From: an uncultured Pelagibacteraceae bacterium
GTDB taxonomy: Bacteria > Pseudomonadota > Alphaproteobacteria > Pelagibacterales > Pelagibacteraceae
Direction: 5' to 3'
NCBI GenBank assembly: GCA_902569055.1
Contig: CACFSU010000006.1
Span: 1 to 58,802 of the forward strand
DNA: 58,802 bases
Below, piece after piece: positions 1-58,802 of the stretch. Under the pieces are notes generated by a model, which made no database searches, was not told the DNA's origin, and was given only the letters and a program-made list of their open reading frames with translations. The position numbers and the translations under genes were made by a program. Position 1 is the first letter of the stretch. Each line of letters starts with the position of its first letter.

Positions 1-272
1 TTTTTTTTAACTTTCTTTTTAAGAAAATAGTAAAGTTCACTTACTATATTATCTTTTATTTCTGGTTTAATTTTAATTTGATAATTGAATGAATTCTTTT
101 TATTATTTATAGGTCTTGGTATTTCTTTATCTAATATCAGTGGAGTTTTAGAGTTTTTTGGCGTTGCTTGTATATTAATTTTCTCAAAACTTTTAGTAGA
201 TTCAATATTGCTGTCAGATTTTAAAATATTATTAGTTGCCTCAACAATTTCTTTTATTGAATAAATTCTCAT
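1..272 (-). CDS. Hypothetical protein, N-terminal part only (cut by window edge)
   Basis: An open frame starts at an ATG read leftward from position 272 and runs off the left edge after about 90 codons without a stop. The product begins MRIYSIKEIVEATNNIL and continues with a polar, Lys/Asn/Ser-rich stretch ending in a lysine run, so no membrane segment is visible. It lies on the same strand as, and about 86 bases beyond, the phosphatase gene, so it could be the last member of the wzc-sugar transferase-phosphatase transcription unit. I do not recognise the family. That the frame is coding rests on its length, the clean start and the otherwise gap-free packing of this genome. Confidence 0.6.
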   Translation of the reverse strand, partial: MRIYSIKEIVEATNNILKSDSNIESTKSFEKINIQATPKNSKTPLILDKEIPRPINNKKNSFNYQIKIKPEIKDNIVSELYYFLKKKVKK

Positions 273-358
273 AAATTTTTAGAATCAATATCAATATATT
301 TATATTATATGAGTAACTTTATTCAAGTAGTGGTTGTATAAGCTAATGGCAAATTTTT

Positions 359-1072
359 TTAATTATTTAAAAATATTCTACTATCATCATTATCGGTAAG
401 ACATACGCAAGTCAATTTGCCAGAAAAATAACAACCACTATCAATATTTATTCGATATGGATCATTAGTAATTTTTTCTTCAGGTGTATGACCATGAACA
501 ATAATCTTTTCTGCTTTAAAATTTTTTTTAAAAAATTCACTAGATCTAGTCCATAAATAATCTTTTTTTACTTGATCTAATAATTTTTTATTTGGATCAA
601 TTCCAGCATGAACAAAGAGATAATTTTTGGTTGAATAAGTAAAGTCGAGTGTTTTAAAAAAATTAATATGACTATCTTCCATTTTACTTAGAAGGTGTTC
701 CCTCAATTTATTAATAACGTTATCCTCAAATCCTTCTTTAATAAATTCTACAATTTCTATATCGTAACTCTTAAAAGTTTGATCTGCCCCAAAATTAAGC
801 CAATTTTTAATATTGTTGTTCTTATTAAATATAAAATCTATCATAAACTCGTCATGATTACCCATTAGATTTATCATCTTAATATTATTGTTTTTTAATT
901 TTAGTATTTGATTGATAACTTCTTTTGAGTTTTTTCCTCTATCAATATAATCACCTAAATAAATTAATAGATCTTTTTTTACATCAAATTTATCATAGGT
1001 AAGTATCTTTTTATGAAGCAGGGTTAATTCATTCAAACATCCATGAATATCCCCAATAGCAAAAAAATTCAT
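359..1072 (-). CDS. PPP-family metallophosphoesterase (ApaH / Ser-Thr phosphatase type)
   Basis: A 237-residue cytosolic phosphoesterase. The dinuclear metal-site motifs of the PPP family appear in order: GDIHG at residues 7-11, GDYIDRG at 40-46, GNHD at 71-74, then a C-terminal FVHAG and VHGHTP. Members hydrolyse phosphoserine, phosphothreonine or phosphotyrosine, or dinucleoside polyphosphates; the sequence alone does not say which. It begins only 5 bases after the sugar-1-phosphate transferase stop and downstream of the Wzc-like tyrosine kinase on the same strand, so it is probably co-transcribed with them. I infer it could reverse autophosphorylation of that kinase, a job usually done by a low-molecular-weight tyrosine phosphatase or a PHP-type phosphatase, neither of which is present here. 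An unrelated nucleotide-hydrolase role remains possible. Confidence 0.85.
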   Translation of the reverse strand: MNFFAIGDIHGCLNELTLLHKKILTYDKFDVKKDLLIYLGDYIDRGKNSKEVINQILKLKNNNIKMINLMGNHDEFMIDFIFNKNNNIKNWLNFGADQTFKSYDIEIVEFIKEGFEDNVINKLREHLLSKMEDSHINFFKTLDFTYSTKNYLFVHAGIDPNKKLLDQVKKDYLWTRSSEFFKKNFKAEKIIVHGHTPEEKITNDPYRINIDSGCYFSGKLTCVCLTDNDDSRIFLNN

Positions 1073-1077
1073 TAGCT

Positions 1078-2475
1078 TTAATCAACTCTTTGAAATAAGA
1101 CCACAAAAATTGTTCTTATTAAAATATAAACATCCAACATTAAATTCCAGTTTTTAATATAATATAAATCGTGTTGAAAACGTTTATCCATTGCGCCTTC
1201 TTTATTTGTCGGACCTCTGAGACCGTTAACTTGAGCCCAACCTGTAATACCTGGTAAACATTTGTGCCTTTGCATAAAATTCTTTACCTCTTTAGAATAA
1301 AATTTTGTATGTTGAGCCATATGAGGTCTGGGTCCAACTATTGACATATCACCTTTCAAAACATTAAAAAACTGAGGAAGCTCATCAATACTTAATCTTC
1401 TAATAATTTTGCCAACTTTTAAAAGTCTTGAATCTCCAGATTTTACTTGAATCGATTCATTAATATTCTCCATTTTTTTTAAAGATCTTAATTTTAAAAT
1501 ATTAAATGATTTTCCATCCCAACCAGTTCTTTTTTGTTTAAAAAATATAGGAAAACCGTCTTCTATAATTATACAGATAGAAAATATTAAAATTATAGGT
1601 AAAGAAATTAAAATAAAAAATAAAGAAAATATTTTATCCATTAAGGTTTTTAATAAAAAACTTGTGCCATAAAAAGGAGAAAATGAAACATTATAAAAAT
1701 CAAACCCTGACTCACTATCTAAGGCCTCAACAAATTTAAATTTAGACTCTGGTTGAATTAATCGACAATCAACAGAAAAGTTTAAAAACTTATCAATCAA
1801 ATTTTCAATATGAGATTGAGTTTTAATTGAAGAAATTATCCAAACTTGTCCTATAGAATGATGATTTAAAATTTGACCAAAGTTTTCATTTAATCCAAAA
1901 CTAGGAATTCCATAAAAATTTGTATCTTTTTTATTTAATTGATCTATCGCTATTAAACATTTTATTATTGAATTACTTACTTTTTTTGGAAATTTTTTAA
2001 TAATGTTTTGACACGAAATAGAATCTCCAATTAAGAGTATATTTCGCTGGATAGAATTTGATTTTACTAACTGAGCATAAATAAAATCAAATACTACTTT
2101 GAAAAAAAGAAATAAAATAGTAGATGTAAATATATTTGTAAAAAGCCATATACGTGAATAATTATCAGTTGTTTTAAATATTACTGTTACTAAAATTACA
2201 AAAACAAATGTTTGAATAAGTAATATAAATTCTACTCTAAGCCATTGAACCGTTCCTTTAACATACCTTTTTTCTTTAGTTTTAAAAATTGATAAAATAA
2301 AAAAAATAATTACGATGAATATAGATGCTTCTATATATTTATCTGTTAAATTCCATGTTTCATTCCTAATAAAATAAGAAAAAGAACAGCTAAAATATAG
2401 AACTAAACTTAAAAATAAATGATAAAATAAAAGAAATGACTTGTCGTCTCTTTGAAATACTTTTTCAAATAACAT
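1078..2475 (-). CDS. Polyprenyl-phosphate sugar-1-phosphate transferase (WcaJ/ExoY-like)
   Basis: A 465-residue integral membrane enzyme of the exopolysaccharide polyprenyl glycosylphosphotransferase family. It starts repeat-unit assembly by moving a hexose-1-phosphate from a UDP-sugar to undecaprenyl phosphate on the inner face of the cytoplasmic membrane. The N-terminal part has about four or five hydrophobic segments and a CoA-binding-like central region. The catalytic bacterial sugar transferase domain fills roughly residues 275-465, with a membrane-inserting hairpin followed by FFKQKRTGWDG, SIDELPQFFNVL, GDMSIVGPRP and LPGITGWAQVNG. These motifs are diagnostic. It follows wzc by 39 bases and precedes the phosphatase by 5, so it is operonic. 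Glucose or galactose is the likely substrate; GalE is encoded at 27-28 kb. Confidence 0.93.
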   Translation of the reverse strand: MLFEKVFQRDDKSFLLFYHLFLSLVLYFSCSFSYFIRNETWNLTDKYIEASIFIVIIFFILSIFKTKEKRYVKGTVQWLRVEFILLIQTFVFVILVTVIFKTTDNYSRIWLFTNIFTSTILFLFFKVVFDFIYAQLVKSNSIQRNILLIGDSISCQNIIKKFPKKVSNSIIKCLIAIDQLNKKDTNFYGIPSFGLNENFGQILNHHSIGQVWIISSIKTQSHIENLIDKFLNFSVDCRLIQPESKFKFVEALDSESGFDFYNVSFSPFYGTSFLLKTLMDKIFSLFFILISLPIILIFSICIIIEDGFPIFFKQKRTGWDGKSFNILKLRSLKKMENINESIQVKSGDSRLLKVGKIIRRLSIDELPQFFNVLKGDMSIVGPRPHMAQHTKFYSKEVKNFMQRHKCLPGITGWAQVNGLRGPTNKEGAMDKRFQHDLYYIKNWNLMLDVYILIRTIFVVLFQRVD

Positions 2476-2514
2476 TAACTAAATTATAATTGATTTATTC
2501 TTAAATAATAAGAG

Positions 2515-4701
2515 TTAACTATAGCTTTTATATTTATTATAATATCCACCGTACTGATAGTAGCCATAATAGCTTGCTTTAGATGTATCTAGGTCATTAA
2601 AAATTAATCCATCGACTTTTACTTTTACATTAATTAATTTTTTCAACACTGATTTAATTCCAACTAATTTTGTAACGTTAGATCTCACAATAAGAAAATT
2701 ATGATCAGTAGCCTGACTTATAAACAATGTGTCACTTACTGGTTGTATAGGTGGTGTATCTATTATTACATAGTCGTATTTTTTTTTAAGAATATCAAAA
2801 AAATCTTTAAGTTTATTTGTTGATGTCAAATCAGTTAAATCTGATCTTCTTGTGCCTGATGTCATAACCTCAATTTCTGATCCTGGTAGTTTCATTAAAC
2901 AATCACTCAATTGAGTCTTACCTTGAATAATATCACTAAATCCAACTTTAGGAGCTTCATCTACCTGATTTGTTTTACTTAATACTGATGGTCTTCTGAT
3001 ATCCGTTTCAATTAGAAGTACTTTTCCAATTTTAGAAAATGCTAAAGCAGTATTTAAAGAAACAGTAGTTTTCCCTTCTCCAGAGTAGGTTGAGCTTATT
3101 AATATTGATTTATTTTTTTGATATTTGGCAACTAATAAAGTTCTAAGAGTTCTTATACTTTCTGAAAATTCAGAGTTAACATCTTCAATAAACATTTGTG
3201 ATAAATGGTATCCTTTATCCAATTTTTTAACTTTAGGAAGTGTTGCTAATACTGGAATATTTAAAACATCTAAATTTGAGGGTTCAATAACAGTATTACT
3301 ATTAAATTCTAAATAAACCAAACCTCCAAAAAGTATAGCAAATGATAAAAGGTAAAAAATAATCGTTATTTGGGTAATATTCGGAGCTATAGGTAATAGC
3401 GGTAAAAGAGCATTTTGAATTATCCTAACATTAGAAGATTGGAGCTCTTTTACTTCATTTGTTTCTTTCATTCTTTGAAGGAATGTTTCGTAAATTCTAT
3501 TATTAGTTTCAACTTCACGTACATATTGTTGCAAAGCAACATCTTTTTCTTCTAATACTTGTAGTTCAGATTTCGCTTTTTCCAGTTCTAATTCACTTGA
3601 CTCTATAAATCCTTTTAAATTTGATAATTCAAAAGCAGCTGCCGCAATATTTTCTTCTAAAATTTCCTTGAGTCGATTATCTAAATTTTGCTTTGTTTTC
3701 ATGGCTTTTTTTACTTTTGGATGTTCGTCCGTATAAATAATTTGTAATGACTCGATATTATTATTCGTTGAGTTAATATTTGTTCTTATAGAATCTACTT
3801 CTTTTTTATTTCTTAGATCTGCGATTGCTAAAAGCTCATCAACATTTCCTTCGGCAAGCTTTATTGAAGTAAGATCATTTTGTTTTTTTTGTAATTCTCT
3901 ATTAGCATCAATAATTCTTTGAGACACAGATTTTATTTGATCTATTTTAAGATCTTTAATATCACCAATATCAATTAAATTATTTTCTTTTTTATAGTCT
4001 AGTAATTTTTGTTCAGCAATTTCCATTTGTTCTAAAAGTTTTGCTAACCGTACATTAATTTGTTCATTTGCATAATTTGTAACTTTTACTTTAGTGTCTA
4101 CATCATATTTTAAGTAAGCTTCAATAACTTGTTCTAATAAAAATTTTGCCAACTCAGCACTACCTGAATTCATAGTAATATTAACAACATCACTATTTCT
4201 TATTTGTGTTACTGCTAAATTTTCTTTTATATATTTTTTATAATTTGCAGTTAAATCTTTTGTTTTAACAGGATCTTTTTTTTTATTAAAATTGAAAAAT
4301 AAAAAATTTTTTGCAAAATAATTTTTAGGCAATTTTTTATAAAGTAAATTTATTTGATCTATTTTTTTATTATCTTTTAAAATAGAAGATATAACTTCGT
4401 CACTCTCTATAATTTGAATTTGGTTATTTATATAATTAGAATTACTAAAACCTGTTCTTCTTCCTTCACCATCATAAACTTCTTCTATATTTACAATATT
4501 CTTAGTAGATTCTTCTATTACTAAAGTTGCTTGGCTTTGAAATGTAGGATTTATGTTTAAAGATATAAACAGGCCCAATAATCCAAATAAAATTGGTATT
4601 AAAAAAAGTATTCTTTTATATTTTAGTAATATTATCCAATAATGGGCTAAATTTAATTGCTCATTAATGTCACTTATTTTATCTAAAAAACTTTTTTCCA
4701 T
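2515..4701 (-). CDS. Wzc-like polysaccharide co-polymerase / BY-type tyrosine autokinase
   Basis: A 728-residue inner-membrane protein that controls polymer length and export with Wza. The order is: Wzz-type N-terminus with a membrane helix near residues 28-50, a long periplasmic coiled-coil/GNVR region, a second membrane helix near 440-460, then a cytoplasmic P-loop kinase. Walker A reads STYSGEGKTT near residue 540, followed by ETDIRRPS (Walker A') and VIIDTPP (Walker B). The last 22 residues hold nine tyrosines, the expected autophosphorylation cluster. It is fused full length, as in proteobacteria, not split as in Firmicutes. It heads a minus-strand unit with the initiating sugar transferase and a PPP phosphatase. 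A small inverted repeat (4722-4742) lies just upstream of the start. Confidence 0.94.
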   Translation of the reverse strand: MEKSFLDKISDINEQLNLAHYWIILLKYKRILFLIPILFGLLGLFISLNINPTFQSQATLVIEESTKNIVNIEEVYDGEGRRTGFSNSNYINNQIQIIESDEVISSILKDNKKIDQINLLYKKLPKNYFAKNFLFFNFNKKKDPVKTKDLTANYKKYIKENLAVTQIRNSDVVNITMNSGSAELAKFLLEQVIEAYLKYDVDTKVKVTNYANEQINVRLAKLLEQMEIAEQKLLDYKKENNLIDIGDIKDLKIDQIKSVSQRIIDANRELQKKQNDLTSIKLAEGNVDELLAIADLRNKKEVDSIRTNINSTNNNIESLQIIYTDEHPKVKKAMKTKQNLDNRLKEILEENIAAAAFELSNLKGFIESSELELEKAKSELQVLEEKDVALQQYVREVETNNRIYETFLQRMKETNEVKELQSSNVRIIQNALLPLLPIAPNITQITIIFYLLSFAILFGGLVYLEFNSNTVIEPSNLDVLNIPVLATLPKVKKLDKGYHLSQMFIEDVNSEFSESIRTLRTLLVAKYQKNKSILISSTYSGEGKTTVSLNTALAFSKIGKVLLIETDIRRPSVLSKTNQVDEAPKVGFSDIIQGKTQLSDCLMKLPGSEIEVMTSGTRRSDLTDLTSTNKLKDFFDILKKKYDYVIIDTPPIQPVSDTLFISQATDHNFLIVRSNVTKLVGIKSVLKKLINVKVKVDGLIFNDLDTSKASYYGYYQYGGYYNKYKSYS

Positions 4702-4814
4702 ATAAATAAATATAAGTAATAGAATCTAATTAAATAAGATTCCCTTACAAGTTGTTTTTTATTCTTAGAGTCTATCTAGTAATTTTTTTTTTTTTTACAC
4801 TACATATTGTGTTG

Positions 4815-5279
4815 TTAGTTTTCTATAATAATACTACCTACCTCATTACTAAATCTTGGAATATTTCTTAAATAATACAATTTAAGTGATTTATTTTTTT
4901 TTTTATTATTTTTTGAGAGTACAAATAAATTTATAAAATTTTTTTCAAACTCAATTTTACTGCTATTATTATTAATTTGATGAAGTATTTTTACTTCCCA
5001 ATATGTGTAATCCAATGCAGACTTTTTTTCAGTTTTACTTATTAGGTTATAAAGTTTTTTGCTACTAATACTTTTATTTTGGATATCTTTCTTTTTAAAA
5101 ATCAATGGCTTAACAAAAAAAATAGAGTGCTTATAAGGTAAATAATTGATAGTTTTTGAAAAATAACCCTCAATTTTAGGACTATAGGATATTATTAATA
5201 TAGAGAAAATATTATATAAAGAGATTATAATTAAAATACTAATTAATAATCTTTTTATGTATTTATTAATAAAAGACAC
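4815..5279 (-). CDS. Hypothetical membrane-anchored protein (GTG start proposed)
   Basis: The open frame extends to an ATG at 5405, but that would overlap about 150 bases of the divergent FecR gene. The GTG at 5279 gives a 154-residue product beginning VSFINKYIKRL, followed at once by a hydrophobic helix of about 20 residues (LLISILIIISLYNIFSILII). The rest is a polar, Lys/Asn-rich extracytoplasmic domain ending VGSIIIEN. Even so its start overlaps the divergent gene's start by about 23 bases. I recognise no family. Position between wzc and the giant surface protein suggests an export accessory; that is inference. A single-pass topology is what can be seen. Confidence 0.55.
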   Translation of the reverse strand: MSFINKYIKRLLISILIIISLYNIFSILIISYSPKIEGYFSKTINYLPYKHSIFFVKPLIFKKKDIQNKSISSKKLYNLISKTEKKSALDYTYWEVKILHQINNNSSKIEFEKNFINLFVLSKNNKKKNKSLKLYYLRNIPRFSNEVGSIIIEN

Positions 5280-8200
5280 ATTAAATTTTATCAAAATAAA
5301 GTTAATTTTACCATTAATTTTATTAACTTTATTTTTATATAGTGAAACTTTAGCCGAAGAAAAATTTGTAGGATTTATTGATACACTTGAAGGCGATGCA
5401 TTCATAATTAAAGATGAAGATGAAATTAAATTAAAAGAATTTGATCAAATTTTTATACAAGACAAAATAAGAATTGAAATTGGTGCATCGATTATTGTTT
5501 CTTTTATTGATAACTCTCTCCTAACTTTAAAAAACGAATCTGAATTTATAGTGCAAAAATTCGATCAGTCATCTAAGCCCTCATTTATTTTATCTATACC
5601 TAAAGGTAAGTTTTCATTTGAATCTGGATCCATAGCAAAAAATAAGAATGGATTGATGAAAATTAAGCTTTCTGGATTAGATGTAAAACTAAATGGTACT
5701 CTTATAGTTGGTCAAAATTTTGGAGGTAGTAAAAATGTATCACTTGTGGAAGATTCAACAGGAAATTTAGGAACACTTGAAATTGGTATTGAAGGAAATA
5801 ATGAAACAAAAATTATTTCTGAGAGTGCAACTGGAGTTACTCTTAACTTTACTGATGAAGAGCAAGAAGCCTTGATTGCAGGCAATATTGCAGCAATCAC
5901 TACTTCTGTAACAGCAATAGAAGAAACACAATTATCTGAAGAAGAAAGAAATGAAATAGTTGAAGAAATGAAAGAAGTGACAATAAAATCTACAACTAAA
6001 AGCGAAGAAAACATTGAAAGAGCTATAACAAAACAACTGGCTGATGGAACAATTCCTGATGCTAATGGAGATGGTGTTACCGACTTAGCTGATGTTGAAG
6101 CTTATAAAGCTGAATTATTAGGATTAAAAAAATCTAAATTAGATTTTGTAGTTGAACAATCAAAAGAGGATTTAAGTTTATTATCAGATATTATTGTTAA
6201 TTCAGACTCTGATCAATCAATGCAATTAATGGAAAATATGATGGAAACTAATTCTGAAAGCGCATCATTGCTAATGACTGAAATAATAGAACAAGAATTT
6301 GATATTTTTTCACATGTTGCATCTGCTGAAACTGGAAATTTTGAAGACTTAAGAGAAACAATTGTTACTGAAATGATTCAAGATGGTAGTGACTTTGTTG
6401 CAGATACGATGGCTCAGATTATGGCAGTAAGTGACACTGAAATGGGTTCATATTTGATGAATGAAATAACAAATATTGAACAATCAGCTGAAAATGAAAG
6501 AAATTTAGCTATGGATGTACTCGCAACCTTTACAGAAGTTGCTTCTGAAAAAATGGATAGTTATATGCAAAATGATCCTTCTATAATGACTAGTTTTGCT
6601 GAAATTGCTTTTGCAAATGCTGATGAAAATGATGCTGAAATTATAGCAGATATGATGCAACAAACTGATGGAAAAAATTCAGCTTATTTAATGAGCACTA
6701 TGATGGCTGCTAATGATGAGATAATCGGAAATGTTTATGAAAATTTGGCAGAACAAGAATTTGATATTTTCAATCATATAGAAACTGCAAAAATGGATAT
6801 TATTGATATTGATGCTGGTCCATCCGTATCAATATCTACTTCAGATCCTTTATTGCCAACAACTGATTCAGATATATTTACAGCTGATAATAATCAAATT
6901 TTAAATGAAGAAAATTTTATTGACAATTTAAAAGGAGAAATTTTTACCAAGATTATTGAAACTAGCAATCAAACTGCAGCAGAAATGACAGCAGAACTAA
7001 TGATGAATAGTGAAGGTGATAGTGCAAAATTTATGATGGAAACTATGATGGACAGTAATCCTGAAATAATTGGTGAAGTGATGGAAAATTTTGTGGAAGA
7101 AGATTTTGATATATTTGATCATTTTGAAGATACTACTATTGAGGAACCAACTGAGATTACATCTTTGGATATACCTTTAAATAGTGAAATAAATGATCCC
7201 TCTGTGAGTAAAAATAAAAAAGGTTTAACTAAAGAAGAAAGAATAGCTGCTAAAGCAGAAAGAAAAGCTGAAAAAAGAAGAATTAAAGCTGAGAAAAAGG
7301 CTGCTAGGTTAGCAGCAAAAGCTGAAAGAAAAGCAGCTAGAAAAGCTGCTAAACTTGCAGCAAAACAAGCAGCTCAAGAAATAGGTGTTACTGAATCGTT
7401 TGAAACTAACCCTGACCTTCAAGAATTAAAAACTGAAGTTTTTCAAGACATGATGACTTACTCTAATGAAAGCACAATGGAAACTATGGCCCAATTAGTT
7501 GTAACTGCTGATGAGTCCACAGCCACACTAATTTTTGAAACAGTTGTAACTGAACAACAAAGTATGTCCACTGATGATACTGCTTCAGAAAACAATTTTG
7601 CTTTAGATTTGATGAGTAATTTAAGCAATGTTGACTCTAGTATAGTTACTGAAATGTATGAAACTCAAGAGGATCTTGTTGACAACATGATGAGTACTGC
7701 TTTATCAAATATTTCATCGGAAGACTCAGAAGCTATTGCCAATATAATATCTTCCTCAGGAAATGACGAAATAAATGAAATAGTTTTTAATAATATAGCT
7801 TCTTCCAATGATCAAAATTTAACAAGTAATGTTTTTTCATCATTAGCCAATACCGAAGATGGAGCGGAGGCTATAATTGCGATAGCTTCAACAAATCAAA
7901 GTCTTTATGAAAATATAGCTCAAGATATTGATCCAACTATGACAGCTGCGTCTTTATATGCTAATACAACTGCAGAATATACTACAGCTGCTGCAACAGC
8001 GGCAACAACAACTAATACAGATACAACTACTTATGAAGCCGGTGGTATATCTTGGACAACCTACCCCATGACAACAGGTACTTATTCTACAAGCACTTAT
8101 ATAAGTATAAACGGAACAGCAACTTCTATGAATGGAGTAAATTATTCAGCATCAGATTTACCTGATGGATTAACTTTAGATTATACAAGTGGTTTAATTT

Positions 8201-10407
8201 TTGGAACCCCAACAAGTCCTGGAAGTTGGAATTCAACAATTACTGCAACAGACATGATGGACTCCAATACTTTTGCAACAGCTAGTTTAAGCTTTGATAT
8301 TATAGAGGACACTAGTGGAGGCTATGACAGTGGTGGTGGAACTAGTTTTTCATTCATGTCAACTCCTTATCCTCCAGCAACTCTAACTGTAAATAATTCA
8401 ATTACACCAATATTTCTTTATACTACTGGTGGAGTTGGAAATATTAATTTTACTGCAACAGGTTTACCAATGGGTTTGTTTATATCAGGCGATCAAATTA
8501 GTGGATCTCCAGATACTCAAACCTTTTCATCAAGTAGTGTAAATATTATTGCTACAGATGAGGATGGAAATACTGCAAGTACAAATATTACCTTTCCAAA
8601 AGTAGATTCTGCTAGTGCTGGAGGAGGAGGAAGTGCAACTGGACCAATATGGACAACATATCTTTATGGACCTACAACATTAACTGTTGGTACGGAAATG
8701 ATGGACATGTTTTTGGATGCTACAGGAACTGGATCTTTAAGTTTTACTGCATCAAACTTACCACCAGGATTATATGTTGACGGACAATATATTAAAGGTT
8801 CACCAACAATGGAAAATATGTATTCAGTTAGCGTAATGATTACAGCAACAGATGATAATGGTTCACAAACTAAATATGTTAACTTTCCAAAAGTAGATAC
8901 CAGTGGTGGTGGAACCGTGGATTGGAACACTCTTGCCGCAGAATTTCCATCCACTTTAATTGTAGATGATCCTATTTCTTCAGTAACATTATCTGCAACG
9001 GGATCAGGTGTAATTACTTACGATTATTCTGGGACTTTACCTGAAGGTCTATTTTTAACTGCTGGAATATTATCCGGAACTCCAACTACAGAATATGAAT
9101 TTACAAGAAACGTAACATTCACAGCAACAGACTCAGATGGAAATACAGGTGATTTATTAGTTACCTTTCCTCAAGTAGATGGTGATGGCGGTGATGATGA
9201 TAGTGAGGTTACATGGAACACAACTTCTGCAGATATAACTTCTACTTTAGGTGGTAGCTTGACTGTCGATACTGCAATCAATTCTGTAACATTAAGTGCA
9301 ACAGGAAATGGTACTATAACTTACAGTCAAATAGGGTTACCACCTGGATTAACTTTGACAGCTGGATTAGTTTCTGGAACACCGACAACTCAAGATCCTA
9401 CTGGATCAACAGTTACTTTTACTGCAGAAGATGATGAAGGTAACACTGAAGATTTAGTTGTTTCCTTTCCACCTATAAGTGCCAGCTCAGGCGGTAGTGT
9501 AACTTGGTTTACTTCACAAGCTGATTTTCCATCTACTATGACTAAAGGAACAGCAATTTCCTCTATAACTTTAAGTGCTACAGGTAACGGAGCTATAACA
9601 TATACAGATGACGGTAATTTACCAAATGGAATTTCTTTAACAGCAGGAATAGTTTCTGGAACTCCTCAGAATGTTAGAGCTACAGAGACTACTGTAACTT
9701 TTACTGCTGAAGACATTGATGGTAACTTAGAGACCTTGACAGTTTCATTTCCAATAATAAGTGCTGCAAGCGGTATTAGTAATCCTAACTGGGTTACTAC
9801 CCCAACAACTTCAGCAAGTTATACTACAAGTTCAAATATAAGCATAAGTGCAGAAGCAGTTTCGGTCCCAGCAGCAAATGGAGTAATTTATTCTGCTTCA
9901 AGTTTGCCTCCAGGTGTAACTTTAGATACAGCAACTGGGCTTATTTCTGGAACTCCTACAACTGCTGGAACTTATACGTCAGAAATAAAAGTAGAAGATG
10001 CAACTGATAGTACTTTTCAAATAACTGAAACTTTAACATTCATGGTTTCTGCTGGAGGAAGTGAAACTTTAACTTTTGATACCGCAGAAACTTTACCCTC
10101 TGTTGATGCAGGAGAAAGTATATCTGAAACTATTCAAGCTACTGCAAGTTTAGGTTCACCTATTACTTATACTTTTATTTCAGTAAGTAATACAGGAAAT
10201 TCAGATGATACTTTAGCAGGAACTGGGATAACTATTACTGGAAATTTAATTTCTGGTATAGCACCAAGTTTATTTAATGCAGCAACATATTCTTTTGAAT
10301 TTCAAGTCTCAATAAATGCTGGTGCTACAACTAATAATAAGACTTTCAAGATGGATATATCACAAGATAATACATGTGTATCTCCAACTAATAATATTTG
10401 TATTTAA
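5257..10407 (+). CDS. Giant FecR-domain secreted protein with Ig-like (He_PIG) repeats
   Basis: A 1716-residue exported protein. Residues 1-33 form a signal peptide (hydrophobic LPLILLTLFLYSETLA). A FecR-type domain follows at about 40-150, where such proteins often have peptidoglycan- or sugar-related roles. Residues 267-285 contain an EF-hand/dockerin-like DANGDGVTDLADVEAY. A Met/Glu-rich helical region (about 310-625) carries three copies of a motif ending E(Q/E)(E/D)FDIF-x-H. Residues 651-708 are an almost pure Lys/Arg/Ala/Glu helix. From about 930 onward come seven Ig-like units marked by LPxGL...SGTPTT, spaced near 97 residues. The C-terminus has two Cys (CVSPTNNIC). Sited between wzc and wza, it is probably a surface adhesin or polysaccharide-associated protein; function is inferred from architecture only. 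The next gene starts at its stop (TAATG). Confidence 0.85.
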   Translation: MYLLIKDTLNFIKIKLILPLILLTLFLYSETLAEEKFVGFIDTLEGDAFIIKDEDEIKLKEFDQIFIQDKIRIEIGASIIVSFIDNSLLTLKNESEFIVQKFDQSSKPSFILSIPKGKFSFESGSIAKNKNGLMKIKLSGLDVKLNGTLIVGQNFGGSKNVSLVEDSTGNLGTLEIGIEGNNETKIISESATGVTLNFTDEEQEALIAGNIAAITTSVTAIEETQLSEEERNEIVEEMKEVTIKSTTKSEENIERAITKQLADGTIPDANGDGVTDLADVEAYKAELLGLKKSKLDFVVEQSKEDLSLLSDIIVNSDSDQSMQLMENMMETNSESASLLMTEIIEQEFDIFSHVASAETGNFEDLRETIVTEMIQDGSDFVADTMAQIMAVSDTEMGSYLMNEITNIEQSAENERNLAMDVLATFTEVASEKMDSYMQNDPSIMTSFAEIAFANADENDAEIIADMMQQTDGKNSAYLMSTMMAANDEIIGNVYENLAEQEFDIFNHIETAKMDIIDIDAGPSVSISTSDPLLPTTDSDIFTADNNQILNEENFIDNLKGEIFTKIIETSNQTAAEMTAELMMNSEGDSAKFMMETMMDSNPEIIGEVMENFVEEDFDIFDHFEDTTIEEPTEITSLDIPLNSEINDPSVSKNKKGLTKEERIAAKAERKAEKRRIKAEKKAARLAAKAERKAARKAAKLAAKQAAQEIGVTESFETNPDLQELKTEVFQDMMTYSNESTMETMAQLVVTADESTATLIFETVVTEQQSMSTDDTASENNFALDLMSNLSNVDSSIVTEMYETQEDLVDNMMSTALSNISSEDSEAIANIISSSGNDEINEIVFNNIASSNDQNLTSNVFSSLANTEDGAEAIIAIASTNQSLYENIAQDIDPTMTAASLYANTTAEYTTAAATAATTTNTDTTTYEAGGISWTTYPMTTGTYSTSTYISINGTATSMNGVNYSASDLPDGLTLDYTSGLIFGTPTSPGSWNSTITATDMMDSNTFATASLSFDIIEDTSGGYDSGGGTSFSFMSTPYPPATLTVNNSITPIFLYTTGGVGNINFTATGLPMGLFISGDQISGSPDTQTFSSSSVNIIATDEDGNTASTNITFPKVDSASAGGGGSATGPIWTTYLYGPTTLTVGTEMMDMFLDATGTGSLSFTASNLPPGLYVDGQYIKGSPTMENMYSVSVMITATDDNGSQTKYVNFPKVDTSGGGTVDWNTLAAEFPSTLIVDDPISSVTLSATGSGVITYDYSGTLPEGLFLTAGILSGTPTTEYEFTRNVTFTATDSDGNTGDLLVTFPQVDGDGGDDDSEVTWNTTSADITSTLGGSLTVDTAINSVTLSATGNGTITYSQIGLPPGLTLTAGLVSGTPTTQDPTGSTVTFTAEDDEGNTEDLVVSFPPISASSGGSVTWFTSQADFPSTMTKGTAISSITLSATGNGAITYTDDGNLPNGISLTAGIVSGTPQNVRATETTVTFTAEDIDGNLETLTVSFPIISAASGISNPNWVTTPTTSASYTTSSNISISAEAVSVPAANGVIYSASSLPPGVTLDTATGLISGTPTTAGTYTSEIKVEDATDSTFQITETLTFMVSAGGSETLTFDTAETLPSVDAGESISETIQATASLGSPITYTFISVSNTGNSDDTLAGTGITITGNLISGIAPSLFNAATYSFEFQVSINAGATTNNKTFKMDISQDNTCVSPTNNICI
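8040..10075 (+). repeat. Tandem Ig-like (He_PIG-type) repeat array inside the FecR protein
   Basis: Seven related units are visible in the translation, each ending in a variant of LPxGLxLxxGxxSGTPTT. The markers fall near nucleotides 8160, 8466, 8760, 9040, 9340, 9620 and 9905, a period of roughly 290 bases. Units 2-6 also share the linker ATDxDGNT...F(P)xVD and begin with a W(T/N)T motif. The first and last units are closer to each other (TYSTSTYISI versus SYTTSSNISI) than to the middle ones. Such domains build extended stalks in adhesins. Confidence 0.75.
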
Positions 10408-11771
10408 TGATAATAAGTAAAAATTTTTTACAAAACTTATTTTTATTAATTTTAGCCATTAGCGTTAGTTTTAACGCAAGTATTAATCCTTTAATGACTC
10501 AAGTTTCCTCTATAGGATTTATCTTAGTTTTTTTATTTTGTTTTAAAAATAATCAAGTTTTAGAAATGATTAAAGAAAATTACGAAAGAAATAAAATTTT
10601 TTTTATTTTTTTTTTTATCTATATATCTTTTTTAATATTACAAATAACTCCCCTACCACTTAATTTAATTAAAATTATTGCTCCCAATAACTATGATTTA
10701 TATACTTCTATAAGGATTGACAAACAATTATGGTCATTAAGCGTAGATCCAAGTAGTTCATATATTAGTATGTTAAATTGTATTAATTTCTTTATAATTT
10801 TTTTAACCTTTCCAGTTTTGTTTAGTAGAAGTAAATATTTAATGAAATTTTTATTTTTCTTATGTGTATTAGGATTTTGTCACGCAATATTTGCGACTTA
10901 TTGGATGTTAATAGGAAATCCATCAAATTTTTTAATAGAAAAAATTCATTATTTGAGAGCATCAACTGGCCTTTTTGTAAATAGATCAGTTTTTGGAACG
11001 TTTTTATTTTTATGCGCATATTCTGGTCTTTTTTATATTGTTATTTTTTTTCAAAAAAATCAAATTTCTAATTTTACTTTTCCTCATCAAATTAAAAGTA
11101 AAATTCTTTTTATAAGAATTTTTATTATTTTTTTAAGTATAGGAATTTTAACAACTTGGTCTAGAGTAGTTAACTTTAGTTATATTTTAATATTGTTATC
11201 TTTTTTATTTTATTCGAGAATATCCTTTAACAAATTCGTTAACCCTTTATCAATAATAATAATTTTAATACTGATTTTTGATGTTTTGGTTATGGCAATT
11301 TTTTTTGGTAATGCCAGATTAGTAGAAAGACTTGTAGAAACTCCAATACTTAAAGATTTTATAAGACTAAACTTAATTTCTTTTGGGTTCGAACAATTTA
11401 AAAATTTTTGGTTATTTGGTTACGGAAATGGAGCTTTTGGACAAATTTTTAAAATATTTTATCCATTTCAAGATAATTCTTTCAATTATTTAGCAGAACA
11501 CGCTCATAATGACGGAATTGAACTTTTGGGAGAAATAGGAATTTTAGGATGTTCGATACTATTACTATTATTTATATCTTATTTTAAAATAATATTAAAA
11601 AACATTCATCAATCAAGACAACTTGCTAGATTTACTTTATTTTCTTTATTATTAATTATCTTATTTATTCAAAGTTTAGTAGATTTTTCATTACATGCTC
11701 CTGGTATACTAATTTTAATCACAAGTATTTTATCTATAGGTCTAGTAAAATTTAAAAAAAATATTAATTAA
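10407..11771 (+). CDS. O-antigen ligase / Wzy polymerase-like membrane protein (copy 1)
   Basis: About 454 residues from the ATG at 10407, which shares its A with the preceding TAA (TAATG), implying translational coupling to the FecR protein gene. A TTG nine bases upstream is possible but less likely. The protein has some ten to twelve hydrophobic helices and the family's long periplasmic loop with GYGNGAFGQIF followed by EHAHNDGIELLGEIGI. The His/Asn/Asp cluster at that point is the O-antigen ligase (Wzy_C) signature. Such proteins either polymerise lipid-linked repeat units or ligate glycan to an acceptor at the periplasmic face. With a second homologue at 12,958, the two may split these roles, or this one could glycosylate the preceding protein; both are inference. 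Confidence 0.85.
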   Translation: MIISKNFLQNLFLLILAISVSFNASINPLMTQVSSIGFILVFLFCFKNNQVLEMIKENYERNKIFFIFFFIYISFLILQITPLPLNLIKIIAPNNYDLYTSIRIDKQLWSLSVDPSSSYISMLNCINFFIIFLTFPVLFSRSKYLMKFLFFLCVLGFCHAIFATYWMLIGNPSNFLIEKIHYLRASTGLFVNRSVFGTFLFLCAYSGLFYIVIFFQKNQISNFTFPHQIKSKILFIRIFIIFLSIGILTTWSRVVNFSYILILLSFLFYSRISFNKFVNPLSIIIILILIFDVLVMAIFFGNARLVERLVETPILKDFIRLNLISFGFEQFKNFWLFGYGNGAFGQIFKIFYPFQDNSFNYLAEHAHNDGIELLGEIGILGCSILLLLFISYFKIILKNIHQSRQLARFTLFSLLLIILFIQSLVDFSLHAPGILILITSILSIGLVKFKKNIN

Positions 11772-11787
11772 TTACTTAATATTTCCA

Positions 11788-12906
11788 TTAATCACCACCT
11801 CTAAGTATATCCTCATCTTGACTTATAATATACCAGTCATCCTGCTCAGCTATATAAGGTTTGTAAGTTTTAAATAATGTCTCTGATGGAGTTAAAAGAC
11901 TTATTACATTATTCCATTTTACCAATTTAGTAGATGGTATAAAAACTATATCATTTGGTAAAATATAAAAATTATTTGCTGATATAAAAGCAGCAGGATT
12001 ATTTAAATTAATTGAATAAATATCAATATGCAAAAATTTAGTTAGATCCTCTCTTAATACATAGATGTTTTTTGTTTTTGCAGTAGCTTTATTAATTCCT
12101 TTTGTAGCTAATAATTCAGTTAAAGTTAAGTCTTTATAGACAGAAATAGGTCCTGAGGTAGTAAATTCTCCAAAAGCATAAGCTTGATCAGTATCAGACT
12201 CCGATACATGTAGTACGTCGTCTTTTCTCAAAAAAATATCTAACTCAGTATTATTTTTATTTAAAAGCTCATAAAGATCAATTTCAAAAACCTCTTCACC
12301 TCTTCTTAAGAGTGCTGTTTTAACATAACTTTTTTGATCTTTTACGTACCCTGCCTTAATAAGAGCATCAAGTATCTTTAATGGTTGCTCTGAAAGAAGG
12401 ATGGCCAATGGACGATTAATTGCACCAGTTATATATACATAAGCGCTATTATATTGTTCTATTTTAACTATAGTTTCAGGTTCTTGATAATATGTTTTTA
12501 ATACATCATTAATAAATGCTTGAGCTTCTTCCTTAGTTTTACCGTCTATTACTACTTGACCAACATAAGGAATTGTCACGTCTCCGTTCGGACTTATTGT
12601 ATAAGACCCATCAATATCATCAATATCTGTAATTGATACATTTATAACATCACCGGAACCAATTGAATAATAATATTTATTTTCTTTCACTAAATTAGAA
12701 AGATTTTTATCTTTTTCTTTTTTTATATCCTCAAATTTAGGAAGTGATGCTGTATTGATTTCATTTAAATTATGAAATTTTAAAGTTACACCTCTTTGTT
12801 TTAAACCTAATTTATTAGGGTTAGAACTTTTTGGTTCGCTTTTAAAACCAGTTGAATTAGTGCAACTTGTTATAAATAAAAATAAAAATATTATTCTTAA
12901 ATTCAT
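11788..12906 (-). CDS. Wza-like polysaccharide export outer-membrane lipoprotein
   Basis: A 372-residue lipoprotein. The signal peptide MNLRIIFLFLFITSC ends in a lipobox with Cys15. The polysaccharide export domain follows near residues 80-170, with YYSIGSGDVINVSITDIDD, SPNGDVTIPYVGQVVIDG and a SLBB-like repeat (VYITGAINRP). Another SLBB-like segment (YAFGEFTTSGPISV) lies beyond residue 230. The family forms the octameric channel through which capsule or exopolysaccharide leaves the cell, docked to Wzc. It is convergent with the upstream ligase gene (16-base gap) and divergent from the next polymerase-like gene (51-base gap). The C-terminus lacks an obvious long amphipathic helix but ends in an acidic tail. 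Identification is firm. Confidence 0.93.
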   Translation of the reverse strand: MNLRIIFLFLFITSCTNSTGFKSEPKSSNPNKLGLKQRGVTLKFHNLNEINTASLPKFEDIKKEKDKNLSNLVKENKYYYSIGSGDVINVSITDIDDIDGSYTISPNGDVTIPYVGQVVIDGKTKEEAQAFINDVLKTYYQEPETIVKIEQYNSAYVYITGAINRPLAILLSEQPLKILDALIKAGYVKDQKSYVKTALLRRGEEVFEIDLYELLNKNNTELDIFLRKDDVLHVSESDTDQAYAFGEFTTSGPISVYKDLTLTELLATKGINKATAKTKNIYVLREDLTKFLHIDIYSINLNNPAAFISANNFYILPNDIVFIPSTKLVKWNNVISLLTPSETLFKTYKPYIAEQDDWYIISQDEDILRGGD

Positions 12907-12957
12907 ACACTAAAGATTTATATATTATTGTTCAAAAATATCATATAGATAAAAAAC

Positions 12958-14190
12958 ATGGGTAGTTTAAAAATAAAATTAATCCCAATTATAATTTTAT
13001 TATCTGGCCCTCCTGCATTCAGAAAAACTGAAAATACTAATAATACATTAACTCCAGAGGTGGATATTTGGATAATAATTCAAATAATCGCATACCTAGT
13101 AGCCTTTTTTTTAATGTTAACCCATATTAACAAACAATTTAAATTTAAAAAAAATATTTTTGATTATCTTATTTTTGCAAATTTTTTTTCTCTTTTTGTT
13201 TCATGTATATTATCTAATGATATTGTAACTAGTGCCGCATATACTTTTTTATATTTTATAGGTGTTTATTTTTATTATTATTCAAAAAATTATTACTTTG
13301 ATATCAATGAACAATCTATTGTTTATGTCTATATATTAATTAGAAATATTTTTTCTATATTACTTTTATTAGTTGCATTTTTTTATATTTTTACAGAAGG
13401 TTATGTTATTTCAGGATTAAGAATTTCTGGCGGAAGAATTGCCAATGTCCTAATAATATGTCCAATAATTTTTCTAATAAGTTGTTTTATTTACTCAACA
13501 AAATATAACAATTTACTTAACAAAATTTGTATAGTTTCATCTTTATTCTTTCTTTTTTTTGCCTATTCAAGATCTACTTGGTGGTCTACTCTTTTTTTAA
13601 CATTTTTTCTTTTTATAAAATTATATTTTTTTAATTCTAGTAACTCTAAAAATGTAAATATTAAATTTTTTTTTCATTTCTTAGTTTTTTCATTGATTAT
13701 AATTATGATTTTATATTTTTCTGAAATAATGAATTTTTTAACTAGAGGACAAGATGATGTATTTCATCTTAGTGGAAGAGATATAATTGCAGAATGGGTT
13801 TTTAGTTATATGAGTGAAAATTTCTTTGGTCTTGGAGCTGGAACTGGATTCAAAAGAATTTTTCCTACTTTAATATATTATTTTGATCCTTTAGAAATGG
13901 ATCCAAGGAATATAGGTACAGCACATAATGCATATTTAGAAATTTTTGTTTCTGGTGGATGGATATCTTTTGTAAGCTACACTTTGTTATCAGTATTCCC
14001 ATTGATCTTCTTTATAAAAAATTTTAAAAAAATTTTAAAATCAAATTTCTATCTTTTGTTTCTTCTTTTTGTTTTAGTAATTTCAAATAATATGGTGAAT
14101 GCTACATCCACGATGCCTTCCTACTTAGCTTTTTCATATTCGTGGCTTATTTTGGCTTTAATCAACATTTATATTTACTCAAAAAAATGA
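12958..14190 (+). CDS. O-antigen ligase / Wzy polymerase-like membrane protein (copy 2)
   Basis: A 410-residue polytopic protein with about ten to twelve hydrophobic helices. The periplasmic loop carries GLGAGTGFKRIFPTL and then GTAHNAYLEIFVSGGW, the family's H-N-x(2)-E/L-x-G arrangement. I read it as the Wzy polymerase or ligase acting on undecaprenyl-linked repeat units. Its TGA overlaps the ATG of the GT4 gene (ATGA at 14187), so the two are translationally coupled, and a third gene follows with the same junction. It shares fold features with the protein encoded at 10,407 but little direct sequence, so the two are not a recent duplication. Which one is polymerase and which ligase cannot be settled from sequence. 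Confidence 0.85.
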   Translation: MGSLKIKLIPIIILLSGPPAFRKTENTNNTLTPEVDIWIIIQIIAYLVAFFLMLTHINKQFKFKKNIFDYLIFANFFSLFVSCILSNDIVTSAAYTFLYFIGVYFYYYSKNYYFDINEQSIVYVYILIRNIFSILLLLVAFFYIFTEGYVISGLRISGGRIANVLIICPIIFLISCFIYSTKYNNLLNKICIVSSLFFLFFAYSRSTWWSTLFLTFFLFIKLYFFNSSNSKNVNIKFFFHFLVFSLIIIMILYFSEIMNFLTRGQDDVFHLSGRDIIAEWVFSYMSENFFGLGAGTGFKRIFPTLIYYFDPLEMDPRNIGTAHNAYLEIFVSGGWISFVSYTLLSVFPLIFFIKNFKKILKSNFYLLFLLFVLVISNNMVNATSTMPSYLAFSYSWLILALINIYIYSKK

Positions 14191-15305
14191 AAATTTTACA
14201 ATTACATAATCAATACAAATTTCTTGGAGGAGAAGATGTTGTTTTAAAAATTGAAAAAAATCTTCTTATTAATAAAGGTCATTCTGTAGATCAAATAGTT
14301 AGAAAAAATACCGATGAAATTAAAAATTTTTTTGACAATTTAAATGTTCTTAAAAATTTACACTATTCTCATAAAAGTATAAAAATATTAAAAAATAAAA
14401 TAGATAAAAATAATTTACCCGACATTGTTCATGTACATAATTTATTTCCATTATGGACATACTCTATTTTTAATTTTTTTAAGGAATATAATATTCCCAT
14501 TGTGATGACACTACATAACTACAGGATTATATGGGATTATTTTGGTATTTTAGACAATAAATCAATTGATTATGGACATTTCAAAAATTCAAAAATTAAA
14601 ACTTTTATAATCTCCAAATTAATAAGTAGAAAAAAAAAGCTTTTAGATCATGTAGATAGATTTATTGTTTTCTCAGAATTTAACAAAAATGAATTCATAA
14701 AATTTGGATTATCAAGCAAAAAAATAATAGTTAGACCAAATTATATAGTCGATAAAAAATTTCAAATAAAAAAATTTATTGAAAAAGATGATGCAATTTT
14801 TGCGTCAAGAATATCAAAAGAAAAAGGTATAATAACGTTAATTAAAGCTTGGAAAGATATAAAAATTAAAATTAATATTTATGGTAATGGTCCACTCTTA
14901 AATGAATTAAGAAAAAATAACTCTAAAAGTGAAATAATATTTCATGGTTATCTAGACCAAATCTCTTTAGAAAAAAAGATGTTAAATTCTAAATTATTAG
15001 TTTTTCCTTCCGAGGTATTTGAAACTTTTGGTATGACAATCATAGAAGCTTTTATGACTGGAACTTTAGTAATTGCTTCTAACTCAGAACCTATTCGAAG
15101 TATTATCAAAAATAATTATAATGGGATTTTATTTGAAAAAGGCAATTACAAAGATTTAAGAGAAAAAGTAAACTGGGCGCTAAATAATCCAGCAGAATGT
15201 GATTTAATGGTTAATAACGCGCTAAATGATTTTAAAAATAAATATACTGATGAGAAAAACTATGAATCTTTATTTTCTATTTATAAATATTTAACGAAGA
15301 AATGA
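14187..15305 (+). CDS. Glycosyltransferase family 4 (GT-B fold)
   Basis: About 372 residues from the ATG at 14187 (MKILQLHNQYKFLGGEDVV); a longer frame opens inside the preceding gene but the ATGA junction and the typical GT4 N-terminus decide the start. The N-terminal half has HVHNLFPLWTYS and MTLHNYR, typical of the acceptor domain. The C-terminal nucleotide-sugar domain shows FASRISKEKGI, GNGPLLNELR and the E-x7-E element in EVFETFGMTIIEAFMTG. It transfers a sugar from a nucleotide donor to a lipid-linked intermediate on the cytoplasmic side. Donor and linkage are not readable. It is coupled to wzy upstream and to a kinase-like gene downstream (ATGA at 15302). Confidence 0.9.
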   Translation: MKILQLHNQYKFLGGEDVVLKIEKNLLINKGHSVDQIVRKNTDEIKNFFDNLNVLKNLHYSHKSIKILKNKIDKNNLPDIVHVHNLFPLWTYSIFNFFKEYNIPIVMTLHNYRIIWDYFGILDNKSIDYGHFKNSKIKTFIISKLISRKKKLLDHVDRFIVFSEFNKNEFIKFGLSSKKIIVRPNYIVDKKFQIKKFIEKDDAIFASRISKEKGIITLIKAWKDIKIKINIYGNGPLLNELRKNNSKSEIIFHGYLDQISLEKKMLNSKLLVFPSEVFETFGMTIIEAFMTGTLVIASNSEPIRSIIKNNYNGILFEKGNYKDLREKVNWALNNPAECDLMVNNALNDFKNKYTDEKNYESLFSIYKYLTKK

Positions 15306-16201
15306 TAAGATATAAAAATAAAATTGATAAAATTTTTAGAATAAAAAAATTTAATAAACTTAAATATACTATTGACGAAATAAATAATAAAAAATTAATA
15401 GCTTATTTTTTTAAAAAAAATAAAATTTTTTTTGTTTTAAAAATATCATTTAATCAATTTACTTCTAATCAATTTAATAATGAAAAAAATGCATATAAGA
15501 TTTTAAAAAAAAGAAAACATCCTTTCTATCTGACAAAATATAGAAATATCTACAATCATAAATATACATCAATTTCTAAAATTAAATATATTGATGGTAA
15601 AAAAGGTAGTTTTTTTGATCTTGATAAATTTTTTAAAATTAAAAACTTAAAAATTCAAACAATTAAATTTGAAAAATATACTCAAATTATGAAAGAAAAT
15701 TTTAGGAAAATACATTCTTTTAATTTCATAATTGATAAAGATTTTGAAAATATTCAATCAATTTTTAAAAATGAAAAAATTGATATTTCTTTAAGCCATG
15801 GAGATTTTACCCATTGGAATAGTATCAAATCAAAAAATAATTATTTTATTTATGATCTAGAATATTTTTCAAAAAAGAGAGTTTTTTTATATGATATTTT
15901 GCATTGGTTAATAGCACCAATTACAAATAAGTTTAAATTATTTAAATTCAAAATTAATTATAATTATTTACTAATATTATTTATAAGATTTTATTTAAAT
16001 AAATTAAATCATAAACTGTCTAAAAGAGAAATTATTAAATATCTTTTACTTTATTTTATTGAACAAAAATATATCGCTTTATTGGCAGATAAAATAAACA
16101 AAAAATATAAAATCATTTCTCATGAAAATTTAAAAAATAGCAAACTTCTCTCCAAATTTTATTCTAATCAAATTAAAATATTTATTAAATATTTGAACTA
16201 A
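15302..16201 (+). CDS. APH/choline-kinase-fold phosphotransferase-like protein
   Basis: A 299-residue, very Lys/Asn/Phe-rich protein. The C-terminal half has LSHGDFTHWN (catalytic-loop HGDxxxxN of the aminoglycoside/choline kinase fold), followed after about 15 residues by YDLEY, in the place of the metal-binding Asp motif. The N-lobe is poorly conserved. The family phosphorylates small molecules such as choline, ethanolamine, sugars or amino alcohols. Lying directly after a GT4 gene with an ATGA overlap, it may prepare or add a phosphorylated substituent of the polysaccharide. A second protein of the same fold is encoded at 24,777. Its stop overlaps the convergent GT2 gene by four bases. Substrate unknown. 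Confidence 0.65.
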   Translation: MIRYKNKIDKIFRIKKFNKLKYTIDEINNKKLIAYFFKKNKIFFVLKISFNQFTSNQFNNEKNAYKILKKRKHPFYLTKYRNIYNHKYTSISKIKYIDGKKGSFFDLDKFFKIKNLKIQTIKFEKYTQIMKENFRKIHSFNFIIDKDFENIQSIFKNEKIDISLSHGDFTHWNSIKSKNNYFIYDLEYFSKKRVFLYDILHWLIAPITNKFKLFKFKINYNYLLILFIRFYLNKLNHKLSKREIIKYLLLYFIEQKYIALLADKINKKYKIISHENLKNSKLLSKFYSNQIKIFIKYLN

Positions 16202-17148
16202 ATTTTAAGTCTGTTTAATAACTTTTTAAAAAATCTTACTGGACTAAATAATGAGCTAATAATCATATTTAATAAGAAAAATACATAGTTTTTATTTATT
16301 AAAAAAATTACAGAATTTCTAAAGTACAGATCTGAAATATCATTAATTAATTCTTTAAACTTATAAAATATATTCTTTTTCATAATTTTTTTTTTAAATT
16401 TTAAAAATGAAACTTCTTTATGATTTATATTTCTTAAAAATATATTTTCTTTAACCCACATCGCTTTAAGTCTTGAATAAAAGAAGTTACTAGTTGTAAT
16501 TGAAGATGCGTGTATCCTATATGATAAGAGTATTTCAGGAAGTGTGAAAACATTATACCCCTTTTGAGCTATCCTAGACCATAAATCAGTATCATCAGCT
16601 GGCCAATAATCTTCTCTGAAACCACCTACTTTTAAAAATATATCTCTATAAAAAATTACTGAAGGCGTAACAATACCTATACTTTTATTATTCTTAATTA
16701 ATTTAAAACAAGAATTATGATATATTAAATTAGTTGAAGAAATGCCTGCTGTAAGATTATTTTTGATATTAATATAATTTGCTAGTGTACCCAAAACTTT
16801 TACTGTTGGATTTTTTTTTAAATAAATTATTTGTTTATAAATTTTATTTTTAAAAAACAAATCATCAGCATCTAAAACTGAAATAAGCTTTGATTTACAT
16901 TTTTTTTTTATTACATTGTTTATACTTTTGGCTCTTGATGTTTTTTTTTTAAATCGAATTAATTTAATTCTTTTATCTTTGGATCTATACATTTTCATGA
17001 TTTCATATGAATTATCTGTAGAACCATTATCAACTAAAAATAATGTAAAATTTTTGAAGGTTTGTTTTAATACACTTTCAATAGTACCTTTAAGAAAACG
17101 AGCTCCATTGTAACAGGGTATTATTATTGAAATTTTATTTTTATTCAT
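16198..17148 (-). CDS. Glycosyltransferase family 2 (GT-A fold)
   Basis: A 316-residue protein opening with the classic GT2 segment ISIIIPCYNGARFLKGTIES, then LFLVDNGSTDNS and the DxD-containing SVLDADDLFF near residue 95. A third GT2 signature, GGFREDYWPADDTDLWSR, supplies the acceptor-side ED/DD residues around 175-190. The C-terminal 100 residues are Lys-rich with hydrophobic stretches that may bind the membrane. It transfers a sugar from a nucleotide-sugar to the growing repeat unit in the cytoplasm. It stands alone on the minus strand, convergent with the kinase-like gene and divergent from the gene at 17,183 with only about 35 bases between, so promoters must be compact here. Confidence 0.9.
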   Translation of the reverse strand: MNKNKISIIIPCYNGARFLKGTIESVLKQTFKNFTLFLVDNGSTDNSYEIMKMYRSKDKRIKLIRFKKKTSRAKSINNVIKKKCKSKLISVLDADDLFFKNKIYKQIIYLKKNPTVKVLGTLANYINIKNNLTAGISSTNLIYHNSCFKLIKNNKSIGIVTPSVIFYRDIFLKVGGFREDYWPADDTDLWSRIAQKGYNVFTLPEILLSYRIHASSITTSNFFYSRLKAMWVKENIFLRNINHKEVSFLKFKKKIMKKNIFYKFKELINDISDLYFRNSVIFLINKNYVFFLLNMIISSLFSPVRFFKKLLNRLKI

Positions 17149-17182
17149 TAAAGTAAATTATTAATAACTGGTAATACATAAA

Positions 17183-18166
17183 TTGTTAACAAAAAAATCA
17201 AAAACTGTAATTTTTCTTTTAAAAGAATTTAATAAAAAAAATATCCCGTATTGTATTGCTAGAAATTATGAAAACTTTCCTAATTTTAAATCAGATTTAG
17301 ATATTTTTTATATAAATAAACTAAATTTGATAAAAAAAATATTTATTAATACGGCTAAAAAATTTCATTGGGATTATTTAATATACGATGAAAATAAAAG
17401 TAAAAATTTTTTAGATCAAAATAAAATTGAGATATTTTATTTTTATGATCGTAAAAAAGAAAATTTTCTACAAATTGATTTTTTTAGATCAATGCTAGTA
17501 TTTGGTGTTCCTTATTTTAAATTTAAAAATGAAAATATTGAAAAAATAAAAAAAAAATTTAATATTTTGCCTAGAATAATTTCTAAAACTTACCATGTAT
17601 TTCAAATTGCAAGTTTGTTGCCAATAAACACTAATAATAAAAAAAAAATAATAAAATATAAAACAAGATTTTTAAGTTTAAAAATTAAAAATACTTATAA
17701 AAAAAATGTCTTTTTTGAGAATTTCTTATTAATAAAAATTCAAAAAACTTTAAAACTTAATAAATTAAAATTTTTTAACGCATTAATATTTATTTATAAA
17801 TTACAAATTTTTTTAAAATATTATTTAAAAAATCCTTTAAAGATTTATGAATTTTTTTTCAGAATTTACGAATATTATCTTTTGTTTTTTAAACAAAAAT
17901 CAGGTTTTAAAATTTCTATAATAAATAAGAAACATATAATAAAAAATGCTGAAGAGACTTTGAATAGGTTTAAAAAATTAAAAATTATAGATAATTGGAA
18001 TTATAAATCTAAAATAAACTTATTAAATAGATTTAAATTTTTAGAAAGACGAAATGTGCTTTTAAATATAGATGATAAAACCTCTAAAACTAAAAATTTT
18101 AAAAAGATCTTTATAAATATTCTTATTAAACAAAATAAACTTTTATATAAAAAGAAAATTTTATAA
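17183..18166 (+). CDS. Nucleotidyltransferase-like protein of polysaccharide clusters
   Basis: A 327-residue Lys/Phe-rich protein, apparently starting with TTG at 17183 since no ATG fits upstream. The N-terminus reads PYCIARNYENFPNFKSDLDI; the S-D-L-D-I/F element resembles the G-S-x-D-x-D metal motif of MNT-type nucleotidyltransferases, though with Ser replacing Gly-Ser. The remainder has no motif I recognise. In other bacteria such domains occur next to, or fused with, thymidylate-kinase-like domains in polysaccharide clusters, and a separate kinase of that type is encoded at 20,329. I therefore treat them as possible partners. The 3' end overlaps the convergent flippase gene by six bases. 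Function uncertain. Confidence 0.55.
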   Translation: MLTKKSKTVIFLLKEFNKKNIPYCIARNYENFPNFKSDLDIFYINKLNLIKKIFINTAKKFHWDYLIYDENKSKNFLDQNKIEIFYFYDRKKENFLQIDFFRSMLVFGVPYFKFKNENIEKIKKKFNILPRIISKTYHVFQIASLLPINTNNKKKIIKYKTRFLSLKIKNTYKKNVFFENFLLIKIQKTLKLNKLKFFNALIFIYKLQIFLKYYLKNPLKIYEFFFRIYEYYLLFFKQKSGFKISIINKKHIIKNAEETLNRFKKLKIIDNWNYKSKINLLNRFKFLERRNVLLNIDDKTSKTKNFKKIFINILIKQNKLLYKKKIL

Positions 18167-19414
18167 TTTTTCTTTTTTTAAATAGTATCTGTAGCCATAA
18201 TATGTATAACTCGCAATTATAATATTAGAAAACAATAAACCTGCTATTACTCCTTTAATTTCAAAATATGAAATTATAAATTTTGATCCTACAATTGCAA
18301 AAATACTTGATAATAGGAAAGAAATAAAAATAGGTTTAGTTTTTCCTAAAGTTCTAAGTCCATATACAAATGGGAAATGTATAAATGCCAATGGAAAAGT
18401 AAGAGAAATAAACATAAGTACTTGATAGTGAGATGCTACATCTGCTCCATAAAACATTTTTAGTAAGAATTCAGAAAAAATAATTATAAAAAAAGTGATA
18501 CTTGATACAGCTAAAAAACCTTTTAATGCAAATTTTTTTAAATAAATATTCATTTCTTTAAAACTTCCAGATATAAATTTTTTACTAGTTTCTCCTGGAA
18601 TAAAATTTTCCAGTGATTGTAAAATTAGGTTAGTAATTCCAAGTAAGGTCTGACATGCTCTAATAATTCCAAGCACGAAAGGACCCAATATTATACCAGC
18701 GTTTATCACCCACAGGTTTCCTGAGAAGAATTGGGCTAAGGAGGTTAATAACATCCATTTAGATATATTCCAATTTTCCCTAATAGACTGAGAAATATTA
18801 CTTAATTTATAATTTAATGAAAAAACAATCGGTAAAATAATTATCGAACCTATCGAAAAAAAAATAACTATAGACCAGAAAATTATTCCCAAATCCAATT
18901 TGTTCAAATGCTCTAAATAAATAATGAAAGCAATTAAAGATAAATAAGAGATAAAATCTGATATTATAACTCTAATATATAATTTTTTACTATAAAGAAG
19001 TCTTCGTAAAAAATTATGTAATTGTGTAATAAAAATCAATAAAGAAAAGGATAAATAATAATTGGCAATAGGATAAGAAGAGATATGTTTACCAAAGTTT
19101 TTTAAAATAAAAAAAATTAAAAAAAATATTATTAAAGAAAAAACTAATTGTTGCAAAAAAATTCCTCCATAAAAATAATTAATATTAGAATTTTTTTGTT
19201 TAGGCGCATTAGTTAACATTGGTGAAATAATATAAGAAAGCTGAACTGAATTCATAAACATTATAAAAATCCAAAAAAAACTAAATACACCAAAAATTTC
19301 TATACCGAGGAATCTTAAGATTAAAATACTTAATAAAAAATTACTTAAGCTAATAATAGCCTGATCTACCAACCCATATAAATAGCTTGGTAATTTAAAA
19401 ACAGATTTCAACAT
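18161..19414 (-). CDS. Wzx-like polysaccharide flippase (MATE/MOP superfamily)
   Basis: A 417-residue protein that is almost wholly hydrophobic, with about 12 membrane helices, typical in length for Wzx/PST-type flippases. The N-terminal segment has the family's pattern of a Phe-rich first helix followed by FLGIEIFGVFSFFW. The central QTLLGITNLILQSLENFIPG matches helix 7-8 regions of polysaccharide exporters. It would flip undecaprenyl-linked repeat units to the periplasm, where the Wzy-like proteins act. It is the only flippase visible in the window, and together with Wzy, Wzc and Wza it completes a Wzx/Wzy-dependent pathway. The start is divergent from the methyltransferase gene (74 bases between). 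Confidence 0.85.
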   Translation of the reverse strand: MLKSVFKLPSYLYGLVDQAIISLSNFLLSILILRFLGIEIFGVFSFFWIFIMFMNSVQLSYIISPMLTNAPKQKNSNINYFYGGIFLQQLVFSLIIFFLIFFILKNFGKHISSYPIANYYLSFSLLIFITQLHNFLRRLLYSKKLYIRVIISDFISYLSLIAFIIYLEHLNKLDLGIIFWSIVIFFSIGSIIILPIVFSLNYKLSNISQSIRENWNISKWMLLTSLAQFFSGNLWVINAGIILGPFVLGIIRACQTLLGITNLILQSLENFIPGETSKKFISGSFKEMNIYLKKFALKGFLAVSSITFFIIIFSEFLLKMFYGADVASHYQVLMFISLTFPLAFIHFPFVYGLRTLGKTKPIFISFLLSSIFAIVGSKFIISYFEIKGVIAGLLFSNIIIASYTYYGYRYYLKKEKL

Positions 19415-19488
19415 TCATTGATCGCCATTGTTGATAAATATTATATTAATTTTATAAATTCAATGCTAAGTGTCTTATAATTTCATAT

Positions 19489-20319
19489 ATGAAAAATAAA
19501 AATATTAAAGAAATTTCTAAAGTTTACAAAGATAGCTATCTCGATGGTGTTCAGGATAGAATACGGTATTACATTAGTCTTTCTATGAAAAATCTAACCT
19601 TTTCTAAAAATCGTTTTTACAAAATAGCAGACTGTGGAAGTGGTTATTCTCTTTTTATTCCTTTTTTAACCGATTTTATAAAGCAGCACAAATTATACAT
19701 GATTGATGATTTTAAAAGTTTAGACAAACTTCATACCGGTAATAATGCAAAGAAAGATCAAAAATATAAAAAAAAATTTTTACCTAGTGTTAATAAACTT
19801 TTTAAAAAATTAAATATAAAAAAAATCAATTTAAATTTTGAAAAACAAAAACTTACTTTTAAAAGCAATTATCTAGATTTAGTTACTTCTTTTCATTGTA
19901 TTGAACATTTTCATAATTCCCCAAAGGCTTTTATAAAAGAGTGTTTTAGAGTATTAAAGCCAGGTGGTACTCTAATAATTGCTGTACCTAACGCAGTAAA
20001 TTTCAGAAAAAGGATTAGTGTTTTATTTGGATTGACTAATTATTATGATCTAAGTGATTATTGGAATCAAGTACCATATTATGGACATGTAAGAGAGCCT
20101 ACAAAAGATGAACTTATATTTTTTTGTAATGATAATGGTTTTACTGATGCAAAAATATATGGGAAAAATTTTATGGGTATTGAAAGATTAGTTAGAGTAA
20201 CTAATAAATTTATTCGAAATGAAAAAATCTCACGTTCCTTAGTTAATTTTCTTATGAAACCGTTGGAGTTAGTTCCTGGCTTGTGTACTGATTTACATAT
20301 AATTTGTAAAAAACCGTAA
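19489..20319 (+). CDS. Class I SAM-dependent methyltransferase
   Basis: A 276-residue cytosolic enzyme. Motif I reads ADCGSGYSLFIPFL near residues 46-60, followed by an acidic post-I region. The Methyltransf_11-type segment is clear: LVTSFHCIEHFHNSPKAF and then FRVLKPGGTLIIAVPN. The family methylates sugars, lipid carriers or small molecules; in this locus a sugar O-methylation is the likeliest role, though the acceptor cannot be read. It is followed after 9 bases by the thymidylate-kinase-like gene, and that in turn overlaps a GT4 gene, so the three probably form one operon reading rightward from the gap at 19,415-19,488, which contains a TATAAT-like box close to the start codon. Confidence 0.85.
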   Translation: MKNKNIKEISKVYKDSYLDGVQDRIRYYISLSMKNLTFSKNRFYKIADCGSGYSLFIPFLTDFIKQHKLYMIDDFKSLDKLHTGNNAKKDQKYKKKFLPSVNKLFKKLNIKKINLNFEKQKLTFKSNYLDLVTSFHCIEHFHNSPKAFIKECFRVLKPGGTLIIAVPNAVNFRKRISVLFGLTNYYDLSDYWNQVPYYGHVREPTKDELIFFCNDNGFTDAKIYGKNFMGIERLVRVTNKFIRNEKISRSLVNFLMKPLELVPGLCTDLHIICKKP

Positions 20320-20328
20320 ACTAAAATA

Positions 20329-20910
20329 ATGTTTAATAAAAACATAATTATTGCCTTTTTAGGTCCTGATGGTTCTGGCAAAACAACTTTTATTAAACTG
20401 TTAAAAAAAAAAATTTCAAAAAAAAATATTAGTTCTAAACAATATCATTTGTTTCCTCATTTTTTTGAAAATAGAAAAACGATTATTGTTAAAAATCCAC
20501 ACTCAAAAAAACCTAGATCTAAATTTTTGTCTTTTTTAAAAATAATCTTATGGTTAATTAAATATAAAATTTTCATTATCATTAATTTTTTTTTAAAATA
20601 TAAAATAGTAATATTTGATAGATACGCTCATGACATTTTAATAGACCCTTTAAGATATAGGTTTAATTTAAACTTAAAATTAACAAACTTTATCTTGTCA
20701 ATGTTTCCGCAACCAAACTTATGGGTTATAATGATGAATAAACCATCAATTATTTGGAAAAGAAAAAAAGAAGTAGAATATAAAATTTTGGCTAAACAAC
20801 TTAAAAGTTATAAAAAATTTGCTAAGAAATATTCTAATTCTATAATCTGTAAAGACACTAAAGATATTAATAAAATAATCAAATATTTATCAAATTTTAA
20901 TGAAACATAA
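20329..20910 (+). CDS. Thymidylate-kinase-like P-loop protein
   Basis: A 193-residue protein with a Walker A GPDGSGKTTF at residues 12-21 and the dTMP-kinase-type FDRYAHDIL (DRY/DRH) motif around residue 100. It has a hydrophobic stretch just before that motif, and a Lys/Arg-rich lid region (SIIWKRKKEVEYKI). It resembles the thymidylate-kinase superfamily but sits in a glycan operon, so it is more likely to phosphorylate a sugar- or polyol-linked intermediate or nucleoside than to be the housekeeping Tmk. The Lys-rich C-terminus overlaps the start of the following GT4 gene by 11 bases. Compare the nucleotidyltransferase-like gene at 17,183, a possible functional partner. Confidence 0.75.
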   Translation: MFNKNIIIAFLGPDGSGKTTFIKLLKKKISKKNISSKQYHLFPHFFENRKTIIVKNPHSKKPRSKFLSFLKIILWLIKYKIFIIINFFLKYKIVIFDRYAHDILIDPLRYRFNLNLKLTNFILSMFPQPNLWVIMMNKPSIIWKRKKEVEYKILAKQLKSYKKFAKKYSNSIICKDTKDINKIIKYLSNFNET

Positions 20911-22111
20911 AATTCTGTTATCAGCATACTCTTGTGAACCAAATAAAGGATCCGAGTCTGAAGTTGGATGGAGCTGGGCTTTAAATTTATCAAGAGAAAA
21001 AAATGAAGTTCACGTAATTACAAGACAAAATCAAAAAGAAAATATTGATAAATATTTAGCAAATAAAAATATATCCAACCTAAATTTTATATATTTTGAT
21101 TATCCTAATTGGTTTATTAAAATTTTCAAATCTAAGAAAAATCCAAATTCATATTTATATTTTATTCTATGGCAAATAGGGATTTTTTTTAAAGTATATC
21201 CTTTAATCAAAAAATTAAAATTTGATTATATTCATCATGTAACTTTTGTAAGTCACAGATTACCAAGCTTTTTAGCATTTTATAATATTCCCTTTATATT
21301 TGGCCCAGTTTCTGGTGGAGATATAATGCCAAGTAATTTATATAAAAATTTTTCTTTTACCCAGAGATTTAAAGAAATTTTAAGAAAAATTAGCAATTCA
21401 TATATTAAAATTTCTCCCCTAATGAATTTAGTTTTTTTAAAATCAAAAAAAATTTATGTAAATTCTATTGATACAAAAAATAATATCCCAAGTTATTTTC
21501 ACAAAAAAACTGATCTATTATTAGCTATTGGAATAAATGACATTGATATAATAGATAAAAAAATTAATGATAATGAAATTTTTAGGTTATGCTTTGGAGG
21601 TAATTTGATAAATTACAAAGGAATAAACATACTTATGAAAACGTTTTTAAAGCTAAGAAAAAAAATAAACTGTGAGTTAAATATTTTTGGAGAAGGTGAT
21701 AAAAAAAATTACATTTTAGATTTTATAAAACAAAATCAAATATTTGATGATGTGAAATTAATTGGCAGGTTACCTCGAAATAAGTTTATAGAATCCTTGA
21801 GACAAAATGATTTATTATTTGCACCATTACTAAGAGACTCTGGTTCTTTTATAACTCTAGAAGCAATGTCAAAAGGTTTGCCTTGTGCTGTATTAAATAT
21901 TGGAGGGCCAGATACACTTGTAGATAATAATTGTGGAATTAAAATTAACGTACAAAACAAAAGTGAAAATGAAATTGTTGATGAGTTTGTTTTTTCTATT
22001 TATCAATTAATTTTAGATAAAAATATGTATAAAAAAAAATCTTATTTAAGTATAGAACAATCAAAAAAATTTACTTGGAAAAAAAAAATAGATTATATTT
22101 ACTTTCGATAG
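20900..22111 (+). CDS. Glycosyltransferase family 4 (GT-B fold)
   Basis: A 403-residue protein starting LLSAYSCEPNKGSESEVGW, a hallmark of a GT4 subgroup in exopolysaccharide clusters (the GSE-xG-W element binds the acceptor side). The mid-section has HHVTFVSHRLPSF and FGPVSGGD. The C-terminal Rossmann domain contains FGEGDKKNYI and a donor-site LLRDSGSFITLEAMSKGLP, which replaces the usual E-x7-E with D-x6-E spacing. It probably adds a hexose or deoxyhexose to the repeat unit. It overlaps the kinase-like gene upstream by 11 bases and the convergent WavE gene downstream by 13 bases. Confidence 0.88.
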   Translation: MKHKILLSAYSCEPNKGSESEVGWSWALNLSREKNEVHVITRQNQKENIDKYLANKNISNLNFIYFDYPNWFIKIFKSKKNPNSYLYFILWQIGIFFKVYPLIKKLKFDYIHHVTFVSHRLPSFLAFYNIPFIFGPVSGGDIMPSNLYKNFSFTQRFKEILRKISNSYIKISPLMNLVFLKSKKIYVNSIDTKNNIPSYFHKKTDLLLAIGINDIDIIDKKINDNEIFRLCFGGNLINYKGINILMKTFLKLRKKINCELNIFGEGDKKNYILDFIKQNQIFDDVKLIGRLPRNKFIESLRQNDLLFAPLLRDSGSFITLEAMSKGLPCAVLNIGGPDTLVDNNCGIKINVQNKSENEIVDEFVFSIYQLILDKNMYKKKSYLSIEQSKKFTWKKKIDYIYFR

Positions 22112-22929
22112 TTTTTAATAAAATAATAAGTTCTCATTAAATAAGCTAATATATTATAGTGATTCATTGCATATGATCTCATTTTTACTTTCAAACTTCT
22201 AAGTCTTTGAGGAACGACAAACATCTTATTATTTAAAAGTTTGATACTATTTGATACTTGATTATGAAGTTTTCTATCTTGATATATTTTAAATGCATCT
22301 TTTTCTTTAAAAACCCTCTTTAAATAATTTATCCAAATTATCTGTTCAGAAGCTAATAAACTACCATATTTTCCATTAACCATAGGTAATTTAGAAAAAT
22401 CTTTTTCTTTTAAGAATTTCTTCTTGTTAACATAATATAATTTTATGAATTGTTTCTTTGTTCCTAATAATACTTGATCAGAAAAATGAAAATTATCATA
22501 ATCTAAATGAGCTGCATTTGTTGAATAAATAGTATCTAAGTAACTGTATCTATTTTTAAATATAATTTTATTTTTTTTTATATCTAATTTTTTTAATTCT
22601 TTTTTAAATTCTTTGTTTAAAGAATAATCTGTTCTTAATCTCAAAATAATGTTATTTTTTGAAATTTTTAAACCATTATAAAATGTGTTCATCATTCTTA
22701 ATAAATTTTTGGGATTGTCTGGAAATTCCGAGTAATCACCTGCATCTTTATTAATAATTAATTTAATCTTATTTTTTTTGTATATTTTTTCATCCTGTAA
22801 AGCTTCTTTATATGATGATAAAATAATCTCAGATTTGGGTAGTATTTTTCTTACTTTGATAGCGTAAAATTTTGTTTTTTTTTCATATCTTCCATTAAAA
22901 ACTACGCTTATTTTATCTTCCTTAATCAT
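22099..22929 (-). CDS. WavE-family lipopolysaccharide synthesis protein
   Basis: A 276-residue protein resembling the WavE family, named for a Vibrio cholerae LPS core gene. Visible family features are ISVVFNGRYEKKTKF at the N-terminus, LPKSEIILSSYKE, the acidic INKDAGDYSEFP, and ILRLRTDYSL, in which RTD acts as a DxD-like nucleotide-sugar site. FSDQVLLG and the later SEQIIW also fit. It is probably a GT-A-fold glycosyltransferase. The start codon abuts the stop of the formyltransferase/GINT1 fusion gene upstream (stop at 22930), so the two are certainly transcribed and probably translated together. The function is inferred from family resemblance. Confidence 0.75.
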   Translation of the reverse strand: MIKEDKISVVFNGRYEKKTKFYAIKVRKILPKSEIILSSYKEALQDEKIYKKNKIKLIINKDAGDYSEFPDNPKNLLRMMNTFYNGLKISKNNIILRLRTDYSLNKEFKKELKKLDIKKNKIIFKNRYSYLDTIYSTNAAHLDYDNFHFSDQVLLGTKKQFIKLYYVNKKKFLKEKDFSKLPMVNGKYGSLLASEQIIWINYLKRVFKEKDAFKIYQDRKLHNQVSNSIKLLNNKMFVVPQRLRSLKVKMRSYAMNHYNILAYLMRTYYFIKNYRK

Positions 22930-24609
22930 CTAAAATTTATCGAAATAGCTTCTATCAAAAACAATAAAGTTATCAATTGAATTTACATGGTGTATTCCAA
23001 TGATGCTTGGATTATCATTTTGATTTACATCTTTAAATTCAGTTTGGAGAAAACTTTGTTTATCTAATTTTTCTATTTTATTTATTTTTAAACTATGCCC
23101 ATATTGAATTTCATTATATCTATTAAAACCATATGATTGAGTCATGCGAAATTTTTGATCTTTAATTTCTGCAGAACCTCCATTTCTACCATTTATAATA
23201 TCAAAAAAAATTGGATTATTTGGATGTTCTGTCCAGATTTGTGAAATAGGGCTATCAGAATAATAAATATATTGTTGAGATGAGAAATCTTTATTTTGAG
23301 TCTGAGATGTAAAAAGCCAATACAATTTATCGTGGTAAATTATATTAGTGTCAACACACTTTGTATTTTCAATAAGATTATAATTATATTTCCATACGTC
23401 AGGAAATTTGATGCATTCATATAATCTAATTCCTTTTGTACTTGTTTCTGGTGTCATATATATCTTATCTTTATATTCAAAAATAAAAGGGTAAGACATA
23501 TGAAAATCTTCATCAATTACCTTTTCGTAAATTTTATATTCATCATTATCGTTAATTTTAATTACTGATATTGAACCTTTTTTTTTATCTTTAAAAAAAT
23601 CTTCTACAAAAATGTAATGTTTTAATCCCTTTTTAAAAATAAAAGGATCTGCAAAAAAACGGCCCTCAACATTTTTTATTTTTTTAAACTCTTTAAAATT
23701 ATATTGATGTAGATTTGATCTAGAAAAACAAACTTCCCATCTTTGAGATGTTTTTTTGATATATTTTCTATAAAATAATAATAAAAAAAGTTTTAATTTT
23801 TTAAATATATATTTTGAAGTATATAAATAATTAGGTGCTTTTAATATTTTATTTTTAAAATTTTGTGAACTACTTATAATTTCTATATTTTGAGTGAGTA
23901 ATATTTTTTCTATAACTTTAATTATATGGTTATTGCTTTCAGCAAGAAGATTGTAGAGATTTAAAACATAAAGTTTTTGAGTAGGAAATTCACCCTTAAA
24001 TATAACTTTACCATTATCAAGATTTTCATTTAGTATTTGAATTATAAAACCACTACTTATCTTATCAAGAACTGTTTCCCAAAAACCGGGGGGGCCACCT
24101 CTGTTCCATGTAAAATCTCCATGATGAAAAGATATTACTCCAAACTTAGCAATATTTAGCTTATTCGATCTAAATATTTCGTATACATTCCCTCTTAAAA
24201 CAATATCTAAGTTTTCTTTGAGAATTAAGTCTTTATCTTCATCAGAATAATTTGAAAATATTTTATACTTTGAAAATATAGGTTTTACATTAATTATTTT
24301 ATGAAAGATTTTTTGATCTAATATAAATTTATTTTCAAGATATTTAACTTTTGGGAAAGAAAATTTTAAAAGATTTTTTTCTAGAATAAATATTATCTTA
24401 AAAAGAATTAATTCAAATAGTCGAAGTAAACCGTGCTGTTTAGTCTTCCTTAAGATAAAGGAAAATAAATTTTCTTTTTTTTTATGTTCTAGAATTGCAT
24501 ATAATTTTATATTCAAATTTGAAGAATTAAGTTTTTCAATTAGGTCTTTTTCAAATCTATTCATTTGAAAACCTTGTATTATCACTCCAATTTTAAATAT
24601 TTCATTCAT
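22930..24609 (-). CDS. Formyltransferase-like / GINT1-type beta-propeller fusion protein
   Basis: A 559-residue two-domain protein. Residues about 1-240 resemble formyl transferases: a Rossmann-like start (FKIGVIIQGFQMN), then VISFHHGDFTWNRGGPPGFW, where the N/H/D triad region of tetrahydrofolate formyltransferases is replaced by HHGDF...RGG. Residues about 275-555 show a repeated W/F-x(D/E)P pattern (GRFFADPFIFKKG, HMSYPFIFEYKDKIYMTPE, YWLFTSQ) typical of the five-bladed region in GINT1-type glycosyltransferases and related glycan proteins. It may formylate an amino-sugar and bind or transfer the glycan. The neighbour is WavE, joined end to start. No aminotransferase that would make the amino-sugar is in the window. 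Confidence 0.7.
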   Translation of the reverse strand: MNEIFKIGVIIQGFQMNRFEKDLIEKLNSSNLNIKLYAILEHKKKENLFSFILRKTKQHGLLRLFELILFKIIFILEKNLLKFSFPKVKYLENKFILDQKIFHKIINVKPIFSKYKIFSNYSDEDKDLILKENLDIVLRGNVYEIFRSNKLNIAKFGVISFHHGDFTWNRGGPPGFWETVLDKISSGFIIQILNENLDNGKVIFKGEFPTQKLYVLNLYNLLAESNNHIIKVIEKILLTQNIEIISSSQNFKNKILKAPNYLYTSKYIFKKLKLFLLLFYRKYIKKTSQRWEVCFSRSNLHQYNFKEFKKIKNVEGRFFADPFIFKKGLKHYIFVEDFFKDKKKGSISVIKINDNDEYKIYEKVIDEDFHMSYPFIFEYKDKIYMTPETSTKGIRLYECIKFPDVWKYNYNLIENTKCVDTNIIYHDKLYWLFTSQTQNKDFSSQQYIYYSDSPISQIWTEHPNNPIFFDIINGRNGGSAEIKDQKFRMTQSYGFNRYNEIQYGHSLKINKIEKLDKQSFLQTEFKDVNQNDNPSIIGIHHVNSIDNFIVFDRSYFDKF

Positions 24610-24686
24610 AAAAACTTTTTAAAAAACATTAACTTATTATATTAAATTCTTATATTTAATTAACAAAAACTATATAAAAATATATT

Positions 24687-24767
24687 ATGACTAAATTTTT
24701 AAATATATTAGTATTGTTTTGGGTTTGCAGACTATTAAAAAAAGCCCAAAATTTATTTAAAAGATGA
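24687..24767 (+). CDS. Possible 26-residue leader or small membrane peptide
   Basis: A short frame starting at ATG 24687 would encode MTKFLNILVLFWVCRLLKKA plus six residues, a hydrophobic helix followed by basic residues. It lies in the only gap before the kinase-like gene and ends nine bases before that gene's ATG. An imperfect pairing TTTTGGG...CCCAAAA spans its middle. The short length and lack of a clear ribosome binding site make this weak; it may be only the 5' untranslated region. Confidence 0.25.
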   Translation: MTKFLNILVLFWVCRLLKKAQNLFKR

Positions 24768-24776
24768 TCTGACCAA

Positions 24777-25643
24777 ATGATATTTCAACAAAAATCCTCA
24801 TACTCCAAAAGCAAATTTTTTGTAACTAAAAAAAATAACAAATTTTTAATCATTAAAAAACCCAAAAAAATAGACAAAAGAGAAATATTATCGATAGAGA
24901 AACAGAATAATTTTAAAAATTATTATATCAATAATTACAAAATAACTTCTGCTAAAATTTTAGATAATAAAAGAAATATATTTAAAAAAAAAAAATATCT
25001 TATTGAGTATTTTGACGGAAAAAGCGGTGAAGATATTTTGCTTCAAGGAAATAAAGGAGAAATCAATATTTTAAAAAAATTTTTTTATAATTATTTTTTT
25101 AAAATAAATAAAAATTTTAATTTAAAGTTAAGAAATTTAAAATCGTACAAAGAAAAAATAAAAAAACTTAAACGAAATAAAAATTTTAAAAAAATTAAAA
25201 ATTCTAATGATTTTTTTCTTTATATTAATAAAATATTAAAAAAAAAGATATATACTTTTTCTATTAGTGACTGTCATGGAGATTTGACTTTATCTAATTT
25301 AATTGTCAATTTTAAAAAAAAAGAAATCATTTTAATTGATTTTTTATCAACCTATCAGGAAAATCTAATTCAAGATTTTTCTAAATTATTTCAAGAATTT
25401 AATCTTCATTGGACTGCAAGAAAATATAACAAAATTGATTATTTAAGATCATTTATAGTCTATAAATCTATTATCGATAATAATTTTTGGAAAAGAGTCG
25501 ATCCTAAATTAATAAGTTCTCTTAAACTTGAATTCACTATGACAGTACTTAGAATAGTGCCCTATGTAAATATAAATGATAAAATAACTATAAATTGGAT
25601 TGAAAATAGTTTAGATAAAATTAAAAAATTTAAAATTCGATGA
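24777..25643 (+). CDS. APH/choline-kinase-fold phosphotransferase
   Basis: A 288-residue Lys-rich kinase-fold protein. The catalytic loop SDCHGDLTLSN (HGDxxxxN) sits near residue 165 and is followed by IILIDFLSTYQENLIQD, in which D of IDF takes the metal-binding place. A P-loop-like GKSGEDIL occurs in the N-lobe. Family members phosphorylate choline, ethanolamine, amino-alcohols, sugars or antibiotics. The ATGA overlap with the next gene, a nucleotidyltransferase fused to a HAD domain, closely couples phosphorylation with nucleotidyl activation, recalling LicA/LicC-type or MeOPN-type decoration pathways. The substrate is not determined by sequence; Lys-rich composition matches the AT-rich base composition rather than suggesting transfer. 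Confidence 0.72.
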   Translation: MIFQQKSSYSKSKFFVTKKNNKFLIIKKPKKIDKREILSIEKQNNFKNYYINNYKITSAKILDNKRNIFKKKKYLIEYFDGKSGEDILLQGNKGEINILKKFFYNYFFKINKNFNLKLRNLKSYKEKIKKLKRNKNFKKIKNSNDFFLYINKILKKKIYTFSISDCHGDLTLSNLIVNFKKKEIILIDFLSTYQENLIQDFSKLFQEFNLHWTARKYNKIDYLRSFIVYKSIIDNNFWKRVDPKLISSLKLEFTMTVLRIVPYVNINDKITINWIENSLDKIKKFKIR

Positions 25644-26713
25644 AAATTCTTATTTTGCCCGTTGCTGGAAAATCTGCAAGATACCCTGGAATGAGACCAA
25701 AGTGGTTGCTAACAATGCCAAATGGTAAATTAATGATTGAACAAAGTGTAAGCAAAATTGATTGTGAGAAATTTGATAAAGTATATGTCGTAGCTTTAAA
25801 AGAACATATTAAAAAATATGTAAATTATAAAAATCTTTTAAAAAGTTTTAAAAAAAATATTTCAAAAAAAGTAGAAATTTTTCAGATGAAAAAAGACACT
25901 TCTTGTCAAGCAGAGACGATACTTAACTTTTTGATTTCTAAAAAAATTAAATCAAGTTTTCTAATTAAAGATTGTGATAATGAATTTTCAATTGATAAAA
26001 AAATATTAAGGCAAAAAAAATTACCTAATTCTGTTTGTGCAATTGATATTAAAACATTAGAACTTATAGATGCTAAAAGTAAATCTTATATTGAGAAAGA
26101 TTTATATAACAAAGTAACAAATATAGTTGAAAAAAAAATAATTAGTGATTACTTTTGCTGTGGGGCATACGGATTCAATAATCCTAAAGAATTTATTTTA
26201 TCAGCAAAAAAATTATTAAAAAAATCTAATAATGTTTATATTTCTCATATAATTTTAGATTTATTGCTAAATGGCAAAAACTTTAATTATTCAAAAGCTA
26301 ATAAATATACAAGCTGGGGCACTGTTCATGAATATAGAATGTGGCAAAAAAAATCATTAACAATATTTTGTGATTTTGATGGATGTCTTGTAAGAAACGG
26401 CTCTAAAATATTTTCTCAAAGTAATAAAATTGTACCCTTAAAAAGAAATTTAGAGGAACTTAAAAACTTACAGGGTGTAAATGATGTTGAATTAATAATA
26501 ACTACCTCGAGACCAGACGATGAGTTGTATAAAATAAAAAAAGTTCTTAATAAATTTAAAATTAAATATAGTAAAATAATAACTGGATTAAATCATTCAA
26601 GAAGAATTTTGGTTAATGATTTCGCAAATACAAATCCGTATCCATCCTCTGTCTCAATAAATACTGAAAGAAATAGTGAAGAGTTATCAGGAATATTTTC
26701 AAACTTAAAATAA
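25640..26713 (+). CDS. Nucleotidyltransferase-HAD phosphatase fusion
   Basis: A 357-residue cytosolic fusion. Residues 1-225 are a sugar-phosphate/choline-phosphate nucleotidyltransferase domain beginning ILPVAGKSARYPGMRPKWLL, an altered G-x-G-x-R signature with the catalytic Lys of RPKWLL, and ending with YTSWGTVHEY. Residues about 233-357 form a HAD domain: IFCDFDGCLV (nucleophile Asp), LIITTSRPDD (motif II), then a C-terminal VNDFANTNPYPSSVSINTER. The first domain should make a CDP- or UDP-activated compound and the second remove or edit a phosphate, as in capsule decoration pathways. The gene starts at the ATGA overlap with the kinase. Its end overlaps the remnant gene at 26,705. Confidence 0.75.
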   Translation: MKILILPVAGKSARYPGMRPKWLLTMPNGKLMIEQSVSKIDCEKFDKVYVVALKEHIKKYVNYKNLLKSFKKNISKKVEIFQMKKDTSCQAETILNFLISKKIKSSFLIKDCDNEFSIDKKILRQKKLPNSVCAIDIKTLELIDAKSKSYIEKDLYNKVTNIVEKKIISDYFCCGAYGFNNPKEFILSAKKLLKKSNNVYISHIILDLLLNGKNFNYSKANKYTSWGTVHEYRMWQKKSLTIFCDFDGCLVRNGSKIFSQSNKIVPLKRNLEELKNLQGVNDVELIITTSRPDDELYKIKKVLNKFKIKYSKIITGLNHSRRILVNDFANTNPYPSSVSINTERNSEELSGIFSNLK

Positions 26714-27033
26714 TAAATTATTTACGTAATAACAAATATAAAAAACTCCATTTGAAACTTCTTCATCAGTCAATTTTTTAGTTGACTTAATTTTTTTTGC
26801 ATTTTTTAATTCTTCTACATCAATTTTCTAATCAGATAATAAATTGATTGCTTAATTATAGAAATTATTTGGATTTAAATGCTGTTCCCTATGATCAAAG
26901 TTATTAAAAAATTCATTTTTTTTGTATCTTTTAAATTTATTAGTATAAAAAGATTTTTTTTTATTATGAATTAAACTTGCTATGCCTAAATAATTTAATA
27001 TAAATCTTTTAAGAGGTCTTTAATTTTACTCAT
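26705..27033 (-). pseudogene. Decayed reading frame, about 100 residues, one frameshift and two stops
   Basis: This gap between two genes holds a broken gene. From ATG 27033 the frame reads MSKIKDLLKDLY and stops. In the next frame a continuous, protein-like segment follows: NYLGIASLIHNKKKSFYTNK, then FDHREQHLNPNNFYN, a TAA, AINLLSD, a TAG, and KIDVEELKNAKKIKSTKKLT DEEVSNGVFYI. A single frameshift and two stop codons thus interrupt it, and its end overlaps the neighbouring gene by nine bases. I do not recognise the family. It looks like a small polysaccharide-locus gene lost recently enough for its protein-like composition to survive. Confidence 0.6.
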
Positions 27034-27052
27034 CCTAAAATTCATGTATTTT

Positions 27053-28024
27053 CTATTTTTTTAGTTTTTTTTCCCATTTAATTGCACTTTTAATAATTAT
27101 TTTAATATCATTAAATCTAGGGTTCCATTTAAAAGTTTTTAAAAATTTTTTAGTATTTGAATAAACTTGTGCAATATCACCAGGTCTTCTACTTAAAAAA
27201 TTTATTTTAACATTTGATTTTATTTTTTTGAAAATATTTACTATATCTTTAACAGAATAACCTTTGCCATATCCACAATTAAGAATAAATGATTTTTTAT
27301 TTTTATTTAAATAAACAAGACTTTTAATGTGTATATCAGCTAAATCTGAAACATGAATATAGTCTCTAATACAAGTTCCATCCTTTGTTTCATAATCATG
27401 TCCATAAATATTTATCTTAGGGTTTTTTTTTAATGATTGAATAGCTATATTTTTAATTAAGTGACCGTGAGAGGTCTCAATTTCACCAATTAATCCTGAT
27501 GGGCTTGCTCCTGCAACATTAAAATATCTGAGAATACCATAACAAAATTTATTTTTTTTTGAATATTTCTTTATCAGTTCCTCACCTTTATATTTAGTAT
27601 AAGCGTAATATCCTTGTGGGTTAATTTTCTTTTTTTCACTAACTGCACCTTTGACATTTCCATAAACAGAACAAGATGAAGAGAAGATAATATTTTTAAC
27701 AGTGGTATTTTTTGCTGATTCTAACAGAAGCTTAGTTGCAAGAATATTGTTTTTATAATATTTTTTTTTTTTAATTTCAGCTTCGGATACATTTAAATAA
27801 GCAGCAAGATGAATTATAGAATTGATACTATATTTATTAATAGTTTTTCTTAATAAACCTTTATTGGATATATTTGCTTTTATAAACTTTGCTTTTTTGT
27901 TAATTAATTTTTTATGACCTGTTTTTAAATTGTCAATTATAACAACGTTAGTTTTTTTTTGAATTAGTTGCTCTACAATATGACTTCCGATATATCCAGC
28001 ACCTCCTGAGATTAAAATATTCAC
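27053..28024 (-). CDS. galE: UDP-glucose 4-epimerase (GalE)
   Basis: A 323-residue SDR-type epimerase that interconverts UDP-glucose and UDP-galactose (or the N-acetyl forms) with bound NAD. The NAD motif GGAGYIGSH covers residues 7-15. The catalytic Ser-Ser-Ser and Tyr-x3-Lys are seen in IFSSSCSVYG and YAYTKYKGEE. The substrate-side features HLAAYLNVSEAE, LRYFNVAGASPSG and GTCIRDYIHVSDLA are those of GalE. Length is slightly under the usual 330-340. It follows the GDP-mannose epimerase gene by 8 bases, suggesting a two-gene unit supplying sugars to the polysaccharide. The specificity between glucose and GlcNAc forms is not decided. Confidence 0.93.
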   Translation of the reverse strand: MNILISGGAGYIGSHIVEQLIQKKTNVVIIDNLKTGHKKLINKKAKFIKANISNKGLLRKTINKYSINSIIHLAAYLNVSEAEIKKKKYYKNNILATKLLLESAKNTTVKNIIFSSSCSVYGNVKGAVSEKKKINPQGYYAYTKYKGEELIKKYSKKNKFCYGILRYFNVAGASPSGLIGEIETSHGHLIKNIAIQSLKKNPKINIYGHDYETKDGTCIRDYIHVSDLADIHIKSLVYLNKNKKSFILNCGYGKGYSVKDIVNIFKKIKSNVKINFLSRRPGDIAQVYSNTKKFLKTFKWNPRFNDIKIIIKSAIKWEKKLKK

Positions 28025-28032
28025 TTAAAAAA

Positions 28033-29031
28033 TTAAAATTTTGTAAATTTTTGTGAATTAGATTTGTTAGTTGTCATTGACTCAAATATCCATTTATAAG
28101 TTTTTTCTAAACCTTGTCTTAATGTATAGCTCGGTTTCCATCCAGTTTTATTAATAGCCAGAGTATTATCGCTCGATCTTCCTCTTACACCTTTTGGTTT
28201 ATCTAGTTGGTAATTTTTTTTAACTTTATAGTCAGCTATTTCTTCAATCATGCTTATCATTTGATTTATCGAAACTTGTTCATCACTTCCGATATTAAGT
28301 GGTTCTTTATAATCTTTATTAAAAACTGTTTGAGTACCTTTTATACAATCATCTATATACAAAAAGCTTCTTGTTTGTTCTCCATCCCCCCATACATCTA
28401 TTTCTTTCTGGTTACTCAATTTAGCATCTATAATTTTTCTACATAAGGCTGCAGGAGCTTTCTCTCTTCCCCCATCAAATGTTCCATATGGTCCATAAAC
28501 ATTGTGATAACGAACTACTCTCACATCTAATCCAAAGTCTTCATTAAAATGCCTGCACATTCTCTCACTAAATAATTTCTCCCATCCATAACCATCTTCT
28601 GGATCAGCAGGATAAGCGTCACTTTCTTTCAAACCTGGTATGAACGTTGCAGATTGTTTTGATGCATTATAGACACAAGCGCTTGAAGAGAAATAATATC
28701 TTTTGACATTATTTTTTAAACATGCTCTTAAAAGATTGGTATTTACTAAAACAGAAAGCATACACTCTGCTTTATTATTTTCAATAAAACCCATTCCGCC
28801 CATATTACAAGCTAAATTATATACATAATCAACATCTTTAGTTGCTTCTAAACAATTATCATATTCTTTTAAGTCTAATGTAAGATTTTTATTTTCATCA
28901 TATAACTGGAACCATAATTCCGTAGGTTTTACATCTGCACAAACTATCTTGTTATCTTTCATTAAAGACTGGGTAAGGTGCCCACCAATAAAACCTCCTG
29001 CCCCACAAATTAAAATTTTTTCATTTTTCAT
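28033..29031 (-). CDS. GDP-mannose 3,5-epimerase-like NAD-dependent epimerase
   Basis: A 332-residue extended SDR protein. It matches plant-type GDP-mannose 3,5-epimerase at many points: GAGGFIGGHL, NLACNMGGMGFIENN, YFSSSACVYN, ESDAYPADPEDGYGWEKL (Tyr-x3-Lys), RYHNVYGPYGTFDGGREKAP, WGDGEQTRSFLYIDDC, EPLNIGSDEQVS and GVRGRSSDN. The reaction turns GDP-D-mannose into GDP-L-galactose or GDP-L-gulose, supplying an unusual L-sugar for the polysaccharide. GalE is encoded directly downstream. GDP-mannose synthesis genes (manA, manB, manC) are not in this window, so the substrate must come from elsewhere in the genome. A role with another GDP- or UDP-sugar is possible but less likely given the match. 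Confidence 0.85.
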   Translation of the reverse strand: MKNEKILICGAGGFIGGHLTQSLMKDNKIVCADVKPTELWFQLYDENKNLTLDLKEYDNCLEATKDVDYVYNLACNMGGMGFIENNKAECMLSVLVNTNLLRACLKNNVKRYYFSSSACVYNASKQSATFIPGLKESDAYPADPEDGYGWEKLFSERMCRHFNEDFGLDVRVVRYHNVYGPYGTFDGGREKAPAALCRKIIDAKLSNQKEIDVWGDGEQTRSFLYIDDCIKGTQTVFNKDYKEPLNIGSDEQVSINQMISMIEEIADYKVKKNYQLDKPKGVRGRSSDNTLAINKTGWKPSYTLRQGLEKTYKWIFESMTTNKSNSQKFTKF

Positions 29032-29157
29032 AAGAAGTTATTAGAATAGCATTTTTACGAATAATAATACATAAAAAATAGTAAGAATTAAAAACACAAA
29101 CTACAAAAAATGCTTACAATATGATCTATTAATTTATTATAAATTTAAATAATACTT

Positions 29158-29922
29158 ATGAATAATTTTAAAAAAGAGAAAATTATAAGTTATTATGTAA
29201 ATGTAATTACTACTCAATCGTTATTAAATGAGGTTAAAAAATTTTCTTTATCGGATGAGGGTCATTATATTTGTGTTCCAGCAGTACATCAAATTATAGA
29301 ATCTTATAACGATGAAGAATTTGCCAAGGTGGCCAATAATGCTGATCTAGCTTTACCAGATGGGAGACCTGTTTACTGGGCTCTCAAGCTTTTAAATCAT
29401 AAGGATGTTGATCATTTGCCTGGATATTATGTTACAAAAAAAATATGTAAATTTGCTATAGATAATAATTTTAAAGTTGGATTTTATGGAGGAGAAGTTC
29501 AAACATTAAACAAATGCATAACAAACTTAAAAAACGAATTCAAGGACTTGCAAATTAATTATAGTTATTCTCCACCCTTTAGAACTCTTGGTGATGAAGA
29601 AAAAAAAGAAATTATAGATAATATAAACAATAGCGAAATTAAAATTTTATTTGTATGTTTAGGGTGTCCAAAACAAGAGTATTGGATGGCAGAACATAAA
29701 AAATTACTTAGTTGTACAAGTATAGGTATAGGAGCTGCAATTGAATTTATAGCTGGTACTAAAACTCTAGGACCTAAATGGATACATAAAATTGGATTAT
29801 TTTGGTTTATTAGGTTAATGTCTGAGCCAAGAAGACTTTTCTGGAGATATTTCTCAACAAATTTTAAATTTATATACCTTTTTCTTAAACAGTATATTAA
29901 ATATAAAATTAAACTTAAGTGA
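29158..29922 (+). CDS. WecG/TagA/CpsF-family glycosyltransferase
   Basis: A 254-residue member of the WecG/TagA/CpsF family (GT26), which adds N-acetylmannosamine(-uronic acid), glucose or other hexose residues to undecaprenyl-linked intermediates. Motifs visible are NADLALPDGRPVYWALKLL, GFYGGE (nucleotide-binding turn), FVCLGCPKQEYWMAEHK and IGAAIEFIAGTKTLGPKWIH, followed by PRRLFWRY at the C-terminus, which anchors to the membrane. It stands alone on the plus strand at the right border of the glycan locus, with a short AT-rich upstream gap (29,032-29,157) holding a plausible TTACAA...TATAAA promoter. Donor not readable. Confidence 0.9.
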   Translation: MNNFKKEKIISYYVNVITTQSLLNEVKKFSLSDEGHYICVPAVHQIIESYNDEEFAKVANNADLALPDGRPVYWALKLLNHKDVDHLPGYYVTKKICKFAIDNNFKVGFYGGEVQTLNKCITNLKNEFKDLQINYSYSPPFRTLGDEEKKEIIDNINNSEIKILFVCLGCPKQEYWMAEHKKLLSCTSIGIGAAIEFIAGTKTLGPKWIHKIGLFWFIRLMSEPRRLFWRYFSTNFKFIYLFLKQYIKYKIKLK

Positions 29923-29925
29923 AAT

Positions 29926-30051
29926 TTAATTAAAATTAATTAATGTACCTGCAATAATTAATCCCCAATAAGCAGACAATCCAAAAAAAATTCCAGCTTT
30001 TAATTTATTTTTTTTAATTTGAGATGGAATTTTTTTGATAATTTCTGACAT
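29926..30051 (-). CDS. Small single-pass membrane protein, 41 residues
   Basis: A frame from ATG 30051 encodes MSEIIKKIPSQIKKNKLKAG, then a hydrophobic helix (IFFGLSAYWGLIIAGTLI) and NFN before a TAA. The basic N-terminus followed by one helix is a sound membrane-peptide pattern, and no other feature explains this gap. It sits on the same strand as aprM-aprB-aprA and the 116-residue gene, 79 bases downstream of the latter, so it could be a late member of the apr transcription unit. I recognise no family name. No strong ribosome binding site is seen. Confidence 0.55.
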   Translation of the reverse strand: MSEIIKKIPSQIKKNKLKAGIFFGLSAYWGLIIAGTLINFN

Positions 30052-30130
30052 AAGTAATGTTCCCTAACATGCAGTATAAAATTGTCAAATAATTATTTTA
30101 GATTTAAAAAATATTTTTGAGAGGTGGTTG

Positions 30131-30481
30131 CTAGTAAATAGTTGCCCCAAAAATCTTTACTTCATCTCCCTCCAAACCAAGTACTAAACGACCTAAAAAC
30201 TCGCCAGGGACTTCTTTATTGGTTTGTTTAATAAGAACAGTAATATGGTCGCCTCTTCTTAAAGTTCCAAAAGGTTCGTAAGTCTCGTTTAAATTAGTAA
30301 TTAATTTATTGTTTGCCCACTGTTTACCAAGCTCCACTTCATTTGCACCGAAAAGCATTTGTGTAGAAAAATCCCTTGTAAAACCTCCATAATCTTTAAG
30401 GTTAGAGGATCTAACCAAATTTTCCCAGAATGGTCTTCCAATTTCATAAATCTCTTCGTCAGATTTTGATAAAATATCCAT
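30131..30481 (-). CDS. Conserved hypothetical protein downstream of aprA
   Basis: A 116-residue soluble, acidic protein without signal or membrane segment. It begins MDILSKSDEEIYEIGRPFWE and ends FGATIY; features include WENLVRSSNLKDYGGFTRDF and a C-terminal beta-rich half with LRRGDHITVLIKQ and GEFLGRLVLGLEGDE. It begins 25 bases after the aprA stop on the same strand, so it is very probably expressed with APS reductase. I do not recognise the family; a role in sulfite/APS handling or cofactor delivery is inference from position. Its composition is less Lys/Asn-rich than the polysaccharide genes, in line with a conserved core gene. Confidence 0.8.
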   Translation of the reverse strand: MDILSKSDEEIYEIGRPFWENLVRSSNLKDYGGFTRDFSTQMLFGANEVELGKQWANNKLITNLNETYEPFGTLRRGDHITVLIKQTNKEVPGEFLGRLVLGLEGDEVKIFGATIY

Positions 30482-30506
30482 ACTTATTAAATTATCTTAG
30501 ATTTTG

Positions 30507-32366
30507 TTATGAAGCTTTTTTCTTCTCGTTTTCATCTACAATATGATAAACAGGAACTTTTTCCATCGTAAATTTACCTGTTTTAGGGTCTCTTCTTGAA
30601 ACCGTTAAACAATGCCAGTTATCATCATCAAGTTTCATATGATCACCTCTATAATAATATCCAGGCCAACGAGTTTCTTCTCTATATAGAGTATGTTCAG
30701 TGACACATTGAGAAGTCAAAGCTCTATGTTTTAATTCCCAGGCCCTCATTAGTTGGTGATAATCCTCAGCTCCTACCTTTTCTAAATCCTCTTCTAACCA
30801 AGTCAATAATTCTAAACCTCTTTTAAGCATATTTTCATTAGTCATATAATTTGTTGCTATTCCGCCAACATATTCATCCATTATTCTTTGAAGTCTTTGT
30901 AAACCTTGAATTGGTGATATGTAGCTAGGGGAAACTGTTCCACCAGTAATTTCATTTTGAGCCACGGTATAAGTATCTAGTGGCTTGTAAACTTTTGCTT
31001 TAAAATCTTCGCATTGTTTATCTGTTACGTTAATGCCTTCAGCTTTTTGATCTTCAATATATTTTACAGCTGCTTTTGCTGCTAAACGACCTTCTGTAAA
31101 TGATCCTGATGAAAATTTATGTGCACTTCCACCCACTGTATCTCCAGCACCAAATAAACCATCAATAGTTAACATTCTATTATAACCCCAGAAGTATTCT
31201 GGTGGTGATAAATCTTCAGGACCGCTAACCCAAGCTCCAGAACACGTTGCATGTGAACCCATTACGTATGGCTCTGATGTTGTTAATTCTGGATTTGTAT
31301 ACTTTGGATCAATATTTTGAGATGCCCAAACTACTGCTTGCCCAACAGTCATACCTAAAAAATTTTCCCAACCTACTGTTTCTAAATGAGGATCTTGAAA
31401 AGCTTCTGTAGTAACCATTTGGATCGGTCCTCCACCAGCCATTGTCTCTTGAATAAATGCATGATTTCTTAAACAAGTAGGTGTTGGATGATGATCTATA
31501 TACTCACCAACTAGTTCTTTTGTATGGTCATACCATTTCTTCTCATAGTTTTCACCATTGGCATTTTGTGTGTAAGTTTTTAAATGTAAAAAATATGCTC
31601 CAACTGGTCCATAACCATCTTTAAATCTACATAAAACAATTCTATTTTCCATTTGAGTCATTTTTGCACCAGCTGCAATAGGTAGTGCATATGCTGAACC
31701 ATTGCTCCAAGGAGCATACCAAGTTCTTCCCATACCTTCTCCAACAGCTCTTGGTTTAAAGATATGCGATGCTCCACCAGCAGCAACAATAACAGTTTTG
31801 GCTCTAAATACATGGAAGTCACCAGTTCTCATGTTAAATCCAACTGCTCCACCTACTCTATTTTCTTTTGCCTCATCCATTAAAAGATGAGTAATCATTA
31901 TTCTATTATAAATTTTGTCAGCCGATTTTTTTGCTGCTTCTGCAACAATTGGTTTATAGCTTTCACCATGAATCATGATTTGCCATTTACCTTCTCTTAA
32001 ATACCTGCCGGTCTTCTCATTTTTCATCATAGGTAGACCCCATTCATCAAACATATGAACTGTTGAATCTACATGACGGGCCATATCATATCCTAAATCT
32101 TCTCTAACCATTCCCATTAAATCGTTTCGAGCATATCTCACATGATCCTCTGGTTGATTTTCATCCCATTGCATACCCATGTAACAATTAATTGCATATA
32201 GACCTTGAGCTACTGCTCCACTTCTATCTATGTTTGCTTTTTCAACACAAATTATTTTCAAATCTCTACCCCAATGTCTTGCCTCAAAAGTAGCACCAGT
32301 ACCTGCCATACCCCCTCCTACAACTAATACATCGCAATCTTCAAAATGAGTTTTATGTTTAGCCAC
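30507..32366 (-). CDS. aprA: Adenylylsulfate (APS) reductase alpha subunit AprA
   Basis: A 619-residue flavoprotein subunit. Working with AprB it catalyses AMP + sulfite = APS + 2 electrons at its FAD. The FAD dinucleotide motif GGGMAGTGA spans residues 17-25, followed by an acidic ribose-binding segment, and RSGAVAQGLYAINCY is typical of AprA. GEGMGRTWYAPWSNGSAY, CLRNHAFIQETMAGGG and GGSAHKFSSGSFTEGRLAAKAA are further family signatures. Translation starts with GTG at 32366, overlapping the aprB stop by one base. It appears intact. In marine SAR11-type bacteria the enzyme is generally viewed as oxidising sulfite released from organic sulfur compounds. No sat or dsr genes are in the window. 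Confidence 0.95.
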   Translation of the reverse strand: MAKHKTHFEDCDVLVVGGGMAGTGATFEARHWGRDLKIICVEKANIDRSGAVAQGLYAINCYMGMQWDENQPEDHVRYARNDLMGMVREDLGYDMARHVDSTVHMFDEWGLPMMKNEKTGRYLREGKWQIMIHGESYKPIVAEAAKKSADKIYNRIMITHLLMDEAKENRVGGAVGFNMRTGDFHVFRAKTVIVAAGGASHIFKPRAVGEGMGRTWYAPWSNGSAYALPIAAGAKMTQMENRIVLCRFKDGYGPVGAYFLHLKTYTQNANGENYEKKWYDHTKELVGEYIDHHPTPTCLRNHAFIQETMAGGGPIQMVTTEAFQDPHLETVGWENFLGMTVGQAVVWASQNIDPKYTNPELTTSEPYVMGSHATCSGAWVSGPEDLSPPEYFWGYNRMLTIDGLFGAGDTVGGSAHKFSSGSFTEGRLAAKAAVKYIEDQKAEGINVTDKQCEDFKAKVYKPLDTYTVAQNEITGGTVSPSYISPIQGLQRLQRIMDEYVGGIATNYMTNENMLKRGLELLTWLEEDLEKVGAEDYHQLMRAWELKHRALTSQCVTEHTLYREETRWPGYYYRGDHMKLDDDNWHCLTVSRRDPKTGKFTMEKVPVYHIVDENEKKKAS

Positions 32367-32837
32367 TAGTAATAAACTCCTTTTTTAAAAGATTCCTTCG
32401 GGACTGATGGTAATTCTTCATTAGTATTTAAACCTTCTGGTTCTTTATAAAGTCTTTGTGAATTAATTTCTCCCTGATTAGGTTTATCGCCCTCTGAGAG
32501 TTTTGGAATAAATTTTCCCCAAGGTTTTGTTGTTATAGGTGAAACAAAATCTTTAACAGTTCCATTTCTAAATTTTATTTTCCAAGATATAGTTCCTTTT
32601 TCTTCCTCTCGTCTTACTCTCACGCTATGACCCATAGGTGCAAAATCAGCATAACCTCTAACATCAATAGCATGGTTAGGGCAAGCTTTTACACATGAAT
32701 AACATTCCCAACAAAAAATTTGGCTCTATGTTTTTTGCACGTCTTATATTTTCATCTATATGCATAATATCTGATGGACATATATCCACACAATGACCAC
32801 AGCCATCACATCTAGTCATGTATACAAAAGTTGACAT
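32366..32837 (-). pseudogene. aprB: APS reductase beta subunit AprB, interrupted by a one-base frameshift
   Basis: AprB carries the two [4Fe-4S] clusters that pass electrons from AprA. The N-terminal frame from ATG 32837 reads MSTFVYMTRCDGCGHCVDIC then PSDIMHIDENIRRAKNIEPN and breaks to a stop at 32676-32678. The C-terminal frame (89 residues from 32635) supplies GHSVRVRREEEKGTISWKIK and on to the end. Removing one base from the six-A run at 32713-32718 restores CWECYSCVKACP and a 156-residue protein, close to usual AprB length with all eight cluster Cys. Since aprA and aprM are intact, a sequencing/assembly error is at least as likely as true loss; slippage is a third possibility. The next gene, aprA, overlaps its stop by one base. 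Confidence 0.85.
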
Positions 32838-32870
32838 ACTTTTTATTTTTCTCCTTTTTCTATTAACATA

Positions 32871-33674
32871 TTAATAATGCTTTGGCTCTTCTCTTTTTAT
32901 ACCTAGGCCAAATTGCTCAGGTGCGTCAGCTGGTGGTGGAAGATTATCTCTTGAACCATCAGCCTCTGCTAAATTTTTTTGTATAGCTGCTCCTGGTTTA
33001 TAAAACATATGAGCAAACTTAGACCAGTACACACCACCAAATAAAATTAGGTTTGATACAATAAATAAAACTAAAAAAACTTTATCATCCCATCTATCAT
33101 TTAAGTTTAAAGATTGTAAATAAGACCAAATTAAACCAAATAAAGAAGAAGCAATAAGTGCAAGTACAAATAAATCTGCTTTAATAATTCTATACCAAGG
33201 TTGAGCTTCAGAATAAACATCTACTCTTAAAAAAAACCAAAACCAACCTCCACCTATAATAGTCATGAGAGCTCCAACATGCCAAATGATAGGCCAAAAA
33301 GAAGGTGTATCTAGTGATGAGTTTGAATAACAAAAAATCATTATTACAGATCCAGTCCAGAATAAAATTGTACCATACATTCCGAGTAAATGAGCCGCTC
33401 TTCTTTTGCCAACTCCTAGTTCAGAAGTAGTCGCTATATCACTAACAATAGTTTTGGATATCACAGATATTCTTTCTACAGAGGTAAGTGTTTTAGTGGC
33501 AGACAATTTCGCTTTTTTTGCATTTTCAAAAAAATATTTGACATTTTTTTTATGAATAATATCTAAAAGAGTTCCAATAATAATTAACATTACCATGGCA
33601 ACAACAAAAGATTGCATATAAATAGGTGAAACTATTTCAGCTAAAGTTGCAAATGGATTTACAGAAAACATCAT
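32871..33674 (-). CDS. aprM: APS reductase membrane anchor AprM
   Basis: A 267-residue integral membrane protein with about five helices, encoded directly before aprB and aprA in the arrangement known from sulfur-oxidising bacteria. Visible are an N-terminal helix (SFVVAMVMLIIIGTLLDII), a cytoplasmic basic stretch, then RRAAHLLGMYGTILFWTGSV, WHVGALMTIIGGGWFWFFLR with His residues fit for haem or quinone contacts, and two C-terminal helices. It ends in a Pro-rich tail (NLPPPADAPEQFGLGIKREE). It probably links AprAB to the quinone pool; that is a family inference. A strong AAAGGAG ribosome binding site stands 8 bases before the ATG. The gene is 49 bases downstream of pabC on the same strand. 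Confidence 0.82.
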   Translation of the reverse strand: MMFSVNPFATLAEIVSPIYMQSFVVAMVMLIIIGTLLDIIHKKNVKYFFENAKKAKLSATKTLTSVERISVISKTIVSDIATTSELGVGKRRAAHLLGMYGTILFWTGSVIMIFCYSNSSLDTPSFWPIIWHVGALMTIIGGGWFWFFLRVDVYSEAQPWYRIIKADLFVLALIASSLFGLIWSYLQSLNLNDRWDDKVFLVLFIVSNLILFGGVYWSKFAHMFYKPGAAIQKNLAEADGSRDNLPPPADAPEQFGLGIKREEPKHY

Positions 33675-33723
33675 GATTCTTTCTCCTTTAGAAGAAAGTT
33701 TTTAGTATAGATGATAAAATAGA

Positions 33724-34497
33724 TCAACTGTTATATGTAGGACAATTCATGACAGCTTTTGCATAAATTTTGGACAAAAATCTATAATTTTTTAAACTTT
33801 TTCTTTTCCAGCCGATTTGTTTAATTGTTTTAACTGAAGTCACACCTTTACCTGAGCCAATTAATATTATTTCTTCATAATTTTTTAATTCCTTAATTAA
33901 AATATCTTTTTTAATTACTTTATTTATTTTTGTTTTAAAAAATTTATAAGTATTACCTTCATAATAACCCTCTTTTTGAATGAAAATATTTTTATCTTTT
34001 ATAAACAAAAGATTTGATGTTCCAGTTTCTAAGATTTTCTTATTAGAAACAAGACCTATATCTGATTTAGAATTATTCATTTTAGATAAATGGAACAAAA
34101 TTTTTTTATATTTTAAGTTCTTATATTTGGGTCTATTTCGTTTTAAGTTTACAAGTTTTAAGTCAAAATCTAATTTTGGAGATATTCTTTTTCTCAATGA
34201 TATTGAAATAATTTTTTTATTTACAGCAATTCTTAGTAAATGATTATAATTATTTTTTTTTGATAAATTTTTATTTATAATCTTAAGAATATCTTTTTTT
34301 AAAAAATTTTTTTTTATTCCATATATTTGAAGAGATTTAATTAAATTTTTAATATGATTTTCAAAAAATAAAATTTTTAATGGTTTTCCAAATATCCACA
34401 TCGTAGTAAAAATACCATGATCATCCCACAAATCTTTATAATTTATTTCTTGAAGATCTTTAAGCTGATAAGATTTTTTTAATAAGAAGGTTACCAT
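33724..34497 (-). CDS. pabC: Aminodeoxychorismate lyase-like class IV aminotransferase (PabC)
   Basis: A 257-residue fold-type IV PLP enzyme. It has the family elements WDDHGIFTTMWIFGKP, FFENHIKNLIKSLQIYG, KYKKILFHL (where the PLP lysine is expected), and LETGTSNLLFIKDKN, the E-x-G-x-x-S-N-L(F) motif that binds the phosphate. The C-terminus has LIGSGKGVTSVKTI. Next to pabA and pabB it should convert aminodeoxychorismate to p-aminobenzoate and pyruvate for folate. Its proposed start lies 38 bases inside pabA, so either a later start is used or the two are tightly coupled. A branched-chain or D-amino-acid aminotransferase is possible by fold but less likely by context. Confidence 0.8.
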   Translation of the reverse strand: MVTFLLKKSYQLKDLQEINYKDLWDDHGIFTTMWIFGKPLKILFFENHIKNLIKSLQIYGIKKNFLKKDILKIINKNLSKKNNYNHLLRIAVNKKIISISLRKRISPKLDFDLKLVNLKRNRPKYKNLKYKKILFHLSKMNNSKSDIGLVSNKKILETGTSNLLFIKDKNIFIQKEGYYEGNTYKFFKTKINKVIKKDILIKELKNYEEIILIGSGKGVTSVKTIKQIGWKRKSLKNYRFLSKIYAKAVMNCPTYNS

Positions 34498-35017
34498 TGA
34501 CAGTTAAAAATGACTCTGGATGAAATTGAAATCCATAAATTTTATCTTTATTATTTTCAAAAGACATTGCAACTTTTGATTCTAAACATCTCATAGTTAT
34601 ATCAAAATTCTTAACTTTAAAAGGTTCTTTTAATTTTAAAGAATGGTATCTACCAACTTTAAAAGTTTTTCCCTTCTTAAATAAAGATTTGTCGCTTATA
34701 ACTTTAATATTAGATTGAAATCCGTGAAAAGTTTTTCGTTGTTCTATAATTTTTGCTCCTTCACAAAATAGTATTTGTTGAAAACCTAAACAAATACCAA
34801 TCATTTTTTTTTTACTCTTAAATTTATTATAAACATTAGAAGTTATTGGATAATCTTTTGGTTTTCCTGGACCTGGTGAAAAAACAATTATAGATGCTTT
34901 TTTAAGTTTAGTTTTATCTATATTATTATAATTATCGCACTCAACTTTATCGAATAATGAAAATTGATGTACTACATTATGAGTGAATGAATCATTATGA
35001 TCAATAATATAAATCAT
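34460..35017 (-). CDS. pabA: Glutamine amidotransferase subunit PabA/TrpG type
   Basis: A 185-residue class I amidotransferase subunit that gives ammonia to the chorismate-aminating partner. It starts IYIIDHNDSFTHNVVHQF, has the oxyanion strand FSPGPGKPKDYP, the nucleophile in GICLGFQQILF, and the His-Glu pair in YGFQFHPESFL. The usual GVCLGHQ is GICLGFQ here, a conservative change beside the Cys. It overlaps pabB by four bases (ATGA) and pabC by 38, so all three are coupled. A sequence alone does not separate PabA from TrpG; both can be served by one protein. Confidence 0.9.
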   Translation of the reverse strand: MIYIIDHNDSFTHNVVHQFSLFDKVECDNYNNIDKTKLKKASIIVFSPGPGKPKDYPITSNVYNKFKSKKKMIGICLGFQQILFCEGAKIIEQRKTFHGFQSNIKVISDKSLFKKGKTFKVGRYHSLKLKEPFKVKNFDITMRCLESKVAMSFENNKDKIYGFQFHPESFLTVNGNLLIKKILSA

Positions 35018-36174
35018 TTAAATAAGTCAATTAACGCTTTTACTTTTATATAATTTTCATTAAATTCATGCTCAGCATTACTATCTGCTACCACACCAGA
35101 AGCTGCTGAAATTTCTGAAATACCTTTAAAATTTAATATTGATCTAATAATAATATTAAATCTCATATCTCCGTTAAACTTTATATAACCAAAACTCCCT
35201 GTGTAAATATTTCTATTTTCTTTTTCTTGTTTATTTAAAAGATTAAGAGTACTTATTTTTGGACAACCAATGACTGAACCTCCCGGCATCATGGCCTTAA
35301 TAATATCGATATTTTTGATATTTTTTTTTAATTTACCTTTGATTAAACTAACATAATGGAAAAGATCTTTATATTCTTCAACAACTTTTGTTTTTAATAA
35401 TTTAACAGTACCAGCTTTACATATACGAGATAAATCATTTCTTTCCATATCAACTATCATATTATGCTCTTTTGTCTCTTTAAGATTTTTTCTAAAATAA
35501 TTTAAAGCTTTATTTTTTTTCATATTTTTATTTTTTTTAACAGTGCCTGCTATAGGTTTGGTTGAAATTAAAGAACCTTTTTTATCTATCAAATTTTCGG
35601 GAGAGCAGCTTATTATTGAATAATTTTTATCTTTAATCATAAAAGATTCTGGAGCTAAATTTATTTTAGATAATCTACAAAAAAAATCTAAAGAATTTAT
35701 CTCTGATTTTGTTTTATATTTTGTACAAATTTTAATTTGATAAGTTTCTCCCTCTTTAATTTTTTTTTTAAATTTTTTAAATATTTTTGAGTAAAATTTT
35801 CTATTAATATTAATCTTAAAAATTTTTTTTTGTTTAATATCAATTTCATTTCTATAACTTAAGTTTTTAGTTAAACTTATTTTTTTTTCTGGTTTATAAA
35901 AAATCCCTTTCGGTAAATTAATATTTTTTTGTCTTGGAATTTTAACGCCTATCAAATTATTCAATAACTCATATCCAAAAAAACCTATAAATAAATCTGT
36001 ATTTTTTGATTTCTTAATATTTTTTTTTTTATTCAAAAAATGGTAAATATTTTTTTTATTCAATATAATTTTTTTTGAAAAATTAGTATATAAATCAAAT
36101 CCTTTATTTGATTTATAAATGATATAAGATTTTCCAGAGTTATGTAAATCTGTTAGTTGCTTTATTGTATTCAA
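35014..36174 (-). CDS. pabB: Chorismate-binding enzyme, aminodeoxychorismate synthase component I-like (PabB)
   Basis: A 386-residue chorismate-binding enzyme with EGETYQIKICTKYK, ISCSPENLID, ETKEHNMIVDMERNDLSRI, MMPGGSVIGCPKISTL, RNIYTGSFGYI and SAASGVVADSNAEHEF in the expected order. Context (pabA, pabC) argues for 4-amino-4-deoxychorismate synthesis. One point is unusual: residues 207-211 are PIAGT, the form typical of anthranilate synthases, whereas well-studied PabB proteins have PIKGT with a Lys that attacks C2 of chorismate. Family members lacking that Lys are known, so I keep the name pabB but record the doubt. Length is short of the standard 450 because the N-terminal region is reduced. 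The MFS gene precedes it by one base. Confidence 0.78.
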   Translation of the reverse strand: MNTIKQLTDLHNSGKSYIIYKSNKGFDLYTNFSKKIILNKKNIYHFLNKKKNIKKSKNTDLFIGFFGYELLNNLIGVKIPRQKNINLPKGIFYKPEKKISLTKNLSYRNEIDIKQKKIFKININRKFYSKIFKKFKKKIKEGETYQIKICTKYKTKSEINSLDFFCRLSKINLAPESFMIKDKNYSIISCSPENLIDKKGSLISTKPIAGTVKKNKNMKKNKALNYFRKNLKETKEHNMIVDMERNDLSRICKAGTVKLLKTKVVEEYKDLFHYVSLIKGKLKKNIKNIDIIKAMMPGGSVIGCPKISTLNLLNKQEKENRNIYTGSFGYIKFNGDMRFNIIIRSILNFKGISEISAASGVVADSNAEHEFNENYIKVKALIDLFK

Positions 36175-36175
36175 T

Positions 36176-37396
36176 TTATTCTGTTTTCAATCTCAACACT
36201 TGTTGTTCTTTAATTGGTAAATGAATTATTGCCGCAAAAACAGATAAAGCAATAGCTAAATACCACGCATAATCGTATGAACCGTAAAGATCATGAAACA
36301 AGCCTCCTAAATATGCACCAAAGAAAGATCCAATTTGGTGACTTAAAAAAACAATTCCATATAATAATCCTAAATATTTAGTACCAAATATATGTGCAAC
36401 TATTCCACTAGTTGCCGGTACTGTTGATAACCATAAAAATCCGAAACTTGCTCCAAATATGAAGGCGTTTAAATTACTCGCAGGTAAAAATATAAATAAA
36501 ATAATAGAAATACCTCGTAGAGTATAAATTACACTTAAAATTATTTTTTTACTCATTTTAGTCGACAAATAACCACTTAAAAGTGAACCAAAAATATTAA
36601 ATAATCCAATTAGAGATAAAATTGCAGCAGCTGTCCAACTCTCTAAACCTCTATCAATTACATAAGTGGGTACATGAGTACCAACTAAAGTAATATGAAA
36701 ACCACAAACAAAAAATCCTGATACTAAAAGAATATAACTTTTGGTTGCAAAAGCCTCCTTTAATGCATCCAAAGTTCCTTGGTTATTAGCCTTTTCAATA
36801 TTTTGTTCTAAAGATGGAGATCTCACAAAAAATGAAATTATTAAACCTGCAAATAAAGCAATTAAAAAAGCTATTAAAGTGTTTTGCCATCCATTCTCGG
36901 TTAAGGAATATTCTGTTAACAATGGAGATATAAAATATCCAAATGATCCTACTGCGGTTACAATACTCATCGCTATTGTTCTGTTAGATAATGGAAAATG
37001 CTTTCCAACAATTGACATTGGAATACTTATTGCTGTTCCTCCTAAACCAATTCCAATTAAAATTCCCATGTCAATTTGAAAAAATATTCCTGTATTTGGT
37101 CCTGCGTAAAGAAAATAGACGCCGATTATAAAAAATAAAAAAGCTAGTGAGATTGCTTTATGTCCACCATATTTATCTGCTATGGCTCCAAATATAGGGC
37201 CTGTTAAACCCCACATTAACATCTGTAAACCTATTGATAATCCAGATTGTGTTAAAGAAATTCCTAAATCATCTTTAAAATCCATAAAGAACATGCCAAA
37301 AGTTTGTCTCACTCCTAATGAAATTAAAACCACTAAACTTGCAGCTACTAATGTTACTAAAGCAGTGTTATTTCTAATAAATTTTTCTGAACTCAT
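36176..37396 (-). CDS. Major facilitator superfamily transporter
   Basis: A 406-residue carrier with about 12 membrane helices. The loop 2-3 signature reads GAIADKYGGHKAI, and the repeat after helix 8 (GYLSTKMSKKIIL) is the second-half equivalent. The first helix has VVLISLGVRQTFGMFFMDFK. The pattern resembles the monocarboxylate/oxalate-formate type branch of MFS, but substrate cannot be read. It overlaps metC by four bases upstream (ATGA) and stops one base before pabB begins, so it belongs to a tightly packed minus-strand operon metC-MFS-pabB-pabA-pabC. Export or import of a methionine-related compound is a guess from context. Confidence 0.85.
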   Translation of the reverse strand: MSSEKFIRNNTALVTLVAASLVVLISLGVRQTFGMFFMDFKDDLGISLTQSGLSIGLQMLMWGLTGPIFGAIADKYGGHKAISLAFLFFIIGVYFLYAGPNTGIFFQIDMGILIGIGLGGTAISIPMSIVGKHFPLSNRTIAMSIVTAVGSFGYFISPLLTEYSLTENGWQNTLIAFLIALFAGLIISFFVRSPSLEQNIEKANNQGTLDALKEAFATKSYILLVSGFFVCGFHITLVGTHVPTYVIDRGLESWTAAAILSLIGLFNIFGSLLSGYLSTKMSKKIILSVIYTLRGISIILFIFLPASNLNAFIFGASFGFLWLSTVPATSGIVAHIFGTKYLGLLYGIVFLSHQIGSFFGAYLGGLFHDLYGSYDYAWYLAIALSVFAAIIHLPIKEQQVLRLKTE

Positions 37397-38568
37397 TTTA
37401 AATGTTTTATTGCCTGTTTAATATCTGCTATTAAATCATTTGGATCTTCTAGACCTATATGTAATCTAACAAGATGTTCATCTTTTGCTAAATTAAGATA
37501 TCTTCTATTTCCAGTCTCTCTAAACTCTTGGTGTAAAACTAAACTTTCAAAACCACCCCAACTATATCCATAACCGAATAATTTAAGTGAATTTACAAAC
37601 TTTTTGATTGAACTGACTTTTTTTGCTTTGATTTTTAATCCCATTAAACCAGAAGCACCAGAATAATATTTTTGCCACATTCTAAAATTATAAGAATTTT
37701 TTTTATAAGGATAAAGTAATTTAATTTTTTTATTCTTTAATAAAAAAGCAGCAACCTTTTTTGCGTTTTCTCTATGTCTATCTAATCTTACATCAAGTGT
37801 CCTTAATCCTCTTGTAATTAAATATGCATCATCTGGTCCTAATCTTAATCCAGTAATTTTTTCTGCAGCCTTAACTTTTCTAAAAACTTTTTTATTTACA
37901 GCTAAACTGCCCCCCATTACATCTGAATGTCCTGAATAATATTTGGTTGCAGACACAATAGACATATCAAATCCAAACTTAATTGGTTTAAAATAGTATG
38001 GGGTAGCCCAAGTATTATCCATCACAGTAATAATTTTATTTTTTTTTGCTATTGATATAATTTTTCCTAAATCTTGAAATTCAAACGAATTACTACCCGG
38101 ATTTTCTACAAAAATTAATTTAGTTTTTTTATTTATATTTTTTTTTAAAGTATCTAAATCTGAAGGGTCATAAAAAGTTGTTTTAATTTTAAATTCATTT
38201 AAGTAATCTTGAGTTAGTAATCTTGTAGGGCTATAAACTGGATCAGAAACTAATATTTCATCACCAGGTCTAACAACACTAAAAATTGCCAAAAAAACAG
38301 ATCCAAAACCAGTTGGTGTTGTGAAAACATGATAACTTTCCTCTAGTTTGTTTAAAATTTTTTGCAATATATGAGTAGTTGACGTTCCTTGTCTTCCATA
38401 ATCATAATGGCCTCCTGTCGGATATTTTTGAGCTTTAATTTGAGTTTTCCTGATGTGATTCATTGACTTAAAAATTATCGTTGAAGCTCTAACAACTGGT
38501 GGATTTACTGACTGATTATGAAAGTCTTTTGCAGTGTGTTTGAGAAAAGTTTTAAAAGAATTTGACAT
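37393..38568 (-). CDS. metC: Cystathionine beta-lyase-type Cys/Met metabolism PLP enzyme
   Basis: A 391-residue fold-type I PLP enzyme of the Cys/Met metabolism family. The PLP lysine lies in SIVSATKYYSGHSDVMGG; the cofactor-binding segment is TTPTGFGSVFLAIFSV, and VDNTWATPYY is the conserved Asp strand. A C-terminal SLVLHQEFRETGNR is typical of cystathionine lyases. The most probable reaction is cystathionine to homocysteine, pyruvate and ammonia, though gamma-lyase or other C-S lyase activity is possible. The gene starts the minus-strand metC-MFS-pab group, and its start region overlaps nothing but lies beside the divergent promoter of the polybasic peptide. Confidence 0.85.
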   Translation of the reverse strand: MSNSFKTFLKHTAKDFHNQSVNPPVVRASTIIFKSMNHIRKTQIKAQKYPTGGHYDYGRQGTSTTHILQKILNKLEESYHVFTTPTGFGSVFLAIFSVVRPGDEILVSDPVYSPTRLLTQDYLNEFKIKTTFYDPSDLDTLKKNINKKTKLIFVENPGSNSFEFQDLGKIISIAKKNKIITVMDNTWATPYYFKPIKFGFDMSIVSATKYYSGHSDVMGGSLAVNKKVFRKVKAAEKITGLRLGPDDAYLITRGLRTLDVRLDRHRENAKKVAAFLLKNKKIKLLYPYKKNSYNFRMWQKYYSGASGLMGLKIKAKKVSSIKKFVNSLKLFGYGYSWGGFESLVLHQEFRETGNRRYLNLAKDEHLVRLHIGLEDPNDLIADIKQAIKHLK

Positions 38569-38576
38569 AAAAAAAT

Positions 38577-38605
38577 TTGATAACTGAAGGGGACAATGCT
38601 ATATC
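38577..38605 (+). promoter_or_regulatory. Strong sigma-70-type promoter for the polybasic peptide
   Basis: The -35 box is TTGATA at 38577-38582, then a 17-base spacer, then -10 TATATC at 38600-38605 with an extended TGC immediately upstream. Five of six -35 bases match consensus, the spacing is ideal, and the TGn element strengthens the -10. It would start transcription about 33 bases before the AAAGGA ribosome binding site at 38635-38640. This is the best promoter I can read in the window. Confidence 0.65.
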
Positions 38606-38644
38606 CGATCGATAATTTCAATTAAATTATAACTAAAGGATAAA

Positions 38645-38728
38645 ATGGGGTACCCAAAAAAACGTAGAGGCCGAAGAAAACAAGGATCTAAAAAAAGAAG
38701 AGCAAAAAGAAAAAATAAAAAGAAATAA
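38645..38728 (+). CDS. 27-residue polybasic peptide (ribosomal or nucleic-acid-binding?)
   Basis: An ATG at 38645 opens a 27-codon frame ending at TAA 38726-38728. The product begins MGYPKKRRGRRKQGSKKRR and ends in KKK; 18 of 27 residues are Lys or Arg and none is acidic. It has an AAAGGA ribosome binding site four bases upstream, a strong promoter, and lies seven bases before the next gene. The sequence recalls short basic ribosomal proteins such as Thx (bS22-like) but is not one I can name. Binding to rRNA or DNA is inferred from charge. Confidence 0.7.
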   Translation: MGYPKKRRGRRKQGSKKRRAKRKNKKK

Positions 38729-38735
38729 TTTTTCA

Positions 38736-39446
38736 ATGGAGCAAATTAATAAGGTCAAATCCATTAGTATTTGGATATTTATTGTGCCTTTTTTTGCGGT
38801 AAACGCCTGTCTAATTTTAATCACTCAATTCCAGGGTTTATTTCCTAATCAAGAAGATATAATCCATAATACTATACCTTATTTTGATGGTGGAGCTTCT
38901 ATAAGTCGGACAGCTAGGCCATACCCATCATGGCTAATTTTTAAACCAGCAATGTTTTTAACTTCTTATTTATTAATTAAATATTGGCTTTATAATAAAA
39001 GTATCATTGAATTCTTTAAAAAAGATCACAAAAATATTAATAAAGTTGTTTATTTTGGAATTGCTTCAGCAATTGCATTGACTATTCATTCTATATTTTT
39101 AGGTATTAAATTTGATAATGATTTATATAAATTATTTAGAAGAGTTATAATGTTAATGTTTATTATGTTTGAAATCGTTGCACAGGCTTACTTAGTTGCA
39201 ACACTCTATTCTTTTAAAGAAAAACTATCAAAATACATTAATCAAAAATACTTAACATTAAAAATTTATTTAGTGAGTATATTAATTGTTGTAGCTGTAA
39301 TAAGTATTCCAATTATTAGTTTACCAGGAAATGATTTTCTTGGATTTAATTTTAAATTTTTTAAACATGCTTTAGAGTGGGACTATTTTATTGGTGTAAT
39401 ATCATTTTACTTACTAACTTTTTTTATGTGGAAAAAGTCTAATTAA
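38736..39446 (+). CDS. Polytopic membrane protein, Frag1/DRAM-like appearance
   Basis: A 236-residue protein with about six membrane helices. Between helices 1 and 2 is an extracytoplasmic loop with [20 protein letters not shown], and the layout (helix, polar loop with ISRTA, then five helices) resembles the Frag1/DRAM/Sfk1 superfamily of membrane proteins. I would not give a function. It follows the polybasic peptide by seven bases, so both probably come from the promoter at 38,577. Its stop overlaps the convergent mnmA gene by eight bases. A conserved core-genome role in membrane maintenance is plausible but inferred. Confidence 0.7.
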
Positions 39447-40557
39447 TAATCCAACCCCCTCCTAAAACTTTATAACCTAACTGATCATTTTTATAAAATA
39501 CACAAGCCTGACCTGGTGAAATTCCATCTTCAAATTTTTCTAAATTTACCTCAGCAGAATTATTTTCTTTTAAATTAATTTTTGCTACTAATAATTTACC
39601 AGTAGATCTAACTTTTACTAAAATTTTTTCATCAAACTCTTTATCATTTACTAGCAAATTCAAATTATTAATATTAATTTTTTTTTTTCCAAGTTTTTCT
39701 CTTTGACCTACAATGATTTCATTTTTATCAGAATCAATTTTAAGTACATATAAAGCATCTTTGCCTGAGACTTTAATTCCCTTTCTTTGTCCTATAGTAA
39801 AATTTATTACACCATTATGTACTCCTATAACTTCACCTTTCAAATTTTTTATATTTCCTTTTTTATATGAATCTGGTCTAAACTTACGAATAACTGATGT
39901 ATAATCTCCATTAGGAACAAAACAAATATCTTGGCTGTCTGGTTTATCAGCAACATTCAAATCTAATTTTTTTGCAATAGATCTTGTTTCTTCTTTAAGC
40001 ATACCTCCTAAAGGAAATCTTAAATAATTAAGTTGTTCTCTTGTTGTATTAAATAAAAAATAACTTTGATCTCTATTTTCGTCTATTGCCCTATACATAT
40101 CTGTTATCGAATTTTGAGTAATACTTTTTACATAATGTCCTGTTATCAAGGCATCTGCTTTAAGATCTTTTGAAACATCAAATAAATCTTTAAACTTTAC
40201 TGTACGATTACATTGAACACATGGTATTGGTGTTTCTCCTTTAAGATAACTTTCAACAAAATTATCAATTACACCTTGTTTAAATTTATTTTGAAAATAT
40301 AAAATTCTATGCTCGATATCTAATTTATTTGCAACTCTTTTTGCATCCATTATATCTTGACCTGAACAACATCGCTTAGATGAAGCAACTTCCTTACTTC
40401 CATCATATAGTTTAAGAGTGATTCCTATAACTTTATAACCTTCTTTTTTCATCATTCCTGCTACAGTAGATGAGTCAACTCCTCCAGACATTGCAACAAC
40501 AACAGTTGTTTCAGAGGGTTTCTTATTTAAACCAATTAAATTAAATTTAGAGTTCAT
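39439..40557 (-). CDS. mnmA: tRNA-specific 2-thiouridylase MnmA
   Basis: A 372-residue enzyme that puts sulfur on C2 of U34 in tRNA-Lys, -Glu and -Gln, using ATP and a relayed persulfide. The PP-loop is SGGVDSS at residues 24-30. The catalytic Cys pair is Cys116 in [11 protein letters not shown] and Cys212 in [28 protein letters not shown] and a C-terminal SPGQACVFY complete the family's domains. Length is normal. The gene is convergent with the membrane-protein gene, and its start is divergent from the DUF3553 gene 40 bases away. Identification is secure. Confidence 0.96.
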
Positions 40558-40597
40558 TTACTGGTATTTATACTTATTTCTAATATAAGTTAAATAA

Positions 40598-40774
40598 ATG
40601 ATATTGGATTTTGATCCAGGAGATAAAGTTTGTAATCCAGAAAATAAAGAATGGGGTATAGGCCAGGTTCAATCAATAATCAAAGATAAAGTAACCGTAA
40701 ATTTTGAAAATGTGGGAAAAAAAGTAATAAATATTAATTTTGTTAAACTAAAAAAAATTAATGAAAAAAATTGA
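40598..40774 (+). CDS. DUF3553-family small protein
   Basis: A 58-residue protein starting at ATG 40598. It carries the DUF3553 pattern: FDPGDKVCNP, EWGIGQVQSII, KVTVNFENVGKKVI and a basic tail. These alphaproteobacterial proteins have a small SH3-like/CarD-like fold, also resembling the extra domain fused to some UvrD/PcrA helicases; a nucleic-acid or RNA-polymerase interaction is plausible by analogy, not shown. The last 14 bases overlap the start of the inositol-phosphatase-family gene, so the two are coupled. Confidence 0.85.
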   Translation: MILDFDPGDKVCNPENKEWGIGQVQSIIKDKVTVNFENVGKKVININFVKLKKINEKN

Positions 40775-41534
40775 AATCAAAAAGATTGTAGAAAATTTAA
40801 TTGATACATTTTTAAATGCTGGAGAAATTTCTATTAAATTAAGAAAAGATGGTTTAATTAAAAAAATCAAATCTGATAATACTCCTGTAAGCAACGGTGA
40901 TTTAGAAATAAATAAAATTATAACTAAGAAAATAAAAGAATTATCACCAAATCTACCAATTGTATCAGAAGAAACTTCTGAAAATAAATCAAATAATAAC
41001 CTTAAAGATTTCTGGTTAATTGATCCAATTGATGGAACATATGATTATATAAATAATTTAGAAGAGTTTACAATTAATGCTGGTTTAATTTTAAACAATA
41101 AACCTGAAGCTGGTTTAATTTATGCTCCTGCAAAAAAAAGAATGTTTTATACATATGATTATGATTTTGCATTTGAGTTAACTAAAGATAAAACTATCAA
41201 ATTAGAATGTAATAAAAACTTTAATAAAGATCATATAAAATTTGTTTCATATTCAAACAAAATTAAACCTGAAATAGAAAAAATTTATAAAAAATTAAAT
41301 GTAAAAGAATATGTAAGAATGAAAAGCTCATTAAAATTTTGTGTAATAGCATCTGGTGAATTTGATGGTTATGTTGCAGAACCAAGAGCATGCGAATGGG
41401 ATATTGCGGCTGGTCATGCAATTTTGAAAAATGCAGGAGGTATAGTAACTGATTTTAATGGAAATGAAATATTATATGGAAAAAAGGATTTTAAAAATCC
41501 CAGTATAATATTAAAAAATAAAAATTTAATTTAA
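40761..41534 (+). CDS. Inositol monophosphatase-family phosphatase (CysQ-like)
   Basis: A 257-residue magnesium-dependent phosphatase. Signature motifs are IVSEETSENK, WLIDPIDGTYDYI (the WxIDPIDGT metal motif) and CEWDIAAGHAILKNAGG. The family includes CysQ, which clears 3'-phosphoadenosine 5'-phosphate or dephosphorylates PAPS, and IMPases proper. CysQ is my preferred reading because of overall layout and general sulfur context, but the substrate is not settled. Its start lies in the DUF3553 gene and its stop shares an A with the next small gene (TAATG at 41532-41536), so three genes form one unit. Confidence 0.82.
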   Translation: MKKIEIKKIVENLIDTFLNAGEISIKLRKDGLIKKIKSDNTPVSNGDLEINKIITKKIKELSPNLPIVSEETSENKSNNNLKDFWLIDPIDGTYDYINNLEEFTINAGLILNNKPEAGLIYAPAKKRMFYTYDYDFAFELTKDKTIKLECNKNFNKDHIKFVSYSNKIKPEIEKIYKKLNVKEYVRMKSSLKFCVIASGEFDGYVAEPRACEWDIAAGHAILKNAGGIVTDFNGNEILYGKKDFKNPSIILKNKNLI

Positions 41535-41680
41535 TGGAAGAACAATTAAGAATTATTTTGATAATTATAACTTTAGTTTCAATTTTTGGATTAATTGTAT
41601 TTATATTTGTTAGAAACTATTTAAAAATTAAGATTGAATATTTAGTCAAACAGCAAAAAAAAAATAAAAACTTAGAGTAA
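41534..41680 (+). CDS. Small single-pass membrane protein, 48 residues
   Basis: From ATG 41534, which overlaps the previous TAA, the frame encodes MEEQLRIILIIITLVSIFGL followed by IVFIFVRNYLKIKIEYLV and a Lys/Gln/Asn-rich tail ending KNLE. One strong hydrophobic helix is preceded by two acidic residues and followed by a basic tail, an N-out/C-in arrangement. The TAATG junction supports translation by coupling. It overlaps the convergent recX stop by nine bases. No family recognised. Confidence 0.6.
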   Translation: MEEQLRIILIIITLVSIFGLIVFIFVRNYLKIKIEYLVKQQKKNKNLE

Positions 41681-42232
41681 ATTTATTATTTTATTGTATT
41701 CTTCCTTTTTTAAATCCATCACTTTCTTTGATGTTTCAAAATCAAAACCATTACGAGCCAATAATGATATATCCTTCTTATAAAATAACGGTCTGTTATC
41801 CTCTATTCTAGCTGGGCCTATTCTTTTTTTTTTGCATATTTTGATAGCTGAAAAAAAATCCTGATCTATATTTTTATCATTGATTTTATTAATTGTTTCT
41901 TTAATAAATTCATTTTTAATACCCTTTCCAATTAAATAATTTCTAATTTTATTTATAGAACTACCTCTCTGAATCATGCTTTTAGCTTTGCTTTCTGAGT
42001 AAAATTTATCATTTATAAATTTACTTTTTTCTAAATCTGATAACACCAAATTAATTAAATTTGTTACTTCCTCTTTTTTTAAATTAAATATTGAAGTTTT
42101 TAGATACTTTTTTAAAAGATAAGTTTTAAGTTGCTGTTTAGTTGGTGCATACTTTTGAACGTAAGTTAAAGCAAAATTACGCATTTCTGTCACTGTAATT
42201 TGTAATGATTTTTTGTTTCTTATAGGAATCAT
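41672..42232 (-). CDS. recX: Regulatory protein RecX
   Basis: A 186-residue protein that limits RecA filament extension. The alpha-helical triple repeat of RecX is readable: ALTYVQKYAPTKQQLKTYL, then LINLVLSDLEKSKFINDKFY, then SAKSMIQRGSSINKIRNYLI, with KGIKNEFIKETINKI after it. The order Y-L-x-x-R/K followed by D/N-D-x-x-F/Y-A fits the family though identity is modest. recA is not in the window, which is normal for SAR11-like genomes with scattered genes. The identification is family-level. Confidence 0.8.
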   Translation of the reverse strand: MIPIRNKKSLQITVTEMRNFALTYVQKYAPTKQQLKTYLLKKYLKTSIFNLKKEEVTNLINLVLSDLEKSKFINDKFYSESKAKSMIQRGSSINKIRNYLIGKGIKNEFIKETINKINDKNIDQDFFSAIKICKKKRIGPARIEDNRPLFYKKDISLLARNGFDFETSKKVMDLKKEEYNKIINLL

Positions 42233-42260
42233 AATAAGATTTAATATAATATAATTTAAA

Positions 42261-42734
42261 ATGATCGAACAAATTTATACTTACTTTACTATAGAAAAGC
42301 TTTACTTTTGGGTCAACTTAGGCGTTTTGCCTTTTTGGATATTAATAATTCTATTTCCTAAATCAAGGTTATGTAAATACTTAGCCACTTCTATATTTCC
42401 TATATTTTTACTTGGTTCAGCTTATTTGTATGTCCTTTATAAATCTTATCTTAATTCTTATGATTTTTTAAGTAACTTTAATTTATACCTTGGAATAGAT
42501 TATGTATCAGACCTATTTAAAGAAAATTCATATCTTTTATTATTTTGGATTCATTTTGTTTCAATAAATTTATTTACTGGGGGCTGGATTCTAAAAGACT
42601 CACAAAAATTTTCTGTCAATAGAATTCTTTTGATTTTTCCATTAATTATAACTTACTTAATTGGACCAATTGGATTATTTATATATTGGATAATTAGAAT
42701 TTTTTACGCCAAAAGTTTAAGTCTTTACGAATAA
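42261..42734 (+). CDS. ABA4-like (DUF4281) membrane protein
   Basis: A 157-residue polytopic protein with four helices, resembling the ABA4-like/DUF4281 family. The N-terminus has FWVNLGVLPFWILIILFP, the helix pair IFPIFLLGSAYLYVLYK and the loop LFKENSYLLLFWIHFVSINLFTGGWI. The family is named for a plant protein needed in neoxanthin formation; bacterial members are uncharacterised, some found with carotenoid or retinal genes. Here the downstream gene, four bases away, is a glycosyltransferase-like gene. No carotenoid gene is in the window, so a pigment role is only a hint. Confidence 0.7.
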   Translation: MIEQIYTYFTIEKLYFWVNLGVLPFWILIILFPKSRLCKYLATSIFPIFLLGSAYLYVLYKSYLNSYDFLSNFNLYLGIDYVSDLFKENSYLLLFWIHFVSINLFTGGWILKDSQKFSVNRILLIFPLIITYLIGPIGLFIYWIIRIFYAKSLSLYE

Positions 42735-42738
42735 AAAA

Positions 42739-43713
42739 ATGAAAAAAATTTTTATAAAAATAGCAAAATTTTTAGGTTATGAAATTATTGATCAAAATAA
42801 TTTTACATCTCCTACTTTAAAAAAAAATTTAAATGAAGAACTTTCTATTTTAAATAATAAATCAATAGTTCTGCCTTTAGGAGAAGTAAAGATAACTAGA
42901 AAAGTTAAATCTTTATTAATAATTTTTAGAACAAATACAAAAATTGAAATTTGGGATCAAAATAAAAAAAGATTATTTGAATATCCTAAAATTGAATATG
43001 TGATTAGATCATTAAATTCTTTAATTAAATCAATTAAAATTTTAGAAACAACAATTCCTAAAATCAATATACACACAATAATAGTAGATGATAATTCTAA
43101 TAATGAAAATTTAGATAAAATTAAAAAAATATCTAATACAATAAAGAATATAGATTTTGTTTCTTTAGATTATAAAAAATATAAATCTGTTATAAATGAA
43201 CAAAAATCTTTAGAAACGTTTTCTAATTTAGCAAGTTTATTACAAAGTTTTGAGCTTGGAAAAGAAAAAGGTGAAGATTTAGTTTTTTTTGTTGAAGATG
43301 ATTATATTCATTTTGAATCAATGCTCGAAGAAATGATTTTTTCATATGAAAGAATATCATCACAAACAAATCAAGATTTGTTTATTTGTCCTTCAGACTA
43401 TCCTTATTTATACATGGATAATAGTAGAACTAATATATTGCTAGGAAACAAAAGACACTGGAGAACAGTAGATAAAACTCTATGTACTTTTCTTACATCT
43501 AGAAGTTTGATTGATAAATACTGGGAAAATTTTAAAAATACCTGTTTAGATCGGCATGATCCTTTTGAAAAATACTTAAATCAAATTTATAAAAAAGAGA
43601 TTTGTATTTCTCCTTTAAAAAGTCTTTCTTTACATTTAACAAATATCAATTCAAGTTACGGTTTAGCACCTTTTATTGATTACAAAAAATTATGGGAAGA
43701 AAATAATCAATAA
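42739..43713 (+). CDS. GT-A-fold glycosyltransferase-like hypothetical protein
   Basis: A 324-residue cytosolic protein. The middle resembles GT-A nucleotide-sugar enzymes: INIHTIIVDDNSNNENL, then FFVEDDYIHFESMLEEM (EDDY as a DxD-like site), and the later FICPSDYPYLYMDN. The end has SLSLHLTNINSSYGLAPF, with a His where many GT-A enzymes place a metal ligand. The N-terminal 90 residues are not recognisable. It follows the ABA4-like gene by four bases, outside the main polysaccharide locus. A transcription terminator starts within its last bases (43,709). Confidence 0.65.
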   Translation: MKKIFIKIAKFLGYEIIDQNNFTSPTLKKNLNEELSILNNKSIVLPLGEVKITRKVKSLLIIFRTNTKIEIWDQNKKRLFEYPKIEYVIRSLNSLIKSIKILETTIPKINIHTIIVDDNSNNENLDKIKKISNTIKNIDFVSLDYKKYKSVINEQKSLETFSNLASLLQSFELGKEKGEDLVFFVEDDYIHFESMLEEMIFSYERISSQTNQDLFICPSDYPYLYMDNSRTNILLGNKRHWRTVDKTLCTFLTSRSLIDKYWENFKNTCLDRHDPFEKYLNQIYKKEICISPLKSLSLHLTNINSSYGLAPFIDYKKLWEENNQ

Positions 43714-43741
43714 AAGCCCTCTGAGGGAGAGGGCTTTTATT
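43709..43741. terminator. Perfect 14-bp hairpin, bidirectional terminator
   Basis: The arms AATAAAAGCCCTCT (43709-43722) and AGAGGGCTTTTATT (43728-43741) pair perfectly around a five-base loop GAGGG. The A-rich left and T-rich right ends give a U-run in both directions. It ends the GT-A-like gene on the plus strand and would stop transcripts coming from amt on the minus strand. Confidence 0.9.
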
Positions 43742-43766
43742 ATTTAACTAACTAAGATAGAATTTT

Positions 43767-43819
43767 AAGGGACCCTTCAATGAGTAACCGTAAGATACAC
43801 AGAGAGTGAAGAGTCCCTT
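43767..43819 (-). other. Stem-loop in the amt 3' untranslated region
   Basis: AAGGGAC (43767-43773) pairs with GTCCCTT (43813-43819), and after one C-A mismatch C-TTCA (43775-43779) pairs with TGAAG (43807-43811), giving a 7+5 bp stem with a 27-base loop. There is no U-run after it on either strand, so it does not look like a plain terminator. It begins 14 bases past the amt stop and could be a stabilising 3' hairpin or a small RNA. Confidence 0.5.
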
Positions 43820-43832
43820 TATTGTTAACAAT

Positions 43833-45134
43833 TTAGTCACGTATCGCATAAGCAATTACGCCTGTTTCAGTAACATCTGTTCCTTTGGTCTCAGCCTCTT
43901 TACTTAATCTAATACCAATGGTTGCTTTCATAGCGCTCCATACAATCATGGCAGCAACGAAGACAAATAAATTAATTGAAATAACTCCAATTAATTGACT
44001 ACCAAAAGCTGTATCTGGATTTGTTATAGGCACAGCCAATGTACCCCAAATACCTGCAAATAAATGCGCTGGAATAGCACCCACTACATCATCAATTTTC
44101 AATGATAATAACAGTCTAGTTCCAAACACTACTATGACTCCACCCACAGCACCAATTAATATTGCTGCGAAAGGTGAAGGCATTAATGGTTCAGCTGTAA
44201 TAGCTACCAAGCCTCCGATACATCCATTTAACATTTGTATCACATCAGTTTTACCAAAACCTAATCTAGTTACTGTGGCTGCTGCCATTACACCACCAGC
44301 TCCTGCTAAAAATGTATTAAGAAAGATTGTTGATACAGCTATTGCATCATCAGCAGTTCCCATAGCTAATTGAGATCCACCATTAAATCCAAACCAACCT
44401 AACCATAAAATAAATACTCCTACTGTTACTAATGGAATTGAAGAAGCTGCAAATGGTTTTACTGGAGTCGCTCCACCAGATTTAGTAAATCTACCAAGTC
44501 TAGGACCTAATATCATTGCACCTGCTAAAGCTGCTGCACCTCCAGTCGAATGAACTAAAGTTGACCCTGCAAAATCTGAAAAGCCAATAGAAGCTAACCA
44601 GCCTCCGCCCCATTGCCAACCCATTACGATTGGGTATAGAATTCCTGATAATATTGCTGCAAATAAGAAAAAAGGCCATAGTTTAATTCTTTCAGCCAAT
44701 GCTCCTGAAACAATTGATACAGTTGTTGCACAAAAGACCATTTGAAAATACCAATCTGAACCATCTGAATAACCAGTATCAACTGAACTTGAGTCTGACC
44801 ATGGAATAAACTTGCCTATAAACCCACCCTCCGGTATTCCATAAGCTAGATTATATCCAAAGAGCCAAAACATCATTCCAGCAATTGAAAATAAACCTAT
44901 ATTTTTTGCACAGATAACGGATACACTTTTTGATGTAACCATACCTGATTCTAACATTGCGAACCCAGCAGCCATAAACATTACTAGGAAACCACAAATT
45001 AAAAATAACAAAGTGTTAAATATAAAACTTATTTCAGCAGAAACAGTTGTTTCTGCCATTCCTGTACTACTCATGTTTAATAAGAAAATTAAACTCATAA
45101 GTGGCACACTTATTTTTTTAAATAATTTATTCAT
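43833..45134 (-). CDS. amt: Ammonium transporter (Amt family)
   Basis: A 433-residue ammonium channel. A cleavable signal segment (LFKKISVPLMSLIFLLNMSS) is followed by 11 helices. Family signatures are MLESGMVTSKSVSVICAKNI, WYFQMVFCATTVSIVSG (phenylalanine gate region), DFAGSTLVHSTGGAAAL with the first pore His, and PAHLFAGIWGTLAVP with the second. It moves ammonium/ammonia into the cell and is usually regulated by a PII protein; no glnK is adjacent. The 5' side has a hairpin covering the ribosome binding site and a palindrome that may be an operator (see separate entries). Its 3' side carries two hairpins. It appears complete. Confidence 0.95.
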   Translation of the reverse strand: MNKLFKKISVPLMSLIFLLNMSSTGMAETTVSAEISFIFNTLLFLICGFLVMFMAAGFAMLESGMVTSKSVSVICAKNIGLFSIAGMMFWLFGYNLAYGIPEGGFIGKFIPWSDSSSVDTGYSDGSDWYFQMVFCATTVSIVSGALAERIKLWPFFLFAAILSGILYPIVMGWQWGGGWLASIGFSDFAGSTLVHSTGGAAALAGAMILGPRLGRFTKSGGATPVKPFAASSIPLVTVGVFILWLGWFGFNGGSQLAMGTADDAIAVSTIFLNTFLAGAGGVMAAATVTRLGFGKTDVIQMLNGCIGGLVAITAEPLMPSPFAAILIGAVGGVIVVFGTRLLLSLKIDDVVGAIPAHLFAGIWGTLAVPITNPDTAFGSQLIGVISINLFVFVAAMIVWSAMKATIGIRLSKEAETKGTDVTETGVIAYAIRD

Positions 45135-45139
45135 AATAC

Positions 45140-45159
45140 CTCCCTAATTTAAGAGGGAG
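45140..45159 (-). promoter_or_regulatory. Hairpin that hides the amt ribosome binding site
   Basis: Read on the minus strand, CTCCCT (45154-45159) can pair with AGGGAG (45140-45145) around an eight-base loop. The second arm is the Shine-Dalgarno sequence AGGGAGG, five bases before the amt ATG. Pairing would block initiation, so opening or closing this hairpin could set amt translation. Confidence 0.55.
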
Positions 45160-45206
45160 TTATATTTTTATAATATTTAAAAACTAACGCTGATTAGGAA
45201 AATTTG

Positions 45207-45225
45207 ATATGCAGAATTTGCATAT
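45207..45225. promoter_or_regulatory. Inverted repeat upstream of amt, possible operator
   Basis: ATATGCA (45207-45213) and TGCATAT (45219-45225) form a perfect 7+7 inverted repeat with a 5-base GAATT spacer. It lies 73 bases before the amt start and between amt and the hup terminator, where the amt promoter should be. Dimeric regulators bind such sites. It is shorter and differently spaced than the classical NtrC site. Confidence 0.45.
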
Positions 45226-45230
45226 AGAAG

Positions 45231-45264
45231 CAGCCTTAATACTCATTTCATAATATTAAGGCTG
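45231..45264 (-). terminator. Terminator of hup
   Basis: CAGCCTTAATA (45231-45241) pairs perfectly with TATTAAGGCTG (45254-45264) around a 12-base loop. On the minus strand it lies 14 bases past the hup stop and is followed by CTTCTATATG, only weakly U-rich. The 11-bp stem and position make a terminator the best reading. Confidence 0.7.
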
Positions 45265-45277
45265 ATTAAAAATATAA

Positions 45278-45553
45278 TTACTTGTTAAAAACTTCTTTTA
45301 ATGCTTTTGCAGGTAAGAATTTAACCTTTTGAGATGCAGCAATTTGAATTTGCTCTCCAGTTCTTGGATTTCTTCCAACTCTGGCTTTTCTTTTAGCTAC
45401 TTTGTAAGTTCCAAATCCAGCTATTTTTACTGAGTCATCTCCTTTTAAAGCATCCAAAATGGTGTTGGTAATAGTATCAAAAGTTCTCTCAGCATCTGCT
45501 TTACTTAGATTCAAGGCTCCTGAAAGTTTAACTATTAATTGTTTTTTGTTCAT
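45278..45553 (-). CDS. hup: HU-type histone-like DNA-binding protein
   Basis: A 91-residue HU/IHF-family protein. The pattern MNKKQLIVKLSGALNLSKAD, the beta-arm AGFGTYKVAKRKARVGRNPR and TGEQIQIAASQKVKFLPAKA, then LKEVFNK, matches HU, including the GRNPRTGE tip with the DNA-kinking Pro. HU bends and compacts DNA as a dimer. A GGAG ribosome binding site lies nine bases before the ATG. It stands as a single-gene unit with its own terminator. The 156 bases upstream hold no other gene. Confidence 0.95.
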   Translation of the reverse strand: MNKKQLIVKLSGALNLSKADAERTFDTITNTILDALKGDDSVKIAGFGTYKVAKRKARVGRNPRTGEQIQIAASQKVKFLPAKALKEVFNK

Positions 45554-45709
45554 TTTAGCTCCGGTTTATTGGTTTTTTTCTATCTTTCAAAATAACCCCT
45601 ATAAATCAAGCTTTTTTTTAGTATCTAAAATTTTTATCAACACCACATATTGTATAACTTTAAATTAATGTTGATTTTGCTAGTTTTTTTAAGTTTTTAT
45701 ATAATAATT

Positions 45710-46825
45710 TTATCTTAATAAACCAATGTCTTTTAGGTCATTAAAAGTTGTGAAAAACATTAAAGATAACAATAAAAACATTCCGATTCGAAAAAAACCT
45801 TCTTGAGTTTTTTGAGATAAAGGACGACCTAAAAATTTTTCAAAAGCATAAAACATTAAATGTCCCCCATCCAACATTGGTATGGGAAATAAGTTGACTA
45901 ACCCAAGACTAATTGAAATATAAGCCATCATGCTAATAAATGCTAATAAGCCTATATCAGCCACTTGACCAGAAATTTTAGCAATTCTGATGGGCCCTCC
46001 TAATTGTGAAGTATCAGCCTTTCCAACTATCATGCTTCCAATGTATTTTAAGCTAGAAATACTAACAAAATATACTTCATTAACTGCATGCAATATTGCT
46101 TGAGCAGGACCCAATTTAACATGATTTATTTCATTGTTATAAGCTCCTAATTTAATACCTACCATTCTTTTATTTATTTTATTTCCAAGATTATCCTCGC
46201 TTAAAACAATATTTGGTTTAACTTTTAATAATATTTCATCATAAGATCTTTTAACTTTAAAATCTATAAACTCATTTGTGGACATCATTATATATTTTGA
46301 AACGTCTAAAATGCTTTTAACTTTATTTCCATCTATTTCTAAAATAATATCTTCATCTTTTAAACCACCAACCATTGCTGGACTGTCTTTTTGGACTTCA
46401 TTAATAACTGCTGGTGTAAAGTCTTTTCCAACAAAAGTATAAATTGAAAAAAAAATTACTAATGCAAGAATAAAATTAGCTAAAGGACCACCAAAAACTA
46501 TTAATGATCTCTGATATAAAGGTTTTAATGTAAACAATTTTTTTCTTTCTTCTTCACTATATTTTTGAAGAATATCATTGTGATCAGTTTGAGAATAAAC
46601 ATTTCTATCGCCAAAAAATTTTACATAACCACCAAGTGGTATCCAGCAAATTTTCCATCTAGTACCAGATTTATCATTCCATCCAAAAATTTCTTTACCA
46701 AAACCTATAGAAAAATCAGTAACCCCTACACCATACTTTTTTGCAAAATAATAGTGTCCATACTCATGAATAAACACAACTACAAGAATCACTATAATAA
46801 ATGGTATTATATAATTAAGCATCAT
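45710..46825 (-). CDS. rseP: RIP metalloprotease RseP (site-2 protease)
   Basis: A 371-residue inner-membrane zinc protease. The catalytic HEYGH lies at residues 20-24 in the first helix, and the third metal ligand is in NLFPIPMLDGGHL near residue 315. A PDZ domain occupies about residues 110-195 (VQKDSPAMVGGLKDEDIILE); usual RseP has two, so this is a one-PDZ form, as seen in many alphaproteobacteria. It cleaves membrane-bound anti-sigma factors and signal-peptide remnants. The usual dxr and bamA neighbours are absent. The start could be either of two adjacent Met codons. Confidence 0.92.
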   Translation of the reverse strand: MMLNYIIPFIIVILVVVFIHEYGHYYFAKKYGVGVTDFSIGFGKEIFGWNDKSGTRWKICWIPLGGYVKFFGDRNVYSQTDHNDILQKYSEEERKKLFTLKPLYQRSLIVFGGPLANFILALVIFFSIYTFVGKDFTPAVINEVQKDSPAMVGGLKDEDIILEIDGNKVKSILDVSKYIMMSTNEFIDFKVKRSYDEILLKVKPNIVLSEDNLGNKINKRMVGIKLGAYNNEINHVKLGPAQAILHAVNEVYFVSISSLKYIGSMIVGKADTSQLGGPIRIAKISGQVADIGLLAFISMMAYISISLGLVNLFPIPMLDGGHLMFYAFEKFLGRPLSQKTQEGFFRIGMFLLLSLMFFTTFNDLKDIGLLR

Positions 46826-46863
46826 CTTTATATTAATAATAAATTTAATTTACTCAATAGTCT

Positions 46864-47493
46864 TTAATTGTTTGATACATTTTGTATCAATGAGGCGGTA
46901 TTATTAGTAGGTATATTAACATCTTTTGAAACTTCATGAAAAATTAAATCTGGTTTTTTACATTCTTTTAAAAAACTAGACCCTAATAGTCCTAAATTTA
47001 AATATCGATTAACATCAGTTTGATTAAGAATAACAGGCTGACGATGATGAATTGGTTTAATATTTTCTTTTGCTTCTTCGGTAATTAAGCAAAATTGATC
47101 ATTTTCAAAAATAGCTGCAATAAAAATAGGTTTTTTATCTTGACGAATAAAATAATAAGGGATTTTTTTTTTATCTTCTCTCTTCCATTCATAAAAACCA
47201 TCTGCAATTGCCACACATCTGAAATCTTTAATAAGTTTTTTAAAAGAAATTTTTTCATTTATTGTTTCTAATCTTGCATTTATCAAAGGTTTAAAATCTT
47301 TCTCTTTTGCCCAACTAGGTAATAAACCCCATTTTAGATTTTCTAAAGTATTTCCATTTTTATATTTTTTGATAACTGGTAATTTTTGATTAGGATGAGC
47401 ATTATAATTTTCATTGTCTTCTACTTGTATTGCAGATTTTACTAATTTTTTAGTTTTTGTAACTGGATTTGTTACAACATATCTTCCACACAT
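46864..47493 (-). CDS. SRAP-family protein (YedK/HMCES-like)
   Basis: A 209-residue SOS-response-associated peptidase-type protein. It starts MCGRYVVT, with Cys2 expected to become the N-terminal catalytic residue after Met removal and to crosslink abasic sites in single-stranded DNA. NARLETINEKISF, CVAIADGFYEWKR (active-site Glu) and IHHRQPVILN (active-site His) complete the family set. It protects replication forks by covalently binding abasic DNA. It stands alone, 38 bases downstream of cutA, with a clean start defined by the Cys2 rule. Confidence 0.92.
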   Translation of the reverse strand: MCGRYVVTNPVTKTKKLVKSAIQVEDNENYNAHPNQKLPVIKKYKNGNTLENLKWGLLPSWAKEKDFKPLINARLETINEKISFKKLIKDFRCVAIADGFYEWKREDKKKIPYYFIRQDKKPIFIAAIFENDQFCLITEEAKENIKPIHHRQPVILNQTDVNRYLNLGLLGSSFLKECKKPDLIFHEVSKDVNIPTNNTASLIQNVSNN

Positions 47494-47531
47494 AAGTTAA
47501 TAGTAATTACTAAAAAATATATTTTAAACAG

Positions 47532-47844
47532 TTATTTTGTTTGATCTATTATCCATTTTTCAAAGTCTTTATGAGATTTTTGTATTGGAAAAGCAGATAT
47601 TGCAGGACATTCATAAGAATGTTTTTTCTTAATAAAGATAATAGCTTTTTGTACTTTTGATTTTGAAGTTTTTATAATCATAGAACATTCTTTATCTATG
47701 TGCTTTTTTTTTCCATACATAAGTTGAATAAATAGTTGGAATTATATTAGTACAAGCAGCTAATTTTAGTTTAACTAGTTTAGAACTTATTTTTTTTGCT
47801 TCTTTTAAAGATTTAAAAGTTAAGTAAATAAAATAAATTTTCAT
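47532..47844 (-). pseudogene. cutA: CutA-like divalent cation tolerance protein, frameshifted
   Basis: The N-terminal frame from ATG 47844 reads MKIYFIYLTFKSLKEAKKIS and on through LAACTNIIPTIYSTYVW, then meets an A9 run (47704-47712 as T on the plus strand) and stops soon after. The C-terminal frame starts just past it, HIDKECSMIIKTSKSKVQKA, with HSYECPAISAFPI, and ends at 47532. If the run had eight A's the frames would join into a 103-residue CutA of normal length, with the ACTNIIP and W-K and HSYECP elements of the family. Either a sequencing error, a real mutation, or polymerase slippage that restores some full-length protein could explain it. Confidence 0.8.
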
Positions 47845-47909
47845 TTATTTTTAATTATATCTAGCCAATTTCAAACTTCAAATTAAATGATAAAGGTAAT
47901 ATTGAAGGA

Positions 47910-48839
47910 TTATTTTAATTTCAACTTATCCCAAAAATATTCTGCAAGGTTTATTCCAGTCAATTTTTTGAATTGAGTTAATCCCGTGGGAGAAGTTACA
48001 TTAATATCTCCAATTAATTTTCCAGAAATTAAATCAATTCCTGCAAAATAAATATTATTTTTTTTCAATATTTTAGCTACATGGTTAGAAACTTTTTTTT
48101 CGAATTTATTTAAATTTGTTTTAAATGCTTTTCCGCCTTGTGATATATTTGATAAAATTGAATTTTTAGATGGGACTCTTCTAATAGCACCAACAACTTT
48201 GCCATTTATAATAAAAATCCTTTTATCTCCATATTTTACTAAAGGTAGAAATTTTTGAACCATTACAAAACCTGTTTTTCTTAAATAATTCATTAATTCC
48301 CCCTGATTTATTTTTTTATTAATAAAATAAATATTTTTTCCCGCATATCCATTAACAGGTTTAAGTAATATTTTCTTATGTTTTTGATAAAAATTTATTA
48401 TCTCCTTTAAATTTTTTGTAAAAATAGTTGGTGGCATCAATTGCATAAATTTAATCGAAAACAACTTTTCAGATATGTTTCTTACTGATTCTGGATTATT
48501 AATAATTTCTGTTCTGTTTTTAATTATATCCAGTAAAAGTGTAGAATTTATATAATCTATATTGAAAGGTGGATCTTGCCGAATTAAAATTACTTTGGAA
48601 CTTGATAAATCAAACTTTTTTTTTCTAATTATTTTAAAATATTTTTTATTATTGCTAAATAATTTCAGTTCTTTCACATCTGCAAATAATTTTGAATTAA
48701 TAAAGCTTAAGTCTTTTGATTCAAACCAATATATCTTGTGTTTTCTTTTTTGAGCCTCCAATGCTAATAATAAAGTTGTATCTGTTTTTGGATTTATTTT
48801 TTCAATAGGGTCAGCTTGTATCGCAACAATTTTATTCAT
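47910..48839 (-). CDS. gshB: Glutathione synthetase GshB
   Basis: A 309-residue ATP-grasp enzyme that joins gamma-glutamylcysteine and glycine. It starts KIVAIQADPIEKINPKTDTT, has LIRQDPPFNIDYINSTLLLD, IINNPESVRNISEKLF, the ATP-grasp loop KPVNGYAGKNIYFI, and the C-terminal IDLISGKLIGDINVTSPTG, all typical of GshB. It is a few bases downstream of gshA on the same strand (48,843), forming a two-gene glutathione operon. Length is near the usual 315. A one-gene fusion form is excluded here. Confidence 0.95.
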   Translation of the reverse strand: MNKIVAIQADPIEKINPKTDTTLLLALEAQKRKHKIYWFESKDLSFINSKLFADVKELKLFSNNKKYFKIIRKKKFDLSSSKVILIRQDPPFNIDYINSTLLLDIIKNRTEIINNPESVRNISEKLFSIKFMQLMPPTIFTKNLKEIINFYQKHKKILLKPVNGYAGKNIYFINKKINQGELMNYLRKTGFVMVQKFLPLVKYGDKRIFIINGKVVGAIRRVPSKNSILSNISQGGKAFKTNLNKFEKKVSNHVAKILKKNNIYFAGIDLISGKLIGDINVTSPTGLTQFKKLTGINLAEYFWDKLKLK

Positions 48840-48842
48840 TTA

Positions 48843-50096
48843 TTAATTTTCTAAAGATTTATCTGCCTTAGTTTTTTTGTCATCTAATATCTGTTTAATA
48901 TTATTCAAAAAAATTGATTCATCTCTTTTTGTTTTATTTAACTCTTTTCTTTTTTCTAAACCATTTTTTGAGATGTTATAAAAAATCCTAAGCCAATCTA
49001 GGATTTTTTTATTATCTATAATTGTATTTAATCCTTTTTTTGGCGCCTCAATGTAAGCATTTAGGACATCTTCTTTTTTCCATTTATTAATTATACTAAT
49101 TGTACTTTCTAAATTACCATATATTAGTCCAATTAAAAAAGCTGGTCCAGCACAATGACAATCCCACTCGCATGCATCCAAGGATCTAATCTCAATATAT
49201 TTTTTTAATCTATTTTCTGTAAATATAGTGCTAAGATGTAATTCTAAATCATCTAAATTTGGTAAATTTTTTGTATTTTCAATTTTACCTTCCATAAAAT
49301 CTTTAAATTTTTTTCCATTAGCTGATGTATATAAATTATTTTTTTTTAAAAACAAAAGTGGAAAGTTGATTGCAAAATCAGCATATTTTTCGAAATCCAT
49401 ATCCTCTAAAAAAATTTCTGGTAAACCTCCTCTTGCAGTCTCTTGCCAAACTTTAGATCTTAGTGATAAGTATCCGCTTGGCTTATTTTCTGAAATTGCA
49501 GAGTTAGCAAAAACCCCAATAGTGATTGGAATTAAGAAAGAAATAGCTTTAAATTTTTTTTTAAAATCTTCTTCTGATGAGTAATCGATATTTATTTGTG
49601 TTCCTGATGTTTGATACATCATATTTAAACTATGTTTTCCATTTTTTGGCATTTCTTGGGTCATTATCTCATATCTTTGTTTTGGATTATTGGGTACATC
49701 ACTTAACTGTGAGTAAGGATCATGTCCTACAGCAATAGTTTTTAATTTTAACTCTTTGCAAATTTCATTAAGTTTTGACTGAAAATCGTATGACTCTGAA
49801 CAAACTCCATGAATATTTTTATATTTATCACCTGATAATTCGATTTGATTTCCGGGTTCAAGAGTAATTGACTTTCCACCAAGCTTTAAGCCAATTAAAT
49901 TTTCATTTTCGAATATTTTTTCCCATTTATATTTTTCTGAATATAAATTTAATACTTTTTTTATGTCTGAATAATTAACTCTTTGCTGGTCTTTTTCTCT
50001 AAATAGAAATTTTTCATTCTCTACTCCTATTTTCAAATCTGCTTTACATCCAGAGAAAAAATAATCAATTATCTGATTTTTTGATGTAATTTCCAT
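48843..50096 (-). CDS. gshA: Glutamate-cysteine ligase GshA (plant/alphaproteobacterial type)
   Basis: A 417-residue GCS2-type ligase forming gamma-glutamylcysteine from glutamate, cysteine and ATP. Signatures are KIGVENEKFLF near the N-terminus, QIELSGDKYKNIH, MMYQTSGTQINIDYSSEEDF in the active site, and SLRSKVWQETARGGLPEIFL and YIEIRSLDACEWDCHCAG near the C-terminus. The latter is a motif of the type with redox-sensitive Cys residues in plants; three Cys lie close together here. It stands directly upstream of gshB with three bases between, so the two are coupled. The gene order gshA-gshB is complete. Confidence 0.93.
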   Translation of the reverse strand: MEITSKNQIIDYFFSGCKADLKIGVENEKFLFREKDQQRVNYSDIKKVLNLYSEKYKWEKIFENENLIGLKLGGKSITLEPGNQIELSGDKYKNIHGVCSESYDFQSKLNEICKELKLKTIAVGHDPYSQLSDVPNNPKQRYEIMTQEMPKNGKHSLNMMYQTSGTQINIDYSSEEDFKKKFKAISFLIPITIGVFANSAISENKPSGYLSLRSKVWQETARGGLPEIFLEDMDFEKYADFAINFPLLFLKKNNLYTSANGKKFKDFMEGKIENTKNLPNLDDLELHLSTIFTENRLKKYIEIRSLDACEWDCHCAGPAFLIGLIYGNLESTISIINKWKKEDVLNAYIEAPKKGLNTIIDNKKILDWLRIFYNISKNGLEKRKELNKTKRDESIFLNNIKQILDDKKTKADKSLEN

Positions 50097-50143
50097 TAAA
50101 ATTTTGTATTAAATTTTTTAATAATTTGGCCCCTTGGTCTTTG

Positions 50144-50932
50144 CTAGAGTAGATGATTAAGCCAATTCCTTATTTCACATGTTCTATTTTTAAAATCTAA
50201 TTTCTTATCTTCTTCTTTGATATAATTTAAATGATTTTGAAAATCAGTTTCATTATCAAAATGATTATTTTGTAATATACGATCTTTTCTTCCATTAGAC
50301 AAATTTAGCATCTGCCAATACTCGTAATCTGGATGATATTGTAATCCCCAAATTTCAGATTTTCCTGATCTAAAATATAATCCCATTACTTTATTTATTT
50401 TGTCGCTGGATAATAAAGTAGCACCATTAGGAATTTCACATACTTCATCATAATTAAATGCAGGAGATGTAAATTTTAATTTTTTATTTTTATATATGGG
50501 ATTTTTTTTTCCTTCATCATTAATTTCAATATCTGAAGCTATACCTATATGTGCTCCATTTTTTCCAGGAGCCACCTTTCCTCCTGCTACTGTAGAACAA
50601 ACTTGTAATCCCCAGCAAATTGCTAAAATTTTATTCTCATATTTAAAACAATTAGATGCAAAATCTAAATGTTTTTTAATTTCATCTGTCATATCATTTA
50701 ATCTCATAGCTCCACCTGTAAAAATGATGCCATGATAATTTGAAATATTGCCTAAAACAGCTTTTGTTTCGTTGTCATTTGCTGGATTAATAATTTTAAT
50801 TTTTGAATTTGGTTCTAATTTTAAAACTAAATTTTTTAAGTTTTCAGAACAAGATACCTTAGCAGCTTTTACAAAAAATTCATTATTCCTAGGATCGTTT
50901 CCCTCTACTATGAGAATATTTAAATTTGTCAT
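50144..50932 (-). CDS. Class I glutamine amidotransferase-like protein
   Basis: A 262-residue stand-alone class I amidotransferase-fold protein. The nucleophile is in ILAICWGLQVCSTVAGG, the His in WGLQYHPDYEYWQ, though the usual HPE triad reads HPD here. It resembles GMP-synthase-like amidotransferase paralogues that hydrolyse gamma-glutamyl amides. Its start overlaps the alcohol dehydrogenase stop by one base, so they are coupled, and gshA follows 48 bases later. A gamma-glutamyl hydrolase role, linking amine oxidation with gamma-glutamylation, is a guess from context. Cys and His are intact, so catalysis is expected. Confidence 0.8.
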   Translation of the reverse strand: MTNLNILIVEGNDPRNNEFFVKAAKVSCSENLKNLVLKLEPNSKIKIINPANDNETKAVLGNISNYHGIIFTGGAMRLNDMTDEIKKHLDFASNCFKYENKILAICWGLQVCSTVAGGKVAPGKNGAHIGIASDIEINDEGKKNPIYKNKKLKFTSPAFNYDEVCEIPNGATLLSSDKINKVMGLYFRSGKSEIWGLQYHPDYEYWQMLNLSNGRKDRILQNNHFDNETDFQNHLNYIKEEDKKLDFKNRTCEIRNWLNHLL

Positions 50933-52095
50933 TAAAAAAGTTTACCTGACATACTATGTTGATACATAAGTTTCATATCAGCTTCAGTTAATTCTTTAGG
51001 ATTGCTGCCAGTAGAAGGGTCTTCTAAAGCCATTTTTGATAGCCGATCTAATTGTAAATCTTTTTCTTTAATTACTTCTGATAGTTTGTGAGGTATTTCT
51101 AATTTTTTTCTCAAATCTATAATCCAACTAATAAATCCATCAAATGTTTTATTATTTAATTCTAAATAATCACAAATTTTAATAATTTTATCCTCGATTA
51201 CATCTTTATTAAAAGTTAAAACATAAGGCATAAAAATTGCATTTGATAAACCATGATGAACATTATTTAATGCATTAACTGGATGACTAAGTGAATGAAT
51301 TGCACCTAATCCTTTTTGAAAAGCAGTCGAGCCCATGCTTGCTGCTGTTAACATATTCATTCTCGCTTCTATATTTGTTCCATTATTAACTGCTTCAAGT
51401 AACCATTTATTAATTAATTTTATTCCTTCTAATGCAATTCCATCAGCCATTGGATGATATCCTGGTGCGCAATAAGCTTCTAGATTATGAGCAAGTGCAT
51501 CCATACCAGTTGCGGCAGTTATTTTGGGAGGTAGACCTACCGTTAAAACAGGATCAAGAATAACAATTGATGGTAAAAATTTTGGATGAAAAATAATATT
51601 CTTAACACCTGTGTCTTCATTTAAAATTACTGATGCTCTACCTGTTTCTGAACCAGTGCCAGCAGTAGTTGGTACTGCAATAATAGGTGCTATTTTATCT
51701 GAATTAGCTTTAGTCCAATTATCCCCAACATCTTCAAATTCCCATATAGGTAAAGTTTGACCTGACATAAATGCTACTGCTTTTCCTACATCTAATCCAC
51801 TTCCACCACCAAAAGCGATTACACCATCACAAGTGTTTTTTTTGTAACTTTCTACACCCTCATTAACATTTGTTCCTGTAGGATTGCCTACTACATTAGA
51901 GTATAGTTCTGCGCTAATTCCCTCACTTTTCAGAATTGATAAAGTATTATTAACAATATCAGATTTTGAAAGACCCTTATCAGTAACTAAAAGAGGCTTC
52001 ATAATATTCAAAGTTTTACAAGCAGAGGCAATATCATTAATTCTATTTTCACCAACCCACATTGTTGTTGGATAATTCCAGTTATATTTTTGCAT
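50932..52095 (-). CDS. Iron-containing alcohol dehydrogenase
   Basis: A 387-residue group III alcohol dehydrogenase. The NAD-binding strand GGGSGLDVGKA, the PTTAGTGSETG loop, and the iron-binding residues in GMDALAHNLEAY and GAIHSLSHPVNALNNVHHGL are clear. Members oxidise alcohols to aldehydes with NAD and iron or zinc; one SAR11 member was reported to oxidise methanol and other small alcohols. With an aldehyde dehydrogenase and an SDR divergent from it, plus a TRAP transporter, it probably initiates breakdown of an imported alcohol or polyol. The precise substrate is open. Divergent from the ALDH gene across 72 bases containing a palindrome. Confidence 0.92.
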   Translation of the reverse strand: MQKYNWNYPTTMWVGENRINDIASACKTLNIMKPLLVTDKGLSKSDIVNNTLSILKSEGISAELYSNVVGNPTGTNVNEGVESYKKNTCDGVIAFGGGSGLDVGKAVAFMSGQTLPIWEFEDVGDNWTKANSDKIAPIIAVPTTAGTGSETGRASVILNEDTGVKNIIFHPKFLPSIVILDPVLTVGLPPKITAATGMDALAHNLEAYCAPGYHPMADGIALEGIKLINKWLLEAVNNGTNIEARMNMLTAASMGSTAFQKGLGAIHSLSHPVNALNNVHHGLSNAIFMPYVLTFNKDVIEDKIIKICDYLELNNKTFDGFISWIIDLRKKLEIPHKLSEVIKEKDLQLDRLSKMALEDPSTGSNPKELTEADMKLMYQHSMSGKLF

Positions 52096-52125
52096 GTTGT
52101 CTATTTAATGTTTTAGAAATATTTG

Positions 52126-52139
52126 ATGATATATATCAT
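52126..52139. promoter_or_regulatory. Perfect 14-bp palindrome between divergent adh and aldh genes
   Basis: ATGATATATATCAT is self-complementary over all 14 bases and lies in the 72-base divergent gap, near its middle. A dimeric repressor or activator could serve both genes from it. AT-rich palindromes also arise by chance in such DNA, so this is a candidate only. Confidence 0.4.
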
Positions 52140-52167
52140 TTAATAAAGTAAATTTAACCAAATAATT

Positions 52168-53544
52168 ATGCAAAAAACTATAAGTCCGATAGATAATCAA
52201 ATTTATATTGAAAGGGAATATCACTCAGATAAAATTGAGGAAACACTTAATAATTCTGTTAAAGCTCAAACTAGTTGGGGTCATTTGAGCGTCAAAGAAA
52301 GAGTTGAGTTATTAAAAAAATTTGTAGAGGATTTTTTATCAAAAAAAGACGTTATTGCAGAAGAATTATGTAGACAAATAGGAAGACCAATTTCTCAAGC
52401 AGCAGGTGAGCTTGGAGGTTTTAAGGAAAGAGCTGACTATATGTTGTCAATTGCTGAAAAAAAGTTAGCTGATATTGACGTTTCAAAAAATTCAAATTTT
52501 AAAAACTTTATAAAAAGACGGCCATTAGGAGTCGTTTTTGTAATTGCGCCATGGAATTATCCTTATCTTACAGCGGTTAATTCGATTATTCCTGCTATGG
52601 CAGCAGGAAATTGTGTAATTTTAAAACATTCAGCACAAACTCCATTATGTGCTGAACAACTTTATCAATCAGCTCAAAAAACTTTACCTAAAGATGTTTT
52701 TAATTATTTACATTTAAATCATAAAGATGGGTTAAAAGTAGTATCAGACCCAAGGGTTAATTTTGTATCTTTTACTGGTTCTGTAAAAGCAGGATATGAA
52801 GTTCAAAAAGCAACTCACACAAAGTTTATAGATATGGCGCTAGAACTTGGAGGGAAAGACCCTGCTTATGCTAGATATGATTGTGATTTAGAAAAAACTG
52901 TAGAAAACTTAGTCGATGGTTCTTTTTTTAATTCAGGTCAGTCTTGTTGTGGAATTGAAAGAATTTATGTAGATGAAAAAATTTATGATAAATTTTTAGA
53001 ATCATTCATTTCAAAAACTTATAATTATAATTTTGGTAATCCTTTAAAAAAGGAGACTAACTTAGGTCCTGTTGTCAAATTATCTGCAGCCGAATTTATA
53101 ATTAATCAAATGAATTCTGCTATAAATAAAGGTGCTAAAAAAATGATTGATGAAAATAAATTCAACTATCCAAAAGAACATAACAATTATTTAGTTCCTC
53201 AAGTGTTAGTAAATGTAAATCATGAAATGAATTTTATGACTGAAGAAACTTTTGGTCCATGCGTTGGAATTATGAAGGTTAAGGATGAAAATGAGGCTAT
53301 AAAGCTAATGAATGATAGTCCTTACGGTTTGACAGCATCAATTTGGACAAAGGATGTTGAAATTGCTGAAAAAGTTGGGAATCAAGTTGAAACTGGGACT
53401 TTTTATATGAATAGATGTGATTATCTTGACCCAGCGCTATCTTGGACTGGTGTTAAAGAAACTGGAAAAGGTTGTTCATTATCTGAGGTTGCTTACGAAA
53501 AACTTACAGCACCTAAGAGTTTTCATTTAAGAAAAGAGCAATAA
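52168..53544 (+). CDS. NAD(P)-dependent aldehyde dehydrogenase
   Basis: A 458-residue aldehyde dehydrogenase. The catalytic Cys is in FFNSGQSCCGIERIYVD, the general-base Glu in MALELGGKDPAYARYD, and the cofactor site in VIAPWNYPYLTAVNSIIP and FTGSVKAGYEV. The C-terminal TEETFGPCVGIMKVKDENEA and WTGVKETGKGCSLSE are standard. It would oxidise the aldehyde made by the divergent iron alcohol dehydrogenase. Closest by feel are succinate-semialdehyde-type and related enzymes, but specificity cannot be read. The SDR gene begins directly after its stop codon, so the two are coupled. Confidence 0.92.
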   Translation: MQKTISPIDNQIYIEREYHSDKIEETLNNSVKAQTSWGHLSVKERVELLKKFVEDFLSKKDVIAEELCRQIGRPISQAAGELGGFKERADYMLSIAEKKLADIDVSKNSNFKNFIKRRPLGVVFVIAPWNYPYLTAVNSIIPAMAAGNCVILKHSAQTPLCAEQLYQSAQKTLPKDVFNYLHLNHKDGLKVVSDPRVNFVSFTGSVKAGYEVQKATHTKFIDMALELGGKDPAYARYDCDLEKTVENLVDGSFFNSGQSCCGIERIYVDEKIYDKFLESFISKTYNYNFGNPLKKETNLGPVVKLSAAEFIINQMNSAINKGAKKMIDENKFNYPKEHNNYLVPQVLVNVNHEMNFMTEETFGPCVGIMKVKDENEAIKLMNDSPYGLTASIWTKDVEIAEKVGNQVETGTFYMNRCDYLDPALSWTGVKETGKGCSLSEVAYEKLTAPKSFHLRKEQ

Positions 53545-54300
53545 ATGAAACTAATTTTTAAAGGTAAAAATGCAATAGTGGCCGGAGCCAGTGGAGGTAT
53601 GGGATTAGAAATATCAAAAATATTATCTAAAAATAACATAAATGTGCTTATGTTGGATATTCAAAGTCCAGGTAAGTCTTTTTTATCTGATAACATAAAT
53701 TGTATATATAAAAAAGTAGATGTAACTAATTTAAAAAAATTAAGATCTATTATCGAAAAATATTTTAAAAAATATAAAAGTATTGACTATTTAATTAACA
53801 CTACAGGTGTTTTATGGTTTAATAAAGATGTTTCAGCTGTAGATATAAAAACCGAAGTTTGGGATAAAGTATTTGATATAAACTTAAAATCTATGATGCA
53901 TTTATCAAAAATTATTATTCCATTAATGAAAAAGAAAAAATTTGGTTCAATGGTTCATATTTCTTCTGTAGACGCTTTATCTGGTGATGATAAACCACAA
54001 GATGCATATGGTGCATCAAAAGCTGCAATGATTAGACTTTCAAAATCATTAGCAATTCAGTTTGCTTCTAATAATATAAGGTCAAATATAATTTTACCTG
54101 GTCCGATAGAAACTGGAATGCAAAAACGTTGGAAAAAAAATCCTAAAGCCAAAAAAAATTTAGAAAAATTTATTCCTCTTCAAAGAGTTGGAAAACCTCA
54201 AGATATATCTAATGCTTGTATGTTCTTGTTAAGTGATCAGGCTAATTATATTACTGGTACTGAAATTATAGTTGACGGTGGAATTACTTCAAAACCTTAG
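53545..54300 (+). CDS. Short-chain dehydrogenase/reductase (SDR)
   Basis: A 251-residue classical SDR. The cofactor motif GASGGMGLEI is near residue 15, the NxAG-equivalent is LINTTGVLWF, and the catalytic tetrad Ser-Tyr-Lys appears in HISSVDALSG and DAYGASKAAMIR. The C-terminal ITGTEIIVDGGITS is typical of enzymes acting on hydroxy- or keto-compounds. With an Asp after the second strand (MLDIQS), NAD is the likely cofactor. It follows ALDH directly and is ended by the strong hairpin at 54,308. Role in the alcohol catabolism module is inferred. Confidence 0.88.
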   Translation: MKLIFKGKNAIVAGASGGMGLEISKILSKNNINVLMLDIQSPGKSFLSDNINCIYKKVDVTNLKKLRSIIEKYFKKYKSIDYLINTTGVLWFNKDVSAVDIKTEVWDKVFDINLKSMMHLSKIIIPLMKKKKFGSMVHISSVDALSGDDKPQDAYGASKAAMIRLSKSLAIQFASNNIRSNIILPGPIETGMQKRWKKNPKAKKNLEKFIPLQRVGKPQDISNACMFLLSDQANYITGTEIIVDGGITSKP

Positions 54301-54307
54301 AGTTTAA

Positions 54308-54333
54308 TTAGGCGCCTAATTAAAGGCGCCTAA
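54308..54333. terminator. Bidirectional terminator between SDR and TRAP dctP genes
   Basis: TTAGGCGCCT (54308-54317) pairs perfectly with AGGCGCCTAA (54324-54333) around the loop AATTAA. The GC-rich stem is striking in this AT-rich DNA. It follows the SDR stop by seven bases and the convergent dctP stop by ten, so it can serve both. Confidence 0.88.
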
Positions 54334-54343
54334 AATTAAATTA

Positions 54344-55420
54344 TTATCTGTAAGGATATCCCGCTTTTTCCATTGTTGCTGCATATAGTTTAAAAGCATC
54401 AACAACTTTTTTAGCTCTTGGACTAATCTTAGAAGTTTCATCCCAGAATTGCTCAGAGTCCTTAACTACTTGGCTCCACTCATTTGCTGGAAGACTTGTA
54501 AGTTCCATTTTCTTACCATTAACACGAAGGTCGGCTTCACCACCCCAATACCATACTTGTCTATAATAATGAGAGTCGTTAATTGACATTCTGTAAAGAG
54601 CTTGAAGTTTTGGACTTAACTTATCCCAACTTTTTTGATTAGCGAAATATGATCCAAACCATGCGCCAGTCACTGAATTAGTTAGTGCATATTTACAAAT
54701 ATCAGCCCAACCCACTTCATAAGCCTCTGTAAATCCACACCAGCAAACACCATCTAATTCTCCAGTTTGCATAGCAACCTCAACATCATCCCATGGCACA
54801 ATAACAGGAATTAATCCGTATCTTGCTAAAAACTTACCTGCAGTTGGAACACCAAAAACACGTAGCCCTTTCATGTCAGAAAGTTTTGTTATTTTTTTAT
54901 TTACAGTAAATAAATGACATGGATCCCAAGCACTAGTGCTTAGCCATTGAACACCCTTTACTTCGCTGTAAGCTTCATCCCATATTTCATTTAATCCGTA
55001 ATACTTAAATAAAGAAGGAACATCTAAGCTATATCTAGTTGCAAATGGAAAATAACCACCAAAAACCTGAATATCTACAGGTGATCCCATCGTGGCATCA
55101 TCACTCTGTACAGCATCAATAGTTCCCGCTTGCATTGCTCTAAACAATTCATCTGTAGGAACAAGTTGATCTGCATAGTAAAGTTCTATTTCCATTTCAC
55201 CGAATGCAGCTTTATTAAAAGCTTCTATTTGTGGCTTAATAACATGTGCACCAAGAGGAGCACCAGAATAAGTCTGTAATCTCCATTTGATTGGATTTGA
55301 TGCAGAGTAAGCATATGGAGCTTTGATTGCAGTTGCTCCAGCAGCACCTAACGTTAGTAAACCTGCTTTTTTAATAAACGAACGTCTTTTGTTCGTTATT
55401 ATTTTCTTATTTTTTTTCAC
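54344..55420 (-). CDS. TRAP transporter substrate-binding protein (DctP family)
   Basis: A 358-residue periplasmic binding protein. It begins with GTG at 55420, preceded by an AGGAG ribosome binding site. The signal peptide has a Tat motif RRSFIKK at residues 12-18 and a hydrophobic LTLGAAGATAIKAPYA. The mature part has features of the mannitol/2-keto acid-type DctP: WRLQTYSGAPLGAHVIKPQI, YADQLVPTDELFRAMQAGTI and ITKLSDMKGLRVFGVPTAGK. The Trp/Tyr-rich site (GWADICKYALTNS) suggests a carboxylate or amine ligand. A TATAAT box lies at 55459-55464. It is separated by 128 bases from dctM on the same strand. Confidence 0.9.
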   Translation of the reverse strand: MKKNKKIITNKRRSFIKKAGLLTLGAAGATAIKAPYAYSASNPIKWRLQTYSGAPLGAHVIKPQIEAFNKAAFGEMEIELYYADQLVPTDELFRAMQAGTIDAVQSDDATMGSPVDIQVFGGYFPFATRYSLDVPSLFKYYGLNEIWDEAYSEVKGVQWLSTSAWDPCHLFTVNKKITKLSDMKGLRVFGVPTAGKFLARYGLIPVIVPWDDVEVAMQTGELDGVCWCGFTEAYEVGWADICKYALTNSVTGAWFGSYFANQKSWDKLSPKLQALYRMSINDSHYYRQVWYWGGEADLRVNGKKMELTSLPANEWSQVVKDSEQFWDETSKISPRAKKVVDAFKLYAATMEKAGYPYR

Positions 55421-55458
55421 TTGGTCTCCTCTCGTTTTATAATTTAATAAAAAATTGT

Positions 55459-55464
55459 ATTATA
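55459..55464 (-). promoter_or_regulatory. Candidate -10 box (TATAAT) for dctP
   Basis: Read on the minus strand TATAAT lies 39 bases before the GTG start of dctP. Its -35 partner, TTAAGT 18 bases upstream, matches only half of consensus. It would let the binding protein be made in excess of the permease, as is common for TRAP systems. Confidence 0.3.
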
Positions 55465-55548
55465 AAAAAAAAATTTATGAAACTTAATAATTCCAAATAA
55501 TTATAAGGTATTTAAAAAGTAAAAAATAAAATTAAACTTCAAGTTGTA

Positions 55549-56886
55549 TTATCTAGATAAATATTTTTCTGGAAGATACGTTGCAATTTCTGGGAAAGCC
55601 ATAACAATAGCCAAACCAATCACCATTATAAGAACAAATGGAATTATAGATCTATAAATGTCTTGTAAAGTTATTTCTTTTGGAGCCATAGCTCTCATTA
55701 AAAACAAATTATAACCAAATGGAGGGGTCATATAAGCAATTTGACAAGTAATTGTATAAAGAACACCGTACCAAATAGGATCAAAGCCTAATGAAATTAT
55801 TAATGGCACATATAACGGTGCAACAATTACTAACATTGCTGTATCATCTAAAAACATTCCCATAAGAATATAGGAAAGCTGCATCATTATTAACACGCCC
55901 CAAGGAGTTAAATTCCATCGCTCTATGAAGAGTGTTTCAATTGCTCGACCAGCCCCTAAACCATCAAATACTGCACCAAAACATAATGCAGCTAAGATAA
56001 TCCACATAAACATACAGGACACACCTAAAGTTTTTTTAAGAGTATTTTCCAAAACTTGTTTATTAAATCTTTTTTTATAAATTGCCGCTAAAGTTGCTAA
56101 AAAAGCTCCCACAGCAGAACATTCAACTAAGCTTGCTATACCCATTAAAAATAGACCTGTCATAAAAAAAAATATTAAAAAAGGAATTATTCCTGCTTTT
56201 AACAACCTAATTTTTTCTAATGTGCTTATATTTCTTTCCTCTTTTTTTAAAGGTGGTCCAAGCTCTGGTTGAAGTTTACATCTTACATAAATGTAAATTA
56301 AAAATAGTGAAGCCATCAATATCCCTGGAAGAATTCCAGCCATCCAAAGTTTACTAACAGGTTGACGCGCTATCATTCCATATAAAACCATTACTACACT
56401 TGGAGGGATCAAAATTCCTAGTGAACTTCCGGCTTGTACAACTCCGGTTATCATTCTCTTATCATAATTTCTTTTTAGCATTTCTGGTAAGGCAATAGTT
56501 GCTCCTATAGCCATACCAGCAACACTCAAACCATTCATTGCTGAAATAGCTACCATCATAAACATTGTTCCAATAGCAAGGCCTCCTTTTAATCCACCAA
56601 ATAAAACATGGAACATCTTATAAAGATCATTTGCAATTCCTGACTCCGATATCATAAAGCCCATATAGATAAATAAAGGTAACGTTAACATTGGATACCA
56701 TTTGAAAAGTTTCCATGTTGCTGTATATGGCATCTCCATGGAGCCATCTCCCCATATTAATAGTGCTGAAGCTGATGCAACAAAACCAATTGCACCAAAT
56801 ACTCTTTGTCCAGTAAACATCATAACAAGCATTGTTATAAACATGAAAAGAGCAATAAATTCGTAACTTAAATATTCAGCTAGCAT
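55549..56886 (-). CDS. TRAP transporter large permease (DctM family)
   Basis: A 445-residue inner-membrane protein with about 12 helices. Typical DctM segments are IYMGFMISESGIANDLYKMF, GSSLGILIPPSVVMVLYG, MGMFLDDTAMLVIVAPLYVP and QIAYMTPPFGYNLFLM. The IPPS and TPP(F/V)G motifs mark the two sodium-coupled substrate-gate halves. It runs sodium-driven uptake with DctQ and DctP. The gene follows dctQ after two bases, and dctP comes 128 bases later. Substrate depends on DctP and is unknown. Confidence 0.94.
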   Translation of the reverse strand: MLAEYLSYEFIALFMFITMLVMMFTGQRVFGAIGFVASASALLIWGDGSMEMPYTATWKLFKWYPMLTLPLFIYMGFMISESGIANDLYKMFHVLFGGLKGGLAIGTMFMMVAISAMNGLSVAGMAIGATIALPEMLKRNYDKRMITGVVQAGSSLGILIPPSVVMVLYGMIARQPVSKLWMAGILPGILMASLFLIYIYVRCKLQPELGPPLKKEERNISTLEKIRLLKAGIIPFLIFFFMTGLFLMGIASLVECSAVGAFLATLAAIYKKRFNKQVLENTLKKTLGVSCMFMWIILAALCFGAVFDGLGAGRAIETLFIERWNLTPWGVLIMMQLSYILMGMFLDDTAMLVIVAPLYVPLIISLGFDPIWYGVLYTITCQIAYMTPPFGYNLFLMRAMAPKEITLQDIYRSIIPFVLIMVIGLAIVMAFPEIATYLPEKYLSR

Positions 56887-56888
56887 AA

Positions 56889-57398
56889 TTATAAATTTAT
56901 ATTTTTGACTTTAGCGATGTCTTTAAATAATGTCGAAAAAGCCTGTAACAACATTAATAATATTCCAATTAACATCAGACTTTTAATTGGCCATACATAA
57001 GGGGCCCAAGCCGTGAAGAGTTTTTGATTAGTTTCAATAGTATAAATTAAACTTGTTATTGAACCAAAAAATAAAATTGCTAAAAAGAAAATTAAAAAAA
57101 TACTTGTGAAAATATCCATCTTGGCTTTTCCTTTTTTTGAAAGTTTTCCATAAAATAAATCCATACGAACATGATCGTCAGAAAGCATTGAATAGCCTCC
57201 TCCCAATAGATAGTAAGCTGTAATTGTGAATTGAGCCATTTCAATTATCCACATCAATGGAAAATTAATTATATTTCTGGTGACAAAAGATAAAATTAAA
57301 AGAAACATCATGAAAAAAACCCAATACATCACAAACCTGCCAACTTTTTCACAGGTGGTATCTACTATGCTTACATAAAATGATATAAATTTTGGCAT
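56889..57398 (-). CDS. TRAP transporter small permease (DctQ family)
   Basis: A 169-residue membrane protein with four helices as in DctQ. Visible are the first helix (YWVFFMMFLLILSFVTRN), the second-helix Gly pattern (FTITAYYLLGGGYSMLSDDH) with the conserved HVRMDLFY motif following it, and the last helix. It forms the permease complex with DctM and supports DctP docking. It opens the minus-strand dctQ-dctM-dctP group, 55 bases past the metallo-hydrolase gene on the same strand. Confidence 0.92.
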   Translation of the reverse strand: MPKFISFYVSIVDTTCEKVGRFVMYWVFFMMFLLILSFVTRNIINFPLMWIIEMAQFTITAYYLLGGGYSMLSDDHVRMDLFYGKLSKKGKAKMDIFTSIFLIFFLAILFFGSITSLIYTIETNQKLFTAWAPYVWPIKSLMLIGILLMLLQAFSTLFKDIAKVKNINL

Positions 57399-57453
57399 TA
57401 TCGAAACTATTATAAAGTTAGTTTATAAATCAATAAAAAAGTTGCTAAAAAAA

Positions 57454-58566
57454 TTAATTAATTATATCGTGTAAATTGTTAAATTCACCAATTTTAAAAA
57501 TTATAGCATCTTCTTTTTTAAATCCGTATTTTTCAGCATTATTTTTAAATCTAATAGGAGGTTCCATTATTGGTTCCAAAGACAAAACAAAAGTTCCCCA
57601 ATGCATTCCTATCAATTTTTTACTCCTTAAATCTCTACCAATGCTAAGGGCTTCTTCAGGATTTGTATGATAAGCAGACTTGTCTTTATAAGGTGATATA
57701 GGATAAAAATTATAAGCTCCAATATTAATAAAAGTAAGATCAATTGGTCCATATTTATTACCTATATCTTTATAAATATTTCCTATTCCTGTGTCACAAG
57801 CAAATAAAATTTTTTTATCATGATACTCAATTAAAAAATTACCCCACAATGTTTTATTAGTATCGGTTAAACTTCTTTTTGACCAATGAACTGCTGGAAG
57901 AAAAGTAATTTTTAATTTTTCATTGATGATTATCTCATCATACCAATCCATTTCATTGACATTATTATAACCATTTCCAGTAAAATACTTACCAAGTTTT
58001 AATGGAAGCATAACTTTAACATCTTTGTAGGGAAATTTTCTAATAGTCTTCATATCCTGATGATCGTAATGATTATGAGTTAATAAAAATAAATCAATTT
58101 TAGGAATTTCATTAAGTTTTAATGCTGGTTCTGTGTATCTTTTTGGGCCAAATATAAATGGACCTGCATTTTTAGAAAAAATAGGATCTGTTATTATTGT
58201 TGAATCCCCTAATTTAATTAGAAATGTAGCATGTCCCATCCAGGCAATATAGTCATGATCTTTGAATTTTTTTAAATCTGATAATACTTTTTCTTTATTA
58301 ATAACATGATCTTTTGGAACAGACATATTAAGTTTCTTTTTTTCTTGATTAAAAATCTTAAATGACCATTTAAAATTTGTGTCTCTCTTAGGAGATCCTT
58401 CTGGATTTCTAAATGTTCCATCTGGTAAATGATGATAAGGAATTTTTTCCATAGAAATAGATATACAATTATAAGCAAAAAATAAGAATAAAAAACTAAT
58501 GAATTTAAAAAATTTTATATTCACTATTTTTGGTAATTGAATTAATTTACAAAAGTTTTTCACCAT
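57454..58566 (-). CDS. Metallo-beta-lactamase-fold hydrolase (NAPE-PLD/RomA-like), exported
   Basis: A 370-residue enzyme of the MBL superfamily. The zinc motif is LTHNHYDHQD, followed by the metal ligands in AVHWSKRSLTD, CDTGIGN and IGMHWGTF. AWMGHATFLIKLGDSTIITD and YTEPALKLNEIP are features of the NAPE-PLD/UlaG/RomA group, which acts on phosphodiesters such as N-acyl-phosphatidylethanolamine or on lactones. The N-terminus has a hydrophobic segment (FISFLFLFFAYNCIS) with a Cys in lipobox-like position, so it may be an outer-membrane lipoprotein. It precedes the TRAP genes on the same strand, but whether it belongs to that module is unclear. Confidence 0.88.
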   Translation of the reverse strand: MVKNFCKLIQLPKIVNIKFFKFISFLFLFFAYNCISISMEKIPYHHLPDGTFRNPEGSPKRDTNFKWSFKIFNQEKKKLNMSVPKDHVINKEKVLSDLKKFKDHDYIAWMGHATFLIKLGDSTIITDPIFSKNAGPFIFGPKRYTEPALKLNEIPKIDLFLLTHNHYDHQDMKTIRKFPYKDVKVMLPLKLGKYFTGNGYNNVNEMDWYDEIIINEKLKITFLPAVHWSKRSLTDTNKTLWGNFLIEYHDKKILFACDTGIGNIYKDIGNKYGPIDLTFINIGAYNFYPISPYKDKSAYHTNPEEALSIGRDLRSKKLIGMHWGTFVLSLEPIMEPPIRFKNNAEKYGFKKEDAIIFKIGEFNNLHDIIN

Positions 58567-58707
58567 TCATACTATGAAATTTAATTAACATTTCTGTAAT
58601 AGGTGAAAGTGTCACTAGTTTATTGAAAATAATTCTCATTTATCTGCACATTATGGTATTTAATCATCTTTACTTGAGATAAAAAAATATTTTTTGTATA
58701 AATTTTA

Positions 58708-58802
58708 ATGAACAAAATAGCATTAATTCATTGTGGCTGCCATAAAACAGGTTCAACAACTTTTCAACACATATTAAAAAAAAATCAAAAAAAATTAAAT
58801 TA
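58708..58802 (+). CDS. Sulfotransferase-like protein, N-terminal fragment (cut by window edge)
   Basis: A frame starting at ATG 58708 runs to the right edge. The 31 visible codons give MNKIALIHCGCHKTGSTTFQ and a Lys/Asn-rich continuation. The G-x-H-K-T-G-S-T-T element matches the phosphosulfate-binding loop of sulfotransferase-like P-loop proteins, many of which decorate polysaccharides. The rest is outside the window. Read as such it would mark a further carbohydrate-modifying gene near this locus. Confidence 0.6.
   Translation, partial: MNKIALIHCGCHKTGSTTFQHILKKNQKKLN

Follow-up and report, generated by a model that had tools for sequence, protein, structure and literature searches.

Among the closest described counterparts of the gene pair considered here are enzymes that modify pilins. 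For TfpO/PilO and TfpM the target is the last residue of the pilin, and the genes for substrates of TfpO, TfpM, and PglS frequently lie near that of the enzyme (PMC12645811). The pilO gene adjoins that of the pilin and is read in the same direction, and the pglL and comP genes of A. baylyi are adjacent (PMC3643930). The PglS glycotag sits between two cysteines, and PglS itself contains PglL_A and Wzy_C_2 domains (PMC12645811); for PglL, a proline or a constrained loop beside the acceptor serine has been suggested to help (PMC3643930). A 2022 study proposed high-molecular-weight membrane phosphonoglycoproteins for SAR11 and Prochlorococcus, with capsule-type glycans provided via a PglL-like enzyme (PMC8931226). 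The acceptor is not named in the parts of that study considered here, and the giant SAR11 protein described below is a candidate for it.

We analyzed a 58,802-nt stretch of DNA from an uncultured Pelagibacteraceae bacterium (GenBank assembly GCA_902569055.1, contig CACFSU010000006.1, positions 1 to 58,802, forward strand), hereafter the window. The giant FecR/He_PIG protein of 1716 amino acids (5257..10407, plus strand; open reading frame and Pfam, 23 further loci) is followed by a 454–amino acid protein of the Wzy_C (O-antigen ligase/polymerase) family (10407..11771, plus strand; Pfam). The pair is flanked by genes for a wzc-like chain-length/tyrosine autokinase (2515..4701, minus strand) and a wza-like polysaccharide export protein (11788..12906, minus strand), both recognized by Pfam and NCBIfam. 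The sequence TAATG joins the stop codon of the giant gene to the Wzy_C gene, whose ATG is at 10407. The open reading frames, Pfam matches, and junction thus agree with the first-pass annotation, in which the gene for a 1716-residue protein lay between wzc and wza and was joined by TAATG to a ligase-like gene. The locus also encodes a WcaJ-like initiating sugar transferase (1078..2475, minus strand; Pfam) and a glycan block with a second Wzy_C protein, a candidate polymerase (12958..14190, plus strand; Pfam, 1.4e-13), and a protein weakly assigned as a Wzx-like flippase (18161..19414, minus strand; MatE and Polysacc_synt under the cut-off). Between wzc and the giant, and adjoining the latter, lies a small divergent open reading frame for a single-transmembrane protein (4815..5405, minus strand; comparison of homologous loci), whose start, judging from homologues, is probably near 5294. 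It had no Pfam or NCBIfam match, and its proposed kinship with the ~230–amino acid proteins that adjoin the enzyme's relatives elsewhere found no support in HMM and hhalign comparisons. A link to phosphonates was also dropped: pepM was above the cut-off in only 1 of 19 genomes (G043), outside the cassette.

The N terminus of the giant, ending ...LLTLFLYSETLA|EE, reads by eye and by comparison with homologues as a Sec signal peptide (residues 1 to 33; 5257..5355, plus strand, as are all parts of the giant). It is followed by a FecR-fold beta domain (residues ~33 to 240; 5353..5976; Pfam FecR at 69 to 164) and an EF-hand–like motif, DANGDGVTDLADVE (residues 268 to 281; 6058..6099), present in 17 of 18 aligned sequences, the exception being L108. 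A helical-repeat solenoid (6085..6801; structure model and motifs) holds two of the three FDIF repeats, which are found at residues 348, 502, and 617. Residues 652 to 710 (7210..7386) form a Lys/Arg/Ala-rich helix (68% K/R/A). About seven He_PIG Ig-like units with approximate boundaries (8080..10176; seven Pfam stretches and GTP/GSP motifs) precede the C-terminal tag CVSPTNNIC (residues 1707 to 1715; 10375..10401). Pfam, motifs, and the structure model therefore bear out the domain list given at first reading: FecR, EF-hand–like segment, three FDIF repeats, Lys/Arg/Ala helix, and about seven Ig-like units. When the FecR and He_PIG assignments were checked by profile search, He_PIG was confirmed (E 1.3e-39, seven stretches), and FecR stayed under the cut-off of 24 by sequence (E 0.0023, 18.8 bits) but was recovered by fold. 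Residues 30 to 515 gave a confident structure model (pLDDT 88.9) with a visible FecR fold, and the head matched PupR (6ovk, Z 14.6) and an anti-sigma protein (4m0h, Z 13.8); VIA-align rows below the FecR ones, with Z under 9, were left out. The Pfam cut-off for FecR (PF04773) was passed by 12 of 15 giants scanned; the window giant and L103 (23.6) fell short of it, and L112 was unmatched at E 0.01. A search for phage relatives of the giant head found none.

An alignment-based scan of genome contigs, performed after a query with a single giant gave no relatives, brought the number of giant loci to 24, all in SAR11. These are the window, L103 to L123, and the loci of the single-contig genomes G043 (L046) and G035 (L049); from their position and the length of their contigs, L041, L042, L043, L044, L045, L047, L048, and L050 were taken as L106, L108, L107, L111, L116, L117, L114, and L123, respectively, and counted once. 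The next gene could be read at 22 loci, since L121 ends inside the giant and L122 ends 19 bases beyond its stop. At 21 of these 22, a Wzy_C gene follows the giant in the same orientation; in L118, the sole exception, the tail tag is present and the next gene is different. Because the neighbors are kept at the 23 further loci wherever the contig reaches, L118 excepted, the layout is not a product of chance. The coupling of giant and enzyme suggested by the first-pass annotation, which was to be abandoned if the two genes were rarely adjacent or no export signal was predicted, thus survived this test, with the signal peptide read by eye.

Pairing was also assessed across 397 genomes of the order, the giant and enzyme counts being taken as one set by their genome handles. 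Giant and enzyme occurred together in nine genomes, the enzyme alone in one, where it is cut at the contig start, and the giant alone in none (Fisher test, 1.6e-17). For the giant, 34 of the 397 genomes gave a match; the 9 with E ≤ 4.6e-19 were counted and 25 weak ones (E ≥ 4.9e-8) were not. On inspection, the 21 weak matches with loci, all but G194, G386, G245, and G143, were other FecR proteins. For the enzyme, 29 genomes matched, and the 10 above 100 bits were counted; G315 (35 bits, with the enzyme end at the contig end) was left out. In a chosen set of genomes, wza was found in 7 of 7 giant-positive versus 0 of 8 giant-negative ones.

The pair might stay together merely because the whole island moves as a unit, and the island is indeed rare and nearly all-or-none. 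We nevertheless consider such hitch-hiking very unlikely, since four clade-2 loci have their exchange boundary at the giant/enzyme junction, yet retain both the adjacency and the tail. In these loci, giants are 93 to 99% identical over the first ~300 amino acids, whereas the enzymes are just 46 to 64% identical, suggesting that the enzyme moves with exchangeable glycan genes. Other pairs, among them L114-L049 and all those of clade 1, are without such a contrast in giant and enzyme identity.

The conserved parts of the giant are its N-terminal head and its tail rather than the Ig units. Its length ranges from 854 to 1827 amino acids across loci, and the middle is replaced, being Ig, PKD, or helical. 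Between clades 1 and 2, there is no BLAST similarity (E ≤ 1e-3) beyond residue 910 until the tail, and the tail is kept throughout. In all 23 readable giants, it contains a Ser followed by Pro or Ala; this Ser is third-last in 17 and lies within C-x-S-P-x4-C in 6, and the variants include one SAN and one ASPS. Its codon is TCN in 21 giants and AGT in 2, so it is the residue itself that is kept. CVSPTNNIC supplies both, and the only, cysteines of the whole window giant, and its Ser1709 is the candidate acceptor residue. Among 29,776 interior 12-mers of the same giants used as background, [VIL]SP was found in 20 and [VIL]S[PA] in 1,202 (4.0%). A check of 15 genomes for the clade-2 tail pattern outside the giants recovered it only at the ends of one kind of glycosyltransferase, in three genomes. 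That the middle varies freely and the last residues do not points to this end as the place where the enzyme would add a sugar chain.

The first-pass annotation had left two alternatives, an acceptor glycosylated by the neighboring ligase or an adhesin binding the cell's own glycan. The conserved Ser-Pro tail speaks for the former, and the stalk-like, repeat-variable build is what remains for the latter. LapA/MpAFP-type adhesins are giant RTX proteins with a repeat stalk and an anchoring head; RTX/LapA-type T1SS adhesins are not known to carry a Sec signal peptide and have T1SS ABC/HlyD genes alongside. The SAR11 giant is similar to LapA/MpAFP, as well as to FecR-headed giants of other Alphaproteobacteria, in its size, its repeat stalk, and its N-terminal FecR-like or anchoring head. 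It differs from them in its Sec signal peptide, read by eye, in its C terminus, and in its immediate neighbors, a small open reading frame and a Wzy_C gene in place of T1SS genes (flanks partly Pfam-scanned). The giant could thus be an adhesin or a matrix component, binding glycan of its own cell or of foreign origin through Ig, PKD, or beta domains, with pairing a matter of operon convenience. In favor of this, Pfam found He_PIG or PKD units in all six clade-1 giants scanned whole, and stalk repeats account for the variation in length. The head is weakly similar to the cell-surface anchoring domain 5ix9 (Foldseek TMt 0.73, E 0.045), and elsewhere FecR heads open giants with T1SS-like neighbors. 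However, Pfam detected no Ig or PKD match in any of nine clade-2 giants scanned, which rules out Ig binding as a common function, and the tail and strict pairing are left unexplained. We regard an adhesin as unlikely. In 20 retrieved loci of FecR giants of the class, drawn from 88 matching genomes that include G000 and the SAR11 genome G017, the A2 profile recognized no Wzy_C neighbor within the stretch, some stretches ending inside the giant.

The FecR head could also point to an envelope sensor derived from ordinary SAR11 FecR-CHASE2 loci, where FecR proteins of ~430 amino acids adjoin CHASE2-like genes (by eye). CHASE2-SpoIIE genes lie directly upstream of clade-2 cassettes, as recognized by Pfam in L044 and L046 and by N-terminal similarity in four more. 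On the other hand, inspection without a Pfam scan recognized no CHASE2 gene beside clade-1 cassettes, and a sensor would leave the stalk, tail, and pairing unexplained; we consider this origin of the giant's function extremely improbable.

The window enzyme matches Wzy_C (Pfam E 1.2e-9), and PF04932 was above the cut-off in the window enzyme and in all seven homologues scanned. Its R320 and HAH at 365 to 367 align with the solved structure 7tpg, and the spacing of R237, R320, and H367 appears to resemble that of R215, R288, and H338 in E. coli WaaL (PMC3643930). In these respects the enzyme is like WaaL/Wzy, but unlike for WaaL, its constant partner is a protein gene and not an LPS-core locus, and SAR11 genomes carry further Wzy_C genes. 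The structure model of the enzyme was poor (pLDDT 66), and a fold search with it returned nothing at E ≤ 0.001. No NCBIfam match was found at E ≤ 0.01, and the enzyme is thus not filed as a TfpO/TfpM member. It nevertheless shares features with TfpO/PilO and TfpM, as far as the cited texts describe them: the genes for candidate acceptor and enzyme are adjacent and co-oriented as a dedicated pair, a candidate acceptor Ser lies near the C terminus, and Wzy_C is the sole Pfam content. Unlike in TfpO/TfpM systems, the candidate acceptor is a FecR-headed stalk of 854 to 1827 amino acids and not a pilin, its Ser is third- or eighth-last and not the last residue, and its locus contains wza and wzc. 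Similarly, clade-1 CVSPTNNIC puts Ser between two cysteines, as in PglS-ComP of Acinetobacter, but PglL_A and Wzy_C_2 are unmatched in the window enzyme and the giant is not pilin-like.

The Wzy_C protein could instead be the polymerase of the locus. The tail would then be a docking or sorting tag recognized by Wzy, Wzc, Wza, or another partner in export, and the giant a periplasmic or surface scaffold that bears no covalent glycan. Swapping of the enzyme along with the glycan block in the four clade-2 loci is what would be expected of a polymerase, and the giant accompanies wza in all seven genomes tested. Furthermore, among 20 loci of enzyme relatives elsewhere in the class (52 other genomes match; the enzyme open reading frame itself was recognized in 19, the exception being L097), a giant is absent from all, and 15 include a wzc-like gene within the stretch. 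Against this possibility, all six glycan blocks inspected hold a second multi-transmembrane polymerase candidate, so that the enzyme beside the giant could serve as a ligase. Only the window's second candidate clearly passes Pfam; that of G406 is narrowly at the cut-off in one Pfam scan and unreported in another, that of G373 is weak, and three have no relevant Pfam match. The Cys-bounded or third-last Ser-Pro is also similar to the O-glycosylation tags described in the cited sources. We consider the polymerase explanation possible, though on balance doubtful.

Overall, we tentatively favor the idea that the gene pair encodes a dedicated glycan-acceptor protein, the giant stalk, and its O-oligosaccharyltransferase within a Wza-export locus, a reading that may well prove wrong. 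The giant, judging from its signal peptide, would be secreted to the periplasm; the FecR-type head and first helical part are the region shared by giants, and the Ig-like or helical repeats would form a stalk of variable length. A glycan built by the WcaJ, glycosyltransferase, and Wzx genes of the same locus would be moved in lipid-linked form by the Wzy_C enzyme, the putative O-oligosaccharyltransferase, onto the tail Ser. The giant may in this way carry or anchor the polysaccharide of the Wza/Wzc locus, presumably at the cell surface. The pairing, wza co-occurrence, conserved tail, second polymerase candidates, and pilin precedents count for an acceptor. The exchange of the enzyme in the manner of a repeat-specific polymerase in four clade-2 loci counts against it, as do enzyme relatives without a giant, L118, the SAN and ASPS tails, the weak or missing Pfam matches of most second polymerase candidates, the poor enzyme model, and the lack of an NCBIfam match.

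A broader proposal, which is speculative and rather doubtful, is that SAR11 cells with this island anchor Wza-exported polysaccharide covalently to the giant, using a swappable glycan block and transferase and one constant Ser-Pro tag. Our literature search found no described capsule anchor of such a capsule-type proteoglycan kind. Searches joining SAR11, FecR, and polysaccharide; Pelagibacter, O-antigen ligase, and hypervariable region; or FecR domain, O-antigen ligase, and exopolysaccharide found no papers, and those on SAR11 O-antigen and Wza were off subject by title and opening of the abstract. FecR, capsules, and polysaccharide are unmentioned in the available portion of PMC7318151.

What holds the surface polysaccharides of SAR11 is poorly known, and the pair supplies candidates for the acceptor and the enzyme, together with one candidate residue. 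If the acceptor reading is true, a non-pilin giant would be added to the few dedicated substrates of O-glycosylation. SAR11 are among the most abundant ocean bacteria, and an arrangement with a swappable glycan and a constant tag, if it exists, could matter for their escape from phages and grazers.

The domains that the first-pass annotation ascribed to the 1716-residue ORF at 5257–10407 (+) of the window (source genome of 957,075 bases in 39 contigs, 75% complete) are present, as judged by Pfam and sequence. FecR scored above the Pfam cut-off in 12 of the 15 giants scanned but stayed below threshold by sequence in the window protein and those of loci L103 and L112. The head of the window giant was modelled confidently with a FecR fold (pLDDT 88.9), resembling PupR (Z 14.6) and the anti-sigma structure 4m0h (Z 13.8), and is followed by a helical solenoid. 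Foldseek also matched the head weakly to 5ix9, a domain for cell-surface anchoring (probability 1.00, TMt 0.73, E 0.045). Given this match, and since other giants have FecR heads too, the modelled head may hold the protein in the envelope, which is a lead rather than proof.

The same annotation had coupled the giant to the ligase-like gene downstream (10407–11771, +). This pair is real and conserved, and it is more specific than could be seen at that stage. Counting the window, giants were found at 24 distinct loci. Of the 21 that lie in named genome records, 20 are titled Pelagibacteraceae or Pelagibacterales, and the remaining one, L108, matches genome G038, of the same family as the window genome; these relatives place the window in SAR11. 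The enzyme gene directly follows the giant in 21 of the 22 loci with a readable next gene: 15 with a complete enzyme, two read from a C-terminal fragment (L042, taken as the same record as L108, and L155), and four on contigs ending within the enzyme's first codons (L109, L113, L116, and L120). The sole exception is L118, with a different ORF next to the giant. The four contigs stop 49 to 123 bases past the giant stop codon, within the enzyme start; together with L118, they hint that the junction after the giant is variable or that a repeat lies there. The giant is rare: both genes occur in 9 of 397 genomes of the order, the giant alone in none, and the enzyme alone in one (G206, locus L153), where it is cut at the contig start. 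Poly_export (wza) was detected in 7 of 7 giant-positive versus 0 of 8 giant-negative genomes chosen. SAR11 genomes commonly have further Wzy_C genes: some Wzy_C match was found in 14 of these 15 genomes, and in 7 of the 8 that lack the giant.

Gene order is kept: a small divergent membrane ORF, the giant, and the enzyme are followed by wza on the opposite strand (11788–12906, − in the window). The small single-transmembrane (TM) ORF (4815–5405, −), whose window copy has no Pfam or NCBIfam match, diverges from the giant in 20 of 20 loci with the 5′ side available. The wzc gene (2515–4701, −) lies left of the cassette in clade 1 and right of it in clade 2 (see below), with a WcaJ-like gene past wzc in most loci. 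In L108, glycan genes separate the enzyme from wza, and wzc is absent from the contig. At L107 (7269–9456), wzc reads as two ORFs of 552 and 139 amino acids, either a broken gene or an assembly error. The window glycan block also contains GINT1_N (glucosamine inositolphosphorylceramide transferase 1, N-terminal; 22930–24609, −; E 1.1e-35).

The giants split into two clades, with 26 to 32% N-terminal identity to the window protein across clades. Clade 1 comprises the window and L103 to L108; Pfam detected He_PIG units in the window, L103, L104, L105, and L107 giants and PKD in L106, while for the L108 C-terminal fragment Pfam gave no relevant match, and its sequence resembles beta repeats by eye. 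Clade-2 giants carry helical repeats, with no Ig or PKD match in the nine scanned. Complete clade-2 proteins measure 854, 855, 1009, 1014, 1174 (two), 1179, 1337 (five), 1498, and 1606 residues, which suggests whole-unit length steps. On the L108 contig (G038:C21, 16,743 bases), the giant lies at both ends, sharing a 28-residue stretch; the gene may be circularly permuted or present in tandem, or a repeat may have been collapsed.

The C-terminus is readable in 23 of the 24 giants, and all 23 have Ser followed by Pro or Ala near the end. This Ser is third-last in 17 (N-V/I-S-P-N in 13 of them) and eighth-last in six, within C-V/I/L-S-P-x-N-N-I-C; the window and L103 giants contain no Cys besides this pair. 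The Ser is preceded by V, I, or L in 22 of 23 tails and by A in that of L155. Since the Ser codon is TCN in 21 and AGT in 2, conservation acts on the residue, not the DNA. Among 29,776 interior 12-mers of the same giants, [VIL]SP occurs in 20; the looser [VIL]S[PA], without which L049 and its SAN tail would be missed, occurs in 1,202 (4.0%). Cross-clade BLAST similarity (E ≤ 1e-3) stops at residue 873 (window), 906 (L103), or 910 (L104), and 13 of 183 rows at E ≤ 10 are located past residue 940 (best E 0.004). The tail thus outlived stalk replacement. Across 15 genomes, the only other proteins with the clade-2 pattern are glycosyltransferases of a single kind that end in NISPN and show no signal peptide by eye. 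They occur in three giant-positive genomes (G296:C1:155409, G373:C7:14839, and G035:C1:1000973), probably by coincidence; the pattern is absent from all eight giant-negative genomes.

Other SAR11 FecR proteins (L008 and L020 to L040) have ~190 residues, or ~430 with a Lys/Arg-rich tail. Genes of both kinds adjoin a ~440-residue ORF, and the longer kind also a CHASE2-like ORF (by eye). No Ser-Pro tail was seen where their ends are readable, and no ligase neighbor was found; such proteins may be the origin of the giant. Among 20 FecR loci read across the class (19 outside SAR11), with neighbors typed by length, TM count, and N-terminal letters rather than Pfam, five have T1SS-like neighbors (L203 to L205, L211, and L212) and three CHASE2-like ones (L214, from SAR11, L217, and L219), the remainder being left unassigned. 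None has a Wzy_C neighbor by the profile used for enzyme genes, and none of 20 loci with enzyme relatives (19 outside SAR11) has a giant; the pairing is therefore known here from SAR11 only.

Pfam assigned the enzyme to Wzy_C in the window and in 7 of 7 homologs scanned. An alignment of 13 sequences has 55 invariant columns, including R237, R320, and H367, with H365 nearly invariant; R320 and the HAH motif also have aligned counterparts in the solved structure 7tpg. The window glycan block has a second Wzy_C gene (12958–14190), and a second multi-TM non-flippase protein is present in the other five blocks inspected (G020, G332, G406, G043, and G373); all are polymerase candidates. A Pfam scan of the latter five gave a weak Wzy_C match in G373 (E 0.0011) and no relevant match in the other four; the G406 candidate (L225:1311–2570, G406:C2), unreported by hmmscan, scored 31.4 to 31.8 bits against a cut-off of 31.7 in a genome profile search. 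At G043:C1 ~785000–820000 (L158), pepM (365 bits, above cut-off) is separated by about 25 kb from two Wzy_C genes, one weakly TfpM-like (E 0.0014, far below the TfpM cut-off) and the other a weaker Wzy_C match.

Four clade-2 loci (L111, L115, L117, and L046; six pairs) have giant heads 93 to 99% identical and enzymes 46 to 64% identical, with wza at 64 to 75% and wzc at 72 to 87%. Constant heads against divergent enzymes place the exchange boundary between the two genes. The L114–L049 pair lacks this contrast (88% head, 79% enzyme), and in clade 1 the enzyme is about as conserved as the head or more so (61 to 98% versus 47 to 99%). The four-locus pattern is compatible with a constant acceptor and a swappable glycan block; it also fits a repeat-specific polymerase, and mainly for this reason we hold the acceptor reading with less than even confidence.

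As described in PMC12645811 and PMC3643930, dedicated O-oligosaccharyltransferases belong to the Wzy_C family, their genes often neighbor that of the acceptor, and the Ser they modify is either C-terminal or flanked by two Cys; with PglL, Pro or a turn next to this Ser is suggested to be helpful. The SAR11 pair has sequence features resembling each of these traits, with the candidate Ser third- or eighth-last, and we therefore propose that the enzyme would transfer the locus glycan onto the giant tail. If the acceptor reading holds, the giant and its enzyme, a putative glycan transferase, would be a dedicated acceptor with its own O-oligosaccharyltransferase.
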